From contig NC_023065.1 in NCBI RefSeq assembly GCF_000513295.1, positions 62,001 to 126,000 of the forward strand: a stretch of 64,000 nucleotides of DNA, written 5' to 3'. Both the position numbers and the translations under genes were made by a program. Below the pieces are notes generated by a model. The model saw only the letters and a list, made by a program, of their open reading frames with translations. It was not told the DNA's origin and searched no databases. Below, one piece after another: positions 1 to 64,000 of the stretch (within the stretch, counting starts at the first letter, position 1; each line of letters starts with the position of its first letter). Origin of the DNA: Magnetospirillum gryphiswaldense MSR-1 v2 (GTDB lineage Bacteria; Pseudomonadota; Alphaproteobacteria; Rhodospirillales; Magnetospirillaceae).

Positions 1-230
1 ACATCGAAATACAGCCGACCGATGCTGACGTGATCACCCTGGGCGATATGGCGCAGGATCGTTTCCGCCCGCGCGGCCACCGCCATCATCACCCGGCGCG
101 GCTGGGCGTGCGCGGCATCGGCGTGCAGGGAACGGCACAGATCATCCAGGCCGTGGTGCCAGTGCGGATTGCGTAGGATGATCGCCACTAATTGGCGGGA
201 CATGTATTCCACATCGTCGTGGCGGGCCAT
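1..230 (-). CDS. Hypothetical protein, 3' part missing at window edge
   Basis: The reading frame runs off the left edge, so only the first 76 residues (beginning MARHDDVEYM) are visible. The ATG follows a GGAGAAAG ribosome binding site, which supports the start and strand. The visible part looks helical and is rich in Arg, His and Ala. It shows no signal peptide, membrane segment or motif I recognise. It lies 48 bases downstream of the diguanylate cyclase gene on the same strand and could be cotranscribed with it. Function unknown. Confidence 0.6.
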   Translation of the reverse strand, partial: MARHDDVEYMSRQLVAIILRNPHWHHGLDDLCRSLHADAAHAQPRRVMMAVAARAETILRHIAQGDHVSIGRLYFD

Positions 231-278
231 GGTCTTTCTCCGTCGGTACCTGAAGCTGATACGGACGATGACGGCAGG

Positions 279-1910
279 TCAGGCGATGGATTTATGCTGG
301 CCCTTGACCTCGTACATGGCGTGGTCGGCATGGCGCAGCAAGTCGCCGGCGCTGCGCCCGTCGAAGGGGTAGCAGGCAATGCCGATGGACAGGTCGACAC
401 GTAATTCGGTGTCGCCCCAGTTCAGCGGTTGACGGGCCGCATTGCGGCATTGTTCGGCGATGCGGCTGGCAGTGGGGGCGGGCTCATCCAGATCGGTCAG
501 CAGGATGGCGAATTCGTCGCCGCCGATACGGGCCACCGTGTCGGTTTGCCGCAACTGGCTGGTCAGGCAATCGGCCACGTGGCGCAGCATGGCATCGCCG
601 GCCTGATGACCCTTGCTGTCGTTGATGGGCTTGAAGCCATCCAAATCCACATAGAGCAGGGCGAAGCCCTGGCCCTGGCGTTGCGCCCGCATCAGCGCCT
701 GATCCAGCCGATCCTCGAACATGGCGCGGTTGGGCAGGCCGGTCAGCATGTCGTGATGGGCCAGATGGCTCATGCGGGCTTCGCTTTGGCGCAGGGCTTC
801 TTCCTTTTCCCGCAAGACGCCGAGCAGGAAGTTGAAGCCCTTGGCCACCTCGCCCACCTCGTCATCGCTGTGGATGGGCAGCGAGCGGATTTCCTGCTCG
901 CCACGAGCCATGCGGTGCAATTGCCGCGCCGCCTGGGTCAGTGGGCGGAACAGGCGCGGCAGCATGATCAGCAAGACGGTGATGACGGTGACCGACACCA
1001 CGATACTGCCGCGGATGACCAGGGTCATGATGTGCTCGACCGGCTGCAAGGCCTCGACGGTGGGGAGGCGGGCGACCAGGAACCAGCCCGGCGTCGGCAC
1101 CGAGGCGATGGCCGACAATTCCTCGACACCCTTGAGGTTGGTGGTGATGCCGGTACCGCGAAAGCCGGCCATGGCCCGGTCATGCAGCGGGTTCAGCCCC
1201 GGTGCCGGCAGCGGCTTCAGTGCCCGATCGGAATCGGTGGCGGTGATGAACAGGCCATCGCGCGGATCGACCAGCAGAAAGCCGCCGGTTTCCCCCACCC
1301 TCTTTTCCGCCAGCTGATAGAGGAAATTGGGGGAGTTGATGGCGCTGGTCCCGGTCAGGATGGCGGTCACCGCACCGGCCTGATCGCGGACCGGCACCGC
1401 CATGGTCAGCACTGCCGTGCCGTCTTCGCCGTGGCGGTAGGGCTTGCCGATATGGGCGGCGCCGGTGGCGGGAACCGCCTTGAACCAGTCGCTGTCGACA
1501 ATGGAAATAAGTGGGAGGTCGGGGCGCGAGGTGGCCAACATGGCGCCATCGGACGCCCGGATCAGATGCAGGCCTTGCGAGAAGAACGGCAGGGCGGCGT
1601 GGCGCTCGGTCAGCCAGGCATTCAGCCGTTGCGGCCCGGCCAGTCCGGCCATCGGCAGGCCATTGGCCAGATTGGTCAATAGCTCCAACCGCAACCGCAC
1701 TTTGTCTTCGACATCGCGGGCGGCGTATTCGGCGATGGACAATTGATGGGCCGCCGACAAAGCGACCACGTCCTCGGTCAGCAGAGTGCGCAGCATGGTG
1801 AAGCGGGTGACGAAGCCCATGGCCACCATGATCAGGGCCAGGGTCATCAATTTGAAGATGATGCTGCGGCTTAGGCGTTTCAACCTGGCCGCCACTCGGT
1901 CAAAGCCCAT
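279..1910 (-). CDS. Membrane diguanylate cyclase (Cache-HAMP-GGDEF)
   Basis: Predicted to make cyclic di-GMP from two GTP in response to a periplasmic ligand. The order is an N-terminal membrane helix (about residues 14-37), a periplasmic double-Cache-like region, a second helix near residue 290, a HAMP linker, and a C-terminal GGDEF domain. The catalytic motif RIGGDEF begins its GGDEF near residue 463. An RQTD inhibitory-site motif sits five residues before it, so product inhibition is expected. I chose the ATG at 1910 because AAGGGGACC precedes it; an in-frame ATG at 1964 would add 18 unlikely residues. The family is clear; the ligand is unknown. Confidence 0.9.
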   Translation of the reverse strand: MGFDRVAARLKRLSRSIIFKLMTLALIMVAMGFVTRFTMLRTLLTEDVVALSAAHQLSIAEYAARDVEDKVRLRLELLTNLANGLPMAGLAGPQRLNAWLTERHAALPFFSQGLHLIRASDGAMLATSRPDLPLISIVDSDWFKAVPATGAAHIGKPYRHGEDGTAVLTMAVPVRDQAGAVTAILTGTSAINSPNFLYQLAEKRVGETGGFLLVDPRDGLFITATDSDRALKPLPAPGLNPLHDRAMAGFRGTGITTNLKGVEELSAIASVPTPGWFLVARLPTVEALQPVEHIMTLVIRGSIVVSVTVITVLLIMLPRLFRPLTQAARQLHRMARGEQEIRSLPIHSDDEVGEVAKGFNFLLGVLREKEEALRQSEARMSHLAHHDMLTGLPNRAMFEDRLDQALMRAQRQGQGFALLYVDLDGFKPINDSKGHQAGDAMLRHVADCLTSQLRQTDTVARIGGDEFAILLTDLDEPAPTASRIAEQCRNAARQPLNWGDTELRVDLSIGIACYPFDGRSAGDLLRHADHAMYEVKGQHKSIA

Positions 1911-2053
1911 TTCGGTCCCCTTGTGCGTCTGCACACATGGCCACAGGCCATGGCGGGTTGTCAAAGGGGTGTGCTGATAATTAGCCGAAAACGGCAGTAT
2001 TTTTGCGGATGGATAGGGCCTTTACCCTAGGTTTGATATGGTTTTTGGCCGCC

Positions 2054-2083
2054 TTGACAATTAATATACGACCGGTCTATTTT
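2054..2083 (+). promoter_or_regulatory. Promoter of acuR-acuI, probably giving a leaderless mRNA
   Basis: TTGACA (2054-2059) and TATTTT (2078-2083) are 18 bases apart and match -35 and -10 boxes. The -10 box ends only seven bases before the acuR ATG at 2091, so transcription should start at or next to that ATG. No ribosome binding site is visible before acuR, which fits a leaderless transcript. This is read from sequence only. Confidence 0.55.
2070..2077. promoter_or_regulatory. Palindromic operator candidate for AcuR
   Basis: GACCGGTC is a perfect 8-base palindrome lying in the spacer between the -35 and -10 boxes of acuR. TetR-family repressors commonly bind such sites and block RNA polymerase, so AcuR autoregulation is the simplest reading. 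The flanks are not symmetrical, so the real site may be longer and imperfect. Confidence 0.45.
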
Positions 2084-2090
2084 AAAAATC

Positions 2091-2720
2091 ATGAACAGCA
2101 CTCTCCCCCGCCGGCGTGGTCGCCCCCCCAAGGTGGCGCCCGATAATACGGATACACGCACAGCCCTGGTTCGCGCCGGGGTGGAATTGCTGACCGAGCA
2201 GGGATTCGTCTCCACCGGCATCGATCAGGTGCTGAAGAAAGTGGGGGTGCCCAAGGGCTCGTTCTATCACTACTTCGCCAGCAAGGATGATTTCGGCTTT
2301 GCCGTCATCCATGCCTATGGCGCCTATTTCGCCGCCAAGCTGGATCGCTGGCTGGCCAATCCGGCCCGACTGCCGCTGCAAGGTCTGGCCGATTTCGTCG
2401 CCGACGCCAAGGCTGGCATGGCCCGGTTCGATTTTCGCCGAGGCTGTCTGGTCGGCAATCTGGGCCAGGAACTGGGCGGAAGCCACGATGAATTCCGCCG
2501 TCGCCTCGAAGCCATCATGATGGATTGGCAGGCCCGCGTCGCCGCTTGCCTGCGCCAGGCCCGCGCCGCCGGCCAGATCAAGCCCGACGTCGATTGCGAG
2601 CGCATGGCCGAGTTCTTCTGGACCGGGTGGGAAGGCGCCATTTTGCGGGCCAAGCTGACCCGCTCGACCCGGCCCATGGACGTGTTCGCCGAAACATTTT
2701 TCACGCTTCTGACGGAGTAG
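2091..2720 (+). CDS. acuR: TetR-family repressor, AcuR-like
   Basis: A 209-residue TetR-family protein. The N-terminal helix-turn-helix (about residues 20-65) includes the typical stretch [18 protein letters not shown], and a basic RRRGRPPK tail precedes it. The C-terminal half is an effector-binding domain. The gene directly after it encodes an acrylyl-CoA reductase, the partner of AcuR in Rhodobacter-type acrylate/DMSP operons, where AcuR represses until acrylate is present. The AcuR name rests on this pairing and on family resemblance. A dddL-type DMSP lyase is not next to it here. Confidence 0.75.
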
Positions 2721-2724
2721 CTCC

Positions 2725-3708
2725 ATGTTCAAAGCCATCCTGATCGAAAAGGACGATGCCGGGTATCGCGCCGGCGTGACCGAACTGGCCGATGATCGCC
2801 TGCCCGAAGGTGACGTCACCGTGCGGGTCGCGTACTCGACCCTCAATTACAAGGACGGCTTGGCCATCACCGGCAAGGGGCCGGTGGTGCGCAGCTTCCC
2901 CATGGTACCGGGCATCGATCTGGCTGGCACGGTCGAGACTTCGTCCCATGTCGGGTACAAGCCCGGCGATCAAGTGGTGCTGAACGGCTGGGGCGTGGGC
3001 GAAACCCATTGGGGCGGGCTGGGGCAAAAGGCCCGGCTGAAGGGTGATTGGCTGGTGCCGTTGCAGGCGCCGTTCACGCCTGCCCAGGCCATGGCCATCG
3101 GCACCGCCGGCTATACCGCCATGCTGTGCGTGCTGGCCCTGGAAAAGAACGGCATCACCCCGGAAAAGGGCGAGGTGCTGGTCACCGGTGCCGCCGGCGG
3201 TGTCGGCTCGGTGGCGGTGGCGGTGCTGGCTAAGCTGGGCTATTGCGTCGCCGCCTCGACCGGGCGCCCGCAAGAGGCAGACTATCTGAAATCCCTGGGT
3301 GCGGCCGAGGTGATCGACCGCAATACCCTGTCGGCGCCGGGCAAGCCCTTGGCTAAGGAACGCTGGGCGGCGGCGGTGGACAGCGTCGGCAGCCACACCT
3401 TGGCCAATATCTGCGCCCAGATGCGGTACGGCGGCGTGGTCGCCGCCTGCGGTCTGGCCCAGGGCATGGATTTTCCCGCCACCGTCGCCCCCTTCATCCT
3501 GCGCGGCGTGACCCTGGCCGGGGTGGACAGCGTCTATCGCCCGCGCGACCAGCGCATTCAGGCATGGCAGCGTCTGGCCAGCGATTTGGACGTGTCCAAG
3601 CTGGAGGCCATAACCACCACCATCGGCCTGGGGCAGGTTGTCGAAACCGCCGGCCAATTGCTGTCCGGTCAGGTGCGTGGCCGCGTCGTCGTCGACGTCA
3701 ATTCGTAA
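2725..3708 (+). CDS. acuI: Acrylyl-CoA reductase (NADPH), MDR superfamily
   Basis: A 327-residue zinc-independent medium-chain dehydrogenase/reductase of the AcuI/YhdH type. It reduces toxic acrylyl-CoA to propionyl-CoA with NADPH in the cytoplasm. The N-terminal domain has [20 protein letters not shown], typical of the family. The Rossmann part carries [20 protein letters not shown] near residues 150-170. The length matches the family. The ATG lies five bases after the acuR stop with GACGGAG at the right distance, so it is cotranscribed with acuR. Propionyl-CoA made here could enter the methylmalonyl-CoA pathway. Confidence 0.87.
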
Positions 3709-3722
3709 AGGGGGAAAGTTCC

Positions 3723-4307
3723 GTGACCGACAGTAAACCCATCAGCCGCTTCGCCGTGCCCAAGCTGGCCGACCTGCCCGCCGATATCCGTTCTACCATC
3801 GAGGCGGTGCAGGAAAAGGCCGGTTTCGTCCCCAACATCTTTTTGGCCCTGGCCCATCGGCCCGACGAGTTCCGCGCCTTTTTCGCCTACCACGATGCCT
3901 TGATGGAGCGCGACGGCGGGTTGTCCAAGGCCGAGCGCGAGATGATCGTGGTCGCCACCTCGGCCGCCAATCAGTGCCAATATTGCGTCATCGCCCATGG
4001 CGCCATCCTGCGCATCCGGGCCAAGAACCCGCTGTTGGCCGATCAGGTGGCGGTTAATTACCGCAAGGCCGACATCACGCCCCGGCAAAAGGCCATGCTG
4101 GATTACGCCATGAAGGTGTCGCAAGCCGCCTGGGGAATCAGCGAGGCCGATCATGAGGTTTTGCGCGGCCATGGTTTCAGCGATGACGATATCTGGGATA
4201 TCGGCTCGATTTCCGCCTTTTTCGGCCTGTCCAACCGGTTGGTCAATATGGGGTCCATCCGCACCAACGATGAATTCTATCTGATGGGGCGGCTGCCCAA
4301 GGGCTAA
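3723..4307 (+). CDS. Peroxidase-related AhpD-like protein
   Basis: A 194-residue member of the carboxymuconolactone decarboxylase/AhpD superfamily, in the group called uncharacterised peroxidase-related enzymes. The redox motif is visible as Cys85-x2-Cys88-x3-His92 (CQYCVIAH), the arrangement used by AhpD for thiol-dependent peroxide or radical chemistry. I chose the GTG at 3723, preceded by AGGGGGAAAG; longer upstream reading is out of keeping with the family. It follows acuI by 14 bases and probably belongs to the same operon. The substrate is unknown. Its stop overlaps the convergent neighbour by four bases. Confidence 0.8.
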   Translation: MTDSKPISRFAVPKLADLPADIRSTIEAVQEKAGFVPNIFLALAHRPDEFRAFFAYHDALMERDGGLSKAEREMIVVATSAANQCQYCVIAHGAILRIRAKNPLLADQVAVNYRKADITPRQKAMLDYAMKVSQAAWGISEADHEVLRGHGFSDDDIWDIGSISAFFGLSNRLVNMGSIRTNDEFYLMGRLPKG

Positions 4308-5032
4308 TCGGCCAGATCGACCACCACGGCGCAATGATCGCTGATCGCCGGCTGGCCGTCCTGGGTCAGCCGGTCCAGGTCGACGCGCCAGGTTTTGGGC
4401 GGACGTCCGCGACCCGCCCACAACAGATGGTCGATGCACGGGCCATCGGGCTGGCCGGTCAGGGTCGATTGCGGCGGTTGCCCCAATTCGCTGCGGCAAT
4501 CGCGCCAGCCGGTGGCGTTCAAGGCAAAGCTTTCGATGGGGGCATTGAAATCGCCGCCGATCAGGGCGGTACCGGGACGCTTGGTCACCTGCTGGGCGGC
4601 GGCCAATTGCCGTTGCCGCAGATCATTTTGCGCCAGATGGGTCAGATGCAGGTTGGTCACCGTCAACGGCCCGGCAGGGGCGTCGATTTCCACCACCAGG
4701 GCGGCGCGTTCGCCGTCGTCGGCATGGTCGGGCAGGGGGATGGACAAGGTCGAGCGGATGGGAAAGCGCGACAGCACCGCCAGTCCCGACCGGCTGTCGG
4801 CGCGGATGCCTTCGATGTTACGCGGCTTTTCCCGTAAGGCCAGATTGGCCACATGGCAGCCCAGGCGGGCAGCGATGGTGTTGCCGGTGTGCAGACCCAG
4901 GGCCGGAGCGTCGAGGACTTCCTGCAACAGCACCACGTCGGGGCGCAACTCGACCAGGGCTTCGGTCATGGCGGCCAGACGGGCGCCATAGGCGCCGTCG
5001 CCTTTCCAGGTGTTCAGACTGATGACGCGCAT
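4304..5032 (-). CDS. Endonuclease/exonuclease/phosphatase (EEP) family hydrolase
   Basis: A 242-residue EEP-fold metal-dependent phosphoesterase. Visible hallmarks are SLNTWKG at the start, LQEV (metal-binding Glu), NLHLTH, GGDFNAP and the terminal SDHCAV catalytic His. There is no signal peptide, so it should be cytoplasmic. Its ATG has a GGAGGG ribosome binding site inside the end of the DUF1045 gene and overlaps that gene by 19 bases, so the two are translated from one mRNA. The context (PhnF-type site upstream, C-P lyase genes beyond) suggests a role in phosphonate breakdown, perhaps on a phosphate ester intermediate. That role is inference; EEP enzymes have very varied substrates. Confidence 0.8.
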   Translation of the reverse strand: MRVISLNTWKGDGAYGARLAAMTEALVELRPDVVLLQEVLDAPALGLHTGNTIAARLGCHVANLALREKPRNIEGIRADSRSGLAVLSRFPIRSTLSIPLPDHADDGERAALVVEIDAPAGPLTVTNLHLTHLAQNDLRQRQLAAAQQVTKRPGTALIGGDFNAPIESFALNATGWRDCRSELGQPPQSTLTGQPDGPCIDHLLWAGRGRPPKTWRVDLDRLTQDGQPAISDHCAVVVDLAD

Positions 5033-5664
5033 GATCCCTCCAGGGTGAAGCGCTGCAACAAGGTGAAGACACTGCCGTCGTGCTGGCGCATCAGACAGAT
5101 CGAGGCGATGCGCAAGGGTTCCGCCTCGGCCTCGGCCACCAGCGGGCGCAACAGCGCCTCGGCCATGGGCGCCTCGGCCTCGTCCAGTCGGCGGGTCAGG
5201 GTCATGTGGAAGCGGTATTCATCGAAGACGTAGGGATAGCCCCAATGCTCCAGCAAATCCCGCTGGCGCGGCGACAGGGGCGCGGCCAGCCGCTTGGCCA
5301 GTTCACCCGCGTTCAAGGCGGCGCGGAAGGAATCGAGACGGCGCACCGCCTCGGCCGCCAGGGCCTGAATGGCGGCGGAATCCTGGCCGGGTCGCAGGGC
5401 GTAAAAGCCATGCAGGCGGGCCAGGACGGGCGGGGCTTCGTCAATGGCGGCGGATTGGCTGGCCAGGGTCGCGCATGCGGCCCGCAACTGCTCTTCCGTC
5501 TGGCCCGGGGCCAGACGGAACGGCGCCTTCAAGGTGGCGTGAAAGCCGTAAACCCGCGCCTCTGCGGTCAGATCGGCGGGCAGGGTGCTCAGCCAGTCTT
5601 CACCCAGGCGGGCCAGGGCGGTGCCGTCCTCGGGGATGACGTAAAGGGCATAGCGTGTGGTCAT
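5014..5664 (-). CDS. DUF1045 phosphonate-associated protein, 2H phosphoesterase-like
   Basis: A 216-residue member of DUF1045, a family often found in C-P lyase clusters as a putative phosphonate metabolism protein. Two HxT motifs are visible, FHATLK near residue 42 and FHMTLT near residue 152. That spacing is the signature of 2H phosphoesterases, which open cyclic phosphates. C-P lyase produces a cyclic ribose phosphate, so a cyclic phosphodiesterase role is reasonable, but I know of no proof for this family. It is cotranscribed with the EEP hydrolase and preceded by a PhnF-like site. Confidence 0.85.
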   Translation of the reverse strand: MTTRYALYVIPEDGTALARLGEDWLSTLPADLTAEARVYGFHATLKAPFRLAPGQTEEQLRAACATLASQSAAIDEAPPVLARLHGFYALRPGQDSAAIQALAAEAVRRLDSFRAALNAGELAKRLAAPLSPRQRDLLEHWGYPYVFDEYRFHMTLTRRLDEAEAPMAEALLRPLVAEAEAEPLRIASICLMRQHDGSVFTLLQRFTLEGSCASSV

Positions 5665-5755
5665 GGCGCTTCGGTCTTTCGCGTCGGCGGGCGGCGTTCT
5701 CTTACTTGGCCTTGTGCGGATCGGGCAGTGAACGTTGTGTGACAGCTATCCGGAT

Positions 5756-5763
5756 GACTAGAC
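5756..5763. promoter_or_regulatory. PhnF-like operator before the DUF1045/EEP operon
   Basis: GACTAGAC within GATGACTAGACC closely matches GATGTCTAGACC in front of phnG. One base differs from the perfect palindrome. It lies in the 121-base gap between phnF and the DUF1045 gene, about 92 bases upstream of the DUF1045 start. HutC-subfamily GntR regulators, to which PhnF belongs, are known to bind GTCTAGAC-type sites. Binding here is inferred. Confidence 0.5.
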
Positions 5764-5785
5764 CTATGCGGGATTGGTCCAAAGA

Positions 5786-6523
5786 TCAGGTGCCCGGCTC
5801 GAACACCAGTTGCACACGGTCCGAGGCCCAACGCGCCACGGTGTATTCCACCGGCCTGCCGGTGGCGTCGATGTTGATGCCTTCGCTCATCAGGATCGGT
5901 TTGTTGGGCGGCTGTTGCAGCAGATGCGAATCGCCCGCCCGCGCCGTGCGCGCCGTCACCCGGGTGGTGCGGCGGATGGGGTCGGCGATGCCGTAATGGG
6001 CCAGGGCCTGGGTGAACGAGCCCGATTGCTGATAGATGGCGGCGATATCGGGAAAACGGCCCTTGGGGAAGTAATGGGCCGAGACCGACATGGGGCGGCC
6101 ATCGGCCTCGGCCAGACGTTCGATCATCACCACGGCGCTGCCCTTGCGGATTTCCAGCGCCTTGGCCACCGCCCCTTCCGCCGGCACTTCCACCACCCGA
6201 ACCACCCGGCCCGAGGCCTCGCGCTTGTTGGCGGCGATGTTTTCCGAGAACCGGGTGCGGCGGCGCACCTGATATTCGATGACGCTTTCCTGCACGAAGG
6301 TGCCGCGCCCCTGTTCGATGCGCACCAACCCCTTTTCCCCCAGGGCGGCGATGGCCCGGCGCACGGTGTGGCGGTTGACGTCGAACTGGCCGGCCAATTC
6401 GTGCTCGGTCGGCAGTTTGTGGCCGGGCGCCACCTTGCCGGCGATGATGTCGCGTTCCAGGGTTTCGGCGATTTGCCGCCAAAGCGCGGTGCCGGCACCG
6501 CGGGACAGGTCGGTCGTCGTCAT
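5786..6523 (-). CDS. phnF: GntR/HutC-family regulator of phosphonate genes
   Basis: A 245-residue PhnF-type repressor. The N-terminal winged helix-turn-helix (about residues 10-75) contains PTEHELAGQFDVNRHTVRRA and the wing IEQGRGTFV. The C-terminal UTRA-type domain would bind an effector. I chose the ATG at 6521-6523 because AAGGTGAAA precedes it; an in-frame ATG 48 bases upstream lacks this. It is divergent from phnG, with a GTCTAGAC palindrome between them. By family, it should repress the phn genes; matching sites at three other promoters in the window suggest a wider regulon. Confidence 0.9.
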   Translation of the reverse strand: MTTTDLSRGAGTALWRQIAETLERDIIAGKVAPGHKLPTEHELAGQFDVNRHTVRRAIAALGEKGLVRIEQGRGTFVQESVIEYQVRRRTRFSENIAANKREASGRVVRVVEVPAEGAVAKALEIRKGSAVVMIERLAEADGRPMSVSAHYFPKGRFPDIAAIYQQSGSFTQALAHYGIADPIRRTTRVTARTARAGDSHLLQQPPNKPILMSEGINIDATGRPVEYTVARWASDRVQLVFEPGT

Positions 6524-6593
6524 GGAAGTTTCACCTTGTTGCGCTTGAAAGATCTGGGCCGATAAGGGCATTGTGGCGTCAGAACATATAGAT

Positions 6594-6601
6594 GTCTAGA
6601 C
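6594..6601. promoter_or_regulatory. PhnF operator in the phnF-phnG intergenic region
   Basis: GTCTAGAC is a perfect palindrome 17 bases before the phnG start and about 70 bases from the phnF start. A TATAGAT stretch just upstream could be the phnG -10 box, so bound PhnF would sit on the transcription start. The core is the same as the established HutC-type (dre-like) operator TGGTCTAGACCA. Confidence 0.65.
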
Positions 6602-6618
6602 CTTTTTCGGATTTGTCC

Positions 6619-7077
6619 ATGCTCTCGCAAACCAAAGATACAGATGCCCGCCGCCAATGGATGGGGGTGTTGGCCAAGTCGGATGAAAGCCGCCTCGCCC
6701 ATTTTTGGGCCGACCTGCAAAGCCTGCCCGCCTGGGACTACCTGCGCCGCCCGGAAGTGGGGCTGGTGATGGTGCGTGGGCGCATGGGTGGCGATGGCGG
6801 TCCGTTCAATCTGGGCGAAATGACCGTGACCCGCTGCTCGGTGCGGCTACAAAACGGTGTGGTCGGTCATGCCTGGGTGGCCGGGCGCTCGGCCCGCCAT
6901 GCCGAGATGGCGGCCATCGCCGACGCCCTGATGCAGGACGAGGACTGGCGGGCAACGGTCGATGAAAAGCTGTTGGCGCCGTTGCAGGCGCGGCTCGATC
7001 ACGACCGCGCCACGGATGCGCGCAAGGCCGCCGCCACCCGTGTCGATTTCTTCACCATGGTCCGCGGAGAGGATTGA
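6619..7077 (+). CDS. phnG: C-P lyase subunit PhnG
   Basis: A 152-residue PhnG, part of the PhnGHIJ core complex that attaches methylphosphonate-type substrates to ATP ribose and cleaves the C-P bond. Typical stretches are RRQWMGVLAKS, GRMGGDGGPFNLGEMTVTRC and GHAWVAGRSARHAE. I chose the ATG at 6619; the in-frame ATG at 6592 lies inside the operator and would make an atypical N-terminus. The Shine-Dalgarno is weak. It is the first gene of a tightly packed phnGHIJKLM operon. Confidence 0.93.
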   Translation: MLSQTKDTDARRQWMGVLAKSDESRLAHFWADLQSLPAWDYLRRPEVGLVMVRGRMGGDGGPFNLGEMTVTRCSVRLQNGVVGHAWVAGRSARHAEMAAIADALMQDEDWRATVDEKLLAPLQARLDHDRATDARKAAATRVDFFTMVRGED

Positions 7078-7081
7078 ACCC

Positions 7082-7687
7082 GTGAACGCACTTGCCCCCC
7101 AGACCGGCCTGTTGCCGGGTTTCACCGATCCGGTCGCCGATTCGCAAAAGATGTTCCGCGCCGTGCTGGAAGCCATGTCGCGTCCCGGCACCATCGTCAC
7201 CGCACCGGTATTGCCGGTGGCGCCGCAGCCGGTCAATCCGGTGGCCGCTGCCCTGGTCCTGGCCCTGGCCGATTACGAGACGCCGCTGTGGCTTGACCCC
7301 GCCGCCCGCCAGCCGGGCTTGGTCGAGTATGTGCGTTTCCATTGCGGCTGCCCGCTGGTCGAGGCGCCCGCTCAGGCGGCCTTCGCCCTGGTCACCGACG
7401 CCAAATCCATGCCGCCGCTGTCCGCTTTTCATCTGGGCAGCGACGAATATCCCGACCGCTCGACCACGGTGATCGTCCAGGTACCGCATCTGGATGGCGG
7501 CGAGTCGTGGCGGCTGAAAGGGCCGGGCATCCGCGATCAGGCCATTCTGGCCGCCGGTCAATTGCCGTCGGCGTTCAAGGCCTGGGTCCAGGACAACCAT
7601 GCGCTGTTCCCGCGCGGTGTCGATCTGTTGTTCGCCGCCCCCGGCCAGTTGGCCGCGCTGCCGCGTTCGACCCTGTTGGAGGGTTAG
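7082..7687 (+). CDS. phnH: C-P lyase subunit PhnH
   Basis: A 201-residue PhnH, structural subunit of the C-P lyase core complex. It has the family features FRAVLEAMSRPG near the N-terminus and LKGPGI with FPRGVDLLF in the C-terminal half. The start is GTG at 7082, four bases after the phnG stop, with GGAGAGG eight bases upstream. Much longer in-frame starts would run through phnG and are rejected. Confidence 0.93.
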   Translation: MNALAPQTGLLPGFTDPVADSQKMFRAVLEAMSRPGTIVTAPVLPVAPQPVNPVAAALVLALADYETPLWLDPAARQPGLVEYVRFHCGCPLVEAPAQAAFALVTDAKSMPPLSAFHLGSDEYPDRSTTVIVQVPHLDGGESWRLKGPGIRDQAILAAGQLPSAFKAWVQDNHALFPRGVDLLFAAPGQLAALPRSTLLEG

Positions 7688-7690
7688 GCC

Positions 7691-8776
7691 ATGTATGTGG
7701 CGGTGAAAGGTGGCGAAAAGGCCATCGACAATGCCCATGCGCTGCTGGCCGAGGATCGGCGCGGCGATGAAGCCATCCCCGAGCTGACGCTGGCCCAGAT
7801 CGAGCAGCAATTGGGCTTGGCGGTGGACCGGGTGATGACCGAGGGCTCGGTCTACGACCGTGACTTGGCCGCCCTGGCCTTGAAGCAGGCCCAGGGCGAT
7901 GCGGTCGAGGCCATCTTCCTGCTGCGCGCCTATCGCACCACCTTGCCGCGCTTCGGCGCCAGCCTGCCGGTGGAGACCGGGGCAATGGCGATCCGCCGGC
8001 GCATCTCCGCCGCCTTCAAGGATCTGCCCGGCGGTCAGGTGCTGGGGCCGACCTATGATTACACCCATCGTCTGCTCGATTTCGCCCTGGCCGCCGAAGG
8101 GGCGCCGCGCCCAGCGGTGGAAAGCGCCGAAACCGGGCTTGAGCCCGCGCCCCGGGTCACCGATGTGCTGCATCAGCAAGGCTTGATCGAGCCGTCGGGG
8201 GCCGGCGCTGCCACCCCCGGCGACCTGACCCGCCAACCCTTGAACTTTCCCGCCGGGCGCGATCTACGTTTGCAGAATCTGGCGCGCGGCGACGAGGGCT
8301 TCATCCTGGCCCTGGCCTATTCCAGCCAGCGCGGCTACGGCAACACCCATCCCTTCGTCGGCGAAATCCGCATGGGTGAGGTGGCGGTGGAACTGGTGCC
8401 GGAAGAGCTGGGCTTCGCCATCGACATCGGCACCATCACCGTGACCGAGTGCCAGATGATCAACCAGTTCAAGGGCTCGAAGGATATCCCGCCGCAATTC
8501 ACCCGCGGCTACGGCCTGACCTTCGGCCAAGGCGAGCGCAAGGCCATGGCCATGGCCCTGGTCGACCGGTCCTTGCGGGCGGAAGACTTGGGCGAGCAGG
8601 CGACCAATCCGGCCCAGGACCAGGAATTCGTCCTCTATCACTCGGACAATGTGGAAGCCTCCGGCTTCGTCCAGCATCTGAAACTGCCCCATTACGTCGA
8701 TTTCCAGTCGGAACTGGAAATGATCCGGCGTTTGCGGCGCGAAAACGCGGAGGCCGCCCATGAGTACCGGCTATAA
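7691..8776 (+). CDS. phnI: C-P lyase subunit PhnI
   Basis: A 361-residue PhnI, the nucleosidase-like subunit that with PhnG, PhnH and PhnL exchanges adenine of ATP for the phosphonate. Family stretches include MYVAVKGGEKAI at the start, LAYSSQRGYGNTHPF and LPHYVDFQSELEM. It starts three bases after phnH and overlaps the start of phnJ by 17 bases, as expected for coupled translation of the core complex. Confidence 0.95.
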   Translation: MYVAVKGGEKAIDNAHALLAEDRRGDEAIPELTLAQIEQQLGLAVDRVMTEGSVYDRDLAALALKQAQGDAVEAIFLLRAYRTTLPRFGASLPVETGAMAIRRRISAAFKDLPGGQVLGPTYDYTHRLLDFALAAEGAPRPAVESAETGLEPAPRVTDVLHQQGLIEPSGAGAATPGDLTRQPLNFPAGRDLRLQNLARGDEGFILALAYSSQRGYGNTHPFVGEIRMGEVAVELVPEELGFAIDIGTITVTECQMINQFKGSKDIPPQFTRGYGLTFGQGERKAMAMALVDRSLRAEDLGEQATNPAQDQEFVLYHSDNVEASGFVQHLKLPHYVDFQSELEMIRRLRRENAEAAHEYRL

Positions 8777-9599
8777 CTTCGCTTACCTGGATGAGCAGAC
8801 CAAGCGCATGCTGCGTCGGGCCATCCTGAAGGCGGTGGCCATCCCCGGCTATCAGGTGCCGTTCGGCAGCCGGGAAATGCCGCTGCCCTATGGCTGGGGC
8901 ACCGGCGGCATCCAGGTGACGGCGGCGGTGATCGGCGCCGATGACCGCTTGAAGGTCATCGACCAGGGCGCCGACGACACCACCAACGCCGTCTCCATCC
9001 GCCGTTTCTTCGCCCGCACCGCCGGTGTGGCGACCACCGAGAAAACCCGCGAGGCGACGGTGATCCAGACCCGTCACCGCATCCCGGAAATGCCGCTGTC
9101 CGACGGCCAGATCATGGTCTATCAGGTGCCGATCCCCGAGCCGTTGCGCTGGTTGGAACCGCGCGAGACGGAAACCCGCAAGATGCATGCCCTGGCCGAT
9201 TACGGCGCCATGCATGTGAAGCTGTACGAGGATATCGCCCGCTTCGGCCACATCGCCACCACCTATGATTATCCGGTGCTGGTGGGTGGTCGCTATCTGA
9301 TGCGGCCCTCGCCTATCCCCAAATTCGATAATCCCAAGATGGACATGTCGCCGGCGCTGCAATTGTTCGGCGCCGGGCGGGAAAAGCGCATCTACGCGGT
9401 GCCGCCCTATACCTCGGTCAAAAGTCTGGATTTCGAGGATCATCCGTTCGAGGTGCAGCGCTGGGATCAGGCCTGTGCCCTGTGCGGCGCCACCGAATCG
9501 TTTTTGGACGAGGTGGTCACCGACGATGCGGGCGGGCGCATGTATGTGTGTTCCGACAGTGATTATTGCGGCGAACGGCGACAGGAGCAGGGACAATGA
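8760..9599 (+). CDS. phnJ: Alpha-D-ribose 1-methylphosphonate 5-phosphate C-P lyase
   Basis: A 279-residue PhnJ, the radical SAM enzyme that breaks the C-P bond. The iron-sulphur cysteines are all present as Cys239, Cys242, Cys264 and Cys270 (CALC ... C-x5-C), each two positions lower than the known E. coli residues 241, 244, 266 and 272. The protein is therefore complete and likely active. The gene overlaps phnI upstream and phnK downstream (ATGA). Confidence 0.96.
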   Translation: MSTGYNFAYLDEQTKRMLRRAILKAVAIPGYQVPFGSREMPLPYGWGTGGIQVTAAVIGADDRLKVIDQGADDTTNAVSIRRFFARTAGVATTEKTREATVIQTRHRIPEMPLSDGQIMVYQVPIPEPLRWLEPRETETRKMHALADYGAMHVKLYEDIARFGHIATTYDYPVLVGGRYLMRPSPIPKFDNPKMDMSPALQLFGAGREKRIYAVPPYTSVKSLDFEDHPFEVQRWDQACALCGATESFLDEVVTDDAGGRMYVCSDSDYCGERRQEQGQ

Positions 9600-10372
9600 A
9601 CGATCACCCCCTGCTGCGGGTCAGCGGCCTGACCCATATGTACGGCGCCCGAATCGGCTGCCGCGACGTGTCGTTCGAATTGTGGCCGGGCGAGGTCATC
9701 GGCATCGTCGGCGAATCGGGATCGGGCAAGTCGACCTTGCTGTCGTGCCTGTCCACCCGCCAGCGCCCGACCACGGGTGTGGTGGAATACGATACCACCG
9801 ACCAGGGGCTGGTCGATGTCTATGGTCTGTCCGAGCCGCGCCAGCGCATGCTGATGCGCACCGATTGGGGCATCGTCCACCAGAACCCGCGCGACGGTCT
9901 GCGCATGGGGGTGTCGGCGGGGGCCAATGTGGGCGAGCGGTTGATGGCGGTGGGGGCTCGCCATTACGGCCAGATCCGCCAACAGGCCGGCACCTGGCTG
10001 GACAAGGTGGAGATCGACCCGACCCGCATGGACGACCAGCCGGCGACGTTTTCCGGCGGCATGCTGCAACGCTTGCAGATCGCCCGCAATCTGGTCACCC
10101 ATCCGCGTCTGGTGTTCATGGACGAACCCACCGGCGGCCTGGATGTGTCGGTGCAGGCCCGCCTGCTCGATTTGCTGCGCCGTCTGGTTACCGATTTGGG
10201 GCTGTCGGCCATCGTCGTCACCCATGATCTGGCGGTGGCCCGCCTGCTGGCCCACCGGCTGATGGTGATGAAGGGCGGCGAGGTGGTCGAGCACGGCCTG
10301 ACCGATCAGGTGCTGGACGACCCGCACCATCCCTATACCCAGCTTCTCGTTTCTTCGGTGTTGCAGCCATGA
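9596..10372 (+). CDS. phnK: C-P lyase ATP-binding protein PhnK
   Basis: A 258-residue ABC-type ATPase that binds the C-P lyase core complex rather than a membrane permease. Walker A is GESGSGKST, the signature is [14 protein letters not shown], and Walker B is [12 protein letters not shown]. The ATG at 9596 overlaps the phnJ stop (ATGA) and gives the usual family length; an earlier in-frame ATG at 9566 is inside phnJ. Confidence 0.94.
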
Positions 10373-11055
10373 TCCTCGTCAGCGACCTGTCCAAGACCTA
10401 TGTCCTGCATACCCAGGGCGGTATCAGCATTCCGGTGTTCCGGGAGGCCCAATTGTCGGTGGAGGCGGGGGAATGCGTCACCTTGCACGGCCCCTCGGGC
10501 TCGGGCAAATCCACCTTGCTGCGCTGCCTGTACGGCAATTGCAAGGCCGATGCCGGAGCCATCATGGTCCGCCACGGCGATTCTTATGTGGATGTGGCCA
10601 GTGCCCCGCCGCGCGCTATCATCGACGTGCGCCGTCGCAGCATGGGTTATGTCAGCCAGTTCCTGCGCGCCATCCCCCGCGTCAGCGCCCTGGACGTGGT
10701 GGCCGAGCCGTTGCGGGCCACGGGGGTGGGGATGGAACTGGCGCGGGCCAGGGCGGCGGACCTGCTGGCCCGGCTGCGCATCCCCGAACGGCTGTGGCAT
10801 CTGGCCCCGGCGACGTTTTCCGGCGGCGAGCAGCAGCGCGTCAACATCGCGCGCGGCTTCGCCAGCGACCACCCCATCTTGTTGCTGGACGAGCCCACCG
10901 CGTCGCTGGATGCCGCCAACCGCGCCGTGGTGGTGCAATTGATTGAAGAGGCCAAGGCCAGGGGCGTCGCCCTGGTCGGTGTTTTCCACGACGACGAGGT
11001 GCGCGAGGCGGTGTCTTCGCGTATCGTCACCATGCAGCCCGAGGTTTCGGCATGA
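10369..11055 (+). CDS. phnL: C-P lyase ATP-binding protein PhnL
   Basis: A 228-residue ABC-type ATPase of the PhnL type, needed with PhnGHI for making the ribose-phosphonate triphosphate. Walker A is GPSGSGKST, the signature is [14 protein letters not shown] and Walker B is [12 protein letters not shown]. The family N-terminus ([15 protein letters not shown]) is clear. It overlaps phnK and phnM by ATGA on both sides. Confidence 0.94.
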
Positions 11056-12197
11056 ACGAAGAACTGATCCTGACCAATGCCCGCATCGTCACCGAAACCG
11101 AGGTGTTCACCGGTTCGCTGCACGCCATGGGCGGACGCATCGTTGCCCTGGCCAAGGGGCCGAGTAATGTGCCCGGCGCGGTGGATTGCGCCGGCGATTA
11201 CGTCATCCCCGGTCTGGTCGAACTGCACACCGACAATCTGGAAAAGCACTTCACCCCGCGCCCCGGCGTGCGCTGGCATTCCCGCTCGGCCTGTCTGTCG
11301 CACGACGCCCAGATGGCCGCCGCCGGCATCACCACCGTCTACGACGCGGTGTCGCTGGGCGACATGATCGAGGGCTCGGCCCGCCAAGCCAATCTGGAGG
11401 CCATGATCCACACCCTGGGCGAAGTGGCGGATGAAGGCTGGTTCAGGGCCGAACACCGCCTGCACCTGCGCTGCGAGGTGTCGTCGCCGAACATCCTCGA
11501 CTCGTTCAACGGCTTCGTCACCGACAAGCGGGTCGGCATTGTCTCGCTGATGGACCACACGCCGGGCCAACGCCAGTTCGTGCACGAAGACAAGTACCGC
11601 GAATATTACATGGGCAAATACGGCTTCAACGCCGAACAGATGGAAGCCTTCACCGCCAAGCAGCAGGCGGCCAGCGCCCAATATTCCGACCCGCATCGCC
11701 GCGCCATCGCCGCCGCCTGCCAGGGCCGCGAGTTGATCCTGGCCACCCATGACGACGCCACCAGCGACCATGTGGAGGAAGCCGCCGGTTTGGGCATCCA
11801 CTTTTCCGAATTCCCGACCACGGTGGCGGCGGCGAAGGAATCGCACCAGCGCGGCATGAAGGTGCTGATGGGCGCCCCCAATCTGGTGCGCGGCGGCTCG
11901 CATTCCGGCAATGTCTCGGCCTTGGAACTGGCGCAAAAGGAGTGCCTGGACGTGCTGTCGTCGGATTACGTGCCGTCCAGCCTGATCCATGCCGCCTTCA
12001 TGCTGCATCACGGGGAACTTGGCTGGGATTTGCCCGCTGCCTTGGCCCTGGTGGCCAAGAACCCGGCGGATGTGGCCGGCCTTGCCGATCGCGGCAGCAT
12101 CGATGTGGGCAAGCGCGCCGATCTGGTCCGCGTCGCCGATACCGGCGACATGCCGGTAGTCCGGGTCGTGTGGCGCCAAGGTGTGCGCGTGTCATAA
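11052..12197 (+). CDS. phnM: Alpha-D-ribose 1-methylphosphonate 5-triphosphate diphosphatase
   Basis: A 381-residue amidohydrolase-fold PhnM, which removes diphosphate from the ribose phosphonate triphosphate before PhnJ acts. Metal-site features include [14 protein letters not shown] near the N-terminus, RCEVSS and [11 protein letters not shown]. It is the last gene of the phnGHIJKLM operon. No phnN or phnP follows it, so the steps after PhnJ must be done by genes elsewhere or by other families. Confidence 0.94.
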
Positions 12198-12202
12198 ATC
12201 AT

Positions 12203-12255
12203 TTTCCCCGGCTGCGGCGAAAGGGTAAAATCGCCGTAGTCGGGGAAATGGTTTT
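12203..12255 (+). terminator. Long hairpin with T-run between phnM and the next gene
   Basis: Two 18-base arms (12203-12220 and 12231-12248) pair along their full length with two G-U wobbles around a 10-base loop, and TTTTT follows at 12251-12255. This is a good intrinsic terminator for the phn operon. The GGGGA in its right arm is also the best Shine-Dalgarno-like sequence for the gene starting at 12261, so the hairpin could also damp translation of that gene. Confidence 0.75.
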
Positions 12256-12260
12256 TGGTC

Positions 12261-13880
12261 ATGCGTCAATTCAATGTTTTTCATCTATTCATTGTTTGTT
12301 TGATGGTTTTCGTTTCTGTGCCTATTGCCTCTGTGGCGGCGCAGACCACCCAAACCCCTGCTTCTTCTGCACGAATTGTGCGTATTCAGTTGAAGTGGAC
12401 GCATCAATTCCAGTTTGCTGGCTTTTATGCCGCACTTGAGCAGGGCTATTTTCGTGAGGCCGGGCTGGATGTGCGGTTGTTGCCCGGCGGCCCCCATATC
12501 GATCCGGCCCAGGTGGTGGTGGGCGGCGGCGCCGAGTTCGGCATCGGCAATTCATCGCTGCTGATCAATCACGCCTGGGGTGCTCCGGTGGTGGCGGTGG
12601 CGGCGATCTTGCAGCATTCGCCCTTTGTCCTGGCCGCCATTCCCAGCCTGGACGAGCCCAAGGCCTTGGCCGGTCGGCGGCTGATGCTGGAGGCCCATTC
12701 CGCCGAATTGCAGGCCTATCTGCATCTGGCCGGGGTGGACATGACCCAGGTGCGGTTGATGCCCCATAGCGGCGATATCCGCGATCTCGGGCACAAGGTG
12801 GATGCGGCTTCCGCCTATAGCTCGGACGAAACCTATACGCTGCTGACCGACAAGATCGGGCACCAGATATTCAATCCGCGTTCCATCGGCATGGATTTCT
12901 ATGGTGATACCTTGTTCACTTCCGCCCGTCTGGCGGCGGAGAACCCGGATCTGGTGCGCGCTGTGCGTGAGGCGGTGATCAAGGGCTGGTATCACGCACT
13001 TGAACACCCCAACCAGGCCATGCGCCTGATCAACGACAAATATGCCCCCGACATCGATCCGCTGAAACTGCGCTACGAGGCCGAGGAAATCCGCCGGCTG
13101 ATGGATGCCGACGTGGTCGGCATCGGTTACATGAACGTCAAGCGCTGGGACGGCATCGCCGCCGCTTTCCAGCGCGCCGGCCTGATCGCCACGCCGGTGG
13201 ATCTGGCGGCTTTCCTGTTCGACGCCGAAACCGAGCCCGATTTGGGCTGGGTTTACACCGTTCTGGCGGTGGGAGGGGTTTTTGTCCTGGTGGTGGCGAC
13301 GGTGGCGGTGCAAGTGGTGCGGCTGAACCGGCGACTTCGGCGCGAGATCGAGGAACGGCGGCGGCTGGAGCAGATTTTGACACATCAGGCCATGACCGAC
13401 CCGCTGACCGGTTTGTGCAATCGCCGCCACTTCATCTTGCGCGCCAACGAGGAATTGCACCGTGCCCGCCGCACTGGTGCGCCGCTGGCCGTGCTTTACC
13501 TGGATGTCGACCATTTCAAGATCATCAACGACAAGTATGGCCACGGTCTCGGCGATCAGGTGTTGGTGACGGTGGCCAGGGCCTGCCGCGACGCCCTGGG
13601 GGGTGAGGATTTGCTGGCGCGGATGGGCGGCGAGGAATTCGCCGCCGTGCTGCCCGGTCTGGACAAGGTGGCAGCCCAAATGACGGCGGAAAGGTTGCGC
13701 CGCTGTCTGGGGGAGGTGGTCACCCGCAGCGAAGATGGTCGGCGCATCACTATAACTATCAGTATAGGTGTGGCCACATTGGCTGATGACGATGGTGATA
13801 TGCTGACGGTGTTGGATCGCGCTGACCGGGCACTTTATCAGGCAAAGACCTTAGGTCGGAACGGGTCGTATTTTATTTGA
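12261..13880 (+). CDS. Diguanylate cyclase with periplasmic NMT1/THI5-like sensor
   Basis: A 539-residue membrane protein. A signal sequence (about residues 1-28) leads into a periplasmic binding domain of the NMT1/THI5-like type (LKWTHQFQFAGFYAALEQGYF), then one membrane helix near residues 325-350 and a cytoplasmic GGDEF domain. The active motif is GGEEF near residue 456. The inhibitory site is not conserved: GGED replaces RxxD. It probably makes cyclic di-GMP when a small molecule binds, without the usual product inhibition. The ATG at 12261 follows a hairpin with a T-run. The first codons are clearly AT-richer than the rest. The ligand is unknown. Confidence 0.87.
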   Translation: MRQFNVFHLFIVCLMVFVSVPIASVAAQTTQTPASSARIVRIQLKWTHQFQFAGFYAALEQGYFREAGLDVRLLPGGPHIDPAQVVVGGGAEFGIGNSSLLINHAWGAPVVAVAAILQHSPFVLAAIPSLDEPKALAGRRLMLEAHSAELQAYLHLAGVDMTQVRLMPHSGDIRDLGHKVDAASAYSSDETYTLLTDKIGHQIFNPRSIGMDFYGDTLFTSARLAAENPDLVRAVREAVIKGWYHALEHPNQAMRLINDKYAPDIDPLKLRYEAEEIRRLMDADVVGIGYMNVKRWDGIAAAFQRAGLIATPVDLAAFLFDAETEPDLGWVYTVLAVGGVFVLVVATVAVQVVRLNRRLRREIEERRRLEQILTHQAMTDPLTGLCNRRHFILRANEELHRARRTGAPLAVLYLDVDHFKIINDKYGHGLGDQVLVTVARACRDALGGEDLLARMGGEEFAAVLPGLDKVAAQMTAERLRRCLGEVVTRSEDGRRITITISIGVATLADDDGDMLTVLDRADRALYQAKTLGRNGSYFI

Positions 13881-14004
13881 TATTACTTAAAGTTTATCTT
13901 TAACTTTTTGTTATGGGTGTCTGTTCATAGTCCAAGGATGCCACCTGCAAAGCGGGGGCATGTGGTGTCACGCGACCGGAAGAAATCCGGTGAAGGGACA
14001 AAGG

Positions 14005-15069
14005 ATGAGCACGCTCATACCCAGGGCGTCGTTGGTGACCGGAAGCCTGCCTGCCGAGCAGCAGGAGGATTTGTGGTGCCAGAGTATCGCCCCCATGCTG
14101 GAATCCCGCTCGTGCCGCCAGCCGGATCAAGCCGGCAAGGCGCCGGAGATTCATCAATATCATCTGGGTCGTTTTCTCTATATCGACACCATCTTCAGCC
14201 GCCGAACCTTCCGCCGTGACCGTGGCCTGATGGCCCAACACGACGATGCCGATCATCTGAGCCTGCAGCTCTTCATTGATGGTCGCAACCAGGTTGCCAA
14301 TGGCGGCATCGATTACACCATCGTTCCCGGCAAGGTTTACGGCGTCAATCTGGCCTATTCGGTCGAGGCGGTGGCCGAGGATTCCGACGCGGTGGTGATG
14401 GTGTTGCCGCGCCAGCTGGTGTTGGACGAAGTGCCGCATCTGGCCGATTTGCGCGGCCAGGTCTTCGCCGACAATTCGGTGTGCAATCACCTGCTGCGCG
14501 ATCACATGCTGTCGCTCAGGCGCTTGTTGCCTTCCGCCAGCATGGACAGCATTCCGGCTTTGACCCAGTCGCTGTTGGGGTTGCTCGACGCCTTGATGGG
14601 GCACGGCGACACTGGCGCCGCCCAGGTGCAGACGGCCATGTTCGCCTCTATCTGTCGCCATATCGACAGCCAGTTGAACGATTCGGACCTTGGGGTCGAT
14701 TCCATCTGCGCCAAGTTCCGCTGTTCGCGCGCCACCCTTTACCGGTTGTTCAAGCCCCATGGCGGCGTGCGCGAACACATTCAGCGCCGCCGGCTGATGG
14801 CCTGTTTCAAGGCTATTACCGGGGCAAGGCACACGCATCGCGGTATTTTCGATATCGCCTTGGATTTCGGCTTTATCTCGCCCAGCCATTTCAGCCATCT
14901 GTTTCGCAGCCATTTCGGCATGAGCCCGAGCGAGGCCCGGGACATGGGGGCGCAGCGGTGCGGGAAAGGTCTGGATTTGGCAATGCCCAGTGGCGGCAGC
15001 GCCGTCGAGGATGCCGAATGCATGTGGCGCTGGGCCAAGTCGCTGACCGCCAGCGCCGCCTGGCGATAA
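14005..15069 (+). CDS. AraC-family transcriptional regulator
   Basis: A 354-residue regulator. The C-terminal AraC helix-turn-helix pair spans about residues 225-325 and includes FRCSRATLYRLFKPHGG and the second helix DIALDFGFISPSHFSHLFRSHFGMSPSEAR. The N-terminal 200 residues resemble the AraC-binding-like cupin region of this group. I chose the ATG at 14005, which follows GAAGGGACAAAGG; a longer frame from 13960 lacks a ribosome site. Targets are not evident; neighbours are a diguanylate cyclase and flagellin-like genes. Confidence 0.85.
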   Translation: MSTLIPRASLVTGSLPAEQQEDLWCQSIAPMLESRSCRQPDQAGKAPEIHQYHLGRFLYIDTIFSRRTFRRDRGLMAQHDDADHLSLQLFIDGRNQVANGGIDYTIVPGKVYGVNLAYSVEAVAEDSDAVVMVLPRQLVLDEVPHLADLRGQVFADNSVCNHLLRDHMLSLRRLLPSASMDSIPALTQSLLGLLDALMGHGDTGAAQVQTAMFASICRHIDSQLNDSDLGVDSICAKFRCSRATLYRLFKPHGGVREHIQRRRLMACFKAITGARHTHRGIFDIALDFGFISPSHFSHLFRSHFGMSPSEARDMGAQRCGKGLDLAMPSGGSAVEDAECMWRWAKSLTASAAWR

Positions 15070-15105
15070 AAAGGCTCCCGCCGCCGGGGCGGGGGCGGGA
15101 GCCTT
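15069..15105 (-). terminator. Intrinsic terminator for the minus-strand flagellin-like genes
   Basis: A perfect 12-base stem (15071-15082 with 15094-15105, AAGGCTCCCGCC and its complement) has a run of Ts on the minus strand just after it (A-run at 15068-15072 on the plus strand). It therefore ends transcripts coming from 15147 leftward; on the plus strand it may also help end the AraC transcript. Confidence 0.75.
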
Positions 15106-15146
15106 ATCCGCCGCAGCCAGGGTGCCGCCTGACTGCCGACGGCGGA

Positions 15147-15572
15147 TCAGAACAGGCCAAGCAGGCTCCGTTCGCTTCGCCCGGCCAGATTGACCGGCGT
15201 TTCGACCAACGCCCAGCGTGCCGCCCGGGTGATCAGATAGGCGTCGTCGACGTTAAGGTCGTCATCTGGTCCGTGAGCCGGAAGCCCCAGGGCGTTCAAC
15301 GACCGGCGCAAATCGCCCAGGCGTTCGACCAGTTCCTGTCGTTCGGGGATCGACGGTGCCGATTGTGCCAGCAAGGTCGCGCCCTTCATCTGGGCAAAGG
15401 TCTTTTCCGCCTGGGTCAGGCTGTTGCCGGCGATTTGGATGATATCCTCCGCGCGGTCGGCGGCGACCGGTTTTTCCCCAGCCCGTTCGTCCACGACTGT
15501 CTTGGCATTGGTATTTTGCATCGACAGCAATGTATCCCGTGTCGACGGCGTCAGCTTGACGTCGGTGGCCAT
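15147..15572 (-). CDS. Small flagellin-N-terminus-like protein
   Basis: A 141-residue protein that I do not recognise by name. Residues from about 6 onward (LTPSTRDTLLSMQNTNAK ... QMKGATLLAQSAPSIPERQ) resemble the N-terminal helical region of alphaproteobacterial flagellins, but the variable centre and the C-terminal helix of a flagellin are missing. I chose the ATG at 15572, preceded by GGAGGG; an upstream in-frame ATG at 15602 is less likely. It shares the same layout as the next gene upstream and may form an operon with it. A flagellin-derived accessory or export-related protein is one possibility. Confidence 0.65.
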   Translation of the reverse strand: MATDVKLTPSTRDTLLSMQNTNAKTVVDERAGEKPVAADRAEDIIQIAGNSLTQAEKTFAQMKGATLLAQSAPSIPERQELVERLGDLRRSLNALGLPAHGPDDDLNVDDAYLITRAARWALVETPVNLAGRSERSLLGLF

Positions 15573-15684
15573 GATTTTCCCTCCATCCCCATGGAACCCC
15601 ATTCCATGCCACCCACTCTACGCCGCCGGAAACAGTGCTGATTGTCTGTGCGTCCACGGATGATGTCGCATTCGTCTCAATGTA

Positions 15685-16425
15685 TTAGATGTCGTTGGCA
15701 GGAATTTCGCCGAAGCCGTAGCGTTGATAGAGGCGGTAGACATAGGCGCCGAAGCTGCTGGCGATGCAATGCAGGCCGTCCAGGGCCATGCTGGTTTGAA
15801 CCAGCGATCTTTCGATGGCCTGGGCATGGCCGAAGATGCTGCCCCAGCCGTGATCGATGCGGTGGATATGCAGGCACAGATCGGGATGGCTGATGCCGTT
15901 GACGGCCACCGCCATGTCGATGGCCGAGCGCACCACCACCGTCTCGCCGTGCAACAGATCGTAGATGGCGTCGAAGACGGTGTTCTTGCAGGTCGGCCCG
16001 TCCAGGCGGGTCAGTTCCAGATTGCCATCGGCATCGGCATCGACGAACCGGCGGTCGCCGGCGGGAAAGCGGCAGTGGGGCGGTAGGCCGGAAAGACGCA
16101 GCCAGGCATTGTTGCCGTCGGCTTCGCAGACGGCGATGACCGCGTGAGAGGATTGCTGATATTCGGCCGGAGAAATCTGACCTTCGCCGCAGGCCTTGGC
16201 GATGTCCAAGGTGCCGGCGGCGATGAAGTCCAGGTCGCGGCGCAACTGGTCGAAGCCGCGGGCCAGGGCGCGCCGCTCGCCCGCCTGGGGCGTGCCCTGG
16301 GCGATCAGGGCCAGGCTGCGCATGCGGCACAGCAGGTTCTCAATGGCATCCATGCCATTCAGGGCCGCCTGGACCACCCCCAACTCGGCGGGGGCGGGTT
16401 CGGCGGTGAAGTAATCGGTGGCCAT
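15685..16425 (-). CDS. Protein with flagellin-like N-terminal helix and unknown C-terminal domain
   Basis: A 246-residue protein. Residues about 10-65 (VVQAALNGMDAIENLLCRMRSLALIAQ ... ERRALARGFDQLRRDLDFIA) look like the D1 coiled region of flagellins, where NGxDAIExLL and a final LxxDIDxIA are typical. The remainder, with DADADGNLELTRLDGP and several His and Cys residues, matches nothing I know. The start at 16425 has GGGGAG upstream. It is probably cotranscribed with the smaller flagellin-like gene, 112 bases downstream. Function unknown. Confidence 0.65.
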   Translation of the reverse strand: MATDYFTAEPAPAELGVVQAALNGMDAIENLLCRMRSLALIAQGTPQAGERRALARGFDQLRRDLDFIAAGTLDIAKACGEGQISPAEYQQSSHAVIAVCEADGNNAWLRLSGLPPHCRFPAGDRRFVDADADGNLELTRLDGPTCKNTVFDAIYDLLHGETVVVRSAIDMAVAVNGISHPDLCLHIHRIDHGWGSIFGHAQAIERSLVQTSMALDGLHCIASSFGAYVYRLYQRYGFGEIPANDI

Positions 16426-16530
16426 TCTGCCGGACTCCCCCATCCAATAACGCGTTCTGCGTCGAGGGAGTCTACAAAATCGCTGCGGATGGCGGTTGTT
16501 CCTGCGTCTCCGCAGATTGTCGCAGATGTC

Positions 16531-17325
16531 TCAGATGAACAGCTTGCGCAGGCGCGACGAGGCGATGTCGATCAGCGACACGGTGACGATGATGATCAGC
16601 ATGACGGCGCAGGTCTCGGCGAAATAGAAGCCGCGGATGATTTCCCACAACACCACGCCGATGCCGCCGGCGCCGACCATGCCGACCACGGTGGCCGAGC
16701 GGACGTTGGATTCGAAGCGATAGAGCGAATAGCTGATCCACAGCGGCATCACCTGGGGGATGATGCCGAAGACGATTTCTTCCAGGGCATTGGCGCCGGT
16801 GGCGCGGATGCCTTCCACCGGGCGGGGGTCGATGGCTTCCACCGCTTCGGAAAACAGCTTGGCCAGGATGCCGGTGGTATGGACGAACAGGGCCAGCACG
16901 CCGGCGAACGGCCCCAGGCCGACGGCGACCACGAACAGCATGGCGAAGACCATTTCGTTGATGGCGCGAAAGGAATCCATCAACCGGCGCACCGGCTGGT
17001 TGACCCAGGCCGGCGCCACGTTTTCGGCGCATAACAGGCCGAAGGGCACGGCGCAGACCACCGCCAGGGCGGTGCCCCAGATGGCGATCTGCAAGGTGAC
17101 CAGCATTTCTTCCAGGTAATAGCGCCAGTCGGCGAAATTGGGCGGGAAGAAATCGGCCATGAAGGTGCCCATGTTGGCACCGTCGGTGATCAGGGCCCAG
17201 GGCCGGATTTCCGCCCCCGACCACGATGCCGCCAGCACGGCGAAAATCAGCCCCCACACCAGCAGCTTGGCCAGGGACTGGCGCGGCGGCGGTGAAAGGC
17301 GGGCGGTATCAAGGGCGGTGGACAT
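16531..17325 (-). CDS. phnE: Phosphonate ABC transporter permease
   Basis: A 264-residue inner-membrane permease with about six hydrophobic segments. The cytoplasmic coupling motif [21 protein letters not shown] is the EAA loop of PhnE-type permeases. The end [21 protein letters not shown] is also typical. It is the last gene of the phnC-phnD-phnE order on this strand, 73 bases after phnD. Only one permease is present, so a homodimer is likely. Confidence 0.92.
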
Positions 17326-17398
17326 GAGAGGGGTTCCTGACAGATGGACATGGAAACGGGCGGCCCCGGCATGGGGGCCGCCCGATAAGGCAGAGAAT

Positions 17399-18400
17399 CT
17401 ACTTCAAAGCGGCCATACGCTTGGTCAGATCGGCCAGCTTGGCGTCGATTTCGGCCAGCTTGGCCTTCTTGTCGGTTTCGCTCATGTTGGCGTCGCCGGC
17501 GATCTTGTTGCGGTTCTTGAACAGCTCAAGCTGACGGATGGGCAGCAACTGGTCGTTGGACGACGGCTTGAACGGCGCCCATTGCAGGCCGGCCAGGGTC
17601 TCGACTTCCTTCTTCACCTGGTCCTGGCTCTTGCCCGGAGCGGCGACGCCGTAGGTCAGGAAGAAGGTCTTGATCTTGTCCTTGGCATCCTTGGGCATAT
17701 CCTTGCGCCAGACGATGGGGTCGGCGGGGATCAGGGGCGAGGTCCAGATCACCTTGATATTGGCGAACTTTTCCGGCTGACGGGCCTGGACCAGGCGCAG
17801 GTTTTCCGAATTGTTGGTGGACACGTCCACCTGCTTGTTGGCCACCGCCATGGCGTTGGTTTCGTGGTTGGCGTTGATCACCCGCTTGAAAATCTTCTTG
17901 GGGTCGTCGACACCGTTCTGGGCGAAGACGTAATAGCCCGGCACCAGGAAGCCCGAGGTGGAATTGGGATCGCCGTTGCTGAAGGTCAGTTCGGCCGCGT
18001 TCTTCAGCACGTCCTGGACGCTGTTCAGGGTGCTGTCCTTGTGCACCAACAGGTGCGACCAATAGCCGGGATTGCCTTCGGCATCCACCGACTGGACGAA
18101 GATTTCGCCTTCGGCGCGGTCCACCGCTTCCATGGCCGACTTGTTGCCGAACCAGGCCACCTGCACCTTGTTGAAGCGCATGCCTTCGATGATGCCGGCG
18201 TAATCGGGGGCGAAGAACGCCTTGATCTTGAAGCCGGTCTGCTTCTCCATCTCGGCCAGGAACGGCACCCATTCCTGCTTCAGGTTCTGGCTCGATTCGG
18301 TCGAGATGATGCCGAAATTCAAGGTTTCCTGGGCCAGGGCCGGGGCGGCGAACAGGCTGCCCAGGGTGGCGGCGGCCAAGATGGTCGCGGAAATCTTCAT
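17399..18400 (-). CDS. phnD: Phosphonate ABC transporter substrate-binding protein
   Basis: A 333-residue periplasmic protein with a clear signal peptide ([24 protein letters not shown]). The mature part starts [19 protein letters not shown], as in PhnD, which binds 2-aminoethylphosphonate and related compounds. I chose the ATG at 18400, with AAGGAA upstream; earlier in-frame starts give a non-signal Pro/Arg-rich leader. It lies between phnC and phnE. Confidence 0.93.
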
Positions 18401-18443
18401 GGGTCGGTTCCTTCGGTTGCGGTAAGCGGGAAAAGAATGAAAA

Positions 18444-19307
18444 TCAGCCGGCGGCGGCGGCCAGGGCCGCGGTTGTGCCGGTGACGAAACTGGCCGAGCC
18501 CTGGATGCCGGCCCCCAATTCCTCGGCCTGGGCACCGTAAAGATCGCGCAGCAAGGCCGGTGTCAGTGCCGCCGAGGGGCCGTCATAGACCACCACGCCC
18601 TTTTTCAGGGCGATGGTGCGCGGGCAATAGCGGATGGCGAAATCCACCTGATGCAGGCAGACCACCACGGTGGTCTTGTCTTCGGCGTTGATGGTGGCCA
18701 GGGTTTCCATCACCCGGCGCGACGATTCCGGGTCCAGGCTGGCGATGGGTTCGTCGGCCAGGATGATTTGCGCCCGCTGCACCAAGGTGCGGGCGATGGC
18801 GGCGCGCTGCTGCTGGCCGCCCGACAGGGTCGAGGCCCGCTGCCACGCGGTTTCCGGGATGCCGACGCGGGTCAAGGCGTCGAAGGCGCGTTCGCGGTCT
18901 TCCAGCGGGAACAGGCCCGACAGCGACCGCCACAACGGCAACCGACCAAGCGAACCGGTCAGCACATTGGTCATCACCGGCAGGCGGCCGACCAGATTGA
19001 ATTGCTGGAAGACGAAGCCGACGCGGGCGCGGGTGGCGCGAATGTCGGCGGCCAGACGCCCGCAGGCCTGGACCGGGCGGCCCAACACCTCGATGCTGCC
19101 GCCCTGGGGGCCGGCATCGCTGACCGCCAGCCCGGCCACATGGCGCAGAAGCGTCGACTTGCCCGACCCCGAGGCGCCGATCAGGGCGACCATCTCGCCC
19201 GGATTGATATCCAGGCTGACGCCATCCAAGGCTTTACAGCAATTGAAAGTCTTATGGAGTCTGGTCACCTTGATCGCCGGAACCATCACCTTGGCGGCTT
19301 TGGTCAT
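18444..19307 (-). CDS. phnC: Phosphonate ABC transporter ATP-binding protein
   Basis: A 287-residue ATPase driving phosphonate import. Walker A is GASGSGKST, the signature is [14 protein letters not shown] and Walker B is [12 protein letters not shown]. The PhnC family stretch [19 protein letters not shown] is visible. A GAGGTGAGGG ribosome site precedes the ATG. An AT-rich gap of 145 bases with a PhnF-like site separates it from the acyltransferase gene upstream. Confidence 0.93.
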
Positions 19308-19431
19308 ACCCTCACCTCGGATTGAATACGTTCCGACGGAGCATAACGATCAACCGCGTCAGTTTTATTGAGGCTTGGTTTCCGTTTTATGAAAATAAAG
19401 TTGTTACCAATTGTGGATATGTATAGTGCTG

Positions 19432-19440
19432 GTCTTAGAC
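19432..19440. promoter_or_regulatory. PhnF-like operator upstream of phnC
   Basis: GTCTTAGAC is the PhnF-type palindrome with one extra central base. It lies in the AT-rich 145-base gap between the acyltransferase and phnC. On the minus strand the TTGTCT containing it could serve as a -35 box (TATCCA follows 17 bases later). The extra base makes this weaker than the other sites. Confidence 0.35.
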
Positions 19441-19452
19441 AACATCGCCCGG

Positions 19453-20064
19453 TCATCCAGGCTGATACTTGTCAATGAATTGCTCGGCATTGAGTGTGCG
19501 GAAGTCGGGCAGCGCCTGCTTCAATTTGTCGTGCGGCCAGTCCCACCAAGACAAACTTAACAATTGCGCTTCGGTTTCAACAGTAACCCGTCGGCGGATG
19601 GGTTTGGCCGGTACGCCGGCGACGATGGTATAGGGGGCGACGTCGTGGGTGACCACCGATCCGGCGCCGACCACCGCGCCGGTGCCGATGGTGATGCCGG
19701 CCATGATGATGGCGCCGTGGCCGATCCACACGTCGTGGCCGATGCTGACCCGGTGGTCGCGGCGCCAGTCGAAAAAGGCCAGATCGTCGTCACCCAGGCC
19801 GTAGGAACTGGCGCGATAGGTGAAATGGTGGATCGAGGCCCGTTCCAGCGGATGATTGCCCGGATTGATGCGGACCATGCGGGCGATGGAGACGAATTTG
19901 CCGATATCAGCGTAAATGCAGTCGCCATCCTCCATCATGTAGCTGTAATCGCCGAAACTGGTTTCACGCATCTGGGTGCGGGCGTGCACGGCGGTATAGG
20001 CGCCCAAGGTGCAAGTGCTGACCTCGGCCTCGGGATCGATCCACGGATTTTCACTCAGGCTCAT
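19453..20064 (-). CDS. Phosphonate-associated hexapeptide-repeat acyltransferase
   Basis: A 203-residue left-handed beta-helix acyltransferase of the type found beside phosphonate genes (DapH/xenobiotic acetyltransferase-like). Hexapeptide repeats run through [54 protein letters not shown], with a catalytic-type His in HHFTYRAS. It probably acetylates an aminophosphonate, but the substrate is not known. I chose the ATG at 20064 because GGAG lies seven bases upstream; two earlier ATGs in frame lack this. A perfect PhnF box lies 80 bases upstream. Confidence 0.82.
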
Positions 20065-20143
20065 CGTCGTCTCCATCACGGTTGTGTCCGTGATAAAGCC
20101 GCTGGCGGCGGCTTTGTGTGACCGGATGGTGAAATTGGCTTAA

Positions 20144-20155
20144 TTGTCTAGACAA
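20144..20155. promoter_or_regulatory. PhnF operator before the acyltransferase-phnCDE genes
   Basis: TTGTCTAGACAA is a perfect 12-base palindrome, the best of the four PhnF-type sites in the window. It lies between the divergent acyltransferase gene (start 20064) and the methyltransferase gene (start 20204). By position it could control either, but the phosphonate gene is the natural target. Confidence 0.65.
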
Positions 20156-20203
20156 GTGGCGAGAACGTCGATTCTTGCGCGCCGGCGTGCTAATGCATCG
20201 GCC

Positions 20204-21214
20204 ATGGATAAGATCGACGACCAATTGCGCGCCTTGGCGCTGCCCTTCGACAAGGGATTCCTGGAGATGCCGGCGCGGGCCTTCTGGCTGCGGGCCGAGG
20301 CCTCCCCTCATTTCACTGGCTGGAGCGGGCAACTGGAATGCCAGCAAGGCTTCCGCCCGGCCTTCGACCGTTTGCAGGCGGCGGGCTTCAAGGCCGTCGA
20401 GCGGCTGGCGGGCGGCTATCCTTTGGGCCTGTGTCTCTTGACCAAGCACAAGGGCGAAAGCCGGGCCCTGATCGCCCAAGGACTGGATCAACTGGCCCCG
20501 GGTGGCGTGTTGGTGTGTTGCGGTGCCAACGCCAGCGGTGCCGCCAGCCTGGAAAAGGAAGCGGCCAAGCGCTTCGGCCTGCTGGGGACGCTGTCCAAGC
20601 ATCAATGCCGGGTGTTCTGGCTGGAAAAAGCCGAGGCCGCCGATTGGCTGGCCGAGGGGGCGCCGCGTCCGGTGGCGGAGACGGCGCTGGTGGCCCGTGC
20701 CGGTTGTTTCAGTCCCGACCATGTGGATCGGGGCTCGCGGTTGCTGGCGGCGCATCTGCCGGCGGGTCTAAGTGGCCGGGTGGCCGATCTGGGCGCCGGC
20801 TGGGGCTATCTGAGCGCGGAAATCCTGTCGCGCTTCGACGCCGTCACCGGGGTGGATCTGTACGAGGCCGAAGCCATGGCCCTGGACGATGCGCGGACCA
20901 ATCTGGCCGCGTTCGGTGAGCGGGCCAGCTATCACTGGATTGATGTCTGCGCTGGATTGCCCGAGGTGGCGCCCTATGACTGGATCGTCAGCAATCCGCC
21001 CTTCCATGAAGGGGCCAAGGCCGATCCGGCCATCGGTCAGGCCTTCATCACCGCCGCCTGGAAAGCCATCCGCCGGCGCGGCAAGTTCCTGCTGGTGGCC
21101 AATCAGCATTTGCCCTACGAAGCCGAGTTGCGCCGCCGCTTCCGCGAGGTGGAACTGGTCACCGTCGCCGACGGCTTCAAGATCTACCTGTCCACCAATC
21201 GTCACGACCGCTAG
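20204..21214 (+). CDS. rsmC: RsmC-type 16S rRNA (guanine-N2) methyltransferase
   Basis: A 336-residue class I SAM-dependent methyltransferase. The C-terminal half has the SAM motif VADLGAGWGYLS, the acidic VTGVDLYE and the catalytic NPPFHEG, which is typical of guanine-N2 rRNA methyltransferases RsmC/RlmG. The N-terminal half is the degenerate duplicate domain of that family. I chose the ATG at 20204; an in-frame TTG at 20144 lies in the PhnF box. RsmC versus another family member is not settled by sequence alone. Confidence 0.78.
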   Translation: MDKIDDQLRALALPFDKGFLEMPARAFWLRAEASPHFTGWSGQLECQQGFRPAFDRLQAAGFKAVERLAGGYPLGLCLLTKHKGESRALIAQGLDQLAPGGVLVCCGANASGAASLEKEAAKRFGLLGTLSKHQCRVFWLEKAEAADWLAEGAPRPVAETALVARAGCFSPDHVDRGSRLLAAHLPAGLSGRVADLGAGWGYLSAEILSRFDAVTGVDLYEAEAMALDDARTNLAAFGERASYHWIDVCAGLPEVAPYDWIVSNPPFHEGAKADPAIGQAFITAAWKAIRRRGKFLLVANQHLPYEAELRRRFREVELVTVADGFKIYLSTNRHDR

Positions 21215-21222
21215 GAAATACA

Positions 21223-21915
21223 ATGCGTCTGGTCCGTCTGATCGCCAATCTGGGCTATGGCAGCCAAAGGGACATCCGTTTTTTGTTGCGTGATGGCCGG
21301 GTCCGCCATGCCGACGGGCGGGAGTTGGTGGAAAGCGACAAGGTCGAGCACGACGACATCCGCGTCGATGGCGAGCCGTTGGACCCGCCCGCCGGGCTGG
21401 TGATCATGTTGCACAAGCCGGCAGGCTATACCTGTTCGAGCAGCGATCCCGGTCGCATCGTCTATGAATTGCTGCCGCCCCGGTTCATGCACCGCAATCC
21501 GGTGCTGGCCCCGGTGGGGCGACTGGACCGCGACACCACTGGCCTGTTGCTGTTGACCGATGACGGCAAGTTGCTGCACCGGTTGACGTCGCCCCGTCAT
21601 CACGTGCCCAAGACCTATGACGTCACCCTGGACCGTCCGCTGGAAGGGACCGAGGCCGAAATCTTCGCCAGCGGCACGCTGATGCTGCGGTCGGAGAAGA
21701 CGCCGCTGGCGCCGGCGCAATTGCAGGTGCTGGGTCCCAATCAGGCGCGGTTGACCTTGCACGAGGGCCGCTACCATCAGGTCAAGCGCATGTTCGCCGC
21801 TGTTGGCAACCATGTGGTCAGCCTGCACCGTGCCGGCCTGGGACCGCTGACCTTGGGCGATCTGCCGGAAGGCCAATGGCGGGTGATGGCGGCGGAAGAA
21901 CTGACCGGCCTATAG
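21223..21915 (+). CDS. rsuA: 16S rRNA pseudouridine synthase, RsuA family
   Basis: A 230-residue enzyme that isomerises a uridine in small-subunit rRNA (U516 in E. coli). An S4-like RNA-binding start is followed by the family motif GRLDRDTTGLLLLT with the catalytic Asp, and by HEGRYHQVKRMFAAVG near the end. It follows the methyltransferase by eight bases, so both are in one operon devoted to rRNA modification. Its stop overlaps flgL on the other strand by six bases. Confidence 0.9.
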   Translation: MRLVRLIANLGYGSQRDIRFLLRDGRVRHADGRELVESDKVEHDDIRVDGEPLDPPAGLVIMLHKPAGYTCSSSDPGRIVYELLPPRFMHRNPVLAPVGRLDRDTTGLLLLTDDGKLLHRLTSPRHHVPKTYDVTLDRPLEGTEAEIFASGTLMLRSEKTPLAPAQLQVLGPNQARLTLHEGRYHQVKRMFAAVGNHVVSLHRAGLGPLTLGDLPEGQWRVMAAEELTGL

Positions 21916-22812
21916 GAAATCGGTCAGCTTCAGGCTGTTCAGTTTGCCCAGGGCGGCGTAAGACGCCTCCAAGGTGGTCTGGTATTGCGAGATTTCCACC
22001 GTCACCTGGGCCACATCGACGCCCTTGGCGTCGCCGATCCGTTCCGACAGCAGCGAGATGCCGGTGTCTTGCTGGCTCAGCGCGTTTTCCAGCCGCCCGG
22101 CATTGACCGACAGCCGGCCTTGCACCGCCAGCAACTGATCCATGGCCTCGGTGGCCAGATCATAGGCCTCGTTGATGGAATCCTCGTCCGGGGTGGCGGG
22201 GTCGAGATTGGCCAGGATGTTGGCGGCGCGCAGCGCCTTCTCGAAGCCGGTTTCACCGGCGGTGACGCCGTATTCGATACTGCTTTGGTCCGACACCTTG
22301 ACCGATTGGGTAACGTCGTCGCCCAGGTAATAGCTGTCATCGGCCACCGAGGGATTGGTCGGGGCGGCCAGAAGCGTGGTGTCCACCGGCTGGGTGGTGG
22401 TGGCGCCGCCGGCGAACAGATAGCGCCCATCGGCCTGGGTGTTCATCAGCGCCGCCAGATCGGTCAGCATGTCGGCGCCGATCTGGTTGTAATCCACCTG
22501 ATCGGTGGATTGGCTGCTCAGTTGCGACAGCGTGGTGCGCATGCTGCTCAGCAGGTCGGTCATGTCGCCCACCGCCTGATGCATGGTCTCGGTGCGGTCC
22601 AGCGCACTCTGGGTGGTGCTGGACCGGGCCTGCAAGCCGGCCAGGGCGTTTTCCATGGTCATCAGCCGGGCGGCATCGGCGCCCAGACCGGCATAGGTTT
22701 CACTTTTCAGTCCCGAGGCGTTGGCGCTTTGCTTTTCCGCCAGCTTGGCCTGGACAGTCATGGCCGAGCGCAACAGCGCCTGACCCAATCCTGCGCTTGA
22801 TACCCGTTCCAT
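21910..22812 (-). CDS. flgL: Flagellar hook-associated protein 3
   Basis: A 300-residue hook-filament junction protein. Both ends are the conserved heptad-rich flagellin-like helices (LARLMTMENALAGLQ region at the N-side; VTVEISQYQTTLEASYAALGKLNSLKLTDFL at the end). DGRYLFAGG is the usual FlgL motif. The order flgK-flgL with a two-base gap is standard. It is the last gene of the hook operon on this strand. Confidence 0.88.
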   Translation of the reverse strand: MERVSSAGLGQALLRSAMTVQAKLAEKQSANASGLKSETYAGLGADAARLMTMENALAGLQARSSTTQSALDRTETMHQAVGDMTDLLSSMRTTLSQLSSQSTDQVDYNQIGADMLTDLAALMNTQADGRYLFAGGATTTQPVDTTLLAAPTNPSVADDSYYLGDDVTQSVKVSDQSSIEYGVTAGETGFEKALRAANILANLDPATPDEDSINEAYDLATEAMDQLLAVQGRLSVNAGRLENALSQQDTGISLLSERIGDAKGVDVAQVTVEISQYQTTLEASYAALGKLNSLKLTDFL

Positions 22813-22814
22813 GA

Positions 22815-24479
22815 TCAGCTCACCGCGTTGAGAAGAGAATCGAACATCTCCTGGATCGCCGACAGCACCTGGGCCGAGGCGGAATAGGCGTTTTCCAGTT
22901 CCGAGATGTGGGCGGTTTCCTCGTCGATATTGACGCCGTAGCGCGACGAGAACGAATCGGTCAGCGCCGTCAGCGTGGTTTCGCGCGAGGTGGCGATGCT
23001 GTCGGCGGCCTTGGACTTGGCGCCGATGTCGGCGACCAGATCGGTGGCGGCGCTGGTGTCGATGGCATCGGCCATGGCTTGCGCCAGGGCGCCGCCGTCC
23101 AGGCCGATGCCGTTGTCACCCAAGCTTCCCACCGCCAGCAAGGTGGGGTCGGCGGCCAGACTGGCGTTGACGAACAGATCCTCGGCGCCGTCGCCGGTCA
23201 ACATGTCGTTCAAGCCGAAATACCCCGACACACTCTTGCCGCCCACATCGCCGCCGGACAGGGCGATGCCCAGCGAGGCATCGGTGCTTTCCACCACCAA
23301 TTGCCCGTCGGCATCGAGCGAGGCGGACACGCCGGCAATGGCGTTCAAGGCGCCCAGCAGATCATCGACGCTGGTGATGGTGCTCATGTCGATGTCGGTC
23401 AGGGTTTGGGCGCTGCCATCGCTGTCGACCAGGCCCACCCGCAAGGTGCCGGTGCCGGCGATGGCATCGGTGCCGGCCAGTCCCGCCACCGTTCCGGTCA
23501 GGCTTTGCGGTGCCGGGCTGGCGCTGCCCTGGTTGGACAGGGCGTTCATCTGGTCGCGCAGATCGGTGGCGATGGCGTCCAGCTGATCCTGCACGGCGGG
23601 CAGGGTGTCGTCGCGCAGTTCCACCAAAGCGGCGATGGTGCCGGATTTGACGGAAGTGGTGATGTCCTGGCCGTTCAGGGTGATGGCGTCGAAGCCGCCG
23701 GGGTAGACGGTTTCCGACGTCACCGTGTTGCTGGCCTGATAGGACAGTTCGTGCACCGACGAATTCAGCAAGGGCTGGCCGCCGGTATAGATGGTCATCG
23801 CCCCGTCTTCGCCGGTGTAATAGCTGATGTCCATTTGGGTCGACAATTGGGCCACCAGCACCATGCGCTGGTCTTCCAGATCGGCGGTGGACTCGCCGCG
23901 GGATTGCGCCAGGACGATGGAATCGTTAAGGGAATCGATGGCGTGCAGCGATTCGTTGACGGAGGCGACGGCACTTTCGATGCCGTCGTCGGCCTCGGCC
24001 CGCAGATCCTGCACCTGGGCCGAGGTATCGCGCAAGGATGCGGCGGCGTCGGTCAGTTGCAGCACCGCCTGGGTCTTCAGCGTGTCGCTTTCCGGCGTCG
24101 CCGCCAGCTCTTCCAAGGTGGCGGCCAGTTCGGTGAGCGAGGCCGACAAGGTGCCGCCGCCGCTGTCGCTGGAGGTCAGTTGCCCGAGGATTTCCGCCAG
24201 CCGGTCCAGATAATCGGCATCAGTGGCGGCCTCGGCATTGGCCGAGGTGGCGGTGATGATGGATTTCAGCAGGTTGGCATCGACCTTGGACGAGATGCCG
24301 ATGATATCGACCCCGGTGCCGATACCGCTGCCGCCGGTGGTGGTGTTGACCTTGGTCGCCGATTTGACGCTATAGCCTTCGGTATCGGCGTTGGCGATGT
24401 TGTTGGCGGCCAGAGCCAGCTCGCTTTGGATGGTGCGCAGCGAGGCGGTGGCGGAGCCGAGGGCAAGGGTCAGGGACAT
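22815..24479 (-). CDS. flgK: Flagellar hook-associated protein 1
   Basis: A 554-residue FlgK, the first hook-filament junction protein. The N-terminal LALAANNIANADTEGYSVKS is the flagellar rod/hook signature, and the C-terminal ISELENAYSASAQVLSAIQEMFDSLLNAV is the matching coiled helix. The long acidic, low-complexity centre is usual. It follows the flgN-like gene by 21 bases. Confidence 0.93.
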   Translation of the reverse strand: MSLTLALGSATASLRTIQSELALAANNIANADTEGYSVKSATKVNTTTGGSGIGTGVDIIGISSKVDANLLKSIITATSANAEAATDADYLDRLAEILGQLTSSDSGGGTLSASLTELAATLEELAATPESDTLKTQAVLQLTDAAASLRDTSAQVQDLRAEADDGIESAVASVNESLHAIDSLNDSIVLAQSRGESTADLEDQRMVLVAQLSTQMDISYYTGEDGAMTIYTGGQPLLNSSVHELSYQASNTVTSETVYPGGFDAITLNGQDITTSVKSGTIAALVELRDDTLPAVQDQLDAIATDLRDQMNALSNQGSASPAPQSLTGTVAGLAGTDAIAGTGTLRVGLVDSDGSAQTLTDIDMSTITSVDDLLGALNAIAGVSASLDADGQLVVESTDASLGIALSGGDVGGKSVSGYFGLNDMLTGDGAEDLFVNASLAADPTLLAVGSLGDNGIGLDGGALAQAMADAIDTSAATDLVADIGAKSKAADSIATSRETTLTALTDSFSSRYGVNIDEETAHISELENAYSASAQVLSAIQEMFDSLLNAVS

Positions 24480-24500
24480 GGCGGCCTCCCGGGGATGGGG

Positions 24501-24968
24501 TCAGGCGTGGAAATTGGCGCCCACCGGCGGCAGGCGCAGTTCCAGCGGGATGTTGCCCTTGGCGCCATAGGTGCCGCTGGTGCGGGCGTCCTGGCGCAGG
24601 GCTTCCAGCACCGCCTCGACCCGCCGGCGCGAGGCGGTCATCGCCGCTTCCAGCCGGGTGATATTTTCCTGGGCGCCGTGGCGCAACTGGCGCACCGCCT
24701 CCATCAGGGCATGGCCGAATTCCGGGTCGGCGGCCAGGGCGGCGGCCCCGCCGGGGCCGAAATCTTCCCACAATTCGGCATATTCGGCGGCCAGTTCGGT
24801 CTTGCGCTCGCTGCTGGCGGCCAGTCCGGCGGGATAGCCCTGGGCCAGGGCCATGTTTTCGCCAGCGATGATTTCCGCCAGTTCGGTCACGGTTTCCAGC
24901 AGGGTCCGGGCCATCTGGCGGGCGGGAGCGTCATCCATGGGCAGGGGCTGGTGGGCGAAGGGCAGCAT
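24501..24968 (-). CDS. flgN: FlgN-like flagellar chaperone
   Basis: A 155-residue, largely helical protein directly before flgK and flgL, the usual place for FlgN, the export chaperone for those two proteins. The stretch LLETVTELAEIIAGENMALAQG followed by ERKTELAAEYAEL fits the FlgN heptad pattern. AGGAGAACC precedes the ATG. FlgN proteins diverge strongly, so the call leans on position as well as pattern. Confidence 0.7.
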   Translation of the reverse strand: MLPFAHQPLPMDDAPARQMARTLLETVTELAEIIAGENMALAQGYPAGLAASSERKTELAAEYAELWEDFGPGGAAALAADPEFGHALMEAVRQLRHGAQENITRLEAAMTASRRRVEAVLEALRQDARTSGTYGAKGNIPLELRLPPVGANFHA

Positions 24969-24985
24969 GACGGTTCTCCTTTGGG

Positions 24986-25318
24986 TCAGGCGCGGCGCAG
25001 CGGGATGACGGTGGCGGCCTGGCCATAGGCACGGGCGGCACCGGTGCGGTGGTTGAGCGCCTTCAAGTCTGCGGCCAGCAGGCCCAGCTCGTTTTCCAGG
25101 GCTTCGACCAGGGCTTCCAGGTCATGGGCGGCCACGGCCATGTCACGGCGCAGCAGGCGGCGGTCATCGGCGGGCAGGCCGGCCAGCCGCGCCGCCAGCC
25201 GTTCCGACAAGGCGGCGGCATCGGTGGCGTCGCCCAAATCCAGGCTTTGGCGGATCTGGCCGATGGCGCGGCTGGCGGCGGCTTCCGCCTGCGAGGTCTT
25301 GGTGATCTTGGTGTGCAT
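24986..25318 (-). CDS. Small helical protein of the flagellar operon, unknown
   Basis: A 110-residue, Ala/Leu/Arg-rich protein predicted to be helical, with no signal peptide or membrane segment. It lies between flgE and the flgN-like gene, 20 and 17 bases from each, so it is certainly part of the hook operon. It might be a second chaperone or a hook-length or export accessory. I do not recognise a family. Confidence 0.7.
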   Translation of the reverse strand: MHTKITKTSQAEAAASRAIGQIRQSLDLGDATDAAALSERLAARLAGLPADDRRLLRRDMAVAAHDLEALVEALENELGLLAADLKALNHRTGAARAYGQAATVIPLRRA

Positions 25319-25338
25319 GGTTTTTCCCCTTGATGCGG

Positions 25339-26631
25339 TCAGCGGACGGCGGCTATCAGGTCGTCGAACATGTCGGAGGCGGTGCTGATCACCTGGGACG
25401 CGGCGGAATAGGCCTGCTGCGCCACGATCATGCGGGTGAATTCGTCCGAGGTATCGACGGTCGAGCTTTCCAGGGCGCTGGGGGTGATGGTGGCGACACC
25501 GTCCTCGCCGGCTTCGTGCAAGGTGAAATCGCCCGAGGCCGAAGTCTGCTGATAGACGCCGTAACCCTGGTTCTCCAGGCCGTTGGCATTGGTGAAATCG
25601 GCCACCGCGATCTTGTAGATGGCGATATCCTGGCCGTTGTCGAAATGGGCCCAGATCACCCCCTTCTTATCCACTTCGACCGAGGACAGGGCACCGTATT
25701 CGACGCCGTTGCCGGTGATCGACTTGATGGAAATGTCCGGGTCGTCGTTGTTGGAGGAAAACTGGGTCAACGACCCGGTGCCGCTGGTACCTTGGCCCAC
25801 ATCGATGGTGATGGCGGTGATGTCCGAGGCGCCGGTGGTGAAGCCGGTGATGCTGAATTCCAGCTCGGTGGCGACACCAGCGGAATCGGTGATGGAGGTC
25901 AGCGCGCCATCGGCGAAAGTCAGCGTAAAGGGGCCGCCGGTGATGTCACCCGAATCGGTCGCGGTATCGCTACTCAGGACCGGGTCGGAAAGCGACAATT
26001 CCCACTCGTTGGCGGCGGTCTTTTCGTAACTCATGGTCACCGTGTGCGACACGCCCAGCGCGTCGAACACTTCCATGGTGGCGGTGACCACATCGCCCAC
26101 CGCCGCGTCGGCGGGGAGATTGGCCTGGATGGTCTCGGCCGAGGTGGCCTCGGCGGTGCCGGTGAAGCGGTTGACGTTGACGGCCGACAGCGTCGACGAC
26201 GAATTGGTCGAGCCGGCGATGACGTTGCCGGCGGAATCGGTTTCCCAGCCTTGCAGATAGTAATTGCCCAGGCACATGAAACCGGCGGAATCGATCTCGA
26301 ACTCGCCATCGCGGGTGAAGAAGGTTTCCTCGCCGGTGGCGCCGTAGCTGACGACGAAGAAGCCGTCGCCATCCAGGGCCAGATCGGTTGAATTGGCGGT
26401 GCCGCTGATCACGCCCTGAGCCGCCACGTTCTGCCGCACCGAGGCGGTGACGCCGCCCGAGGCATAGGAGGTCGAACTGTAGGATTGGGTGACCAAGGTC
26501 TTGAAGCTGGTGGTGTTGGCCTTGTAGCCGGTGGTGGATGAATTGGACAGATTGTCCGAGATGATCGACAACGCCGTGCTTTGCGCCTTAAGCGCGGTGA
26601 CGGCGGAATTCATGGCTCCCATGAGGCTCAT
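25339..26631 (-). CDS. flgE: Flagellar hook protein
   Basis: A 430-residue FlgE that polymerises into the hook. The N-terminal ISDNLSNSSTTGYKANTTSFK is the flagellar rod/hook motif, and DLALDGDGFFVV is the conserved FlgE beta region. The C-terminal SSTVDTSDEFTRMIVAQQAYSAASQVISTASDMFDDL closes the rod-like helix. It lies 14 bases after flgD. Confidence 0.93.
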   Translation of the reverse strand: MSLMGAMNSAVTALKAQSTALSIISDNLSNSSTTGYKANTTSFKTLVTQSYSSTSYASGGVTASVRQNVAAQGVISGTANSTDLALDGDGFFVVSYGATGEETFFTRDGEFEIDSAGFMCLGNYYLQGWETDSAGNVIAGSTNSSSTLSAVNVNRFTGTAEATSAETIQANLPADAAVGDVVTATMEVFDALGVSHTVTMSYEKTAANEWELSLSDPVLSSDTATDSGDITGGPFTLTFADGALTSITDSAGVATELEFSITGFTTGASDITAITIDVGQGTSGTGSLTQFSSNNDDPDISIKSITGNGVEYGALSSVEVDKKGVIWAHFDNGQDIAIYKIAVADFTNANGLENQGYGVYQQTSASGDFTLHEAGEDGVATITPSALESSTVDTSDEFTRMIVAQQAYSAASQVISTASDMFDDLIAAVR

Positions 26632-26645
26632 GATCGTTCTCCCCG

Positions 26646-27308
26646 TCAGGACGCCAGGCGGGTGATGGCATCAAGGGTGATGCCCATCTCGCCCAGTTCC
26701 AGGATGGTGGTGCCGTCGCTCGAGGTGACCCCGGTCACCTTGCCGCTGACGTAAGTGGTGCTGCCGATGGCGGCGCCGTCGGCATTGGTGGCTTCCACGC
26801 TCAGGGTGTAGGCGCCGCCGTCGACGGTGTTGCCGTCGCTGTCCTTGCCGTCCCAGGTGAAGTCGTTGCGGCCCTTGGCGGCATCGCCGGTGCCTTCCCA
26901 CACCACGTTGCCGTCTTCGTCGGTGACGGTCAGGGTGACGTCGGTGGCGGCGGAATCCAGGGCGTAGACCCAGGCGGCATCGACGGTGCCGTCGTCCTGG
27001 ACGCTGATGGTGTCGCCCTCGGCCTCGACGGTGTGGCCCATGTAGCCGACGCCCGAACTCATGGACATCAGGTCGATGGACGACAGCACCTCATCCAACT
27101 TGTCGTTGGTGGCCATCTGCTGTTCCAGATTGGAATACTGGACCAACTGATTGGTGAACTCGGTGGCGTCGGTGGGGTCCAGCGGATCCTGGTTCTCCAA
27201 CTGCGCGCACAGCAACTGGATGAACATGTCGTAATCGGCGGATAGCGTCGATGTACTGGTGGACGAACTTGTCGTCGTCGTGCTGGCTGAAGTAATAGAG
27301 GTGACCAT
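26646..27308 (-). CDS. flgD: Flagellar hook capping protein
   Basis: A 220-residue FlgD, the scaffold cap for hook assembly. The N-terminal part has FIQLLCAQLENQDPLDPTDATEFTNQLVQYSNLEQQ, the FlgD hallmark, after a Ser/Thr-rich start. The C-terminal FlgD Ig-like/tudor region has TWDGKDSDGNTVDGGAYTLSV. It is the first gene of the flgD-flgE-x-flgN-flgK-flgL operon. AGGAG lies nine bases before the ATG, and the ATG itself sits in a long inverted repeat. Confidence 0.93.
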   Translation of the reverse strand: MVTSITSASTTTTSSSTSTSTLSADYDMFIQLLCAQLENQDPLDPTDATEFTNQLVQYSNLEQQMATNDKLDEVLSSIDLMSMSSGVGYMGHTVEAEGDTISVQDDGTVDAAWVYALDSAATDVTLTVTDEDGNVVWEGTGDAAKGRNDFTWDGKDSDGNTVDGGAYTLSVEATNADGAAIGSTTYVSGKVTGVTSSDGTTILELGEMGITLDAITRLAS

Positions 27309-27383
27309 CCGGGCGCACTCCTGAAGAATTCATGTGCGGCGTCTGGGCCGCTCTTGCCTTCTTCTACGAATGCGCCCGGATGG
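27305..27383 (-). promoter_or_regulatory. Inverted repeat covering the flgD start codon
   Basis: A perfect 13-base inverted repeat (27305-27317 and 27371-27383, CCATCCGGGCGCA and its complement) encloses 53 bases. In the flgD mRNA the 3' arm contains the start codon, and the AGGAG ribosome site (27318-27322) lies directly next to the stem. Folding would hide the start of the first hook gene. It could instead be a DNA-binding site. Confidence 0.55.
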
Positions 27384-27706
27384 ATCAGGCGGTTTTATTT
27401 TTATTGATGGGTGTGTGCTCGGCGTAAGAGCTGCATCACTGCTTATACGCGTGGGGAGTTCATTTCAGGCGGACAAAATTTAAAACCACAGAGACACAGA
27501 GAGGTTTCCTGGGATCGGGCGCACCGGCCTTACCACGGGAAAGTCATCTCCGTGCCTCTGTGGTTTTTCTATCCCGGATGTTTAGTCCCGGCATTGGATG
27601 GATCGGATCGAGATTGAGACGCTTTGGTTCGGTTGTTCAGATTTTGCCGATGTATTCCAAGGCGTCCAGCATGCTGATGTCGTCCCGCTCGGCGAGGGTC
27701 GCTACA
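27309..27706. other. Gene-free stretch upstream of flgD
   Basis: These 398 bases hold no convincing gene. They include the flgD inverted repeat, an AT-rich part near 27390-27410, and an imperfect inverted repeat at 27482-27567. The region separates the hook operon from the DUF1275 gene. A flgD promoter should be here, but I could not identify one clearly. Confidence 0.6.
27482..27567. repeat. Imperfect inverted repeat, REP-like
   Basis: AAAACCACAGAGACACAGAG at 27482-27501 pairs with 27548-27567 except for two positions. Both ends resemble the ACCACAGAG-type extragenic repeat seen scattered in various bacterial genomes. A T-run follows on the plus strand. It may be a mobile short palindromic element or a terminator. 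Confidence 0.5.
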
Positions 27707-28558
27707 TCAGTAAGACGGCGGGTCATCGCTTGCTTTCTGTGGTAACGAATCCGGTTCACCAGGGCTGCCGGCTTCCCGTCGCCGGGTTCGGAACCTGCTA
27801 AGGGTCAGCCGGCTACGCACCCGGATATCGTCAGCCAGGGGAACGCTCACCAACAAGACCAGAAACAGGGCCAATGGCAGGGTGGAAGCATAGCCGATGT
27901 GCTTAAAACCCAGAGCCCCGAGCAGACCGCCAACGGTGAAGGAGGCCAACAGCGAGCCCATTAGCCGGATTTTCCGCCAATTGGCGCGGACCGGCTTGTA
28001 GCGTTCGGTTTCGGTCGATGAGTTGATGTAAACAATCTTGCCGATCTCGATGCCGATATCGGTAATGATGCCCGTCATGTGGGTGGTCCGGATTTCCGCA
28101 TGGGAAATCTTGGTGATGATTGCGTTCTGTAGCCCCATTATGAAACACAGAAGCATCACCGTAATCGGCACGCCCAATCCAGTCTGACGCCCATCCAGGT
28201 AGCCGCCCATCAACCCGAAACACAGTAGAAGCAGAGCTTCCCACAACAATGGATAGGCGAACTCGCTCTGGGTGCGATGATGTCGCCCCCAGTTAATCAG
28301 AATCGCCGAGTAGGCGGAACCGGCGACGAATGATACCAGGGCGGCCCCCCCAATAATCGCCAAGCCAAGGTTGTTGATGGCTAAATTGTCCGCCATTCCT
28401 GACAAAATGCCGGTCATATGCGAGGTGTATTGATTGACCGCCAGAAATCCACCTGCGTTGGTGGCACCGGCAACGAAGGCGAGGACCCTTCCAAGGTGCC
28501 GGTTGGCTTGAGCCGACCGGTGTTTGCCGGTCAGGCGACGCAAATAGAAAATTGGCAT
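27707..28558 (-). CDS. DUF1275 (YoaK-family) membrane protein
   Basis: A 283-residue inner-membrane protein with about six hydrophobic segments. The family signature is the paired motif: GATNAGGFLAVNQYTSHMTGILSG near the N-terminus and MGLQNAIITKISHAEIRTTHMTGIITD in the middle. The function of DUF1275 proteins is not established; a transporter role is often assumed. GC content and codon use are visibly lower than in its neighbours, and it splits two flagellar gene blocks, so it may have been acquired. The start is not backed by a strong ribosome site. Confidence 0.82.
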   Translation of the reverse strand: MPIFYLRRLTGKHRSAQANRHLGRVLAFVAGATNAGGFLAVNQYTSHMTGILSGMADNLAINNLGLAIIGGAALVSFVAGSAYSAILINWGRHHRTQSEFAYPLLWEALLLLCFGLMGGYLDGRQTGLGVPITVMLLCFIMGLQNAIITKISHAEIRTTHMTGIITDIGIEIGKIVYINSSTETERYKPVRANWRKIRLMGSLLASFTVGGLLGALGFKHIGYASTLPLALFLVLLVSVPLADDIRVRSRLTLSRFRTRRREAGSPGEPDSLPQKASDDPPSY

Positions 28559-28693
28559 TGTCGGTCCGCTACCGGATTCGGCTATTTAATAGGCCGCATC
28601 GGTCAGGCTAATCGACCACACAAGCGCCGTCCCAACGCTTTTGTTGCGACACAGCAATGTCATTGACGGCCATAGCTGCGACCTTCTAAGGAT

Positions 28694-28769
28694 GCCTCAA
28701 TGGTATGATCGTACCCAAATCCGTATTTTGGGCGGACGGTGTATCCGCAGGGGTTGATTCCATTGAGGC
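28694..28769. repeat. Short inverted repeat in the gap before the DUF1275 gene
   Basis: GCCTCAATGG (28694-28703) and its exact complement CCATTGAGGC (28760-28769) enclose 56 bases. A smaller palindrome, AGCCCATTGGGCT, follows at 28780-28792. Neither has a T-run. No gene lies in the 241-base gap. These may be remnants of a small insertion. Confidence 0.35.
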
Positions 28770-28799
28770 CCCATACCCAAGCCCATTGGGCTATTTGTC

Positions 28800-29051
28800 T
28801 TAACCCTTGGGCTTATCCGCCCCTGACGCGGCGACGATGCGGTCGGCCAGGCCGGCGGGGGCCTTGGGCTGGCTGTCGCGCAGGGAAACGTCCAGGGCCA
28901 GGGCTTCGGCCAGCAGGGTGGCGGCTTCGGGGGAGGTGCCCAGCAGGGCTTCGGCGTCGGTACGCCGCTGTTGCGGCCAGCGGGCCAAATCGGGGCCCCA
29001 TTGGTCAAGCAAATCGGCGAACACGCCGATGGAAAGGCTGGTCTTGCTCAT
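28800..29051 (-). CDS. Small hypothetical protein
   Basis: An 83-residue protein with no signal peptide or membrane segment. The stretch LLDQWGPDLARWPQQRRTDAEALLGTSPEAATLLAEALALD is a pattern I have seen at the start of short alphaproteobacterial proteins and of some anti-sigma-like proteins, but I cannot name a family. It follows fliS by 90 bases on the same strand and may be read through from the filament genes. Function unknown. Confidence 0.6.
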   Translation of the reverse strand: MSKTSLSIGVFADLLDQWGPDLARWPQQRRTDAEALLGTSPEAATLLAEALALDVSLRDSQPKAPAGLADRIVAASGADKPKG

Positions 29052-29141
29052 GTCGCCTCGGTTTCTTCGATGGCGTTACGGAAATGCCGTCCTTTGGACA
29101 GCCACATAAGCTTATACGATTCAGACCGCTGGCAACAAGGT

Positions 29142-29522
29142 CTAGACGGGCATACCGGCGATCTCGGCCCAGGCGTTGCGCAGGGTCCGAAGACCTTCGC
29201 CGATGCGCCGGCACGCGGTTTCGGCGTCCTTGCGGCCAACGGTGGCCAGCAGGGCGCGCATGCTGACGCGATAGGTTTCCGCCAGATTGGCGGCGACCTT
29301 GCCGCCCGCTTGCAAATCCAAGGCGGCCAGCAGGCCGCGCAGGATTTCGATGGCGCGGCTGACTTCCTGATATTGCCGGGTGTAGTCGCCTTGGGCTGCG
29401 GCGATGCCAGCGTTGTGGATGCGTACCAGGATGCCGTCGTACAGCAGCACCACCGCTTGCAGGGGCGGCGTGGTCATGACGGCGGTCTGATAGGCGGCGA
29501 TGGCGTGCTTGGAAAGGTTCAT
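29142..29522 (-). CDS. fliS: Flagellin export chaperone
   Basis: A 126-residue FliS, which holds flagellin unfolded in the cytoplasm for export. The start AIAAYQTAVMTTPPLQAVVLLYDGILVRI matches the family pattern in which a Tyr and LLYDG are conserved, and the whole protein is helical. The ATG at 29522 lies one base after the fliD stop; a longer frame runs back through fliD and is not real. Confidence 0.88.
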   Translation of the reverse strand: MNLSKHAIAAYQTAVMTTPPLQAVVLLYDGILVRIHNAGIAAAQGDYTRQYQEVSRAIEILRGLLAALDLQAGGKVAANLAETYRVSMRALLATVGRKDAETACRRIGEGLRTLRNAWAEIAGMPV

Positions 29523-29523
29523 G

Positions 29524-31185
29524 TCAGTTATCCTCGCTGTTGGTGAGAGCCTCCAGCAGATCCAGGACCGATTGCGCCTCGGCCAGCTTGGCCTCGATGC
29601 GGGCGTACTTGTCCAACAGATAGCTGCGATAGGTCTCGGCATTGGCTTCGATGGTGGTGATGCGGTCTTCCAGGTCGGTGTTGCTGTCTTCCAACGTGGT
29701 GATCTGTTCGGCCAACTGGCCGTCATATTCGTCGGCCACCTCCTCGACCGCCTGCCACATGCGGTCGGCGATGCCCTGGCTGACGGCGACGTCGATGGAT
29801 TGGCTGGCGCTGCCGGTGAAGACGAAGGTCAGGCCTTCATAGATGCTGCCCTCGGCGCCGATGATGCGCGACCCCGACACGGTGAACAGTGAGGTGTCGC
29901 CGCCCACCGAAACGGCGCTGATGGCGCCGTCGGTCACGGTGATATCCAAGGTGAAATCGGCGCTTTCCGGCCCGTCGCCATGGCGCAGCAGGGAAAGATT
30001 GCCGCTGGAGGTTGCGGCCTGGAAGCTGAACAGGCTTTGGATGGTGTCCAGATCGTTGAGCAGGGCGTCGTCCAGGGCGTCTTCATCGATTTCCAGATAG
30101 TTCTGTTCGTCGAAGCTCAGTCCCAGGCTGGCCAGCGAGGCTTCATCGATGGCGGCGGTCAGCGCCTCCTGCAATTGGGTGGAAACGGTGCGCAGGATGG
30201 AATCGCCGAACAACACCGCGCTTTCATCGGCGCTGCCGTCGCTGGCGGTGGTCTGGTTGAGCAAGACGAAGTCGCGCAGCGCGTTATAGGTCTCGACCAG
30301 GCTTTCCACCTGTTCCTTGATGTCGGACAGCGAATTGTCGACCTCAAGCGTCAGGGTGTTGCTGCTTTCCGCCTTGTAGAGCGTCAGGGTGATGCCGTCG
30401 ATGGCGTCGTCGATTTCGTTGTCGTCGCGTTCGATGGTGACGCCGTCGATCTTGACCCGGGCCGGTTGGGCGGCTTGCAGGATGTCGGCCTTGTCGCCGT
30501 TTTCGTCGATCAGTCCCAGATCCTGCAATACCGTGCCGCTGGTATCGGCCAGGGTGATCTCGGCATTGGTCTGGCTGGCAGTCAGCACCATCATGTATTC
30601 GTCGTCGGATACCTTGATCACCGAGGCCTTGACCCCGGTATTGGTGGTTTCGGTATTGATGGTGTCGACGATGTCGTCCAGCGACATGTCGGCGGTGACG
30701 GTGAAGGCGGTGCCGCCGAGGGTGAAGTCGCCCGCCATATTGGCGGCATCGCTGCGGCAGCTTTGGCTGGAGCCGCCCAGGCGCTCGGCCTTGGCCACCT
30801 GGATGATTTCGATTTCGTGGCTGCCCAGTTCGGTACCGTCCTCGACCGTCACCGACAGCAAGGTGTCGGCTGAGGTGCTGGTCCCCGAGGTCAGATAGCC
30901 GGTGCGGTTGAGGAAGACATCGTCTTCCTGGCCCGACGATGACGGGTCGGCGCGCAAGGCCTGCAGGCTGTCTTGCATGGCCAGCAGCAGGGTCTGCATT
31001 TCCTCATAGGCGGCGATCTTGGTTTCGTTGGCGGTGACCTTGGTTTCCAAGGTATCGGCGCGGGCCAGCTTGGCCGAGACGGCGGCTTCGACCAGGGCAT
31101 CGGTGTCGAATTCGTTGCGGTTCTGCGAATAGCTGACCGACGACGTGGCGGTGGTCGTGGTGCTCGAACTGACGGAAGTGGTCAT
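29524..31185 (-). CDS. fliD: Flagellar filament cap protein
   Basis: A 553-residue FliD (HAP2), which caps the filament and guides flagellin polymerisation. The N-terminal region FDTDALVEAAVSAKLARADTLETKVTANETKIAAYEEMQ is the family signature. The C-terminal region ITTLEDSNTDLEDRITTIEANAETYRSYLLDKYARIEAKLAEAQSVLDLL is the coiled end. It lies between fliC and fliS, as is common. Confidence 0.92.
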   Translation of the reverse strand: MTTSVSSSTTTTATSSVSYSQNRNEFDTDALVEAAVSAKLARADTLETKVTANETKIAAYEEMQTLLLAMQDSLQALRADPSSSGQEDDVFLNRTGYLTSGTSTSADTLLSVTVEDGTELGSHEIEIIQVAKAERLGGSSQSCRSDAANMAGDFTLGGTAFTVTADMSLDDIVDTINTETTNTGVKASVIKVSDDEYMMVLTASQTNAEITLADTSGTVLQDLGLIDENGDKADILQAAQPARVKIDGVTIERDDNEIDDAIDGITLTLYKAESSNTLTLEVDNSLSDIKEQVESLVETYNALRDFVLLNQTTASDGSADESAVLFGDSILRTVSTQLQEALTAAIDEASLASLGLSFDEQNYLEIDEDALDDALLNDLDTIQSLFSFQAATSSGNLSLLRHGDGPESADFTLDITVTDGAISAVSVGGDTSLFTVSGSRIIGAEGSIYEGLTFVFTGSASQSIDVAVSQGIADRMWQAVEEVADEYDGQLAEQITTLEDSNTDLEDRITTIEANAETYRSYLLDKYARIEAKLAEAQSVLDLLEALTNSEDN

Positions 31186-31253
31186 GGCAACGACCTCGTT
31201 ATAAAAGTCGCCCGTGACGGGCGGCTCAAACGCCGCTCGGGCTTAGGGAAAGG

Positions 31254-31281
31254 GGGGCGGGATCGGTGAAAATCCCGCCCC
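31254..31281. terminator. GC-rich hairpin between fliC and fliD
   Basis: GGGGCGGGAT (31254-31263) pairs perfectly with ATCCCGCCCC (31272-31281) over an 8-base loop. On the minus strand a short CCTTTCCC tail follows, so it is a weak intrinsic terminator after fliC. Together with the next hairpin it may reduce read-through into fliD. Confidence 0.45.
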
Positions 31282-31288
31282 TCCGGCC

Positions 31289-31322
31289 TAAACCGGCTTG
31301 GGGGCATGGGAAGCCGGTTTAG
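31289..31322. terminator. Hairpin at the fliC stop codon
   Basis: CTAAACCGGCTT and its exact complement AAGCCGGTTTAG form a 12-base stem around an 11-base loop (31289-31322; the arms share the fliC stop codon). There is no T-run. It may protect the 3' end of the abundant fliC mRNA or contribute to termination. Confidence 0.5.
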
Positions 31323-32536
31323 CTTTTGAGCAGGCTCAACAGGTTTTGCGGCATCTGGTTGGCCTGGGACAGGGCGGCGATGGCCGCCTGGGTCTTGACG
31401 TCGGCCGAAGACAGGGTCGACTTTTCCGCCGCCACGTCGGCGTCCATGATCGCCGATTGCGCCGATTGCAGGTTTTCCGAGGTGGTGTCGATGGTTTCGG
31501 AACGGAACTCGAAGCGCGACATGGTCGCACCCACTTCGGCGCGGGCCTGGATCACCGCGTCGATGGCGCTATCCAGCGCGGTCAGGGCGGTTTGGGCGTT
31601 GGCCTGGGTGCTGACCGAACTGCTGGCCAGGCCCAGTGCCGTGGTCCCGACATTGTCGATGGACAGGTTGATGGTGTCGGTGGACGAGGTGCCGACCATG
31701 AAGTCGACGCCCGTCTTGGAACCGCCGACGATGGTGGAGCCGTCGGCGGCCAACATGCCCAGACCTTCCAGGGCGGTGCCGGTGGTGTCGTCCATGGCGG
31801 TGATGGTGGTGCCGTCGATTCCGGTCAGGACCAGCCGTTTGCGGCCGTCATTGTCGGTCTCGATGGTGGCGGTGACGTTGGCGGCTTCCGGTGTGGTGGT
31901 GTCGCCGGCATTGATCGAGGCGGCGACATCTTCCAAGGACACCGAACCGGCGGTGCCGTCGTAGTCATCCGCGATGGTGTAATCGACGAAATTGCCGTCC
32001 GAGGTGGTGATGCGGAAGACGTCCGCAGCAGCGACGGTGGTGATGTCGGCGTACTGGGAATCGGTCATCCAGTTGGACGAGACGGTGGCATTGGTCGAGG
32101 CCGAGGCGTACTGACCGGTGCCGTCCAACAGCGACACGCCGTTATAGCGGGTCGATTCGGCGATACCGTCGACTTCGTCCAGCAATTCCTGGTATTCGGC
32201 GTCGATATAGGTGCGTTCGCTGTCGGTGACCGAGCCGGAATCCGACTGGGTGGCCAGTGACTTCATGCGCTGCAGGATGTCGGAGATACGGGCTAGGCCG
32301 CCATCGGCGGTTTGCAGGATGGCGGTGGCTTGGCTGGCATTGGTGGCCGCCTGGCTCAACACGGTGACGTCGGACTGGATGCGGGTGCCGATGGCCAGAC
32401 CGGCGGCATCGTCGGACGCCTTGGTGATGCGCGAGCCCGAAGCCAGCTTGGACAGGCTGGAGGATTGCGCTTCGGAATTCAGGTTCAGGTAGCGCAGCGC
32501 CGAATTGGCGGCGGTGTTGGTGGCGATGACGGCCAT
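31319..32536 (-). CDS. fliC: Flagellin
   Basis: A 405-residue flagellin. The N-terminal D0/D1 helices are classical (NTAANSALRYLNLNSEAQSSSLSKLASGSRITKASDDAAGLAIGTRI), as is the C-terminal end (RAEVGATMSRFEFRSETIDTTSENLQSAQSAIMDADVAAEKSTLSSADVKTQAAIAALSQANQMPQNLLSLL). The Ser/Thr-rich middle is variable and could be glycosylated by products of the pseB region near 63 kb. The ATG has AAGGAGACA upstream. Confidence 0.95.
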   Translation of the reverse strand: MAVIATNTAANSALRYLNLNSEAQSSSLSKLASGSRITKASDDAAGLAIGTRIQSDVTVLSQAATNASQATAILQTADGGLARISDILQRMKSLATQSDSGSVTDSERTYIDAEYQELLDEVDGIAESTRYNGVSLLDGTGQYASASTNATVSSNWMTDSQYADITTVAAADVFRITTSDGNFVDYTIADDYDGTAGSVSLEDVAASINAGDTTTPEAANVTATIETDNDGRKRLVLTGIDGTTITAMDDTTGTALEGLGMLAADGSTIVGGSKTGVDFMVGTSSTDTINLSIDNVGTTALGLASSSVSTQANAQTALTALDSAIDAVIQARAEVGATMSRFEFRSETIDTTSENLQSAQSAIMDADVAAEKSTLSSADVKTQAAIAALSQANQMPQNLLSLLKS

Positions 32537-32564
32537 GATACTGTCTCCTTCTGATCCAACATAC

Positions 32565-32583
32565 GACCCGGTTTACCGGGGTC
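32565..32583 (-). promoter_or_regulatory. Hairpin in the fliC leader
   Basis: GACCCGG and CCGGGGTC face each other around TTTA, leaving a 7-pair stem with one bulge, about 28 bases before the fliC start. It may stabilise the leader of a strongly expressed mRNA. No clear sigma-28 or sigma-54 promoter is visible next to it. Confidence 0.35.
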
Positions 32584-32627
32584 TCTTGGATGAAACGGGC
32601 CAGCCGGCCCGGTCAGGCGGAGAATCT

Positions 32628-33239
32628 TTATTCGGCCAAGGCCTGGAGGCAGTCGTGTTCCGACCGGCGCAGACGATCGCGCAGCGTTTGCCGGCCCCGC
32701 TTCAGCAGGCTTTCCACCGCGCTGACGGTGGTGTCCAGAATCTCGGCGATCTCGGCGTTGCCCAAATCGTCGAAATAGGACAGGGTCAGGGCCAGACGCT
32801 GCTGGTCGGGCAGCTTGCCCATGGCCTGTTCCAGCCGCCCGAACACCTGGGTGCGGTGGATGCGGGTGACCGAATCGGTTTCGTCGTCCATGGGTTCGGG
32901 AACGTCGTCCAGGCACTCGGTCGCCGGGCGGCGGCGCAGATCGATGCAGCGGTTGACCACCACCCGATAGAGCCAAGTGGAAAACTTGGCCTTGCCGTCC
33001 TGCCAGGATTGGCGGTGGGTCCACACCTTGACCAGACATTCCTGCGCCACGTCCTCGGCATCGGCCACATTGCCCAAGACCCGGAGCGCGATGGCATAAG
33101 CGCGGTCCACGTGGCGTTCCACCAACAGCCGATAGGCCGCCGCGTCGTCGTCCTTCATCCGCGCCAGCAAGGTTTCGTCATCCAGGCCGGCCAAGGCGGC
33201 GGCGGAACTGGCGGAAGTGGTCAGGCGCTGGATCATCAT
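32628..33239 (-). CDS. ECF-family RNA polymerase sigma factor
   Basis: A 203-residue extracytoplasmic-function sigma factor. Region 2 includes YAIALRVLGNVADAEDVAQECLVKVWTHRQSW and FSTWLYRVVVNRCIDLRRR. Region 4 includes LPDQQRLALTLSYFDDLGNAEIAEILDTTVSAVESLLKRGRQTLRDRL. It has no anti-sigma gene beside it. It lies 91 bases before fliC on the same strand and downstream of another ECF locus. A motif shared with that locus lies 39 bases upstream, suggesting common control or cross-regulation. Confidence 0.88.
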   Translation of the reverse strand: MMIQRLTTSASSAAALAGLDDETLLARMKDDDAAAYRLLVERHVDRAYAIALRVLGNVADAEDVAQECLVKVWTHRQSWQDGKAKFSTWLYRVVVNRCIDLRRRPATECLDDVPEPMDDETDSVTRIHRTQVFGRLEQAMGKLPDQQRLALTLSYFDDLGNAEIAEILDTTVSAVESLLKRGRQTLRDRLRRSEHDCLQALAE

Positions 33240-33277
33240 GGTCTGAATCCCGGCATGGAAATGGGCATCGTTACTGA

Positions 33278-33315
33278 GTTACACGCCGTCCAATGCTAAT
33301 CCAGGCGCAGAAAAA
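33278..33315 (-). promoter_or_regulatory. Bipartite motif upstream of the first ECF sigma gene
   Basis: On the minus strand TTTTTCTGCGC is followed, 19 bases later, by CGTGTAAC. The same arrangement (TGCGC, 19-20 bases, CGTGTAA) appears twice more at 34.7-34.85 kb. It lies 38 bases before the start codon, a suitable place for a promoter. Confidence 0.45.
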
Positions 33316-33358
33316 TCAAGATAATTCAAATGGTTAGTCGGCAAGTTCTGCCGGGCTT

Positions 33359-33375
33359 TAGGCAATAATTGCCTA
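33359..33375. repeat. 17-base palindrome at the end of the metal-sensor gene
   Basis: TAGGCAATAATTGCCTA is a perfect palindrome around a single central base and includes the stop codon of the sensor gene. No T-run follows on either strand, so it is more likely a protein site or a 3'-end hairpin than a terminator. Confidence 0.4.
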
Positions 33376-33804
33376 GTCTGGCTGTTTGGGCGGCGGCGGC
33401 CCCAGGCGCGACAAGGCCTGACGACCGGCGGTAGACATCTGTGGAATAGCTTGAATCAGGGCCTTGCCGATGCGGTCGCCGGCCTGTTCGCGCCGGCTGG
33501 ACAAATCGGTGACCGCCTGACGGAAGGCCTCGGCGTCGAAAGGCTCGGCTTGCATCAGCATGCCGATGCGCCGGTGCTGCTCTGACTGGTCGCGGTCGAC
33601 ATCAAGCAGGCCCTGGTCACCGGCGGCCTGACGCAGGATGCGGGCGTCGGCGGCGGGTAGGGTGGCGGCCATCTTCTCGACGATGTCGCCGGGTTTGGGT
33701 GGGCCGGGTGGCGGTGGGCGATCGACCACCAGCACGCCGGCCAAAAAGCCGTTGGCCAGCAGCGACGCGGTCAGGATCCACGGGCGGAGACGGCGAAAAT
33801 CCAT
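33373..33804 (-). CDS. Periplasmic heavy-metal-sensor-like protein
   Basis: A 143-residue protein with one N-terminal membrane helix or signal anchor (about residues 9-27), then a Pro-rich linker and a helical periplasmic domain (PAADARILRQAAGDQGLLDVDRDQSEQHRRIGMLMQ ... AFRQAVTDLSSRREQAGDRIGKALIQAIPQMSTAGRQALSRL). This is the pattern of the Metal_resist/CnrX/ZraP-type family. It follows the anti-sigma gene by two bases in a sigma, anti-sigma, sensor operon. No cluster of His or Cys ligands is obvious, so metal binding is uncertain. Confidence 0.7.
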   Translation of the reverse strand: MDFRRLRPWILTASLLANGFLAGVLVVDRPPPPGPPKPGDIVEKMAATLPAADARILRQAAGDQGLLDVDRDQSEQHRRIGMLMQAEPFDAEAFRQAVTDLSSRREQAGDRIGKALIQAIPQMSTAGRQALSRLGPPPPKQPD

Positions 33805-33806
33805 GA

Positions 33807-34127
33807 TCACAATCCCACCGGCGACAGGGGCTGGGCATAGGCGTAAAGGTCCAGGGGCGTGGTCACCGCCTGGGCCTGACCCAAGCCGGACAGCCCCGCC
33901 GCCAGACCTAGGGCCAGGCCCAGGACCAGCGACACAGCATAGCGCGGCAGGGCGCGCCAGGATCTGGCTGGCAGCAAATGCAGCCACCAGGGGGGCGGCG
34001 GTTCGGCGGCGATGCGGGTCAGCACGGTGCGGCTGATGCGGGCGACGCTTTGCGGGTCGATCTGCCGCGCCGGGTCGTGGCGCTTCAGCAAGGCGTCCAG
34101 ATCGTCGTGGAAACGGTCGGTGGTCAT
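33807..34127 (-). CDS. Small membrane anti-sigma factor candidate
   Basis: A 106-residue protein with a cytoplasmic N-terminal part of about 60 residues, one membrane helix (about residues 63-86) and a short periplasmic tail. The N-terminal part (DDLDALLKRHDPARQIDPQSVARISRTVLTRI) could bind the sigma factor. It overlaps the sigma gene by ATGA and precedes the periplasmic sensor by two bases. The role follows from position and topology, as in CnrY, not from a recognised domain. Confidence 0.7.
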   Translation of the reverse strand: MTTDRFHDDLDALLKRHDPARQIDPQSVARISRTVLTRIAAEPPPPWWLHLLPARSWRALPRYAVSLVLGLALGLAAGLSGLGQAQAVTTPLDLYAYAQPLSPVGL

Positions 34128-34702
34128 AGCAAATCTCCCGATGCGGCGAATCCTTGCCGCGACAGATAATCCCGCAAGCCGCGGCGCCCCCGCACCAGCA
34201 GCGATTCCAGCGCCGAAACACTGATTCCCAGGGTTTCGGCGGCCTGGGCATTGGTGGTCTCGCCCAGATGACACAGCGCGATGGCGGCGCGCTGGCGCTC
34301 GGGCAGGTGGTTCAGGGCCTGGGACACCAGCTTTTGCATCTGTCCCTGGGCCAATCGCTCCAGGCCGTCGGGGCCGGGATCGGGCGGTTCGTCGATGTCG
34401 TCCATGGCCACAATCGGCTTGCGCCGTTTGCGGTCGGTGCACAGATTGATCACCACCCGGTAAAGCCAGGTGGTGAAGCGGGCGCCGCCGTCGCCATCCC
34501 AGTCGGGGGCCTTGCGCCATACCCGCAAAAAGGCTTCCTGCGCCACCTCCTCGGCATCGTCGGCATTGCCCAGCATGCGCATGGCCAGGGCCAGGGCGAA
34601 CGGGGTGTGACGCTCCATCAAGGCGGCAAAGGCCCAGCGGTCGCCCTGGGCCGTGGCCTGCAACAAATCCTGGTCCGAGGGCGGGGCGGTCATTTCATTC
34701 AT
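34124..34702 (-). CDS. ECF-family sigma factor of a sensor operon
   Basis: A 192-residue ECF sigma factor with region 2 (ALAMRMLGNADDAEEVAQEAFLRVWRKAPDW, FTTWLYRVVINLCTDRKRR) and region 4 (LPERQRAAIALCHLGETTNAQAAETLGISVSALESLLVRGRRGLRDYL). It is a paralogue of the sigma factor at 32.6-33.2 kb. Start choice is between ATGs at 34702 and 34693; both lie close to a CGTGTAAG motif, so the mRNA could be leaderless. It leads the three-gene sigma, anti-sigma, sensor operon. Confidence 0.88.
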   Translation of the reverse strand: MNEMTAPPSDQDLLQATAQGDRWAFAALMERHTPFALALAMRMLGNADDAEEVAQEAFLRVWRKAPDWDGDGGARFTTWLYRVVINLCTDRKRRKPIVAMDDIDEPPDPGPDGLERLAQGQMQKLVSQALNHLPERQRAAIALCHLGETTNAQAAETLGISVSALESLLVRGRRGLRDYLSRQGFAASGDLL

Positions 34703-34708
34703 ATGCCG

Positions 34709-34745
34709 CTTACACGGGCCAAGCGTCCTCGGCCCTGCGCAAAAA
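34709..34745 (-). promoter_or_regulatory. Bipartite motif upstream of the second ECF sigma gene
   Basis: On the minus strand CTTTTTGCGC is followed 20 bases after TGCGC by CGTGTAAG. It ends only six bases before the ATG at 34702. This is the second copy of the motif found before the other sigma gene, and it suggests autoregulation. Confidence 0.45.
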
Positions 34746-34813
34746 GTCACGGCCTTGGTGCGCTTTTATCCGGGGCGGTCAAGGGGGGCGGTGTGGGATA
34801 TGATCGCGCCCCC

Positions 34814-34851
34814 TTTCCTGCGCACGGAAATCGACGGGCGGTGCGTGTAAC
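34814..34851 (+). promoter_or_regulatory. Bipartite motif upstream of the divergent small gene
   Basis: TTTCCTGCGC is followed 20 bases after TGCGC by CGTGTAAC, the third copy of the motif, facing the gene that starts at 34882. It lies about 70 bases from the divergent sigma-gene copy, so both directions of this intergenic region carry it. Confidence 0.45.
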
Positions 34852-34881
34852 TTCGATCAGTCCTGGTCCAGGTCGTTTTTC

Positions 34882-35247
34882 ATGAGTGACACCCGCATCG
34901 GTCCGGCTCCGCCCGCGCCCAGTCCCGAGCCGCAATCGCGTGCAATTGCCGTCGAGGCGGCGGCGGAATTGGACGATCTGGCTCGCTTGCTGGTCCGCGA
35001 CGTGGAAACCACCCGGCTGGCGCGGGCGCAATCGCAGATCGAGGCATTGCTTTATGCCGCCCAACTGGCCTTGGCCCGGGGCGATGCCACTGGCTTGCGC
35101 GGCATCGCCTGGGAAGCCGGGCGCATCGCCCGTGATCTAGGTGGCGGCGATGCCGCCGCCGCCATTGTCGCCCAGGCCGGTCAGGTCTGTCAGTTGTGCG
35201 AAAAACCTAACGCGCCAACCACCCCCGCCAGCCGCCAAACGCCGTGA
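34882..35247 (+). CDS. Small hypothetical protein, possible ECF target
   Basis: A 121-residue protein. After a Pro-rich start it is helical and Ala-rich ([46 protein letters not shown]), and it ends with a CQLC pair and a Thr/Pro tail. I recognise no family. The ribosome site is weak. The end overlaps the convergent allophanate hydrolase gene by 41 bases. The motif shared with the two sigma genes lies 31 bases upstream, so it may be the regulon member of the divergent sigma factor. Confidence 0.55.
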
Positions 35248-36970
35248 TGTCGGTGGCGCCCCTTGTGGCGTGGCCTTCGCAGAGGAAGCCCTTGACCAAG
35301 GTGCCGTCGGCCAGGGTCAGGGTGCCGATGCCCAAGGGGGCGGGGATTTGGGCGACGAAGCTGCCGAAGGCTGCGGCGTCCATCTCGTAGATTTCCACCT
35401 CGATGGCGCCCGCCCCCAGGCCGTCGAACACCAGACCGGGCTTGGCCGGCTGGGTGTCGGCCAGGGCATAAAGGCTGTAGCCGGCGGCGGTGCGGGTGAC
35501 CGCTCGCAGCCGCGCCTTGCGTTCGACCAATTGATGATGCAAGGGCTGGCCGGCCAGATGGGCGCCGACCACCGCCAGGGCGATTTTTTCATTGGCGGCG
35601 GCGACAACCGGCGGCGTGCTGTCCAGGGCGATGCCGGTGCCGCCCAGGCTGGCACTGGGCAGGGCGCGGTGCAGGCGGTCGGCCAGGGCGGCGATGGCGT
35701 CATCCTGAAAGGCCCGGCCCATGATGGTGATGCCGAAGGGCAGGCCGTTGGGACGAAAGCCGGCAGGGATGGCGATGGCCGACAAATCCATCAGATTGAC
35801 GAAATTGGTATAGGCACCGAGATTGCTGTTGAGCCGGATCGGATCGGCCAGCACCTCGTCGATGCGATAGGTGGTGCCGGTGGTGGGCAGCAGCATGACG
35901 TCCATCCTGGCCCATTGGGTTTCCGCTTGGCGGATCAGCTCGGCCAACCGGTAAAAGCCTTTGAAGCCGTCGGCGGCAGAGATGTCTTTCGCCCCCAGGA
36001 TGATGCCGCGCACCACCTCGTGCAGGGACTCGGGTTTGGTGTTGGCGAAATCGTCGATGGCGGCCAGACGTTCCGCCACCCACGGCCCCGAATACAGCAA
36101 CTGGGCGCATTGGGCAAAGGGGGTGAAGTCGATATAGACCTGTTGCCCACCCAAGGCGTGCAGCCGCTCCACCGCTTGCGCGAACAGGGCTTCGGCCTGG
36201 GTATCGCCGAAGAATTCCAGCTTGCCCATGGGCAAGCCGAAGCGGAAACCGTCGGGCCAAGGGCCGGCTTGCGCGGCATTGCGCGAAAAAGCATCTTCCG
36301 GGTCATAGACGCCGGCCACCTCCAGCACCGCCAGGGCATCGGCGCAGGTTCCCGCGAAGATGGAAATGCAATCCAGGCTGCGGCAGGCCGGTACCAACCC
36401 GCGATTGCTGATCAACCCCTTGCTGGGTTTCAGTCCGACGATGTTGTTGAAGGCCACCGGCACCCGGCCCGAGCCGGCGGTGTCGGTGCCCAGTGAAAAC
36501 GACACCAGCCCGGCGGCGACGGCCACCGCCGATCCCGACGACGAGCCCCCCGACACATGATCGGGCGAAAACACCGACGAACAGATGCCGTAGGGCGAGC
36601 GGGTGCCGACCAGACCGGTGGCGAACTGGTCCAGATTGGTCTTGCCGATCAAGATGGCGCCCTCGGCCTGCAAGCGTTCGACGACGAAGGCCGAGCGGCT
36701 GGGAGTATAGGCGAAATCGGGGCAGCCGGCGGTGGTGGGCATGCCGGCCACATCGATGTTGTCCTTGACGGCGAAGGGGATACCCCACAGCCGGCCCTTG
36801 GGGGCTTGTTGCAACTGTGCCAGGGCCTGATCCTTGGGGATCAGGCTGATCCACACCGGGCGCTCGCCCATGGAGGCGATGCGGTCATAGACCTGATCCA
36901 GTACCTGGGCCGGGGTAAGGCTGCCGCTGGCATAGGCGTTTTTCAGATGGTCGATGTCGAGCGAGAACAT
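35207..36970 (-). CDS. atzF: Allophanate hydrolase
   Basis: A 587-residue amidase-family enzyme that hydrolyses allophanate to ammonia and carbon dioxide. The amidase-signature triad is visible: Lys in [10 protein letters not shown], and the Ser-rich [31 protein letters not shown]. The C-terminal 150 residues are the extra allophanate-hydrolase domain. I chose the ATG at 36970, which overlaps the carboxylase stop (ATGA); an in-frame upstream extension would run into that gene. It completes guanidine or urea breakdown with the genes before it. Confidence 0.93.
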
Positions 36971-39900
36971 CAGGCGGCCTCCTCGGTGATGACGGCCAGG
37001 ATTTGTCCCAGGGCGACGGCGCGGCCCTCGGCGCAACGCAATTCCGCCACGATGCCGGCAGCGGGGGCGAGCAGGGGGATTTCCATTTTCATGCTTTCCA
37101 CCACGATCAAGGTGTCGCCGGCCTCGACCCGTTGGCCCGGTTGGACGGCGATTTTCCACACGCTGCCCGGCACCGGGGCACAGGCGGCGACGCTGCCCGC
37201 CGGCACCGCCTGATCGCTGTCGTCGTCGACGGCTTCCGGCATATCGGCGCCATAGCCGATCTGGCCCGAGGCCTCCCAGCGGGCGCGCTCCTCGTCGAAG
37301 GAGTGCTGTTGGCGGGATTTGAAGGATTTGATCGAGGCGTCGTTATCGGCCAGGAACTTGCGGTAATCTGCCAGTTTAAAGGTGGTTTCCTCGATCTTCA
37401 GACGGGCCTTGCCGCGCGGGAAGGCGTCGCGGAATTCCAATAACTCCTGGGCCGAGACCTCGACGAAGCGGATCTGGTCGAAGAAGCGCAACAGCCACGG
37501 CTTGCCCGGCTGGAATTCCGCCGTTTCCTTGTGGGTGTTCCACACCTGACAGGTGCGCCCGACGAACTGATAGCCGCCCGGCCCCTCCATGCCATAGACG
37601 CACATATAGGCGCCGCCGATGCCCACGGCGTTTTCCGGCGTCCAGGTCCGCGCCGGATTGTATTTGGTGGTGACCAGACGGTGGCGCGGGTCCATGGGGG
37701 TGGCGACCGGCGCGCCCAGATAAACGTCGCCCAGGCCCAACACCAGATAGGAGGCATCGAAGACGATGCGCTTGACCGCATCGATACTGTCCAGGCCGTT
37801 GATGCGGCGGATGAACTCGATATTACTGGGGCACCACGGCGCGTCGGCGCGCACCGATTGCATGTATTTGCGGATGGCCTCTTGGGTGGCTTCGTCGTCC
37901 CACGACAACGGCAGATGGACGATGCGGGCCGGCACCTCCATGGCATCGTTGTTGGGCAGGCTGTCTTCCGCCTTCATCAGCAAGGCCAGCAATTCATGCA
38001 GGCACAGTACCCGGCTGTCGTAATGCAGTTGCAGCGAGCGGATACCCGGGGTCATGTCGATGATGCCGGCGGGGGCCAAGGCCCGCAACGCCGCCATCAG
38101 CGCATGGACGCGGAACCTGAGTTCCAGGTCCAGCACCAGCGGGCCGTATTCCACCAACAGGTATTTGTCGCCGGCGCGGCGATAGACCACGCGCGGGCGC
38201 TCGCCCTGGGCCGGGATGTCGCCCACCACCGCATCGTCGGGGCCGCTGCCGCCGGGCTGGGCCAGACTGTCCGTGTCCACCGGGGCGAAGGTTTCGATTT
38301 CCGCTTCCTGCTTGGCTTCCAGCAAGGCGGCCTGGGCCGGGGTCAGGCGGATGAAGCGCACGCGATCGCCGGGGCGCACTTGCCCCAGCTTCCACAATTC
38401 GGCCTGCACGATGGTGGCCGGGCAGACGAAACCGCCCAAGGATGGGCCGTCGGGACCCAGGATCACCGGCATGTCGCCGGTGAAGTCGATGGCGCCGATG
38501 GCATAGGCGTTGTCATGGATGTTGCTGGGATGCAGGCCGGCCTCGCCGCCATCTTTGCGCGCCCATTTGGGCTTGGGGCCGATCAGGCGCACGCCGGTGC
38601 GGTTGGAATTGTAATGCACCTCCCAAGGGGCGGCGAAAAACTGCTCGATGTCGTCATCGGTCAAGAAATCCGGCGCCCCGTGCGGGCCATACAGCACGCC
38701 GATTTCCCACTCGTGACCCAGCACCGGCATCAGCGCATCGGGCACGGGGCGGGGCTGGGCGGCGGCGTGGGGCTGACCCAGATGCAGCACGTCGCCCGTC
38801 ATCAGGGCGCGTCCGCCATGGCCGCCGAACTTGCCCAAGGTGAAGGTGGATTTGCTGCCCAGGTAATCGGGCACGTCGAAGCCGCCCTCCACCGCCAGAT
38901 AGGCGCGGCAACCGGCGCCGCTGACCGTGCCCAGGCGCAGCACCTGACCGGCGGCGACGGTGACCGGGGTGCCGTAGACAACCGGCTGGCCATCCAAGGC
39001 GGCGGCCATTTCCGCCCCCATCAGGCAGATTTTGGTGTCGGTGTTGAATTTGAGCGTCGGGCCCGACATGGTCAGTTCCAGCGCGGCGGTGCCGGCGGAA
39101 TTGCCAAGAGCATGGTTGGCCAGACGCATGGACAGGTGATCCATCGGCCCCGATGGCGGCACCCCCACGTCCCAATAGCCGGTGCGGCCGGGATAATCCT
39201 GGATGCTCGCCTGGGTGCCCACCGCCAGTACCTCGACCGAGCGGGCGTGGTGGATGAAGCTTTCCAGCGTGCGGGTGGTCACGCTGCCCTCGACGAAAGC
39301 CGGGCTGGCCACCAGGGCGCGCAAATAATCCAGATTGGTCTCGATGCCATTGATGCGGGTTTGGGCCAGCACTGCCTGCATCTTGCCCAAGGCGTCGGCG
39401 CGGTCGGTGCCGGTGACGATGATCTTGGCGATCATCGGATCGTAATAGGGCGAGATTTCAAGCCCCGCTTCCACCCAGGTTTCGACGCGGGCGTCAGCGG
39501 ACCAATGCACCTGGGTCAGCAGGCCGGAAGAGGGACGGAAGTCGCGGGCCGGGTCTTCGGCATAAAGACGCACCTGGATCGAGGCACCGCGCGCCCGCTC
39601 GGCGTGATCGGCCAGGGGCAGGGGCTCGCCCGCCGCCTGGCGCACCATCCATTCCACCAGATCGATGCCGGTGACCTGCTCGGTCACCCCGTGTTCCACT
39701 TGCAGGCGGGTGTTGACCTCGAGGAAGTGGAATTCGTCCGCATCGGTGTCGTAAAGGAACTCCACCGTGCCGGCATTGGCGTAGCCCACCGCTTGGCCCA
39801 GTTTGACGGCGGTTTCACATAATTGGTGCCGCAAGTGCGGGCTGATGCCCGGCGCCGGGGTTTCCTCGACCACCTTCTGATTACGGCGCTGGGCCGAACA

Positions 39901-40584
39901 ATCGCGTTCGCCCAGGGCCACCACGTTGCCCTTGCCGTCGCCGAAAATTTGCACCTCGATGTGGCGACCGCGTTCCACGTATTTTTCCAGGAACAGGCCG
40001 GGATCCTTGAAATTGTTGCGGGCCAGCCGCTGCACCCGCTCGAACAACGGCTCGAGCTCGGCTTCGCCGCGGCACAGCGACAGACCGATGCCGCCGCCGC
40101 CGGCAGTGCTTTTCAGCATCACCGGATAGCCGATGCGCTTGGCCTCGGCCTTGGCGTGAGCGACATCGTTCAGCAATCCCGATCCGGGGGCCAGCGGCAC
40201 TTTGGCCTTTTTCGCCAGATCGCGGGCGGTGTGCTTCAAGCCGAAGGCGCGCATGTGCTCGGGCCACGGGCCGATGAAGACGATGCCGGCACGGGCGCAT
40301 TCTTCGGCGAAATCAGGGTTTTCCGACAAGAAGCCGTAGCCGGGATGGATGGCCTGGGCGCCCGATCGGCGGGCGACGTCCAAGATGGAATCAGCCCGCA
40401 GATAGCTTTGCGCTGCCGGGGCCGGGCCGATGCAATAAGCCTCGTCGGCCATGGAAACGTGTAGCGAGTGGCGGTCGGCCTCGGAATAAACGGCGACGCT
40501 GGCAATGCCCATCTTGTTGAGCGTGCGGATGATGCGGCACGCGATGGCGCCGCGATTGGCGATCAGGACCTTGGTGAACATCAC
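36970..40584 (-). CDS. Guanidine/urea carboxylase (biotin-dependent)
   Basis: A 1204-residue biotin enzyme of the urea carboxylase family. In order: biotin carboxylase ([14 protein letters not shown] ... [14 protein letters not shown]), two carboxyltransferase-type domains ([28 protein letters not shown]), and a biotin carrier with Lys1166 in ESMKMEIP. Many such enzymes have been shown to be guanidine carboxylases when beside DUF1989 proteins and a ykkC riboswitch, as here. I therefore favour carboxylation of guanidine to carboxyguanidine. Substrate preference depends on residues I could not check by alignment. Confidence 0.93.
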
Positions 40585-41225
40585 TGAGCCTCCCAGATCA
40601 GCACGTCGATGGGGGTCGGGTTATAGGCGTTGCACGGGTTGTTGAGCTGCGGACAGTTGGAGATCAGCACCAGCAAATCCATTTCGGCCACCATCTCCAC
40701 ATACTTGCCCGGCCCCGACACGCCGTCGGCGAAGCTCAGGCCGCCCTCGGGGGTGATGGGCACGTTCATGAAGAAGTTGATGTTGTGGCCGATGTCGCGC
40801 TTGGAGAGGCCCCAATGATCATGCTCGGCCAGGGCGAGCACATAGGAATCGCGGCAGGCATGCATGGTCTTTTTTTCCAACGCATAGCGCACGGTGTTGC
40901 TTTCGGTGGCGCAGGCGCCGCCTAGCGTGTCGTGGCGGCCGACGAGATCGGCGGTGATCACCGCCATGACGTTGCCGTCCTGGCTGATCAGGCGCGAGCC
41001 CACCCCCAGATAGACCTTGCCCTGGTCGCCGATGGTGCTGGTGGCGCAATAGCGTTCGTGCGGGTCACGGGCGTTATAGAACAAGGTATCGGCGGCCTGA
41101 TTGCCGTCGACATCGACGATGCGCAGGGTCTGGCCCTTCTTCACCTCGTGCAGCCAGTAATCCCCGGCGGGCACGGTGGCGCTGTAGATGGCCGTGGCGG
41201 CGGCCAGTTCGCTTTCCTTCAGCAT
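40581..41225 (-). CDS. DUF1989 protein, carboxyguanidine deiminase subunit
   Basis: A 214-residue member of DUF1989, formerly called urea carboxylase-associated protein. Pairs of such proteins (CgdA and CgdB) are known to form carboxyguanidine deiminase, which makes allophanate from the carboxylase product. Conserved stretches are [33 protein letters not shown] and [23 protein letters not shown]. It overlaps the carboxylase gene by ATGA. I did not assign A or B. Confidence 0.88.
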
Positions 41226-41235
41226 GAACGCTCTC

Positions 41236-41952
41236 CTAGCCGATCAGGGTGTAAAGACGATTGTTCTCGAATCCGCGGCGGTTGGCCGGCGAGTGGTTCA
41301 GGCAGTAATCGTCCTGGGCGACCGGGGGGGTCCGCAAAAGCTGATAGGTCACCGGTTTTTTCGGATAATCGGGGCTGGGATTCATCGGGTGCGGGCAGGT
41401 GTGCAGCAACACCAGCGTATCCATCTCGAAACGCAGCGTGACCACCGAGCCGGCGGGCGAATTGGCGGGGTCGAATACCATGGTGCCGTCCTCGGTCACC
41501 GCGACTTTCGAGAATAGGTTGAGGTTGGCGGCCAGATCGCGCCGCCCCAGGCCGTATTTGCCGCCCTCCACCAAAAAGCTGTCATGACCGTTCAGGAACC
41601 AGTCGTTGCGGCAGGCCTGATAGGTCTTCACCCCCCAGCGTTTGGCCACCATGTCCTTGGTGGTATTGCCGCCGATGGTGTCGTGCCAGCCGACGCTGTC
41701 CTCGGTGATCGAGGCGAAGATGCGGCCCATGTCCGAATACAGGCAATGCCCACGGGTCAGCTTGAAGGTGTGCTGGCATTTCAGCGTGTCGGGGGCGTTG
41801 TAGCGCTCCAGAAGATTGGCCGGGTTGTAGAACAGCATGCCCGTATTGGCGCCGCCCTCGGCATCGATCAGGCGCAGGCTGGTGCCGCGCTTGGCGGTGA
41901 AGGACCAGTGTTTGCCGCCGGGCAGGGTGTCTTGGTACAAAAGCTCGCTCAT
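41236..41952 (-). CDS. DUF1989 protein, second carboxyguanidine deiminase subunit
   Basis: A 238-residue paralogue of the neighbouring DUF1989 protein. Shared features include [35 protein letters not shown] and [19 protein letters not shown], with a CPHPMNP tail. With its neighbour it should form the two-subunit carboxyguanidine deiminase. The start at 41952 has GGAGAAA six bases upstream. It sits 10 bases before its partner gene. Confidence 0.88.
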
Positions 41953-42025
41953 GCGGATTTCTCCGTCGTGCCGGGCCGTCCCGGCTTGGCGCGAACCCTC
42001 CGGGGTCGTCCCCGGAGGCAAGGGG

Positions 42026-42775
42026 TTAAGGTCGGACGATCTCGGCCCGTTCGGGCTTGTCGTCCAACGGCAGGTTCAAGGTGATGGTGGCGCCATAGGC
42101 CTGGGGTGCGTCGGGGTCGTGGCGCACCTTGTCGAAGGCCAGCACCCGGGTGGACAGGCCAAAGCCCTCCTTGATGTCGTGGGTGACCATGAACACCGTC
42201 ATCCGTTCCGCCCGCCACAGGGCGCGGACCAGATCGTGCATCTGCGCCTTGGTGCCGGGGTCGAGCGCGCCGAAGGGTTCGTCCATCAGCAAGATACGCG
42301 GCTTTCTGACCAGCGCCTGGGCGATGGACAGGCGTTGCTGCATGCCGCCCGACAATTCACCCGGATATTTGTCGCGGGCCTGATCCAGGCCGACGGCGTC
42401 GATGACGTGGCGCACCTCGTCCAGGGCCTGGCGCTTTTTCGCCCCCCACAGCTTGCCGAACAGGGGCGCGCGGGCGAATTCCAGCCCCAACACCACGTTT
42501 TCCTGCACGGTCAGATGGGCATAGGCGGAATAACGCTGGAACACCACGCCGCGATCGGGACCGGGTTCGGCGGCCAAGGGCTGGCCGTCGATGCGGATGC
42601 TGCCCCGGGTCGGTTGTTCCATGGACAGCAACAGGCGCAACAGCGTGGTCTTGCCGCAGCCCGACGGCCCGACCATGGCGCAGAATTCACCCGACGGGAT
42701 ATCCAGGCAGATGCGTTCCAGCACCACCTGATCGCCGTATTCCATCCACAGATTGTCGATGCTGACCCGGCTCAT
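42026..42775 (-). CDS. ABC transporter ATP-binding protein, guanidine uptake
   Basis: A 249-residue ATPase of the nitrate/taurine type. Walker A is GPSGCGKTT, the signature is LSGGMQQRLSIAQA and Walker B is ILLMDEPFGALD, followed by MVTHDIKEG. The ATG overlaps the permease stop (ATGA). Placed between the transporter genes and the guanidine enzymes, it probably powers guanidine import. Out-of-frame readings that fuse it to the permease are not real. Confidence 0.88.
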   Translation of the reverse strand: MSRVSIDNLWMEYGDQVVLERICLDIPSGEFCAMVGPSGCGKTTLLRLLLSMEQPTRGSIRIDGQPLAAEPGPDRGVVFQRYSAYAHLTVQENVVLGLEFARAPLFGKLWGAKKRQALDEVRHVIDAVGLDQARDKYPGELSGGMQQRLSIAQALVRKPRILLMDEPFGALDPGTKAQMHDLVRALWRAERMTVFMVTHDIKEGFGLSTRVLAFDKVRHDPDAPQAYGATITLNLPLDDKPERAEIVRP

Positions 42776-43593
42776 GACGCCCCCCTTGCCAGCCACGGGC
42801 ACAGACGGCGGTTCATGGTACGCAAGGCCCAATCCATGCAAAAGGCCAGCAGGGTGATCCAGGCCACATAGGGCAGGATGACGTCCATGGCCAGATAGCG
42901 CCGCACCAGGAAGATGCGATAGCCCAAGCCGTCCTGGGCGGCGATGGCTTCCGCCGAGATCAGGAACAGCCACGCCGGCCCCAGGGACAGCCGGACCGCG
43001 TCCAAAAGCTTGGGCCACACATTGGGCAGCACCAGCCGGGTGATGATCTGCCAGGTGCTGGCCCCCAGGGTCTGGGCCTTGATCACCAGTTCCGCCGGGA
43101 TGGCCTCGACCCTGAGCGCCAGATCGCGGATCAGGAAAGGCGCGATGCCGATGACGATCAAGACAACCTTGGACAATTCGTCCAGACCGAAGACGATGAA
43201 CAAGATGGGCAGGATGGCCATGGGCGGGATCAGCGACAGCACGGCGATAAAGGGCGATAGGCCGGCGCGGACATAGGGGATCAGGCCGGTGCCGATGCCC
43301 AAGATCAGCCCCAGGGCGGTGGACAGCAACAGCCCCAGGCCCAGCCGGGTCAGGCTGGAAGCGGTGTCGGCCCATAAAAGCACGTTGCCGCTGCGGGCAT
43401 CGGCGGTGAAGGCCAGGCGGTGGATGGTGTCGGCGATGGTGGACAGGGCCGGCAACAGCTTGTCACCGGGATTCTCGGCCAGACGCAGGGCCGAGAAGAC
43501 GACATAAAGCACCAACACCGCCAGGAAGGGGAGCGCCCCCCAGAACAGGGCGCTCCCTTTGCCGGGGCGCCGGTTGATGATCCGGCGGCCCAT
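42772..43593 (-). CDS. ABC transporter permease, guanidine uptake
   Basis: A 273-residue inner-membrane permease with six hydrophobic segments and the coupling motif VIKAQTLGASTWQIITRLVLPNVWPKLLDAVRLSLGPAWLFLI, typical of the SsuC/TauC group. It begins two bases after the substrate-binding protein gene and overlaps the ATPase gene. The substrate is inferred from the operon. Confidence 0.88.
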   Translation of the reverse strand: MGRRIINRRPGKGSALFWGALPFLAVLVLYVVFSALRLAENPGDKLLPALSTIADTIHRLAFTADARSGNVLLWADTASSLTRLGLGLLLSTALGLILGIGTGLIPYVRAGLSPFIAVLSLIPPMAILPILFIVFGLDELSKVVLIVIGIAPFLIRDLALRVEAIPAELVIKAQTLGASTWQIITRLVLPNVWPKLLDAVRLSLGPAWLFLISAEAIAAQDGLGYRIFLVRRYLAMDVILPYVAWITLLAFCMDWALRTMNRRLCPWLARGAS

Positions 43594-43595
43594 GC

Positions 43596-44666
43596 TTACA
43601 GCTTCCCGTCGGCGGCCAGCTTCATGAACTCGGCATCGAAGCGCAACTTCACGTTCTTGGCGTCGCCGATGGTCTTGCCGCCGGGGAAGGCAATGCCGAC
43701 CGCGTCCTTGGTCTTGGCGCCCTCGCCCAGCAAGCCGTGCTCGAACGAGAAGGTGCGGACCATGTCCATGGTCTTGGGCAATTGCGCCGAGGTGGCGAAG
43801 GCCACCGCGTCGGCGGGCTTGTAGAACATCTTGGTGGTGGCGAGCTGGGCCTTGTAGCCGGCCAGATCGGTGCCCGAGGCCTTGGCCATGTGTTCCAGCA
43901 TGGCGGTGTCGCCGGCTTCCATCTTGGCCATCATCTCGTACCACACGCCGGTGAGCGCCTTGCCCAAGGCCGGGTTGTCCTTGAGCGTGGCCGAGTTGAC
44001 CACCATCAGGTCGATGATCTCGCCCGGAATCTTGGCGCTGTCGAACACCTTGGTGGCGCCCTTGACCGCAGCGACTTCGGCCAGTTGCGGGTTCCAGGTG
44101 ACGACGGCGGTGGAATCCTTGGACGAGGTGAAGACGGAAACGATGTCGGCATCCGAGGTGTTGACGACGCTGACGTCTTTCTCCTTCAGCTTGACGCTGT
44201 CCAGCGCCCGGGCCAGCAGGTAATGGGAGACCGAAAGCTCGACCAGATTGATCTTCTGGCCCTTGAGATCGGCGACGCTTTTGCCCTTTTTCAGGACGAT
44301 GCCGTCATTGCCGTTGGAGAAGTCGCCGGAGATCAGCGCGGTCGAATCGACCCCGCCCGCCGCCGGAATGGTCAGTGCGTCCATATTGGTCATGACGCAG
44401 CCGTCGAAACCGCCGGCGGTATATTGGTTGATGGATTCCACGTAGTCGTTGATCTGCACGATCTCGACCTTGATGCCGTATTTGTCGGCCCATTTCTTCA
44501 TCAGGCCGGAATCGGCGGCATAGCCCCACGGCATCCAGCCGGCATAGATGGACCAGGCGACTTTGAAATCCTTTTTCTCGGCGGCAAAGCCGGGCGAACA
44601 GGTGGCGGCGACCATGGCGGCGGCGCCGACGGCCAGACCCAAAACTCGTTTCAGGGACGAACGCAT
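43596..44666 (-). CDS. ABC transporter substrate-binding protein, guanidine uptake
   Basis: A 356-residue periplasmic protein with a clear signal peptide (RVLGLAVGAAAMVAATCSPGFAA) and an NMT1/SsuA-like fold (FKVAWSIYAGWMPWGYAADSGLMKKWADKYGIKVEIVQINDYVESINQYTAGGFDGC). It is the first gene after the guanidine riboswitch, so guanidine or a close relative is the likely ligand. The ATG at 44666 has GAGGGGG upstream. It leads the transporter-enzyme operon. Confidence 0.9.
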   Translation of the reverse strand: MRSSLKRVLGLAVGAAAMVAATCSPGFAAEKKDFKVAWSIYAGWMPWGYAADSGLMKKWADKYGIKVEIVQINDYVESINQYTAGGFDGCVMTNMDALTIPAAGGVDSTALISGDFSNGNDGIVLKKGKSVADLKGQKINLVELSVSHYLLARALDSVKLKEKDVSVVNTSDADIVSVFTSSKDSTAVVTWNPQLAEVAAVKGATKVFDSAKIPGEIIDLMVVNSATLKDNPALGKALTGVWYEMMAKMEAGDTAMLEHMAKASGTDLAGYKAQLATTKMFYKPADAVAFATSAQLPKTMDMVRTFSFEHGLLGEGAKTKDAVGIAFPGGKTIGDAKNVKLRFDAEFMKLAADGKL

Positions 44667-44790
44667 GAAAAACCCCCTCGGTTGCTTAAGAAGCTTCACA
44701 AGGCACCGCGGGGGACGATCGGGTTTCAGGGTGGGGGCCTGGGCCGGGTGGGCAGAGACCGTCCCTGAGAATCCGAAGGCTCTCGCGGCA

Positions 44791-44893
44791 CAGCTCTCCC
44801 GGGCTTTTATCCCGCCGTGGCTCCGTTCGCCGTTGACCGGCGGACGGGAGTGCATCTCTTGGACCAGACACCGCGAGCGGTCGGAACCCTAGA
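44791..44893 (-). ncRNA. Guanidine-I (ykkC) riboswitch
   Basis: On the minus strand the aptamer elements occur in the right order: CTAGGGTTCCG, a short hairpin ACCGC-TC-GCGGT, GGTCCAAGAG, a second hairpin near 44830-44845, then ACGGCGGGATAAAAGCCC and CGGGAGA. These are the conserved blocks of the ykkC guanidine-I class. It lies 125 bases before the transporter gene. No T-run terminator follows, so translation control (the GAGGGGG ribosome site can pair with C-runs in the leader) seems possible. Confidence 0.9.
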
Positions 44894-44914
44894 CGCGTTA
44901 TGGCTGTTGTATAC

Positions 44915-44929
44915 GCAAAGCCCGTGCCA
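44915..44929 (-). promoter_or_regulatory. Sigma-54 promoter of the guanidine operon
   Basis: On the minus strand TGGCAC-GGGCT-TTGC matches the sigma-54 (RpoN) -24/-12 consensus at all ten conserved bases with the correct spacing. The predicted start, about 12 bases beyond the -12 element, is near 44903, ten bases before the riboswitch begins. Nitrogen control through an NtrC-type activator is expected; I could not identify its binding sites with confidence. Confidence 0.8.
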
Positions 44930-45089
44930 GCACCAAAGCCAGGGGTTGGCGTGTGCGCCGCGGCAAAGGGGCCGATTTTTAGGCATAAGCTTGCTTAAAT
45001 ATCAGGCAGAAGAGCGTTGCCACATCTTCGTTTGTGCAGTGCGGGAAATGGTTCTACCATCCCCTCCGGTGCCAATGGGGGAAAGATCC

Positions 45090-46643
45090 ATGCCGCTTGC
45101 TGATCGTCTGGCCGACAAACTGGAACAATTGCGGGCCAAGGCCATGGCCGGCGGCGGTGCCGCCAAGGCGCAGGAACGCCACGACAAGGGGCTGCTGACC
45201 GCGCGCGAACGGCTGGGAGTGTTGTTCGATCCCGGCACCTTCCAGGAAACCGGCCTGCATGTGCATCACCACGCCACCGCTTTCGGTCTGGCCGGCAAGG
45301 AGATGCCCGCTGACGGCGTGATCGCCGGCAACGGCTTCGTCGGCGGGCGGCAGGTGTCGGCGTTCAGCCAGGACTTTACCGTTGCCGCCGGCACGCTGGG
45401 CAAGATGCATGCGCAAAAGCTGGTCACCGCCATGCAATACGCGCTGAAGATGGGCGTGCCTTTGGTGGCGTGCAAGGATTCCGGCGGCGCCCGCATCCAG
45501 GAAGGCGTCGACGCCCTGTCCGGCTATGGCCAGGTGTTCTATCAAAACGTTCTGCTGTCCGGCGTGGTGCCGCAGATCGCCCTGGTGTTGGGGCCGTGCG
45601 CCGGCGGTGCCGCCTATTCGCCGGCCCTGATGGATTTCGTCATCATGACCCGGCACAACGCCCACATGTTCATCACCGGCCCCGAGGTGATCAAGGCGGT
45701 CACCGGTCAGGCCTATAGCATGGATCAGGTGGGCAGCGCCGAGATGCATGCGACAATCAGCGGCAATGCCCATTTCGTCGCCGAAAACGACGCCCATGCG
45801 GTGGAGATCGCCAAGGCGCTGCTGTCCTATCTGCCAGCCAACAACACCGAAGACCCGCCGCACCAGCCCTGGGCCGATATTCCGGTGGGCGCCGATCCGG
45901 TGCTGGACGCCCTGGTCCCCGACGACCCGTCGGAACCCATGGATGTGCGTCAGGTCATCGCCCGCATCGTCGACGACGGCAGCTTTCTCGAAGTGCATGC
46001 CGGCTGGGCCCGCAACCTGATCGTCGGTCTGGCCCGCATCGGCGGCATGGTCACCGGCATCGTCGCCAACCAGCCCACGGAAATGGCCGGTGCCCTGGAT
46101 ATCAATGCCTCCGACAAGGGGGCGCGCTTCGTCCGTTTCTGCAACGTCTTCAACATTCCCGTCGTCACCCTGGTAGATGTGCCCGGCTTCCTGCCCGGCA
46201 TCGAGCAAGAGCGGGGCGGAATCATCCGCCACGGCGCCAAGCTGTTGTTCGCCTATGGCTCTGCCACCGTGCCCAAGGTCACCATCATCCTGCGTAAGGC
46301 CTATGGCGGCTCGTATCTGGCCATGTGCAGCCAGGAAATGGGCGCCGATTGGGTGCTGGCCTGGCCCAGCGCCGAGATCGCGGTGATGGGGGCGGAAGGC
46401 GCCATCAACATCCTTTACCGTAAGGAACTGGCCGAGGCTCCCGACCGCAAGGCCAAGGCCAAGGAACTGGCGGCCCAATACCGCGACGAATTCGCCTCGC
46501 CCTATCTGTCGGCGAGCCAGGGCTATATCACCGATGTCATCATGCCGGCGGAAACCCGTGGCATCATCGCCCTGGCGCTGAGGAAGTCGCTGGCCAAGCG
46601 CGAGATCAGGCCGCCGAAGAAGCACGGCAACATTCCGCTTTAA
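45090..46643 (+). CDS. mmdA: Decarboxylase carboxyltransferase subunit (methylmalonyl-CoA type)
   Basis: A 517-residue acyl-CoA carboxyltransferase. It has GGARIQEGVDALSGYG, GPCAGGAAYSPALMDFVIM and GFLPGIEQERGGIIRHGAKLLFAYGSATVPKVTIILRKAYGGSYLAM, the CoA and carboxybiotin sites. The length matches methylmalonyl-CoA decarboxylase alpha subunits. The ATG at 45090 has GGGGGAAAG upstream. The three genes after it supply the other subunits of a membrane decarboxylase, so it works as a decarboxylase, not as propionyl-CoA carboxylase. Malonyl- or glutaconyl-CoA as substrate cannot be ruled out. Confidence 0.87.
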   Translation: MPLADRLADKLEQLRAKAMAGGGAAKAQERHDKGLLTARERLGVLFDPGTFQETGLHVHHHATAFGLAGKEMPADGVIAGNGFVGGRQVSAFSQDFTVAAGTLGKMHAQKLVTAMQYALKMGVPLVACKDSGGARIQEGVDALSGYGQVFYQNVLLSGVVPQIALVLGPCAGGAAYSPALMDFVIMTRHNAHMFITGPEVIKAVTGQAYSMDQVGSAEMHATISGNAHFVAENDAHAVEIAKALLSYLPANNTEDPPHQPWADIPVGADPVLDALVPDDPSEPMDVRQVIARIVDDGSFLEVHAGWARNLIVGLARIGGMVTGIVANQPTEMAGALDINASDKGARFVRFCNVFNIPVVTLVDVPGFLPGIEQERGGIIRHGAKLLFAYGSATVPKVTIILRKAYGGSYLAMCSQEMGADWVLAWPSAEIAVMGAEGAINILYRKELAEAPDRKAKAKELAAQYRDEFASPYLSASQGYITDVIMPAETRGIIALALRKSLAKREIRPPKKHGNIPL

Positions 46644-46654
46644 GGGGATCTGAC

Positions 46655-46984
46655 ATGAACGAAGCGGTGCAATTGGCGCTGGTGGTCTATGGTCTGGGCA
46701 TGGTCATCGCCCTGGCGGCGGCTTTGCTCATCAAATTCATCGTCGTCGCCCTGGCCTGGGGCGACCGCAAGGCCGCCGCGCCCGCTATCGCCACTGTCGC
46801 TCCGGCGGCACCGTCATCGGCGGACATTCCGCCCCATCATCTGGTGGTTATCGCCGCCGCCGCCCATGCCATGGTCGGGGCCAATCGCATCCTCCATATC
46901 GGTGCTGCCGCCGGCACCGCCGGCTGGTCGGCGGAAGGCCGCTTCGCCCATCACGGTTCGCACCACCCGGCCACTCATCACTAG
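46655..46984 (+). CDS. mmdD: Small membrane subunit of the sodium-pumping decarboxylase
   Basis: A 109-residue OadG/MmdD-like subunit. One N-terminal membrane helix (about residues 5-34) is followed by an Ala/Pro linker and a conserved-type HHLVVIAAAAHAMVGANRILHI. The tail is His-rich (HHGSHHPATHH), as in OadG proteins that bind zinc. It links the carboxyltransferase to the membrane pump. It follows mmdA by 11 bases. Confidence 0.82.
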   Translation: MNEAVQLALVVYGLGMVIALAAALLIKFIVVALAWGDRKAAAPAIATVAPAAPSSADIPPHHLVVIAAAAHAMVGANRILHIGAAAGTAGWSAEGRFAHHGSHHPATHH

Positions 46985-46997
46985 GGTCTGAAACACC

Positions 46998-47399
46998 ATG
47001 CAGAAGAAGTTGCGCATCACCGTCGAAGGCAAGGTCTATGACGTGCTGGTCGAGGATCTGTCCGACAACGGTCTTGGCTTGCCCGCCGCCTATCCGTCCA
47101 TCGCCGGCACCGGGGTGCCGTCCTTCGTCGCCGCCGCCCCCATGGCCGCACCGCCGCCGGCTGCCGCCGCGCCCGCCGTCGCCGGGGCTGGCGACGAGAT
47201 CAGCCCGTTGGCCGGCATGGTCGAAAGCCTGGCGGTCAGCGTCGGGCAAAAGGTGGCCGAGGGCGACAAGATCGCCGTTATCGAGGCGATGAAGATGAAG
47301 ACCCCGATCATGGCCCGGCATTCCGGCACCGTCACCAATATCGCCGTCACCGCCGGCCAGGCGGTCGAGGCCGGTCACGTCCTGATGACCATCGGTTAA
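46998..47399 (+). CDS. mmdC: Biotin carrier subunit of the decarboxylase
   Basis: A 133-residue biotin carrier protein. After an N-terminal part and an Ala/Pro-rich hinge (about residues 45-70), the biotinyl domain has the attachment motif EAMKMK with the target Lys near residue 99. It shuttles the carboxyl group from MmdA to the MmdB pump. It lies between the small membrane subunit and mmdB. Confidence 0.9.
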   Translation: MQKKLRITVEGKVYDVLVEDLSDNGLGLPAAYPSIAGTGVPSFVAAAPMAAPPPAAAAPAVAGAGDEISPLAGMVESLAVSVGQKVAEGDKIAVIEAMKMKTPIMARHSGTVTNIAVTAGQAVEAGHVLMTIG

Positions 47400-47409
47400 G
47401 GATATTCCC

Positions 47410-48657
47410 ATGGATCGCTTGAACGTCCTGGATCTGTTCCAAGGCCTTGCCACCCTGGCGGCGGCGGAACCCAGCATTCTGGTCATGCGGCTGGTGCTGA
47501 TCGCCCTGGGCGTCTTGTTGATCTATCTGGGCAAGAAAGGCGTGCTGGAAGCCCTGCTGATGATCCCCATGGGCTTGGGCATGGCCACCATCAACGCCGC
47601 CGTCTTGTTCGTGCCCGAAGGCGGCTGGCTGCGTGCCGGCCCCAACCAGATTTTCGTCGATGCCCTGGCTGTCGCCGACAACGCGGCGCAGACCACGGCT
47701 TTGATGAATATTTTGCAGATCAATTGGTTGCAGCCCATCTACACCTTCACCTTCAGCAACGGCCTGATCGCCTGCGTGGTGTTTTTGGGCATCGGCGTGC
47801 TGCTGGATGTGGGCTACGTGATGGCGCGGCCGTTTCAAAGCATGATCCTGGCCTTGTTCGGCGAATTGGGCACCATCGCCGTCTATCCCATCGCCATCGC
47901 CCTGGGCCTGACCCCCGGTCAGGCGGCCTCGGTGGCCATCATCGGCGGCGCCGACGGGCCGATGGTGCTGTTCACCTCGCTTTCCTTGGCGCGGGAATTG
48001 TTCGTGCCCATCACCGTGGTCGCCTATCTGTATCTGGGGCTGACCTATGGCGGCTATCCCTATCTGATCCGCCTGCTGATCCCGGCGCGGCTGCGCGCCT
48101 TGCCCATGCCGATGGAAAAACCGCGCAAGCCCATCACCTCGGGGCAGAAGATCGCCTTTTCGGTGACCTTGTGCATCTTGCTGTCGCTGTTGTTCCCGGT
48201 GGCGTCGCCGTTGATCCTGTGCCTGTTCCTGGGTGTCATCATCCGCGAAAGCAATCTGGTGCCGTACATGGATCTGCTGGGCGGGGTGTTCCTGTACGGC
48301 GGCACCTTCTTTCTCGGCCTGCTGCTGGGGGTGCTGTGCGAGGCGCGGCTGATCCTCGATCCGCAGGTGTTGGTACTTTTGCTGCTGGGCATGCTGGCGC
48401 TGCTGATTTCCGGCATCGGCGGCATCATCGGCGGCTATGTGCTTTATTTCGCCAGTGGCCGCAAGTTCAACCCGGTCATCGGCATCGCCGCCGTCTCCTG
48501 CGTGCCGACCACCGCCAAGGTGGCGCAAAAGGAAGTGACGGCGGCCAATCCCGGCGTGGTGGTCATGCCCCACGCCTTGGGCGCCAGTATCAGCGGCGTC
48601 ATCACCACCGCCATCCTGGCCGCCATCTATGTGACGGTGATCCAGGCGGTTTATTAG
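47410..48657 (+). CDS. mmdB: Sodium-translocating decarboxylase beta subunit
   Basis: A 415-residue, very hydrophobic membrane protein of the OadB/MmdB/GcdB family, which decarboxylates carboxybiotin and exports sodium ions. The conserved IIGGADGPMVLFTS with its key Asp is present, as is SCVPTTAKVAQKEVTAANPGVVVMPHALGASISGVI near the end. It ends the mmdADCB operon and overlaps a convergent gene by four bases. Confidence 0.93.
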   Translation: MDRLNVLDLFQGLATLAAAEPSILVMRLVLIALGVLLIYLGKKGVLEALLMIPMGLGMATINAAVLFVPEGGWLRAGPNQIFVDALAVADNAAQTTALMNILQINWLQPIYTFTFSNGLIACVVFLGIGVLLDVGYVMARPFQSMILALFGELGTIAVYPIAIALGLTPGQAASVAIIGGADGPMVLFTSLSLARELFVPITVVAYLYLGLTYGGYPYLIRLLIPARLRALPMPMEKPRKPITSGQKIAFSVTLCILLSLLFPVASPLILCLFLGVIIRESNLVPYMDLLGGVFLYGGTFFLGLLLGVLCEARLILDPQVLVLLLLGMLALLISGIGGIIGGYVLYFASGRKFNPVIGIAAVSCVPTTAKVAQKEVTAANPGVVVMPHALGASISGVITTAILAAIYVTVIQAVY

Positions 48658-49232
48658 AGCAGTTTCACCAAGAGGAACCCGGCCACGATCAGCACCACGG
48701 TGACGGTCATCACCAGGGTCAGGCGCTTTTCGACGAAATCGCGGATGGGCGGGCCGAACTTCCACAACAGGGCGGCGACCAGGAAAAAGCGCATGGCGCG
48801 GGCGACGATGCTGGCGAAGGTGAACTGGGCCAGATCGAAATGGAAGGCGCCGGCGGCGATGGTGATCAGCTTATAGGGGATGGGGGTGGCGCCCTTGACG
48901 ATGATCACCCAGGCACCGTACTGGTCGACCAGCGGACGGAAGGCCTCGAACTTTTCATTCAGGTGGAACAGGTTCAAGATGGCCACGCCGATTGTGTCCA
49001 TGAAGAAATAGCCGATGGCATAGCCCAGATAGCCGCCAGCGACCGAGGCCAAGGTGCAGACCAGGGCGATGCGCCACCAGCGCGAGGGCGCCGCCAGCAC
49101 CAGCGGGATCAGCATCAGATCGGGCGGGATGGGAAAGAACGAGCTTTCGATGAACGAAATCAGCGCCATCCACCAGATGGCATGGCGGTGCGCCGCCTTG
49201 TCCATCATCCAGTCATAAGTCTTTTGCAGCAT
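48654..49232 (-). CDS. YqaA-family (DedA-related) membrane protein
   Basis: A 192-residue inner-membrane protein with the re-entrant pattern of the SNARE-associated/VTT group: FIESSFFPIPPDLMLIPLVLA, GGYLGYAIGYFFMD and VIIVKGATPIPYKLITIAAGAFHFDLAQF. Such proteins are tied to membrane lipid or ion balance; the exact job here is unknown. It stands alone, convergent with mmdB. Confidence 0.85.
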   Translation of the reverse strand: MLQKTYDWMMDKAAHRHAIWWMALISFIESSFFPIPPDLMLIPLVLAAPSRWWRIALVCTLASVAGGYLGYAIGYFFMDTIGVAILNLFHLNEKFEAFRPLVDQYGAWVIIVKGATPIPYKLITIAAGAFHFDLAQFTFASIVARAMRFFLVAALLWKFGPPIRDFVEKRLTLVMTVTVVLIVAGFLLVKLL

Positions 49233-49349
49233 GCCATCGGCTCCGGTTTCGCGGTGCCCTGGGGTTTAGCATGACCGGTGGCTTTGCCCAAGCCCTTGTA
49301 TCCGCGCCGTTTCAGCGTCACTCTGCCGGAACGTGGACAAGGGGGACAT

Positions 49350-51815
49350 ATGCGCAAGGTTCTGGCTTCGGTGTCGTTGACCGCGCTGATGACGGCGACG
49401 GGCGGCGCCTGGGCGCAAGAGATGAACGCCGCCCAAGCCATGGCCGCCTGGGCCGATCCGGTGGCCATGGCCCTGGGGGCGGGGGTGCTGGCCTCGGTGT
49501 TGCTGCCGGCCATCGCTTGGCTACGTCTGCGGTTGAACCGGTCGCTTCAGGCCGTCTCCTTGGCCGAAACCCGCATCGAATCGTTGCGCGAATGCCTGGG
49601 CGCCAGCCCCGACGGCTATCTGTGCTGGATCGAGGACGAATTCGGTTGTTCACGCCGCTTGGCGGTGCTGCTGACCTTACCGCGCGGCCTGGATTCGTCG
49701 CTGGAGGACGTGCTCGCCTGTTTCGATCCCCATGACGGCTTGCGGCTCGAGACCGCCATCGGCGTGTTGCGCGATGAAGGTCAGGCCTTTGAAGTGGATT
49801 TGACCCTGAGCGCCGGCAGCCGGCGCATCCGTGCCATGGGGGTACGGGCCGCCTCGCCCGCCGGTGACATGCTGGCCGATCTGGTGTGGTTCCGCGATGT
49901 CAGCGACAGCGCCGTCGCCGTCGATGATCTGGCCCGCTCGCTCCAGGCCTTGGCCGCTGACGCCACCTATCTGAAAGCCTTGATCGACACCCTGCCCATG
50001 CCGGTCTGGCTGCGCGACGAGGATTTGTCGGTGCTGATGGTCAACAAGGCCTATGCGGCGGCGGTCGAAGCGACCAGCGCCGAAGCCGCCGTGCAGGCCC
50101 AGGTGGAACTGGCGTCCGACGACCATGTGCGTGAAGCCCGCGCCTTGGCTGCCCGGGCGCGGGCCGCCGGCGAGCCGCGCTCGGCCAGTTTCCATCTGGT
50201 GTTGGCCGGTGAAAGACGGCTGGCTCATATCACCGAAATGCCGCTGGAAGTGGGCGACACCCTGCTGACCGCCGGCTTCATCGAGGACCATACCCGCGTC
50301 GAGGAATTGCAAGAACAGCTGTCCCACCATGTCAGCGCCCAGGTCGAGGTGCTGGAACGGCTGTCCACCGCCATCGCCATCTTCACCACCGATACCAGAC
50401 TGGCTTTCTTCAACACCGCCTTTTCGCGGCTGTGGCGGCTGGAGCGCGACTGGCTGGAAAACCAGCCGACCTACGGCGCGGTGATGGATGCCCTGCGCGA
50501 CCGCCGCTTGTTGCCGGAGGCCGCCGATTACCGGGCGCTGAAGGAAGAGGAACTGCGCCGCTTCATCTCGTTGATCGACCCCATCGAGACGCTGATGCAC
50601 CTGCCCGATGGCCGCACCTTGCGCCGGGTGGTTTCCCCTCATCCCTATGGCGGGCTGATCTTCACCTACGAGGATTTCACCGACACCCTGGCCATGGAAC
50701 GCTCGTTCAACACCGCCATGGCGGTGCAGCGGGCGACCTTGGACCATCTGCATGAAGGCCTGGCGGTGTTCGGCGACGACCGCCGGCTGAAACTGTCCAA
50801 CCCGGCCTTTGCCCGCATGTGGGGGCTGTCGGTGGACGATCTGGCCGGCGAGCCGCATCTGAACGAATTGGTGGAACGGCTGCGGCCTTATTTCGAGGGG
50901 CGGCCCGATCGCGCCTCGACCTGGGCGCCGGCGCGGGAACGCCTGCTGGCCCTGGTGGGCGAGCGCCGGGGTGGTGAATGGCGGCTGGAGCGCCAGGACG
51001 GCATGATCCTGGATTGCGCCTCGGTGCCGTTGCCCGACGGCGCCAGCCTGCTGGCCTTCCTCGACGTCACCGACACGGCGCGGGTGGAACGCGCCCTGAT
51101 CGAACGCAACGAAGCCCTGGCCGCTGCCGACACCTTGAAAAGCGAGTTCATGTCCAATGTCTCGGCCGAGGTGGCCAAGCCGCTGACCACCATCATCGGT
51201 TTCGCCGAGATGCTGGATTCCGATTATTTCGGCAAGCTCAGCAAGCGCCAGCACGATTACATGAAAGGCATCGTCGAGGCCGGCAATGCGCTGAAATCCC
51301 TGATCGCCGACATCCTCGATCTGGCCGCCATCGAGGCCGGCCACCTGACCTTGGAACTGGATACGGTGGATATCCACCCCATGCTGTCCTCGGTGCTGGG
51401 GCTGGTGCGCGAACGGGTGCGGGAAAAGAAGCTTCAGCTTGATTTCGATTGTCCGTTGGACATGGGCTGGATCGTCGCCGACCAGCGCCGCCTGCGTCAG
51501 GTGATGTTCAACCTGATCGGCAACGCGGTGAAATACACCCCCAATGGCGGTGCCATCGCGGTCAGGGCCGAACGCCGTGACGGCGAGGTGGCGCTGATCG
51601 TCGCCGATACCGGCCCCGGCATCCCGCCCGAGGACATGGAGCGGGTGTTCAAAAGCTTCGTCCGCACCATTCATGACGGCCAGGATGGGGCGGGGTTGGG
51701 GCTGGCCCTGGTGCGCCGCTTCGTCGAGTTGCACGGCGGCACGGTGGAGTTGGACTCCGTCCCCGGTCAGGGCACCACGGTGACCGTGCGCCTGCCCTCG
51801 GGGGCGGGGGAATAA
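49350..51815 (+). CDS. divL: DivL-like PAS sensor with degenerate histidine kinase core
   Basis: An 821-residue protein with a signal-like start, one membrane helix (about residues 38-60), several PAS-like domains, a dimerisation helix pair and a HATPase domain. The layout and the stretch LKSEFMSNVSAEVAKPLTTIIGFAEMLDSDYFGKL resemble DivL, the cell-cycle regulator that works with CckA and DivK. The usual phospho-acceptor His (Tyr in Caulobacter DivL) is Ala606 here. The ATP-binding boxes look intact (NLIGNAVKY, DTGPGI, GAGLGLALV). I chose the ATG at 49350, after AAGGGGGA. The name is a resemblance call. Confidence 0.75.
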   Translation: MRKVLASVSLTALMTATGGAWAQEMNAAQAMAAWADPVAMALGAGVLASVLLPAIAWLRLRLNRSLQAVSLAETRIESLRECLGASPDGYLCWIEDEFGCSRRLAVLLTLPRGLDSSLEDVLACFDPHDGLRLETAIGVLRDEGQAFEVDLTLSAGSRRIRAMGVRAASPAGDMLADLVWFRDVSDSAVAVDDLARSLQALAADATYLKALIDTLPMPVWLRDEDLSVLMVNKAYAAAVEATSAEAAVQAQVELASDDHVREARALAARARAAGEPRSASFHLVLAGERRLAHITEMPLEVGDTLLTAGFIEDHTRVEELQEQLSHHVSAQVEVLERLSTAIAIFTTDTRLAFFNTAFSRLWRLERDWLENQPTYGAVMDALRDRRLLPEAADYRALKEEELRRFISLIDPIETLMHLPDGRTLRRVVSPHPYGGLIFTYEDFTDTLAMERSFNTAMAVQRATLDHLHEGLAVFGDDRRLKLSNPAFARMWGLSVDDLAGEPHLNELVERLRPYFEGRPDRASTWAPARERLLALVGERRGGEWRLERQDGMILDCASVPLPDGASLLAFLDVTDTARVERALIERNEALAAADTLKSEFMSNVSAEVAKPLTTIIGFAEMLDSDYFGKLSKRQHDYMKGIVEAGNALKSLIADILDLAAIEAGHLTLELDTVDIHPMLSSVLGLVRERVREKKLQLDFDCPLDMGWIVADQRRLRQVMFNLIGNAVKYTPNGGAIAVRAERRDGEVALIVADTGPGIPPEDMERVFKSFVRTIHDGQDGAGLGLALVRRFVELHGGTVELDSVPGQGTTVTVRLPSGAGE

Positions 51816-51817
51816 AT

Positions 51818-51864
51818 GCTCGGGGGAAAGTCCTTCGCTGCGCTCAGTGTACTTTCCCCCGAGC
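51818..51864. terminator. Strong hairpin between convergent genes
   Basis: GCTCGGGGGAAAGT (51818-51831) pairs perfectly with ACTTTCCCCCGAGC (51851-51864) around a 19-base loop. It lies three bases after the divL-like stop and three bases before the end of the phosphofructokinase gene, so it may end both transcripts, although neither side has a T-run. Confidence 0.6.
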
Positions 51865-51866
51865 CC

Positions 51867-53081
51867 CTACCGCCCCAGCACCTTGGGCACCCGATTGCTG
51901 CGCAATCTGAAGGCGTCGGGCATGCCCTTGCCCAATAGCGGGCGCAGATACAGACGAAAGGCGTCGGTGACGTCGGTGCCGGAGGCAGAGATGAACTCGT
52001 CCTCCATCACCCTGGTCTTGCCGGCCACCGCTTCCAACGGCAGCAGCTTGTAATCCACCGAATAAAAGCCGGTGCGCTGGATGGTGACGGACCCGTCCTG
52101 CTGGCCCCACATGGCGAATTGCACCGCCTTTTCCCCCACCTCGCGCGCCTCGCGCTGGTCGACGTCGGAGACGCAGCCGACAAAGGATCGTTGCAGATAG
52201 CCGAAAGTGTCGCCGCGCACCCGTTTGATGCCCAACTGGTCCTTGATTTCCTGGCACAGCAGATCGGCCAGGGCGCCGGTGCCGGAAAGCTGGATGTTGC
52301 CGTGGGCGTCCTTTTCGATTTCCTTGGCCAATTGGGTGATGATCGGGTTGCCCGATTCGTCGTGGATGCCTTCCGACACGGCGACGACGCAGCGACCGTA
52401 CTTGTCCATGGTCGCCTTGACGTCGCCCAGGAAGCCATCGACCTTGAAGGTGCGTTCCGGCACATAGATCAGATGCGGGCCGTCATCGGGAAACTTCTTG
52501 CCCAGCGCCGAAGCGGCGGTCAAAAAGCCGGCGTGCCGGCCCATGACCACGGCCAGATAGACGCCGGGCAGGGCCGCGTTGTCCAGATTGGCGCCCATGA
52601 AAGATTGGGCGACAAATCGGGCGGCGGAGGGGAAGCCCGGCGTGTGGTCGTTATGGACCAGATCGTTGTCGATGGTCTTGGGGATGTGGATGCACCGGAG
52701 CGGATAGCCGGCCTTCCTGGCCTCTTCCGAGACGATGCGCACGGTGTCCGACGAATCATTGCCGCCGATATAGAAGAAATAGGCGATGCCGTGGGCCTGG
52801 AGAACCTTGAAGACTTCCTGACAGTACTTCAGATCCGGCTTGTCGCGGGTCGAGCCCAGGGCCGAGGACGGGGTGTCGGCGACCATTTCCAGATTGTGGC
52901 TGGTCTCTTGGGTGAGGTCGAGGAAGTCCTCATTGATGATGCCGCGCACGCCGTGATAGGCGCCGTAAACCAGATCGACGTTGCGGAACTTCCTGGCTTC
53001 CAGCACCACGCCGGTCATGGATTGATTGATGACGGCGGTGGGGCCGCCCCCTTGCGCCACCAGAACCTTACCGTGCAACAT
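51867..53081 (-). CDS. pfp: Pyrophosphate-dependent 6-phosphofructokinase
   Basis: A 404-residue phosphofructokinase of the PPi-dependent type, interconverting fructose 6-phosphate and fructose 1,6-bisphosphate. PKTIDND has the Lys that marks PPi-using enzymes (ATP-dependent ones have Gly there). The donor loop reads GGNDSSDT in place of the more usual GGDDS. MGRHAGFLTAASALG is the sugar-phosphate site. I chose the ATG at 53081, after AGGAGGA. It stands alone. Confidence 0.9.
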   Translation of the reverse strand: MLHGKVLVAQGGGPTAVINQSMTGVVLEARKFRNVDLVYGAYHGVRGIINEDFLDLTQETSHNLEMVADTPSSALGSTRDKPDLKYCQEVFKVLQAHGIAYFFYIGGNDSSDTVRIVSEEARKAGYPLRCIHIPKTIDNDLVHNDHTPGFPSAARFVAQSFMGANLDNAALPGVYLAVVMGRHAGFLTAASALGKKFPDDGPHLIYVPERTFKVDGFLGDVKATMDKYGRCVVAVSEGIHDESGNPIITQLAKEIEKDAHGNIQLSGTGALADLLCQEIKDQLGIKRVRGDTFGYLQRSFVGCVSDVDQREAREVGEKAVQFAMWGQQDGSVTIQRTGFYSVDYKLLPLEAVAGKTRVMEDEFISASGTDVTDAFRLYLRPLLGKGMPDAFRLRSNRVPKVLGR

Positions 53082-53224
53082 GGGACGTCCTCCTGCTGTT
53101 TTGATCAGCATAAGCTTAAAAAACCGACCACCGCCAGGGCCAAGGGGGCTTGTCCGACCAATGGGTCGGTCCCATCTTGGGGGGGCATCAGCCCGAACGG
53201 GTAGTTAAACCGGAGAATGAAAGT

Positions 53225-53356
53225 TGAGCGTGGATTCCCCTTGTATTTCCGTCTGTCAGATGGATGAAGACGGCTATTGCATTGGTTGCGGTCGCACCAT
53301 CGATGAAATCCGCGGCTGGAAGCGGTCGTCGGACGATGAAAAGACCGAAGTGTTGA
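53225..53356 (+). CDS. DUF1289 small Cys-rich protein, apparently frameshifted
   Basis: The frame from TTG 53225 (GGAG eight bases upstream) reads SVDSPCISVCQMDEDGYCIGCGRTIDEIRGWKRSSDDE, the DUF1289 zinc-ribbon-like pattern with four Cys, then stops early after ERPKC (43 residues). With one more base near 53340 the frame would continue KTEVLSRVAERQGQSA, matching the usual family end, and would stop in a GTGA overlap with the next gene. So this is either a sequencing error or a recent frameshift. Confidence 0.6.
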
Positions 53357-53387
53357 GCCGGGTAGCCGAGCGTCAGGGACAATCGGC

Positions 53388-53936
53388 GTGACCGATCCAC
53401 GCGCGGCTCAGGTGCTGGATTTCTGGTTCACCCCCGGCATGGAGCGGCGTTGGTTCGCTGCCGATACCGATCTCGACCGCCAATTGGCCGAACGTTTCGG
53501 CCAGGATCTGGCCCAAGCCGCGCAAGGCCAACTGGATCACTGGCTGGACGACGCCCAGGGCGCCCTGGCCCTGGTGATCTTGCTCGACCAGATGCCGCGC
53601 AACGTCTTTCGCGGCAAGTACCAGGCCTTCGCCTTCGATTCCAAGGCCTTGGCAGTGGCCGAGGGGGCCTTGCTGCGCGGTCATGCCCGTGGCCTGCCGC
53701 CCCTGCGCCGCCGCTTTCTCTATCTGCCGTTCGAACATTCCGAATCCCTGGCCGACCAGAAATATTGCGTGTCGCTGTTCGAAGCCGATGGCGACGACCC
53801 GGAAGGGCTGGAATATGCCCGTGAGCATCTGGCGGTGATCGAACGCTTTGGCCGCTTCCCCCACCGCAATGCGGCATTGGAGCGGGAAAATACGCCGGAA
53901 GAAGAGGAATATCTGGCCCAGGGTGGCGGGTTTTAA
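53388..53936 (+). CDS. DUF924 family protein
   Basis: A 182-residue member of DUF924. The hallmarks are VLDFWFTPGMERRWFAADTDLDRQLAERF at the start, VILLDQMPRNVFRG, and FLYLPFEHSESLADQ. The start is GTG 53388, inside the end of the repaired DUF1289 frame, so the two were probably coupled. The family has no known reaction. Confidence 0.85.
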   Translation: MTDPRAAQVLDFWFTPGMERRWFAADTDLDRQLAERFGQDLAQAAQGQLDHWLDDAQGALALVILLDQMPRNVFRGKYQAFAFDSKALAVAEGALLRGHARGLPPLRRRFLYLPFEHSESLADQKYCVSLFEADGDDPEGLEYAREHLAVIERFGRFPHRNAALERENTPEEEEYLAQGGGF

Positions 53937-54007
53937 CCACTGCCGACCAAAGCCGGCTTTGCTGTGCCCAGACCCCATGCTATGGTCCGGGCGCCATTCC
54001 GCCGCAG

Positions 54008-55813
54008 ATGGGCAACCAATTGAGCAAGAACAAGATTTCCCTGGACCTGTCGTCCCGATCGCTGATGCGCCGCCTGATCAAGGAGGGCATGCGTCCCTAT
54101 TTGGGTAAAGTGGTCCTGGCTGCCCTGTGCATGGGCATTTCCGCCGGTGCCACCGCCGGCTACGCCCTGTTGATGGACCCGGTGATCAACGACATTTTCG
54201 TCAACAAGCGCGCCGATCTGTTGTGGCCCCTGGCCTTGGCGGTATTGGGGACGTTCGTCGCCAAGTCCTTCGCCGGCTATGGCGAGGCGGTGTTGTTGTC
54301 GAAGGTCGGGCTTCAGGTCATCGCCGACATGCAGAACCGTCTGTTCCGCCATCTGATGCGCCTGGACGTGCAGTTTTTCCACGACACCCAGACCGGGCGC
54401 ATCCTGTCGCGGCTGACCAACGATGTCGCCGCCATGCGTTTCGCCGTTTCCAACGCGCTGACCGGTCTTTGCAAGGATGCCGCCGAGGCCAGTTTCCTGA
54501 TCGCCGCCATGTTCTACAAGGACTGGCAATTGGCCGCCTTCAGTTTCCTTTTCTTCCCCATCGCCGTGCTGCCCATCGCGCGGTTGGGCAAGCGCATGCG
54601 CAAGGTCAGCGCCAATACCCAGGAACAGCAGGCGCAACTGACCATCTATCTGGAGCAGGCCATCCAAGGCATCCGCGTGGTCAAGGCCTACGGCATGGAG
54701 GAATACGAAAACCGCAAGGTCGGCGGTCTGGTCGGCACGCTGCGCGATCTCACCTTCAAGGCCGCCCGCGTCCGCTCGGCCTCGTCGCCGATCATGGAAT
54801 TCCTGGGCGGTTTCGCCATCACCGTGGTCATCGTCTATGGCGGCTCGCGCGTTATCGAGGGGCCGACCACGCCGGGCGCCTTTCTGTCCTTCATCACCGC
54901 GCTGATGCTGGCCTATCGCCCGCTCAAGAATTTGGCCAACCTCAACACCAATCTGCAGGAAGGTCTGGCAGCCGCCTCGCGCTGCTTCGCCGTCCTCGAT
55001 ACCGACAGCACCATCAAGGACCGCCCCGGCGCCCAGGATCTGGTGCTTCGTGAAGGCAATGTGCGGTTCCACGGCGTGTTCTTCACCTATGACGGCGTCA
55101 AGGCGGCGTTGGACGGGGTCGACATGGACATTCCCGGCGGCAAGACGGTGGCCCTGGTCGGGCCGTCGGGCGCCGGCAAAAGCACCATCTTGAATTTGCT
55201 GCCGCGTTTCTACGACGTCACCGACGGCCATATCAGCATCGACGGCGCCGATGTGCGCGACGTGACCATGGACAGTTTGCGGGCGCGCATTTCCCTGGTC
55301 AGCCAGGAAATCGTGTTGTTCGACGACACCATCCGCGCCAACATCGCCTATGGTCGTTTTGGTGCCACCGATGAGGAAATCGAGGCGGCGGCGCGGGCGG
55401 CGGCGGCCCATGACTTCATCCTGTCGTTGCCGGAAGGCTATGACACCATGGTGGGCGAACGCGGGCTCAACCTGTCGGGCGGTCAGCGCCAGCGTCTGGC
55501 CATCGCCCGGGCCATGCTGAAGAACGCCCCCATCTTGCTACTGGACGAAGCCACCAGCGCGCTTGATACCGAATCGGAACGCAATGTGCAGACGGCGCTG
55601 GAACATCTGATGAAGGGGCGCACCACCATCGTCATCGCCCATCGTCTGTCCACGGTGGTCAACGCCGATTTGATCCACGTGCTGGATCGCGGGCGGGTGG
55701 TGGAATCGGGCGACCACAACGCGTTGTTGGACCATGGCGGCATCTATGCCCGCCTCTACGCCATGCAATTCGCCGAGGAAACCGTCGTCAGCGGTTCCGG
55801 TCGCGGCATCTGA
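54008..55813 (+). CDS. msbA: MsbA-like lipid exporter (ABC half-transporter)
   Basis: A 601-residue half-transporter with six membrane segments in the first 320 residues and a C-terminal ATPase (Walker A GPSGAGKST, signature LSGGQRQRLAIARA, Walker B ILLLDEATSALD). It exports lipid A-core across the inner membrane in the MsbA model. The next four genes act in lipid A or Kdo assembly, which supports this. The ABC exporter class is certain; the substrate is inferred from context. Confidence 0.85.
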   Translation: MGNQLSKNKISLDLSSRSLMRRLIKEGMRPYLGKVVLAALCMGISAGATAGYALLMDPVINDIFVNKRADLLWPLALAVLGTFVAKSFAGYGEAVLLSKVGLQVIADMQNRLFRHLMRLDVQFFHDTQTGRILSRLTNDVAAMRFAVSNALTGLCKDAAEASFLIAAMFYKDWQLAAFSFLFFPIAVLPIARLGKRMRKVSANTQEQQAQLTIYLEQAIQGIRVVKAYGMEEYENRKVGGLVGTLRDLTFKAARVRSASSPIMEFLGGFAITVVIVYGGSRVIEGPTTPGAFLSFITALMLAYRPLKNLANLNTNLQEGLAAASRCFAVLDTDSTIKDRPGAQDLVLREGNVRFHGVFFTYDGVKAALDGVDMDIPGGKTVALVGPSGAGKSTILNLLPRFYDVTDGHISIDGADVRDVTMDSLRARISLVSQEIVLFDDTIRANIAYGRFGATDEEIEAAARAAAAHDFILSLPEGYDTMVGERGLNLSGGQRQRLAIARAMLKNAPILLLDEATSALDTESERNVQTALEHLMKGRTTIVIAHRLSTVVNADLIHVLDRGRVVESGDHNALLDHGGIYARLYAMQFAEETVVSGSGRGI

Positions 55814-55829
55814 CCTGGGAGGCACCCAA

Positions 55830-56522
55830 TTGGGCCTGGCCAAGCGCATCGGCAAGAGTGAAACCATTCGCGGCTTTCTGTGCTGGCTGGCCGGCCAATA
55901 CATCCGGCTGATCTGGCTGACCGGGCGCTGGCGGGTGGAAAACGGCCACATTCCCGCCAGCTATTGGGATCGGGGCCAGCCTTTCATCCTGAGCTTCTGG
56001 CATGGCCGGCTGTTAATGATGATGAAAAGCTGGCGGCGCGGCTTGCCCATTTCCATGCTGACCAGCGAGCATCGGGACGGCCAACTGATCGCCCGCACGG
56101 CGGCTCCCTTCGGCATCGGCACCATTACCGGATCGTCCACACGGGGCGGTGCCGGCGGCTTGCGGGCGTTGCTGAAGGCGCTGAAAGCCGGCGCCTATGT
56201 CGGCATCACTCCCGATGGCCCCAAGGGGCCGCGCATGCGCGCCACCGACGGCATCATCACCTTGGCCAAGCTGTCGGGGGTGCCGATCATCCCCCTGACC
56301 TATTCGGCCTCGCCGCGCTGGCTGCTGAAATCGTGGGACCGTTTTTTGGTGCCCGGTCTGTTCGGCCAGGGCGTGTTCATCTGGGGCGAGCCCATCCACG
56401 TCGCCCGCGACGCCGACGAGGCGCAGATGGAACACTGGCGCCTGCATCTGGAAAACGCCCTCAACGGTCTGACCGATCAGGCTGACCGGAACGTCGGCGA
56501 GCCGATGGTGCCGCCGGCATGA
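55830..56522 (+). CDS. DUF374 lysophospholipid-acyltransferase-like protein
   Basis: A 230-residue protein of DUF374, related to lipid A and glycerolipid acyltransferases. The catalytic-type motif is SFWHGRLLMMMKSW, and GITPDGPKGPRMRATDGIITLAKLSGVPIIPLTYSA is the family block. I chose TTG 55830, with GGGAGG seven bases upstream, because earlier in-frame starts lie inside msbA. It overlaps waaA by ATGA and probably modifies or protects lipid A precursors; the acyl acceptor is unknown. Confidence 0.82.
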   Translation: MGLAKRIGKSETIRGFLCWLAGQYIRLIWLTGRWRVENGHIPASYWDRGQPFILSFWHGRLLMMMKSWRRGLPISMLTSEHRDGQLIARTAAPFGIGTITGSSTRGGAGGLRALLKALKAGAYVGITPDGPKGPRMRATDGIITLAKLSGVPIIPLTYSASPRWLLKSWDRFLVPGLFGQGVFIWGEPIHVARDADEAQMEHWRLHLENALNGLTDQADRNVGEPMVPPA

Positions 56523-57784
56523 TCCATGGGCTGTACCGCATCGCCTCGCATTTGTTGGGGCCGGTCCTTTCGGTTTACCTGAACCGGCGCATGGCGCGCG
56601 GCAAGGAAGACCCGCTCCGCTTTTCCGAACGGATGGGGGTGGCCGGCATGGCCCGCCCGCCGGGGCGGCTGGTGTGGCTGCATGCCGCCAGCGTCGGCGA
56701 ATCGCTGTCACTGCTGCCCTTGGTCGATTGTCTGCTGGCCCGCGACCTGCGGGTGCTGATGACCACCGGTACGGTGACCTCGGCCAAGCTGATGGCGGAA
56801 CGGCTGCCTGCCTCGGCCATTCACCAGTTCGTGCCGGTGGACCGACCCGCCTGGGTGCGCCGTTTCCTTGATCATTGGCGCCCCGATCTGGTGCTGTGGA
56901 GCGAATCCGATTTCTGGCCCAACATCCTGGCCCAGGTCAAGACGCGCGGGGTGCCGCTGATCCTGGTTCAGGGCCGAATTTCGGCCAAATCCCTGGCCGG
57001 TTGGCAAAAGGCCAGGGGCTTCATCGCCACCATCTTGGGCCATTTCGATCTGTGCCTGGGACAAACCCCGGACGATGCCGAACGTCTGCGCCAGTTGGGC
57101 GGGCGTGATTGCCGTTGCCTGGGCAATCTCAAGCAATCGGTGCCGCCTTTGCCGTGCGAGACGGCGGAACTGGATTCCTTGCGCTGCGTGGTGGGGGAGC
57201 GCCCGCTGTGGCTGGCCGCCAGCACCCATGCGGGTGAGGAACGCATCGTCGCCCGCGTCCATGCTCATCTGGTCCAGCGGTTCCCTGCTCTGTTGACGGT
57301 GATGGTGCCGCGCCATCCCCATCGCGGCGTCGAGGTGCAGAACGAATTGAAGGCCATGGGTATGACCTGCCATCTGCGCTCGGCCGGCGAGGTCCCCGCC
57401 GATGGCATTTATGTGGCCGACACCATGGGCGAATTGGGGCTGTTCTATCGGTTGGCGCCCATCGTCTTCATGGGCAAAAGCCTGAGCGTCGAGGGCGGTC
57501 AGAATCCGTTCGAGCCGGCGCGGCTGGGGGCGGCGGTGCTGTTCGGCCCGCGCATGAGCAATTTTCCCGACATGGTGCCGTCCATGCTGGAAAGCGGCGC
57601 TGGTGAAATGGTGGTGGATGAAGGTGATCTGGTCCGCGCGGTGGCAGCCTTGCTGGCCGATCCGGCCCTGCTGGCCCGTCGTCGTGCCGCCGCCCAAGCC
57701 TGGAGCGAGGCCGAGGCCGGCGCCCTGGACGCGGTGATGCAGGCGTTGTCGCCCTGGTTGGAGAGTTTGGATGCGCGCCCCTGA
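56519..57784 (+). CDS. waaA: 3-deoxy-D-manno-octulosonic acid (Kdo) transferase
   Basis: A 421-residue GT30 glycosyltransferase that adds Kdo to lipid IVA at the inner membrane. Family blocks are WLHAASVGESLSLLPL near the start, VLWSESDFWPN, LAASTHAGEERIV, VPRHPHRGVEV and SLSVEGGQNPFEPARLGAAVLFGPRMSNF. It overlaps the DUF374 gene by ATGA and lpxK by 14 bases. Confidence 0.94.
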   Translation: MIHGLYRIASHLLGPVLSVYLNRRMARGKEDPLRFSERMGVAGMARPPGRLVWLHAASVGESLSLLPLVDCLLARDLRVLMTTGTVTSAKLMAERLPASAIHQFVPVDRPAWVRRFLDHWRPDLVLWSESDFWPNILAQVKTRGVPLILVQGRISAKSLAGWQKARGFIATILGHFDLCLGQTPDDAERLRQLGGRDCRCLGNLKQSVPPLPCETAELDSLRCVVGERPLWLAASTHAGEERIVARVHAHLVQRFPALLTVMVPRHPHRGVEVQNELKAMGMTCHLRSAGEVPADGIYVADTMGELGLFYRLAPIVFMGKSLSVEGGQNPFEPARLGAAVLFGPRMSNFPDMVPSMLESGAGEMVVDEGDLVRAVAALLADPALLARRRAAAQAWSEAEAGALDAVMQALSPWLESLDARP

Positions 57785-58739
57785 TTTCTGGCGCCATGAC
57801 GGATTATGGCCGCGCCTGCTGGCGCCGCTGGGGGGGCTTTACGCCCGTGCCGGTCGCCGCCGCCGTCTGGGCGGTGAAGGCTTCGCCGCCGCCATGCCGG
57901 TGATCTGCGTCGGCAATATCGTCGCCGGCGGTGCCGGCAAGACCCCGGTCTGCCTTGCCGTCGCCCGGCATTTGCAGGAACGCGGGCGGCAACCGCATTT
58001 CCTCACCCGTGGCTATGGCGGCACCGAGGCCGGGCCGCGTCTGGTCGACCCGTTGCGTCATCCGGCATCGCGCGTCGGCGATGAAGCATTGTTGCTGGCG
58101 GCCCAGGCGCCCACTTGGGTGGCCCGCCACCGCCCCGACGGCGCGACGGCGGCGGCGGAGATGGGCGCTCAGGTGCTGATCATGGATGACGGTTTTCAGA
58201 ACGGTTCACTGCGTCAGGATCTGGCGCTGGTGGTGGTGGATGGCGGCTATGGTTTCGGCAATGGCCGGGTCATCCCTGCCGGCCCCTGCCGCGAAAGTGT
58301 GGAAGAGGGTATGGCCCGCGCCACGGCCATGGTGCTGATCGGTGATGATCTGACCGGGGCGGCGACCATGGCCGGCGGCAAGACTGTGCTGCGCGCGCGG
58401 CTGTGCCCAGGCCCCGAGGCCGCCGATCTGGCGGGGGCGCGGGTGGTGGCCTTTGCCGGTATCGGGCGGCCGGAAAAGTTTTTCGCCACTTTGCGGCAGG
58501 CCGGAGCCGATGTGGTGGCGACCCATGCTTTCGCCGATCATCACCCCTATGGCCGTGCTGACGTGGAGCGTTTGCGTCAGCATGCCGCCAGCCTGAACGC
58601 GCAGCTCTGGACCACCGCCAAGGATGCGGTTAGGCTGCCGGCCTGGGTGCGGGCGGACGTCCGGGTGTTGACCGTGACCTTGGCTTGGGATGATTCCGCC
58701 GCGATCAATGCTTTGCTTGCAGGGATAGTTTGGCCGTGA
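57771..58739 (+). CDS. lpxK: Tetraacyldisaccharide 4'-kinase
   Basis: A 322-residue LpxK, which phosphorylates the lipid A disaccharide at the 4' position. The P-loop is GNIVAGGAGKTP, then LTRGYGG, MDDGFQNGSLRQDLALVVVDGGYGFGNGRVIPAGP and FAGIGRPEKFF follow, all typical. It overlaps waaA by 14 bases and the acyltransferase gene by GTGA. Confidence 0.93.
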   Translation: MRAPDFWRHDGLWPRLLAPLGGLYARAGRRRRLGGEGFAAAMPVICVGNIVAGGAGKTPVCLAVARHLQERGRQPHFLTRGYGGTEAGPRLVDPLRHPASRVGDEALLLAAQAPTWVARHRPDGATAAAEMGAQVLIMDDGFQNGSLRQDLALVVVDGGYGFGNGRVIPAGPCRESVEEGMARATAMVLIGDDLTGAATMAGGKTVLRARLCPGPEAADLAGARVVAFAGIGRPEKFFATLRQAGADVVATHAFADHHPYGRADVERLRQHAASLNAQLWTTAKDAVRLPAWVRADVRVLTVTLAWDDSAAINALLAGIVWP

Positions 58740-59608
58740 CTGCCGTGATGATCCGCCGCCGGTTGGAAGCCGTGCTCGCTTATGCCGTTCTCGGCTTTTT
58801 CGCCGCCTTGCCGGTGGATTGGGCTTCCGGTCTGGGAGGCTTCTTGACGCGCAGTGTCGGGCCTTATCTCAAGGTCTCCAACGTCGCCCGCCGCAATCTG
58901 GCCCGGACTTTTCCGGAAAAGTCGGCGGCGGAAATCGAGACCATCGTTACCGAGGTCTGGGATAATCTGGGCCGGGTGGCGGGCGAGTTTCCCCATATCG
59001 ACTGGTTGATGCACAATCGGGTGGAATTGGTTGGTCGGGAAAATCTGGAATTGCTGCGCGACGACGGTCAGCCCGGCCTGTTCGTCGCCGCCCATTTGGG
59101 CAATTGGGAATTGGCCGCCACCACGGCGGTGATGCAGGGCATTCCCATCATCCTGGTCTATCGCGAGGCCAATAACCCGTGGGTGGAAAAGCTGTACCGT
59201 CGCTATCGCGCCCATGCGGCGCCGGGCGGGCAGATCGCCAAGGGGCCGGAAGGCGCGCGTGAGATCATGCAGGCGCTGAAATCAGGTGGCCATGTGGGCA
59301 TGCTGGTCGATCAGAAGATGAATGACGGCATCACGGTCCCGTTTCTGGGGCGCGAGGCGATGACCGCTCCGGCGGTGGGGCGTTTCGCCGTGCGCTTCAA
59401 GTGCCCGGTGGTGCCGGCCCGGGTCGAGCGGCTGAAGGGCGCCCATTTCCGTGTCACCATCTGTCCGCCATTGGATCACACCCTATGCGGTGATGCCCAT
59501 CAGGACACGCTGAACCTGATGACCGTCATCAACGATCAGATCGGCGCCTGGATCCGCGAGCGACCCGGCCAATGGCTGTGGCTGCATAAACGCTGGCCCG
59601 AGAATTAA
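58736..59608 (+). CDS. lpxL: LpxL/HtrB-family lipid A acyltransferase
   Basis: A 290-residue late acyltransferase of lipid A synthesis. The catalytic HxxxxE is HLGNWE, and GMLVDQKMNDGITVPFLGREAMT is the family block; an N-terminal membrane helix is present. I chose GTG 58736, which overlaps the lpxK stop (GTGA) and has AGGGAT upstream; ATG 58748 is an alternative. Which acyl chain it adds (LpxL or LpxM role) cannot be told. Confidence 0.85.
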   Translation: MTAVMIRRRLEAVLAYAVLGFFAALPVDWASGLGGFLTRSVGPYLKVSNVARRNLARTFPEKSAAEIETIVTEVWDNLGRVAGEFPHIDWLMHNRVELVGRENLELLRDDGQPGLFVAAHLGNWELAATTAVMQGIPIILVYREANNPWVEKLYRRYRAHAAPGGQIAKGPEGAREIMQALKSGGHVGMLVDQKMNDGITVPFLGREAMTAPAVGRFAVRFKCPVVPARVERLKGAHFRVTICPPLDHTLCGDAHQDTLNLMTVINDQIGAWIRERPGQWLWLHKRWPEN

Positions 59609-59667
59609 AATAAGGTTGGCGCGCGGCGCGGCCCGTGCCGGGCTCGCTCAGGCGCGGCGCGGGCTTG

Positions 59668-59687
59668 GGGCGCGAAGCGCGCCCTTT
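59668..59687 (+). terminator. Terminator of the lipid A gene cluster
   Basis: GGGCGCG-AAG-CGCGCCC followed by TTT forms a short GC-rich hairpin 60 bases after the last gene of the msbA-lpxL cluster. It overlaps the stop of the convergent fusion gene by two bases. Confidence 0.6.
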
Positions 59688-61731
59688 ACCGCACCTGAAA
59701 CACCGGCATGACCACCGGGTAGGGCAGGCGGGCTTCCAACTGGCCGGTGGCCAGTTCGGCGGCGACCTTGGCCAAAGCGCGGTCCCAGGCCGACAGCACA
59801 ATGTTCACGTCGTCATCGTCATGGGCGTAGCAGACGTTGTGGCTGGCCAGGAACAGCACGCCGTCATGCAGCATCTCGTGGGCGAACAGGGTCTTGATCG
59901 CTTCCTTGCGCGCGGTCGGATGATCCTTGACGCTGATGATCTTCCAAGGTGCGCGTCCGACCAGACCGATGATGTCGGACAGGCCGTGGCGCATGGTCAG
60001 TTCGGCGACGCCGTCGGCCAGGGTGGTGCCCAGGCTCCACAGCTTTTCGATCACCGGCTCGCGCTCCATCTTGTCGATGGTGGCGATGGCCGCGGCCAGG
60101 GACAGGGCCTCGCCGCCAAAGGTGCCGGAAATGAACACGTCCTCCATTTCCCGCATCACGTCGGCGCGACCGGTGATGGCGGAAATGGGCATGCCGTTGC
60201 CCATGGCCTTGCCGAACGAGGCCAGATCGGGGGTGATGCCGAACAGCGATTGCGCCCCGCCCAGGGCATAGCGGAAACCGGTGATGACCTCGTCGAACAC
60301 CAACAACGCGCCGTGGGCGTGCAGCAGATCCTTCAGCCCTTGCAGGTAGCCGGGGGCGGGATCGACGGCGTTCATGGGTTCCATGATCAGGGCGGCGAAC
60401 TGGCCCTTGTGTTCGCTCAGCAGCCGGTCCACCGCATCCAGGTCGTTATAGGGCACGGTATGGGTGAGCGCCCGCACCGCCTCGGGGATGCCCTTATGGC
60501 GCGAGGTGGCGCCGATATACCAATCCTGCCAGCCGTGATAGCCGCAGACGGCAATGCGGTCGCGCCCGGTGAAGGCGCGGGCCAGACGGATGGCGGCGCT
60601 GGTGGCGTCGGTGCCGTTCTTGCCGTAGCGGACCTTTTCGGCACACGGGATCAACCGGGTCAGGCGCTCGGCCAGTTCGGTTTCCAAGGTGGTGGGCAGG
60701 CTGAAGGAAATGCCGCGGCCTAATTGGTCACGGATGGCCTGATCCACGTCCGCATCCTGATAGCCCAGCACCACCGGCAGCAGGCCGCAAACCATGTCCA
60801 CATAGCGGTTGCCGTCCACGTCCCACACCCGCCCGCCCTGGCCGTGGGTCACGAACAGGGGCGCGCCTTCCGGGTACTGGATGCGGCTTTTGGAAAAGGT
60901 CTGGCTGGCCAGGGGGATGACCTTTTCCGCCCGCTCCAGCCAATATTGCGACCGTTCGGTGCCAAAAAACGGCGGCGATGGCGCTTCGCGCCAGGATTTG
61001 GCCCCGCCGGCATTGCGGATGATGCCGGTATTCAATCGGCGCAGCGCCGGATCGGCATCCAGCACTGCCAGCACCTCGAGATAGGAGGGGGCGCGGCCCG
61101 GGGCCGGCAATTGCGCCGCCACCGCTTGCAGGAAATCCAGGTCGCGGGCTTCGTCCAGGGTCCAGCGTTCGCTCTCCAGACCCGGTAGCGGGCAGGGGAT
61201 GCCGCCGATGCGGAAGCGGTCGCGCCGTTCCCGCAGGAACGGGGTGACGTGCTCGCGTTCCGGCCCGGTGCTGGCCTCGGCCATGGCCGCGTCCAGGGCT
61301 GGGCGGGTGAACACCTCGCAATCCAGGCCGTCGGGCCAGGTCTGGGGGGTGACGTTGCTGGCGTAATCCAGCTTCTGGCGCTTGAGCAGGGCCAGAACCT
61401 GCCCGCAGACCTGCGGGTCGAGAAACGGGCAATCGCCGGTCAGGCGCATGATGATATCGGCGTTTTCGGCCTTGGCCGCCAGGGCGAAGCGGGCCAGCAC
61501 GTCGTCGAGCGGGCCGCGATGGCAGGTGACGCCGTGATCCGCCGCCCAGGCCGCCAAGCGGTCATCGTCGGCCTGATCGCTGGTGGCCAGCACCACCTTG
61601 TCGATGCCGGGAATGGCCTGGGCGGCATGGATGACCCAAGCCAGTGCCGGGCGGTCGCCCAGGGGCAGCAGCACCTTGCCGGGCAGGCGGGTGGAGGACA
61701 GGCGGGCCTGGATGATGGCGATGGTTGTCAT
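59686..61731 (-). CDS. Fusion of SpsF-like cytidylyltransferase and class III aminotransferase
   Basis: A 681-residue two-domain enzyme. Residues 1 to about 245 are an SpsF/NeuA-like nucleotidyltransferase (IIQARLSSTRLPGKVLLPLGDRP, RLTGDCPFLDP). Residues from about 265 on are a PLP aminotransferase of the glutamate-1-semialdehyde aminomutase type, with the cofactor Lys near 508 in SFGKAMGNGMP and FDEVITGFRYALGG before it. I chose the ATG at 61731, which overlaps the upstream gene by ATGA; a longer start is inside that gene. Context suggests sugar amination plus CMP activation for a surface or flagellar sugar. Exact substrates are unknown. Confidence 0.87.
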   Translation of the reverse strand: MTTIAIIQARLSSTRLPGKVLLPLGDRPALAWVIHAAQAIPGIDKVVLATSDQADDDRLAAWAADHGVTCHRGPLDDVLARFALAAKAENADIIMRLTGDCPFLDPQVCGQVLALLKRQKLDYASNVTPQTWPDGLDCEVFTRPALDAAMAEASTGPEREHVTPFLRERRDRFRIGGIPCPLPGLESERWTLDEARDLDFLQAVAAQLPAPGRAPSYLEVLAVLDADPALRRLNTGIIRNAGGAKSWREAPSPPFFGTERSQYWLERAEKVIPLASQTFSKSRIQYPEGAPLFVTHGQGGRVWDVDGNRYVDMVCGLLPVVLGYQDADVDQAIRDQLGRGISFSLPTTLETELAERLTRLIPCAEKVRYGKNGTDATSAAIRLARAFTGRDRIAVCGYHGWQDWYIGATSRHKGIPEAVRALTHTVPYNDLDAVDRLLSEHKGQFAALIMEPMNAVDPAPGYLQGLKDLLHAHGALLVFDEVITGFRYALGGAQSLFGITPDLASFGKAMGNGMPISAITGRADVMREMEDVFISGTFGGEALSLAAAIATIDKMEREPVIEKLWSLGTTLADGVAELTMRHGLSDIIGLVGRAPWKIISVKDHPTARKEAIKTLFAHEMLHDGVLFLASHNVCYAHDDDDVNIVLSAWDRALAKVAAELATGQLEARLPYPVVMPVFQVR

Positions 61732-62684
61732 GCGGGCAATCCGGCTTGGGTGCGGGCGGAAATCAGGCAGTCCAGCACCGCCAGGGCGTCGCGGCCCGAA
61801 CAGGGCGGCGGGGCGGTGCCGTCGGTGGCGGCAACAAAGGTGGCCATCTCGGTCAGGTAATCGTCGGCATAGGTGCCGGGGAAGGTGGTGTCCTCGATGA
61901 TCTGGCCGTCGGTGCCCCGCCATTCCAGTCGCCGATTGTCCAGGTCCAGGCGCAGCAGGCCTTTGGTGCCGGCGATTTCGCCGAAACGCTGGCGCGGGCG
62001 GGTGATGTAATCCACGTGGATGGACGAGTGGACGTGGCCCGCATGGCCCAGCACCACATCGGCCATGTCCTCGGCCTCCATGCCGATGCTGTGGCTGTGG
62101 CCGGCGACACAGGCCAGGACCCGCGCCGGTCCCAGCAGATGGGCGGCCAGATCGATTTCGTGGATGTAGTCGAACAGGGCGCCGCCGGTCTTGGGATCAT
62201 TGGCGTAGCCCTGGGTCCAGTCCTGGCCGGGGCGCCAGTCGGGCAGGTAAAGCGCGGCGATGAAGCGGCCCCACAACACTTGGCCCAGCAAGTGTTGGTC
62301 CAAGATGGCGCGGGCGCGCAAGGTGACCGGGTTGAGGCGCAGCATCATCGCCACCATCACCGTCAGGCCAGCGGCTTCGGCCTGATCCAGCACTTGAGAT
62401 AGACCATGATTGCCGTGGGCCAGCGGCTTTTCCACCATGACATGGCGGCGGGCTTGGATACAGGCGGTCAGATCGTCCAGATGCCTTTCCGACGGGCTGG
62501 CGATCACCACCGCACGGGCCGCCTGGATGGCCGCGTCACGGTCGGCGGTGACCATGCCGCCCTTGGCCGCCAGCAAATCTCGCCGTTCGGGCAGGGGATC
62601 GAAGCCGATCACCTGTTGCCCCAGGGCCAGGGCATTGCCCGCATGACGCAGGCCGATACTGCCAAGGCCGAGAACGGCGATCAT
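61728..62684 (-). CDS. Gfo/Idh/MocA-family oxidoreductase
   Basis: A 318-residue NAD(P)-dependent sugar dehydrogenase. The Rossmann start is VLGLGSIGLRHAGN, the conserved EKP appears in HVMVEKPLAHGNHG, and GGALFDYIHEIDLAAHLLGP is the catalytic-domain motif. AAGGGGG precedes its ATG. It lies between pseB and the fusion gene and probably oxidises a sugar intermediate in the same pathway. Confidence 0.87.
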   Translation of the reverse strand: MIAVLGLGSIGLRHAGNALALGQQVIGFDPLPERRDLLAAKGGMVTADRDAAIQAARAVVIASPSERHLDDLTACIQARRHVMVEKPLAHGNHGLSQVLDQAEAAGLTVMVAMMLRLNPVTLRARAILDQHLLGQVLWGRFIAALYLPDWRPGQDWTQGYANDPKTGGALFDYIHEIDLAAHLLGPARVLACVAGHSHSIGMEAEDMADVVLGHAGHVHSSIHVDYITRPRQRFGEIAGTKGLLRLDLDNRRLEWRGTDGQIIEDTTFPGTYADDYLTEMATFVAATDGTAPPPCSGRDALAVLDCLISARTQAGLPA

Positions 62685-62694
62685 CGGCGCCCCC

Positions 62695-63726
62695 TTAAAG
62701 CTGCGTGCGGCTGATCATGCTGAGCAGTTCGGCGTCGCTCAGCCACCAATCATTGCTGTCGCTGGCATAGCGGAAATCCTCGGGGACTTCCTTGGCGTCG
62801 GCGGGCATGTCGGCCTGGGTCCAGAACGACAGGGCCGGATAGACCAGGTAGCGGTCGGTCAGTTCGCGGGTGGTGCGGGCCTCTTCTTCCGACACCATCA
62901 CCTCGTGCAGCTTTTCCCCCGGACGGATGCCGATCACCTTGTGCGGCAGGTTGGGGGCCAGACACGACGCCAGATCGGTGATGCGCATGGACGGAATCTT
63001 GGGGATGAAAATCTCGCCGCCCCGCATCATGGCATAGCTGGACAGGACGAAATCGACACCCTGTTGAAGGGTGATCCAGAACCGGGTCATGCGTGGATCG
63101 GTGATCGGCAGATGGTCGGTGCCCTGGTTCAGCATCTGCTGATAGAACGGCACCACCGAGCCCTTGGACCCCACCACGTTGCCGTAGCGGACGACGGAAA
63201 AGCGGGTCTGGGCCCGACCGGCGATGTTGTTGGCGGCGACGAACACCTTTTCCGCCGCCAGCTTGCTGGCACCGTACAGGTTGACCGGGTTCACCGCCTT
63301 GTCGGTGGACAGCGCCACCACCGCCTGGACATTGTTGTCGAGTGCGGCGCGCACGACGTTTTCGGCGCCCCAGACATTGGTGTGCAGGCATTCGGTCGGG
63401 TTGTATTCGGCCAGCGGCACATGCTTTTGCGCGGCGGCATGGATGACCACGTCGACGCCCTTGAACGCCCGGTTCAACCGGTCGAGATCGCGCACGTCGC
63501 CGAGGAAATAGCGGATGGCCTTGAACTTGTGTTCAGGGAAGTCCCGCTGCATCTCGAAATGCTTTTGCTCATCGCGGGAAAACACGATCAGCCGCTCGAC
63601 GGCATAATTGTCAAGGATGGTGCGGATGAATTGCCGCCCGAACGACCCGGTACCGCCGGTGACCAGGACGGACTTGCCGTCCAGCTTGTTGCCGATGTCG
63701 TGGCGGAAGGAATTGAGAATGGCCAA
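62695..63726 (-). CDS. pseB: UDP-GlcNAc 4,6-dehydratase (inverting), PseB-like
   Basis: A 343-residue extended short-chain dehydrogenase of the PseB type, the first step toward pseudaminic-acid-like sugars. Family marks are VTGGTGSFGRQFI, STDKAVNPVNLYGASKLAAEKVF, YGNVVGSKGSVVPFY and IPSMRITDLA with IGIRPGEKLHEVM. No ATG is available. TTG 63726 has GCGAGG six bases upstream and is preferred to TTG 63732. The 20-residue N-terminal extension is unusual. Such sugars commonly decorate flagellin, which fits the fliC region. Confidence 0.9.
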   Translation of the reverse strand: MAILNSFRHDIGNKLDGKSVLVTGGTGSFGRQFIRTILDNYAVERLIVFSRDEQKHFEMQRDFPEHKFKAIRYFLGDVRDLDRLNRAFKGVDVVIHAAAQKHVPLAEYNPTECLHTNVWGAENVVRAALDNNVQAVVALSTDKAVNPVNLYGASKLAAEKVFVAANNIAGRAQTRFSVVRYGNVVGSKGSVVPFYQQMLNQGTDHLPITDPRMTRFWITLQQGVDFVLSSYAMMRGGEIFIPKIPSMRITDLASCLAPNLPHKVIGIRPGEKLHEVMVSEEEARTTRELTDRYLVYPALSFWTQADMPADAKEVPEDFRYASDSNDWWLSDAELLSMISRTQL

Positions 63727-63808
63727 GGTCAACCTCGCATGCTTTGCGGACGTTCTATCCGTGGTTCAAGCATGACGGCACAAAGGTTAAGATTTCCTGG
63801 CAGCGGCG

Positions 63809-64000
63809 TCAGTAGCCGCCGATGATGTCGAAGATCCCCTTGCTCTGGCCGATGGGCTGGGCCATGAACATCTGCTGGATGTAGTTGGTGGCCTGGTTCG
63901 AGGTCAGCGCCAGCGAGTTCACCGACAGGTCGAAACGGGCCTTGGCCGCCTTTTTCTCGGCGGTCTTGGCCTCGATGATTTCGATCGACTTGGATTCAAA
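63809..64000 (-). CDS. C-terminal end of a hypothetical protein cut by the window edge
   Basis: Only the last 63 residues are visible. They form a Lys/Ala-rich helix (IEIIEAKTAEKKAAKARFDLSVNSLALTSNQATNYIQQMF) and end KGIFDIIGGY. I recognise no family. It is on the same strand as pseB, 82 bases upstream of it. The name must wait for the rest of the gene. Confidence 0.6.
   Translation of the reverse strand, partial: FESKSIEIIEAKTAEKKAAKARFDLSVNSLALTSNQATNYIQQMFMAQPIGQSKGIFDIIGGY

Follow-up and report, generated by a model that had tools for sequence, protein, structure and literature searches.

Guanidine carboxylase operons have been described from Raoultella, Erwinia and Klebsiella (PMC12186494), and from Vreelandella boliviensis in the accessible part of PMC12508155. 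All of them have a guanidine-I riboswitch at the start, a guanidine-II riboswitch within, and genes for an ABC importer, a deiminase pair, a carboxylase and an allophanate hydrolase, so that neither the operon itself nor its two-riboswitch layout is new. The review PMC12186494 regards it as an open question what role guanidine plays in nature, and its text does not contain the words NtrC and sigma; the promoter is left untreated in the accessible part of PMC12508155. Nitrogen control has been studied under another name. According to the part of PMC5491218 available, Burkholderia cenocepacia H111 without ntrC shows a log2 drop of 6.0 for a "urea carboxylase" gene, I35_7286; the "urea carboxylase" cluster I35_7283-7286 is lowered in this mutant, and of the top 150 NtrC-affected genes 95% depend on sigma-54 too. 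The same part reads the cluster as urea use and mentions neither a riboswitch nor guanidine. The homologous locus of another B. cenocepacia strain carried guanidine-I, sigma-54 boxes and an NtrC-like site in our searches. The DUF1989 proteins presumably correspond to the group COG3665. Sigma-54 control has been predicted for 102 COG3665 genes, 59% of them named urea carboxylase, in a paper whose main text lacks the word "guanidine" and has "riboswitch" once, in the reference list (PMC12316311). Others have thus already predicted sigma-54 control of DUF1989 genes, and in one species have measured dependence on NtrC, in both cases under the "urea" label; our literature search found no paper which joins the guanidine operon or its riboswitches with sigma-54 or NtrC control.

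The window, i.e., the whole analysed stretch of 64,000 nucleotides from Magnetospirillum gryphiswaldense MSR-1 v2, contains such an operon as seven tightly packed genes on the minus strand, from 44666 to 35207. All seven co-directional genes listed in a preliminary description were matched by NCBIfam or Pfam profiles. The operon begins with a periplasmic substrate-binding protein (43596..44666; TIGR03427, 555 bits, cut-off 334), whose ligand is probably guanidine in spite of the family name "putative urea". It is followed by an ABC permease (42772..43593; PF00528) and an ABC ATPase (42026..42775; PF00005), the start of which overlaps the permease stop. The next two genes encode the DUF1989 subunits of a carboxyguanidine deiminase, UAAP1 (41236..41952; TIGR03425, 336 bits, cut-off 206) and UAAP2 (40581..41225; TIGR03424, 322 bits, cut-off 285). 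The carboxylase gene (36970..40584; TIGR02712, 1889 bits, cut-off 1304), annotated as urea carboxylase, had been labelled a biotin carboxylase. The product is indeed a carboxylase, but at 1204 residues, and with carboxyltransferase and biotin domains, it is an entire urea/guanidine carboxylase, for which the label was too narrow. The last gene encodes allophanate hydrolase (35207..36970; TIGR02713, 793 bits, cut-off 511), and its ATG, at 36970, overlaps with the stop of the carboxylase gene.

The ykkC guanidine-I riboswitch proposed ahead of these genes was recovered in an Rfam search as a complete match to RF00442 (44794..44903, minus strand; model positions 1-107, 77.6 bits, gathering 63). 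By this whole-model score the element is a riboswitch, with a predicted response to guanidine. Between the aptamer and the first gene lies a putative expression platform, a hairpin CCCCCGCGG...CCGAGGGGG followed by U5 (44668..44714, minus strand), with the Shine-Dalgarno sequence of the first gene in its 3' arm. The 53-nt segment around the hairpin folds at -20.7 kcal/mol; the fold of the whole leader showed no excess stability over shuffles (z -1.06). The stem was kept in five congeners, four of which had a U tract shorter by one. For the surveyed leaders we rejected the view that every guanidine-I riboswitch terminates transcription: 6/67 alpha-type and 0/73 gamma-type leaders showed a strict terminator pattern (shuffled 1%), and with terminators this rare termination is not the general mechanism. 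Sensing had been ascribed to one leader; guanidine is predicted to be sensed there, but a second sensing site had been overlooked. It is a guanidine-II (mini-ykkC) riboswitch between the ATPase gene and the first DUF1989 gene (41971..42017, minus strand; RF01068, 46.8 bits, gathering 32), with two hairpins, both ACGR loops at a score above the curated threshold, and a region fold of z -3.3.

Upstream of the aptamer is the sigma-54 -24/-12 box TGGCACGGGCTTTGCG (44914..44929, minus strand), with a predicted +1 at 44903, which is the first base of the guanidine-I aptamer. The promoter had been called a full match. GG at -24, GC at -12 and the spacing between them are intact, but the last base is a mismatch to TGGCAC-N5-TTGCW. 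On a preset, not trained, sigma-54 matrix TGGCACGGGCTTTGCG was the top-scoring box on either strand of the 64 kb window, and among the 12 top boxes (six per strand) it was the only one with a strong upstream enhancer score (18.2 against 4.5 or less). A sigma-54 box precedes the aptamer in 11/11 genomes of the same family with a guanidine-I match, the present genome included. Motif counting as such was discarded as evidence, since sigma-54-like matches with up to two mismatches were no commoner in the window than chance (29 against 37.9 expected); we therefore base the case on conservation, position and controls.

The survey started from 194 guanidine-I sites, representing 176 distinct ones. 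Site L114 was dropped as it had no upstream DNA, eight sites that did not reach the Rfam cut-off were tallied separately (box in one of eight, L231), and a match to the class at the very start of a contig (G260:C347:1-102) stayed outside the count. Among 167 distinct leaders, mostly from Pseudomonadota, that were preceded by 100 bases or more, 140 had a sigma-54 box: 98 of the 114 above the Rfam cut-off, and 42 of the 53 found not by Rfam but by our own model R1, these being drawn from the best 80 of 398 relatives. Counted per genome the box was found in 80/94, and per family in 30/34, where the family counts refer to the Rfam-found leaders and the R1 leaders stand outside the family grouping. 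On the opposite strand it occurred in 4/167 leaders, and 70/2183 of the remaining 150-base windows from these loci held it. Two other riboswitch classes served as controls. TPP leaders had the box in 0/30 cases, a control weaker than it looks since several of the TPP genomes are small and all were taken irrespective of RpoN content. Guanidine-II leaders had it in 0/25, including 15 in front of gdx-like exporters, four below the Rfam cut-off and seven inside operons. In 67 alpha-type leaders the -12 C lay 17-26 bases before CTAG, so that no predicted +1 comes to lie within stem P1. The DNA parts are well supported; these parts, like their conservation and the controls, are read directly from sequence.

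The box was missing in 27/167 leaders. Boxless leaders occurred in three of the five genomes of one family (f37), which have RpoN, and in a genome with two RpoN matches (G726). Some boxless leaders (L190, L173) turned out to be second aptamers farther down the operon, the first aptamer having the box. RpoN was searched for in 80 genomes, 73 of which had an over-cut-off guanidine-I site and were compared. The box was present in 59 of the 68 genomes with an above-cut-off RpoN match, leaving nine without it, and in 0/5 genomes lacking a full match; three of these five kept the NtrC motif.

A putative NtrC enhancer, overlooked in the preliminary description, was found farther upstream as the palindrome TGCCTGATATTTAAGCA (TGC-N11-GCA; 44992..45008, minus strand), centred 97 bases upstream of the predicted start (about -97). 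It scored 18.2 bits on a matrix trained solely on 28 P-II gene enhancers from 30 P-II loci (L269, at a contig edge, and L268, without a box, were left out of training), a value reached by 0/396 background windows taken downstream of aptamers. The same matrix placed 53/67 alpha-type guanidine promoters above the 99th percentile of the background; of the control upstream regions 3/30 for TPP and 2/25 for guanidine-II passed, over longer stretches. Only 7/72 gamma-type promoters passed, and the gamma case therefore rests on the enteric NtrC consensus, which with up to two mismatches fitted 35/72 of them against 14/438 background windows. This consensus did not fit the alpha-type set (2/67, background 3/396), for which the proposed NtrC motif rests on the P-II matrix. 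Searches for dyads de novo gave GCAC-N7-GTGC as the top four-base pair in the gamma-type set (15/64, 0.8 expected), and EM gave the consensus cGCACCAtnaTGGTGCg for the gamma-type and TGCCCAAnnnTTGGGCA for the alpha-type set. The preset pattern GCAC-N4..8-GTGC was likewise enriched in the gamma-type set (17/73, shuffled mean 1.2). A palindrome pattern drawn by eye, TTWRGC-N8-GCYWAA, gave three sites in a genome scan against six for a control pattern, and was dropped for the dyad and EM searches. The genome encodes NtrC (727 bits, cut-off 559) and has one RpoN match (224.9 bits). With the NtrC gene and an NtrC-type site upstream, identified through the P-II-gene motif, the operon is a candidate member of the NtrC regulon. 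The predicted sigma-54 promoter is strongly supported by the cross-genome comparison together with the independent NtrC-motif test.

We consider it likely that this is an operon for scavenging nitrogen from guanidine, with two gates in series, NtrC/sigma-54 and then the guanidine riboswitches. Under nitrogen shortage, phosphorylated NtrC would bind the palindrome at 45008-44992 and sigma-54 RNA polymerase would start at 44903, so that the nascent RNA could form the guanidine-I aptamer immediately. The downstream hairpin would be kept open only when guanidine is bound; otherwise it would hide the ribosome site of the first gene and may terminate transcription. Guanidine-II would act as a third, local check on how the deiminase pair is translated. 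Guanidine would be imported by the ABC system, and its three nitrogens would be freed as ammonia by the carboxylase, the deiminase and the allophanate hydrolase together. A gdx-like exporter gene elsewhere in the genome, at genome position 3260694, has a guanidine-II riboswitch ahead and no sigma-54 box; export would therefore need no signal but guanidine, and assimilation would respond to guanidine together with a need for nitrogen. The arrangement of the DNA, with which an AND logic is consistent, leads us to infer that NtrC binds, where transcription starts, that the riboswitches act, that the gates behave as an AND, and that exporter control differs.

The operon could instead serve urea, as the NCBIfam names of TIGR03427, TIGR02712, TIGR03424 and TIGR03425 say. 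Such a reading has to face two guanidine riboswitches in the operon, the DUF1989 pair, with one subunit per clade by HMM (TIGR03425 and TIGR03424 above cut-off) as in CgdAB, and the carboxylase residues. In the alignment Asp700 corresponds to K. lactis Asn1330 (Asn in the yeast urea enzyme) and Asp953 to K. lactis Asp1584, and the residues at these two positions are the recognition criterion for guanidine carboxylases in the accessible part of PMC11410670. With Asp at both, the earlier call of a guanidine pathway of carboxylase and DUF1989 deiminase pair was correct, and a urea operon is very improbable. We give equally little credence to a chance sigma-54 box, with an ordinary promoter making the leader and guanidine alone mattering. 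Boxes with up to two mismatches are indeed common in the window, but against chance stand position-specific conservation across 30 of 34 families and clean controls, and a sigma-70 scan gave no site near 44903. A real sigma-54 promoter might also answer to an enhancer-binding protein other than NtrC, for instance NifA, the AtoC-like response regulator or the PrpR-like protein of this genome; besides NtrC the genome encodes NifA, FlbD, a pair of activators that score below every cut-off and one further activator, the sixth in all. This is unlikely in view of the 18.2 bits of the enhancer on a P-II-derived matrix and of the enteric NtrC site recovered from the gamma-type set. The pattern TGT-N10-ACA, which we take to be the NifA site, was not enriched (1/67 alpha-type, 3/73 gamma-type), and none of eight activator-domain matches lay inside the window.

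A more serious question is how strict the second gate would be. Nitrogen status, through NtrC and sigma-54, could be the main switch, with riboswitches merely tuning a leaky output, so that control would be graded and not AND. The B. cenocepacia homologues were strongly NtrC-dependent and expressed under nitrogen limitation with guanidine unmentioned in the accessible part of PMC5491218, which indicates that the riboswitch gate may leak, and the rarity of strict terminators points the same way. Against this, both aptamers in the window are complete, and guanidine-I was found in most of the 80 loci from the best 80 of 398 relatives (72 matches). Most operon proteins were undetected on ammonium in V. 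boliviensis, although that induction set guanidine as sole nitrogen source against ammonium, and both inputs changed together (PMC12508155, accessible part). Graded control is possible, yet we regard it as rather improbable beside two gates in series.

The broad tie of a guanidine-sensing RNA to a nitrogen-starvation promoter suggests that guanidine is food for these bacteria when nitrogen is short. Promoter type would then separate the assimilation branch from the detoxification branch, and the "urea carboxylase" genes of published NtrC regulons may need re-reading as guanidine genes. We lean towards a Pseudomonadota-wide rule by which guanidine assimilation is core to the NtrC regulon, exporter riboswitches stand behind non-sigma-54 promoters and those for import and assimilation behind NtrC/sigma-54; an RpoN-less lineage would keep the NtrC box while activation moves to sigma-70, and stacked aptamers in Azospirillum would add a further check. 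The arrangement would also be a protein-plus-RNA AND gate found in nature, with parts that can be swapped singly. Compared with the known operons, guanidine-II lies before the deiminase pair here and before the carboxylase in those of PMC12186494 and the accessible part of PMC12508155. The tandem riboswitches described as RNA logic gates in PMC9481103 likewise place two ligand sensors on one message; in the part of that survey available no tandem includes any guanidine class, and guanidine is suggested to need no integration with other signals. Unlike in those tandems, the second signal here would enter at the promoter, and, unlike in that survey, five Azospirillum leaders stack guanidine-I with a guanidine-II-like element.

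Seven co-directional minus-strand genes between 44666 and 35207 make up the operon, in a genome of 4.37 Mb. The genes overlap or are separated by gaps of at most 10 bases, save for one gap of 73 bases. They encode a substrate-binding protein (TIGR03427), an ABC permease, an ABC ATPase, the two DUF1989 proteins UAAP1 and UAAP2 (carboxyguanidine deiminase subunits), a carboxylase of 1204 residues (TIGR02712) and an allophanate hydrolase (TIGR02713), in this order. In an alignment to the enzyme of Kluyveromyces lactis (PDB 5i8i, 3va7), Asp700 of the carboxylase takes the position of Asn1330 of the yeast urea enzyme, and Asp953 the 1584 position. These two positions are described, in the part of PMC11410670 available, as separating guanidine from urea carboxylases, and by their residues the predicted substrate is guanidine and not urea. 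Divergent from the operon, at 45090-48657 (plus strand), are genes for what looks like a methylmalonyl/malonyl-CoA decarboxylase of the sodium-pumping type (an MmdA-like protein, a biotin carrier and a beta subunit, all under curated cut-offs), and downstream of it two related ECF-type sigma factor genes lie near each other, at 32628-33239 and 34124-34750 (both minus strand).

The ykkC guanidine-I riboswitch claimed in the preliminary description was recovered by the Rfam model as a complete aptamer at 44903-44794, minus strand (77.6 bits, gathering 63). A complete guanidine-II aptamer, missed in that description, was found on the same strand inside the 73-base gap, at 42017-41971 (46.8 bits, gathering 32). 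Among the best 150 candidates scored in the genome there was no further guanidine-I, and, among as many scored for guanidine-II, one more aptamer of that class. The gene behind it codes for a small multidrug resistance protein of 105 residues (PF00893, 91 bits), labelled here as a putative gdx-like exporter; its top NCBIfam match, SugE, reached 113.5 bits, slightly below the cut-off of 126. Two relatives have an additional guanidine-II riboswitch upstream of the operon (L106, 4200-4247; L110, 4776-4822). A hairpin 5' of the first gene contains the Shine-Dalgarno sequence and terminates in U5. Its stem is conserved in five congeners (L009-L013), in four of which (L010-L013) the U tract is shorter, and L006 has a variant of the stem without a U tract. 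Since shorter tracts prevail in the congeners and a strict terminator pattern is rare across leaders (6 of 67 alpha-type and 0 of 73 gamma-type leaders, as defined below; 1% in shuffled sequences), translational control would be as likely as termination.

A sigma-54 box, TGGCACGGGCTTTGCG, lies at 44929-44914 on the minus strand with the -12 C at 44915, and is the top sigma-54 score in the window when both strands are scanned. The usual sigma-54 promoter spacing sets +1 from the -12 element and so predicts a start at 44903, where the Rfam guanidine-I model begins. RpoN has a single match in the genome. The sigma-54 activator domain has eight, of which two are weak and none lies inside the window. 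NifA, NtrC and FlbD scored above their own cut-offs, one AtoC-like and one PrpR-like protein were below every cut-off, and the sixth activator is taken to be NtrX from its position about 3 kb from NtrC.

Guanidine-I leaders were gathered by searches of the family (11 of 55 genomes with matches), class (38 of 387) and phylum (57 of 397), with the further matches of these searches, and from 80 contigs, the best of 398 found via the first DUF1989 protein, where our own search model gave 72 aptamer matches. After de-duplication, 167 leaders with at least 100 bases upstream remained, 114 above the Rfam cut-off and 53 from the DUF1989-derived set. We counted a sigma-54 box when it scored at least 10 within 150 bases on the correct strand. 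Such a box was present in 140 of the 167 leaders (98 Rfam-level, 42 DUF1989-derived), against 4/167 on the opposite strand and 70/2183 in other windows of the same loci; among the 94 genomes from the family, class and phylum searches 80 had it, as did 30 of their 34 families. Two geometries were seen, named after the main class in each. The 67 alpha-type leaders, nearly all alphaproteobacterial with a few contigs labelled otherwise (e.g., L125, L135, L146), have the -12 C 17-26 bases before the invariant CTAG; their predicted +1 falls 5-14 bases before CTAG and in no case within stem P1. In the 73 gamma-type leaders 46-96 bases separate the two. No box was found before 30 TPP leaders of the same class, nor before 25 guanidine-II leaders of the class, 15 of which precede relatives of the gdx-like gene.

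Some leaders precede other genes. Guanidine-I with a sigma-54 box stands immediately 5' of a TonB-dependent receptor gene in L022 (PF07715), L030 (TonB receptor models) and L116, a candidate outer-membrane guanidine receptor; in L116, by its length the contig that also holds L022, the gene for the binding protein of the importer lies some 2.6 kb further on. Weak guanidine-I-like elements under the Rfam cut-off precede EamA transporter genes in L224, L225, L226, L230 and L231, four of the five without a sigma-54 box, and may represent a variant of ykkC or an exporter branch. Guanidine-I also lacks the box in L199, where the next gene is of the arginase family, and in L214, where it is an amino-acid permease gene.

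Upstream of gamma-type promoters, GCAC-N7-GTGC ranked first in a motif-free search for four-base pairs with a spacer (15/64 versus 0.8 expected, pseudocount 0.3). An EM search of this set returned cGCACCAtnaTGGTGCg, the known NtrC site of enteric bacteria, and the alpha-type set returned TGCCCAAnnnTTGGGCA with a log-likelihood of 426 versus 32-42 in shuffled sets. The P-II genes glnB and glnK are classical NtrC targets, and as a test of whether the alpha-type motif is an NtrC site a separate matrix was trained on their enhancers from 12 alphaproteobacteria (consensus TGCCTAAaatTTAGGCA). It placed 53 of 67 alpha-type guanidine promoters above the 99th percentile of the background, and only 7 of 72 gamma-type promoters passed. 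The site in the window scored 18.2, reached by none of 396 background windows, mostly coding DNA. The NtrC-type site is far commoner before guanidine-I, yet not unique to it, because at the same threshold 3/30 TPP and 2/25 guanidine-II regions, searched over longer upstream stretches, also pass.

RpoN was above cut-off in 73 of 80 genomes tested. For comparison we used the 73 genomes with an over-cut-off guanidine-I site, of which five lacked RpoN above cut-off (four had no match, and G765 one of 21.4 bits, cut-off 22.8). The sigma-54 box was present in 0/5 of these versus 59/68 RpoN-bearing genomes (Fisher p = 1.3e-4, all five being from one family, f21). Three of the five retain the NtrC motif, at some 90-100 bases 5' of CTAG (16.0, 19.4 and 14.7 bits), and the other two scored 7.9 and 7.6, below the threshold of 8.9, which was passed by 7 of 27 leaders without a sigma-54 box. 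The available part of PMC10274813 describes NtrC of Rhodobacter capsulatus, and of others in Rhodobacterales, as missing the GAFTGA loop, and the R. capsulatus protein as reportedly acting via sigma-70; we infer that f21 is a family with NtrC of this kind. Leaders L200, L213 and L215, in genomes without a full RpoN match, have an NtrC-type box and no sigma-54 box; in L122 (Roseospira) and L131 (Rhodospira) the NtrC-type box stands 88 bases 5' of CTAG, again with no sigma-54 box.

The riboswitch and sigma-54 box before the seven genes were confirmed, and the earlier reading of the operon was supported and widened. Our regulatory claims are all drawn from sequence evidence, which documents what the parts are, how they are ordered and conserved, and how the controls behave. 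Under nitrogen shortage, NtrC-P and sigma-54 would initiate the RNA, and guanidine would subsequently open the first and then the second riboswitch. The operon in itself is ordinary; the interest lies in the nitrogen gate, in how widely it occurs, in the lack of it before the exporter genes tested, and in what becomes of it where RpoN is missing.

The layout of guanidine-I with internal guanidine-II is already known from the available parts of PMC12186494 and PMC12508155, and excerpts of PMC12316311 give COG3665 genes, labelled urea carboxylase, as predicted under sigma-54. We found no paper in the open-licence literature joining guanidine riboswitches with NtrC or sigma-54; of the papers retrieved, one mentions these terms in separate contexts and two concern c-di-GMP, judging by title and abstract. 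According to excerpts of PMC5491218, expression of the 'urea carboxylase' was lost in an ntrC mutant of Burkholderia cenocepacia H111 (log2 -6.0), and of the 150 genes most affected by NtrC 95% also depended on sigma-54. The homologous locus of another B. cenocepacia strain, L270, has a divergent guanidine-I pair, 5213-5337 (minus) and 5770-5901 (plus), each preceded by a sigma-54 box scoring 15.6; a site upstream of the forward leader scored 15.2 by the gamma matrix, which is not independent because the matrix was trained on guanidine loci. H111 presumably carries the same leader. In five of eight Azospirillum loci (L115, L117, L119, L120 and L271; not L111, L112 and L121), guanidine-I is followed about 70 bases on in the same leader by two guanidine-II-type hairpins, as judged by alignment and our own model (29.8-37.8 bits). 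These stacked leaders lie 5' of UAAP1, at about 9712-9971 in the first four and 5712-5971 in L271. The hairpins did not reach the Rfam cut-off, probably due to a long linker. A tandem arrangement has been seen for no guanidine class according to the available part of the survey in PMC9481103, whereas these Azospirillum leaders carry guanidine-I and guanidine-II-like elements in just such a stack.
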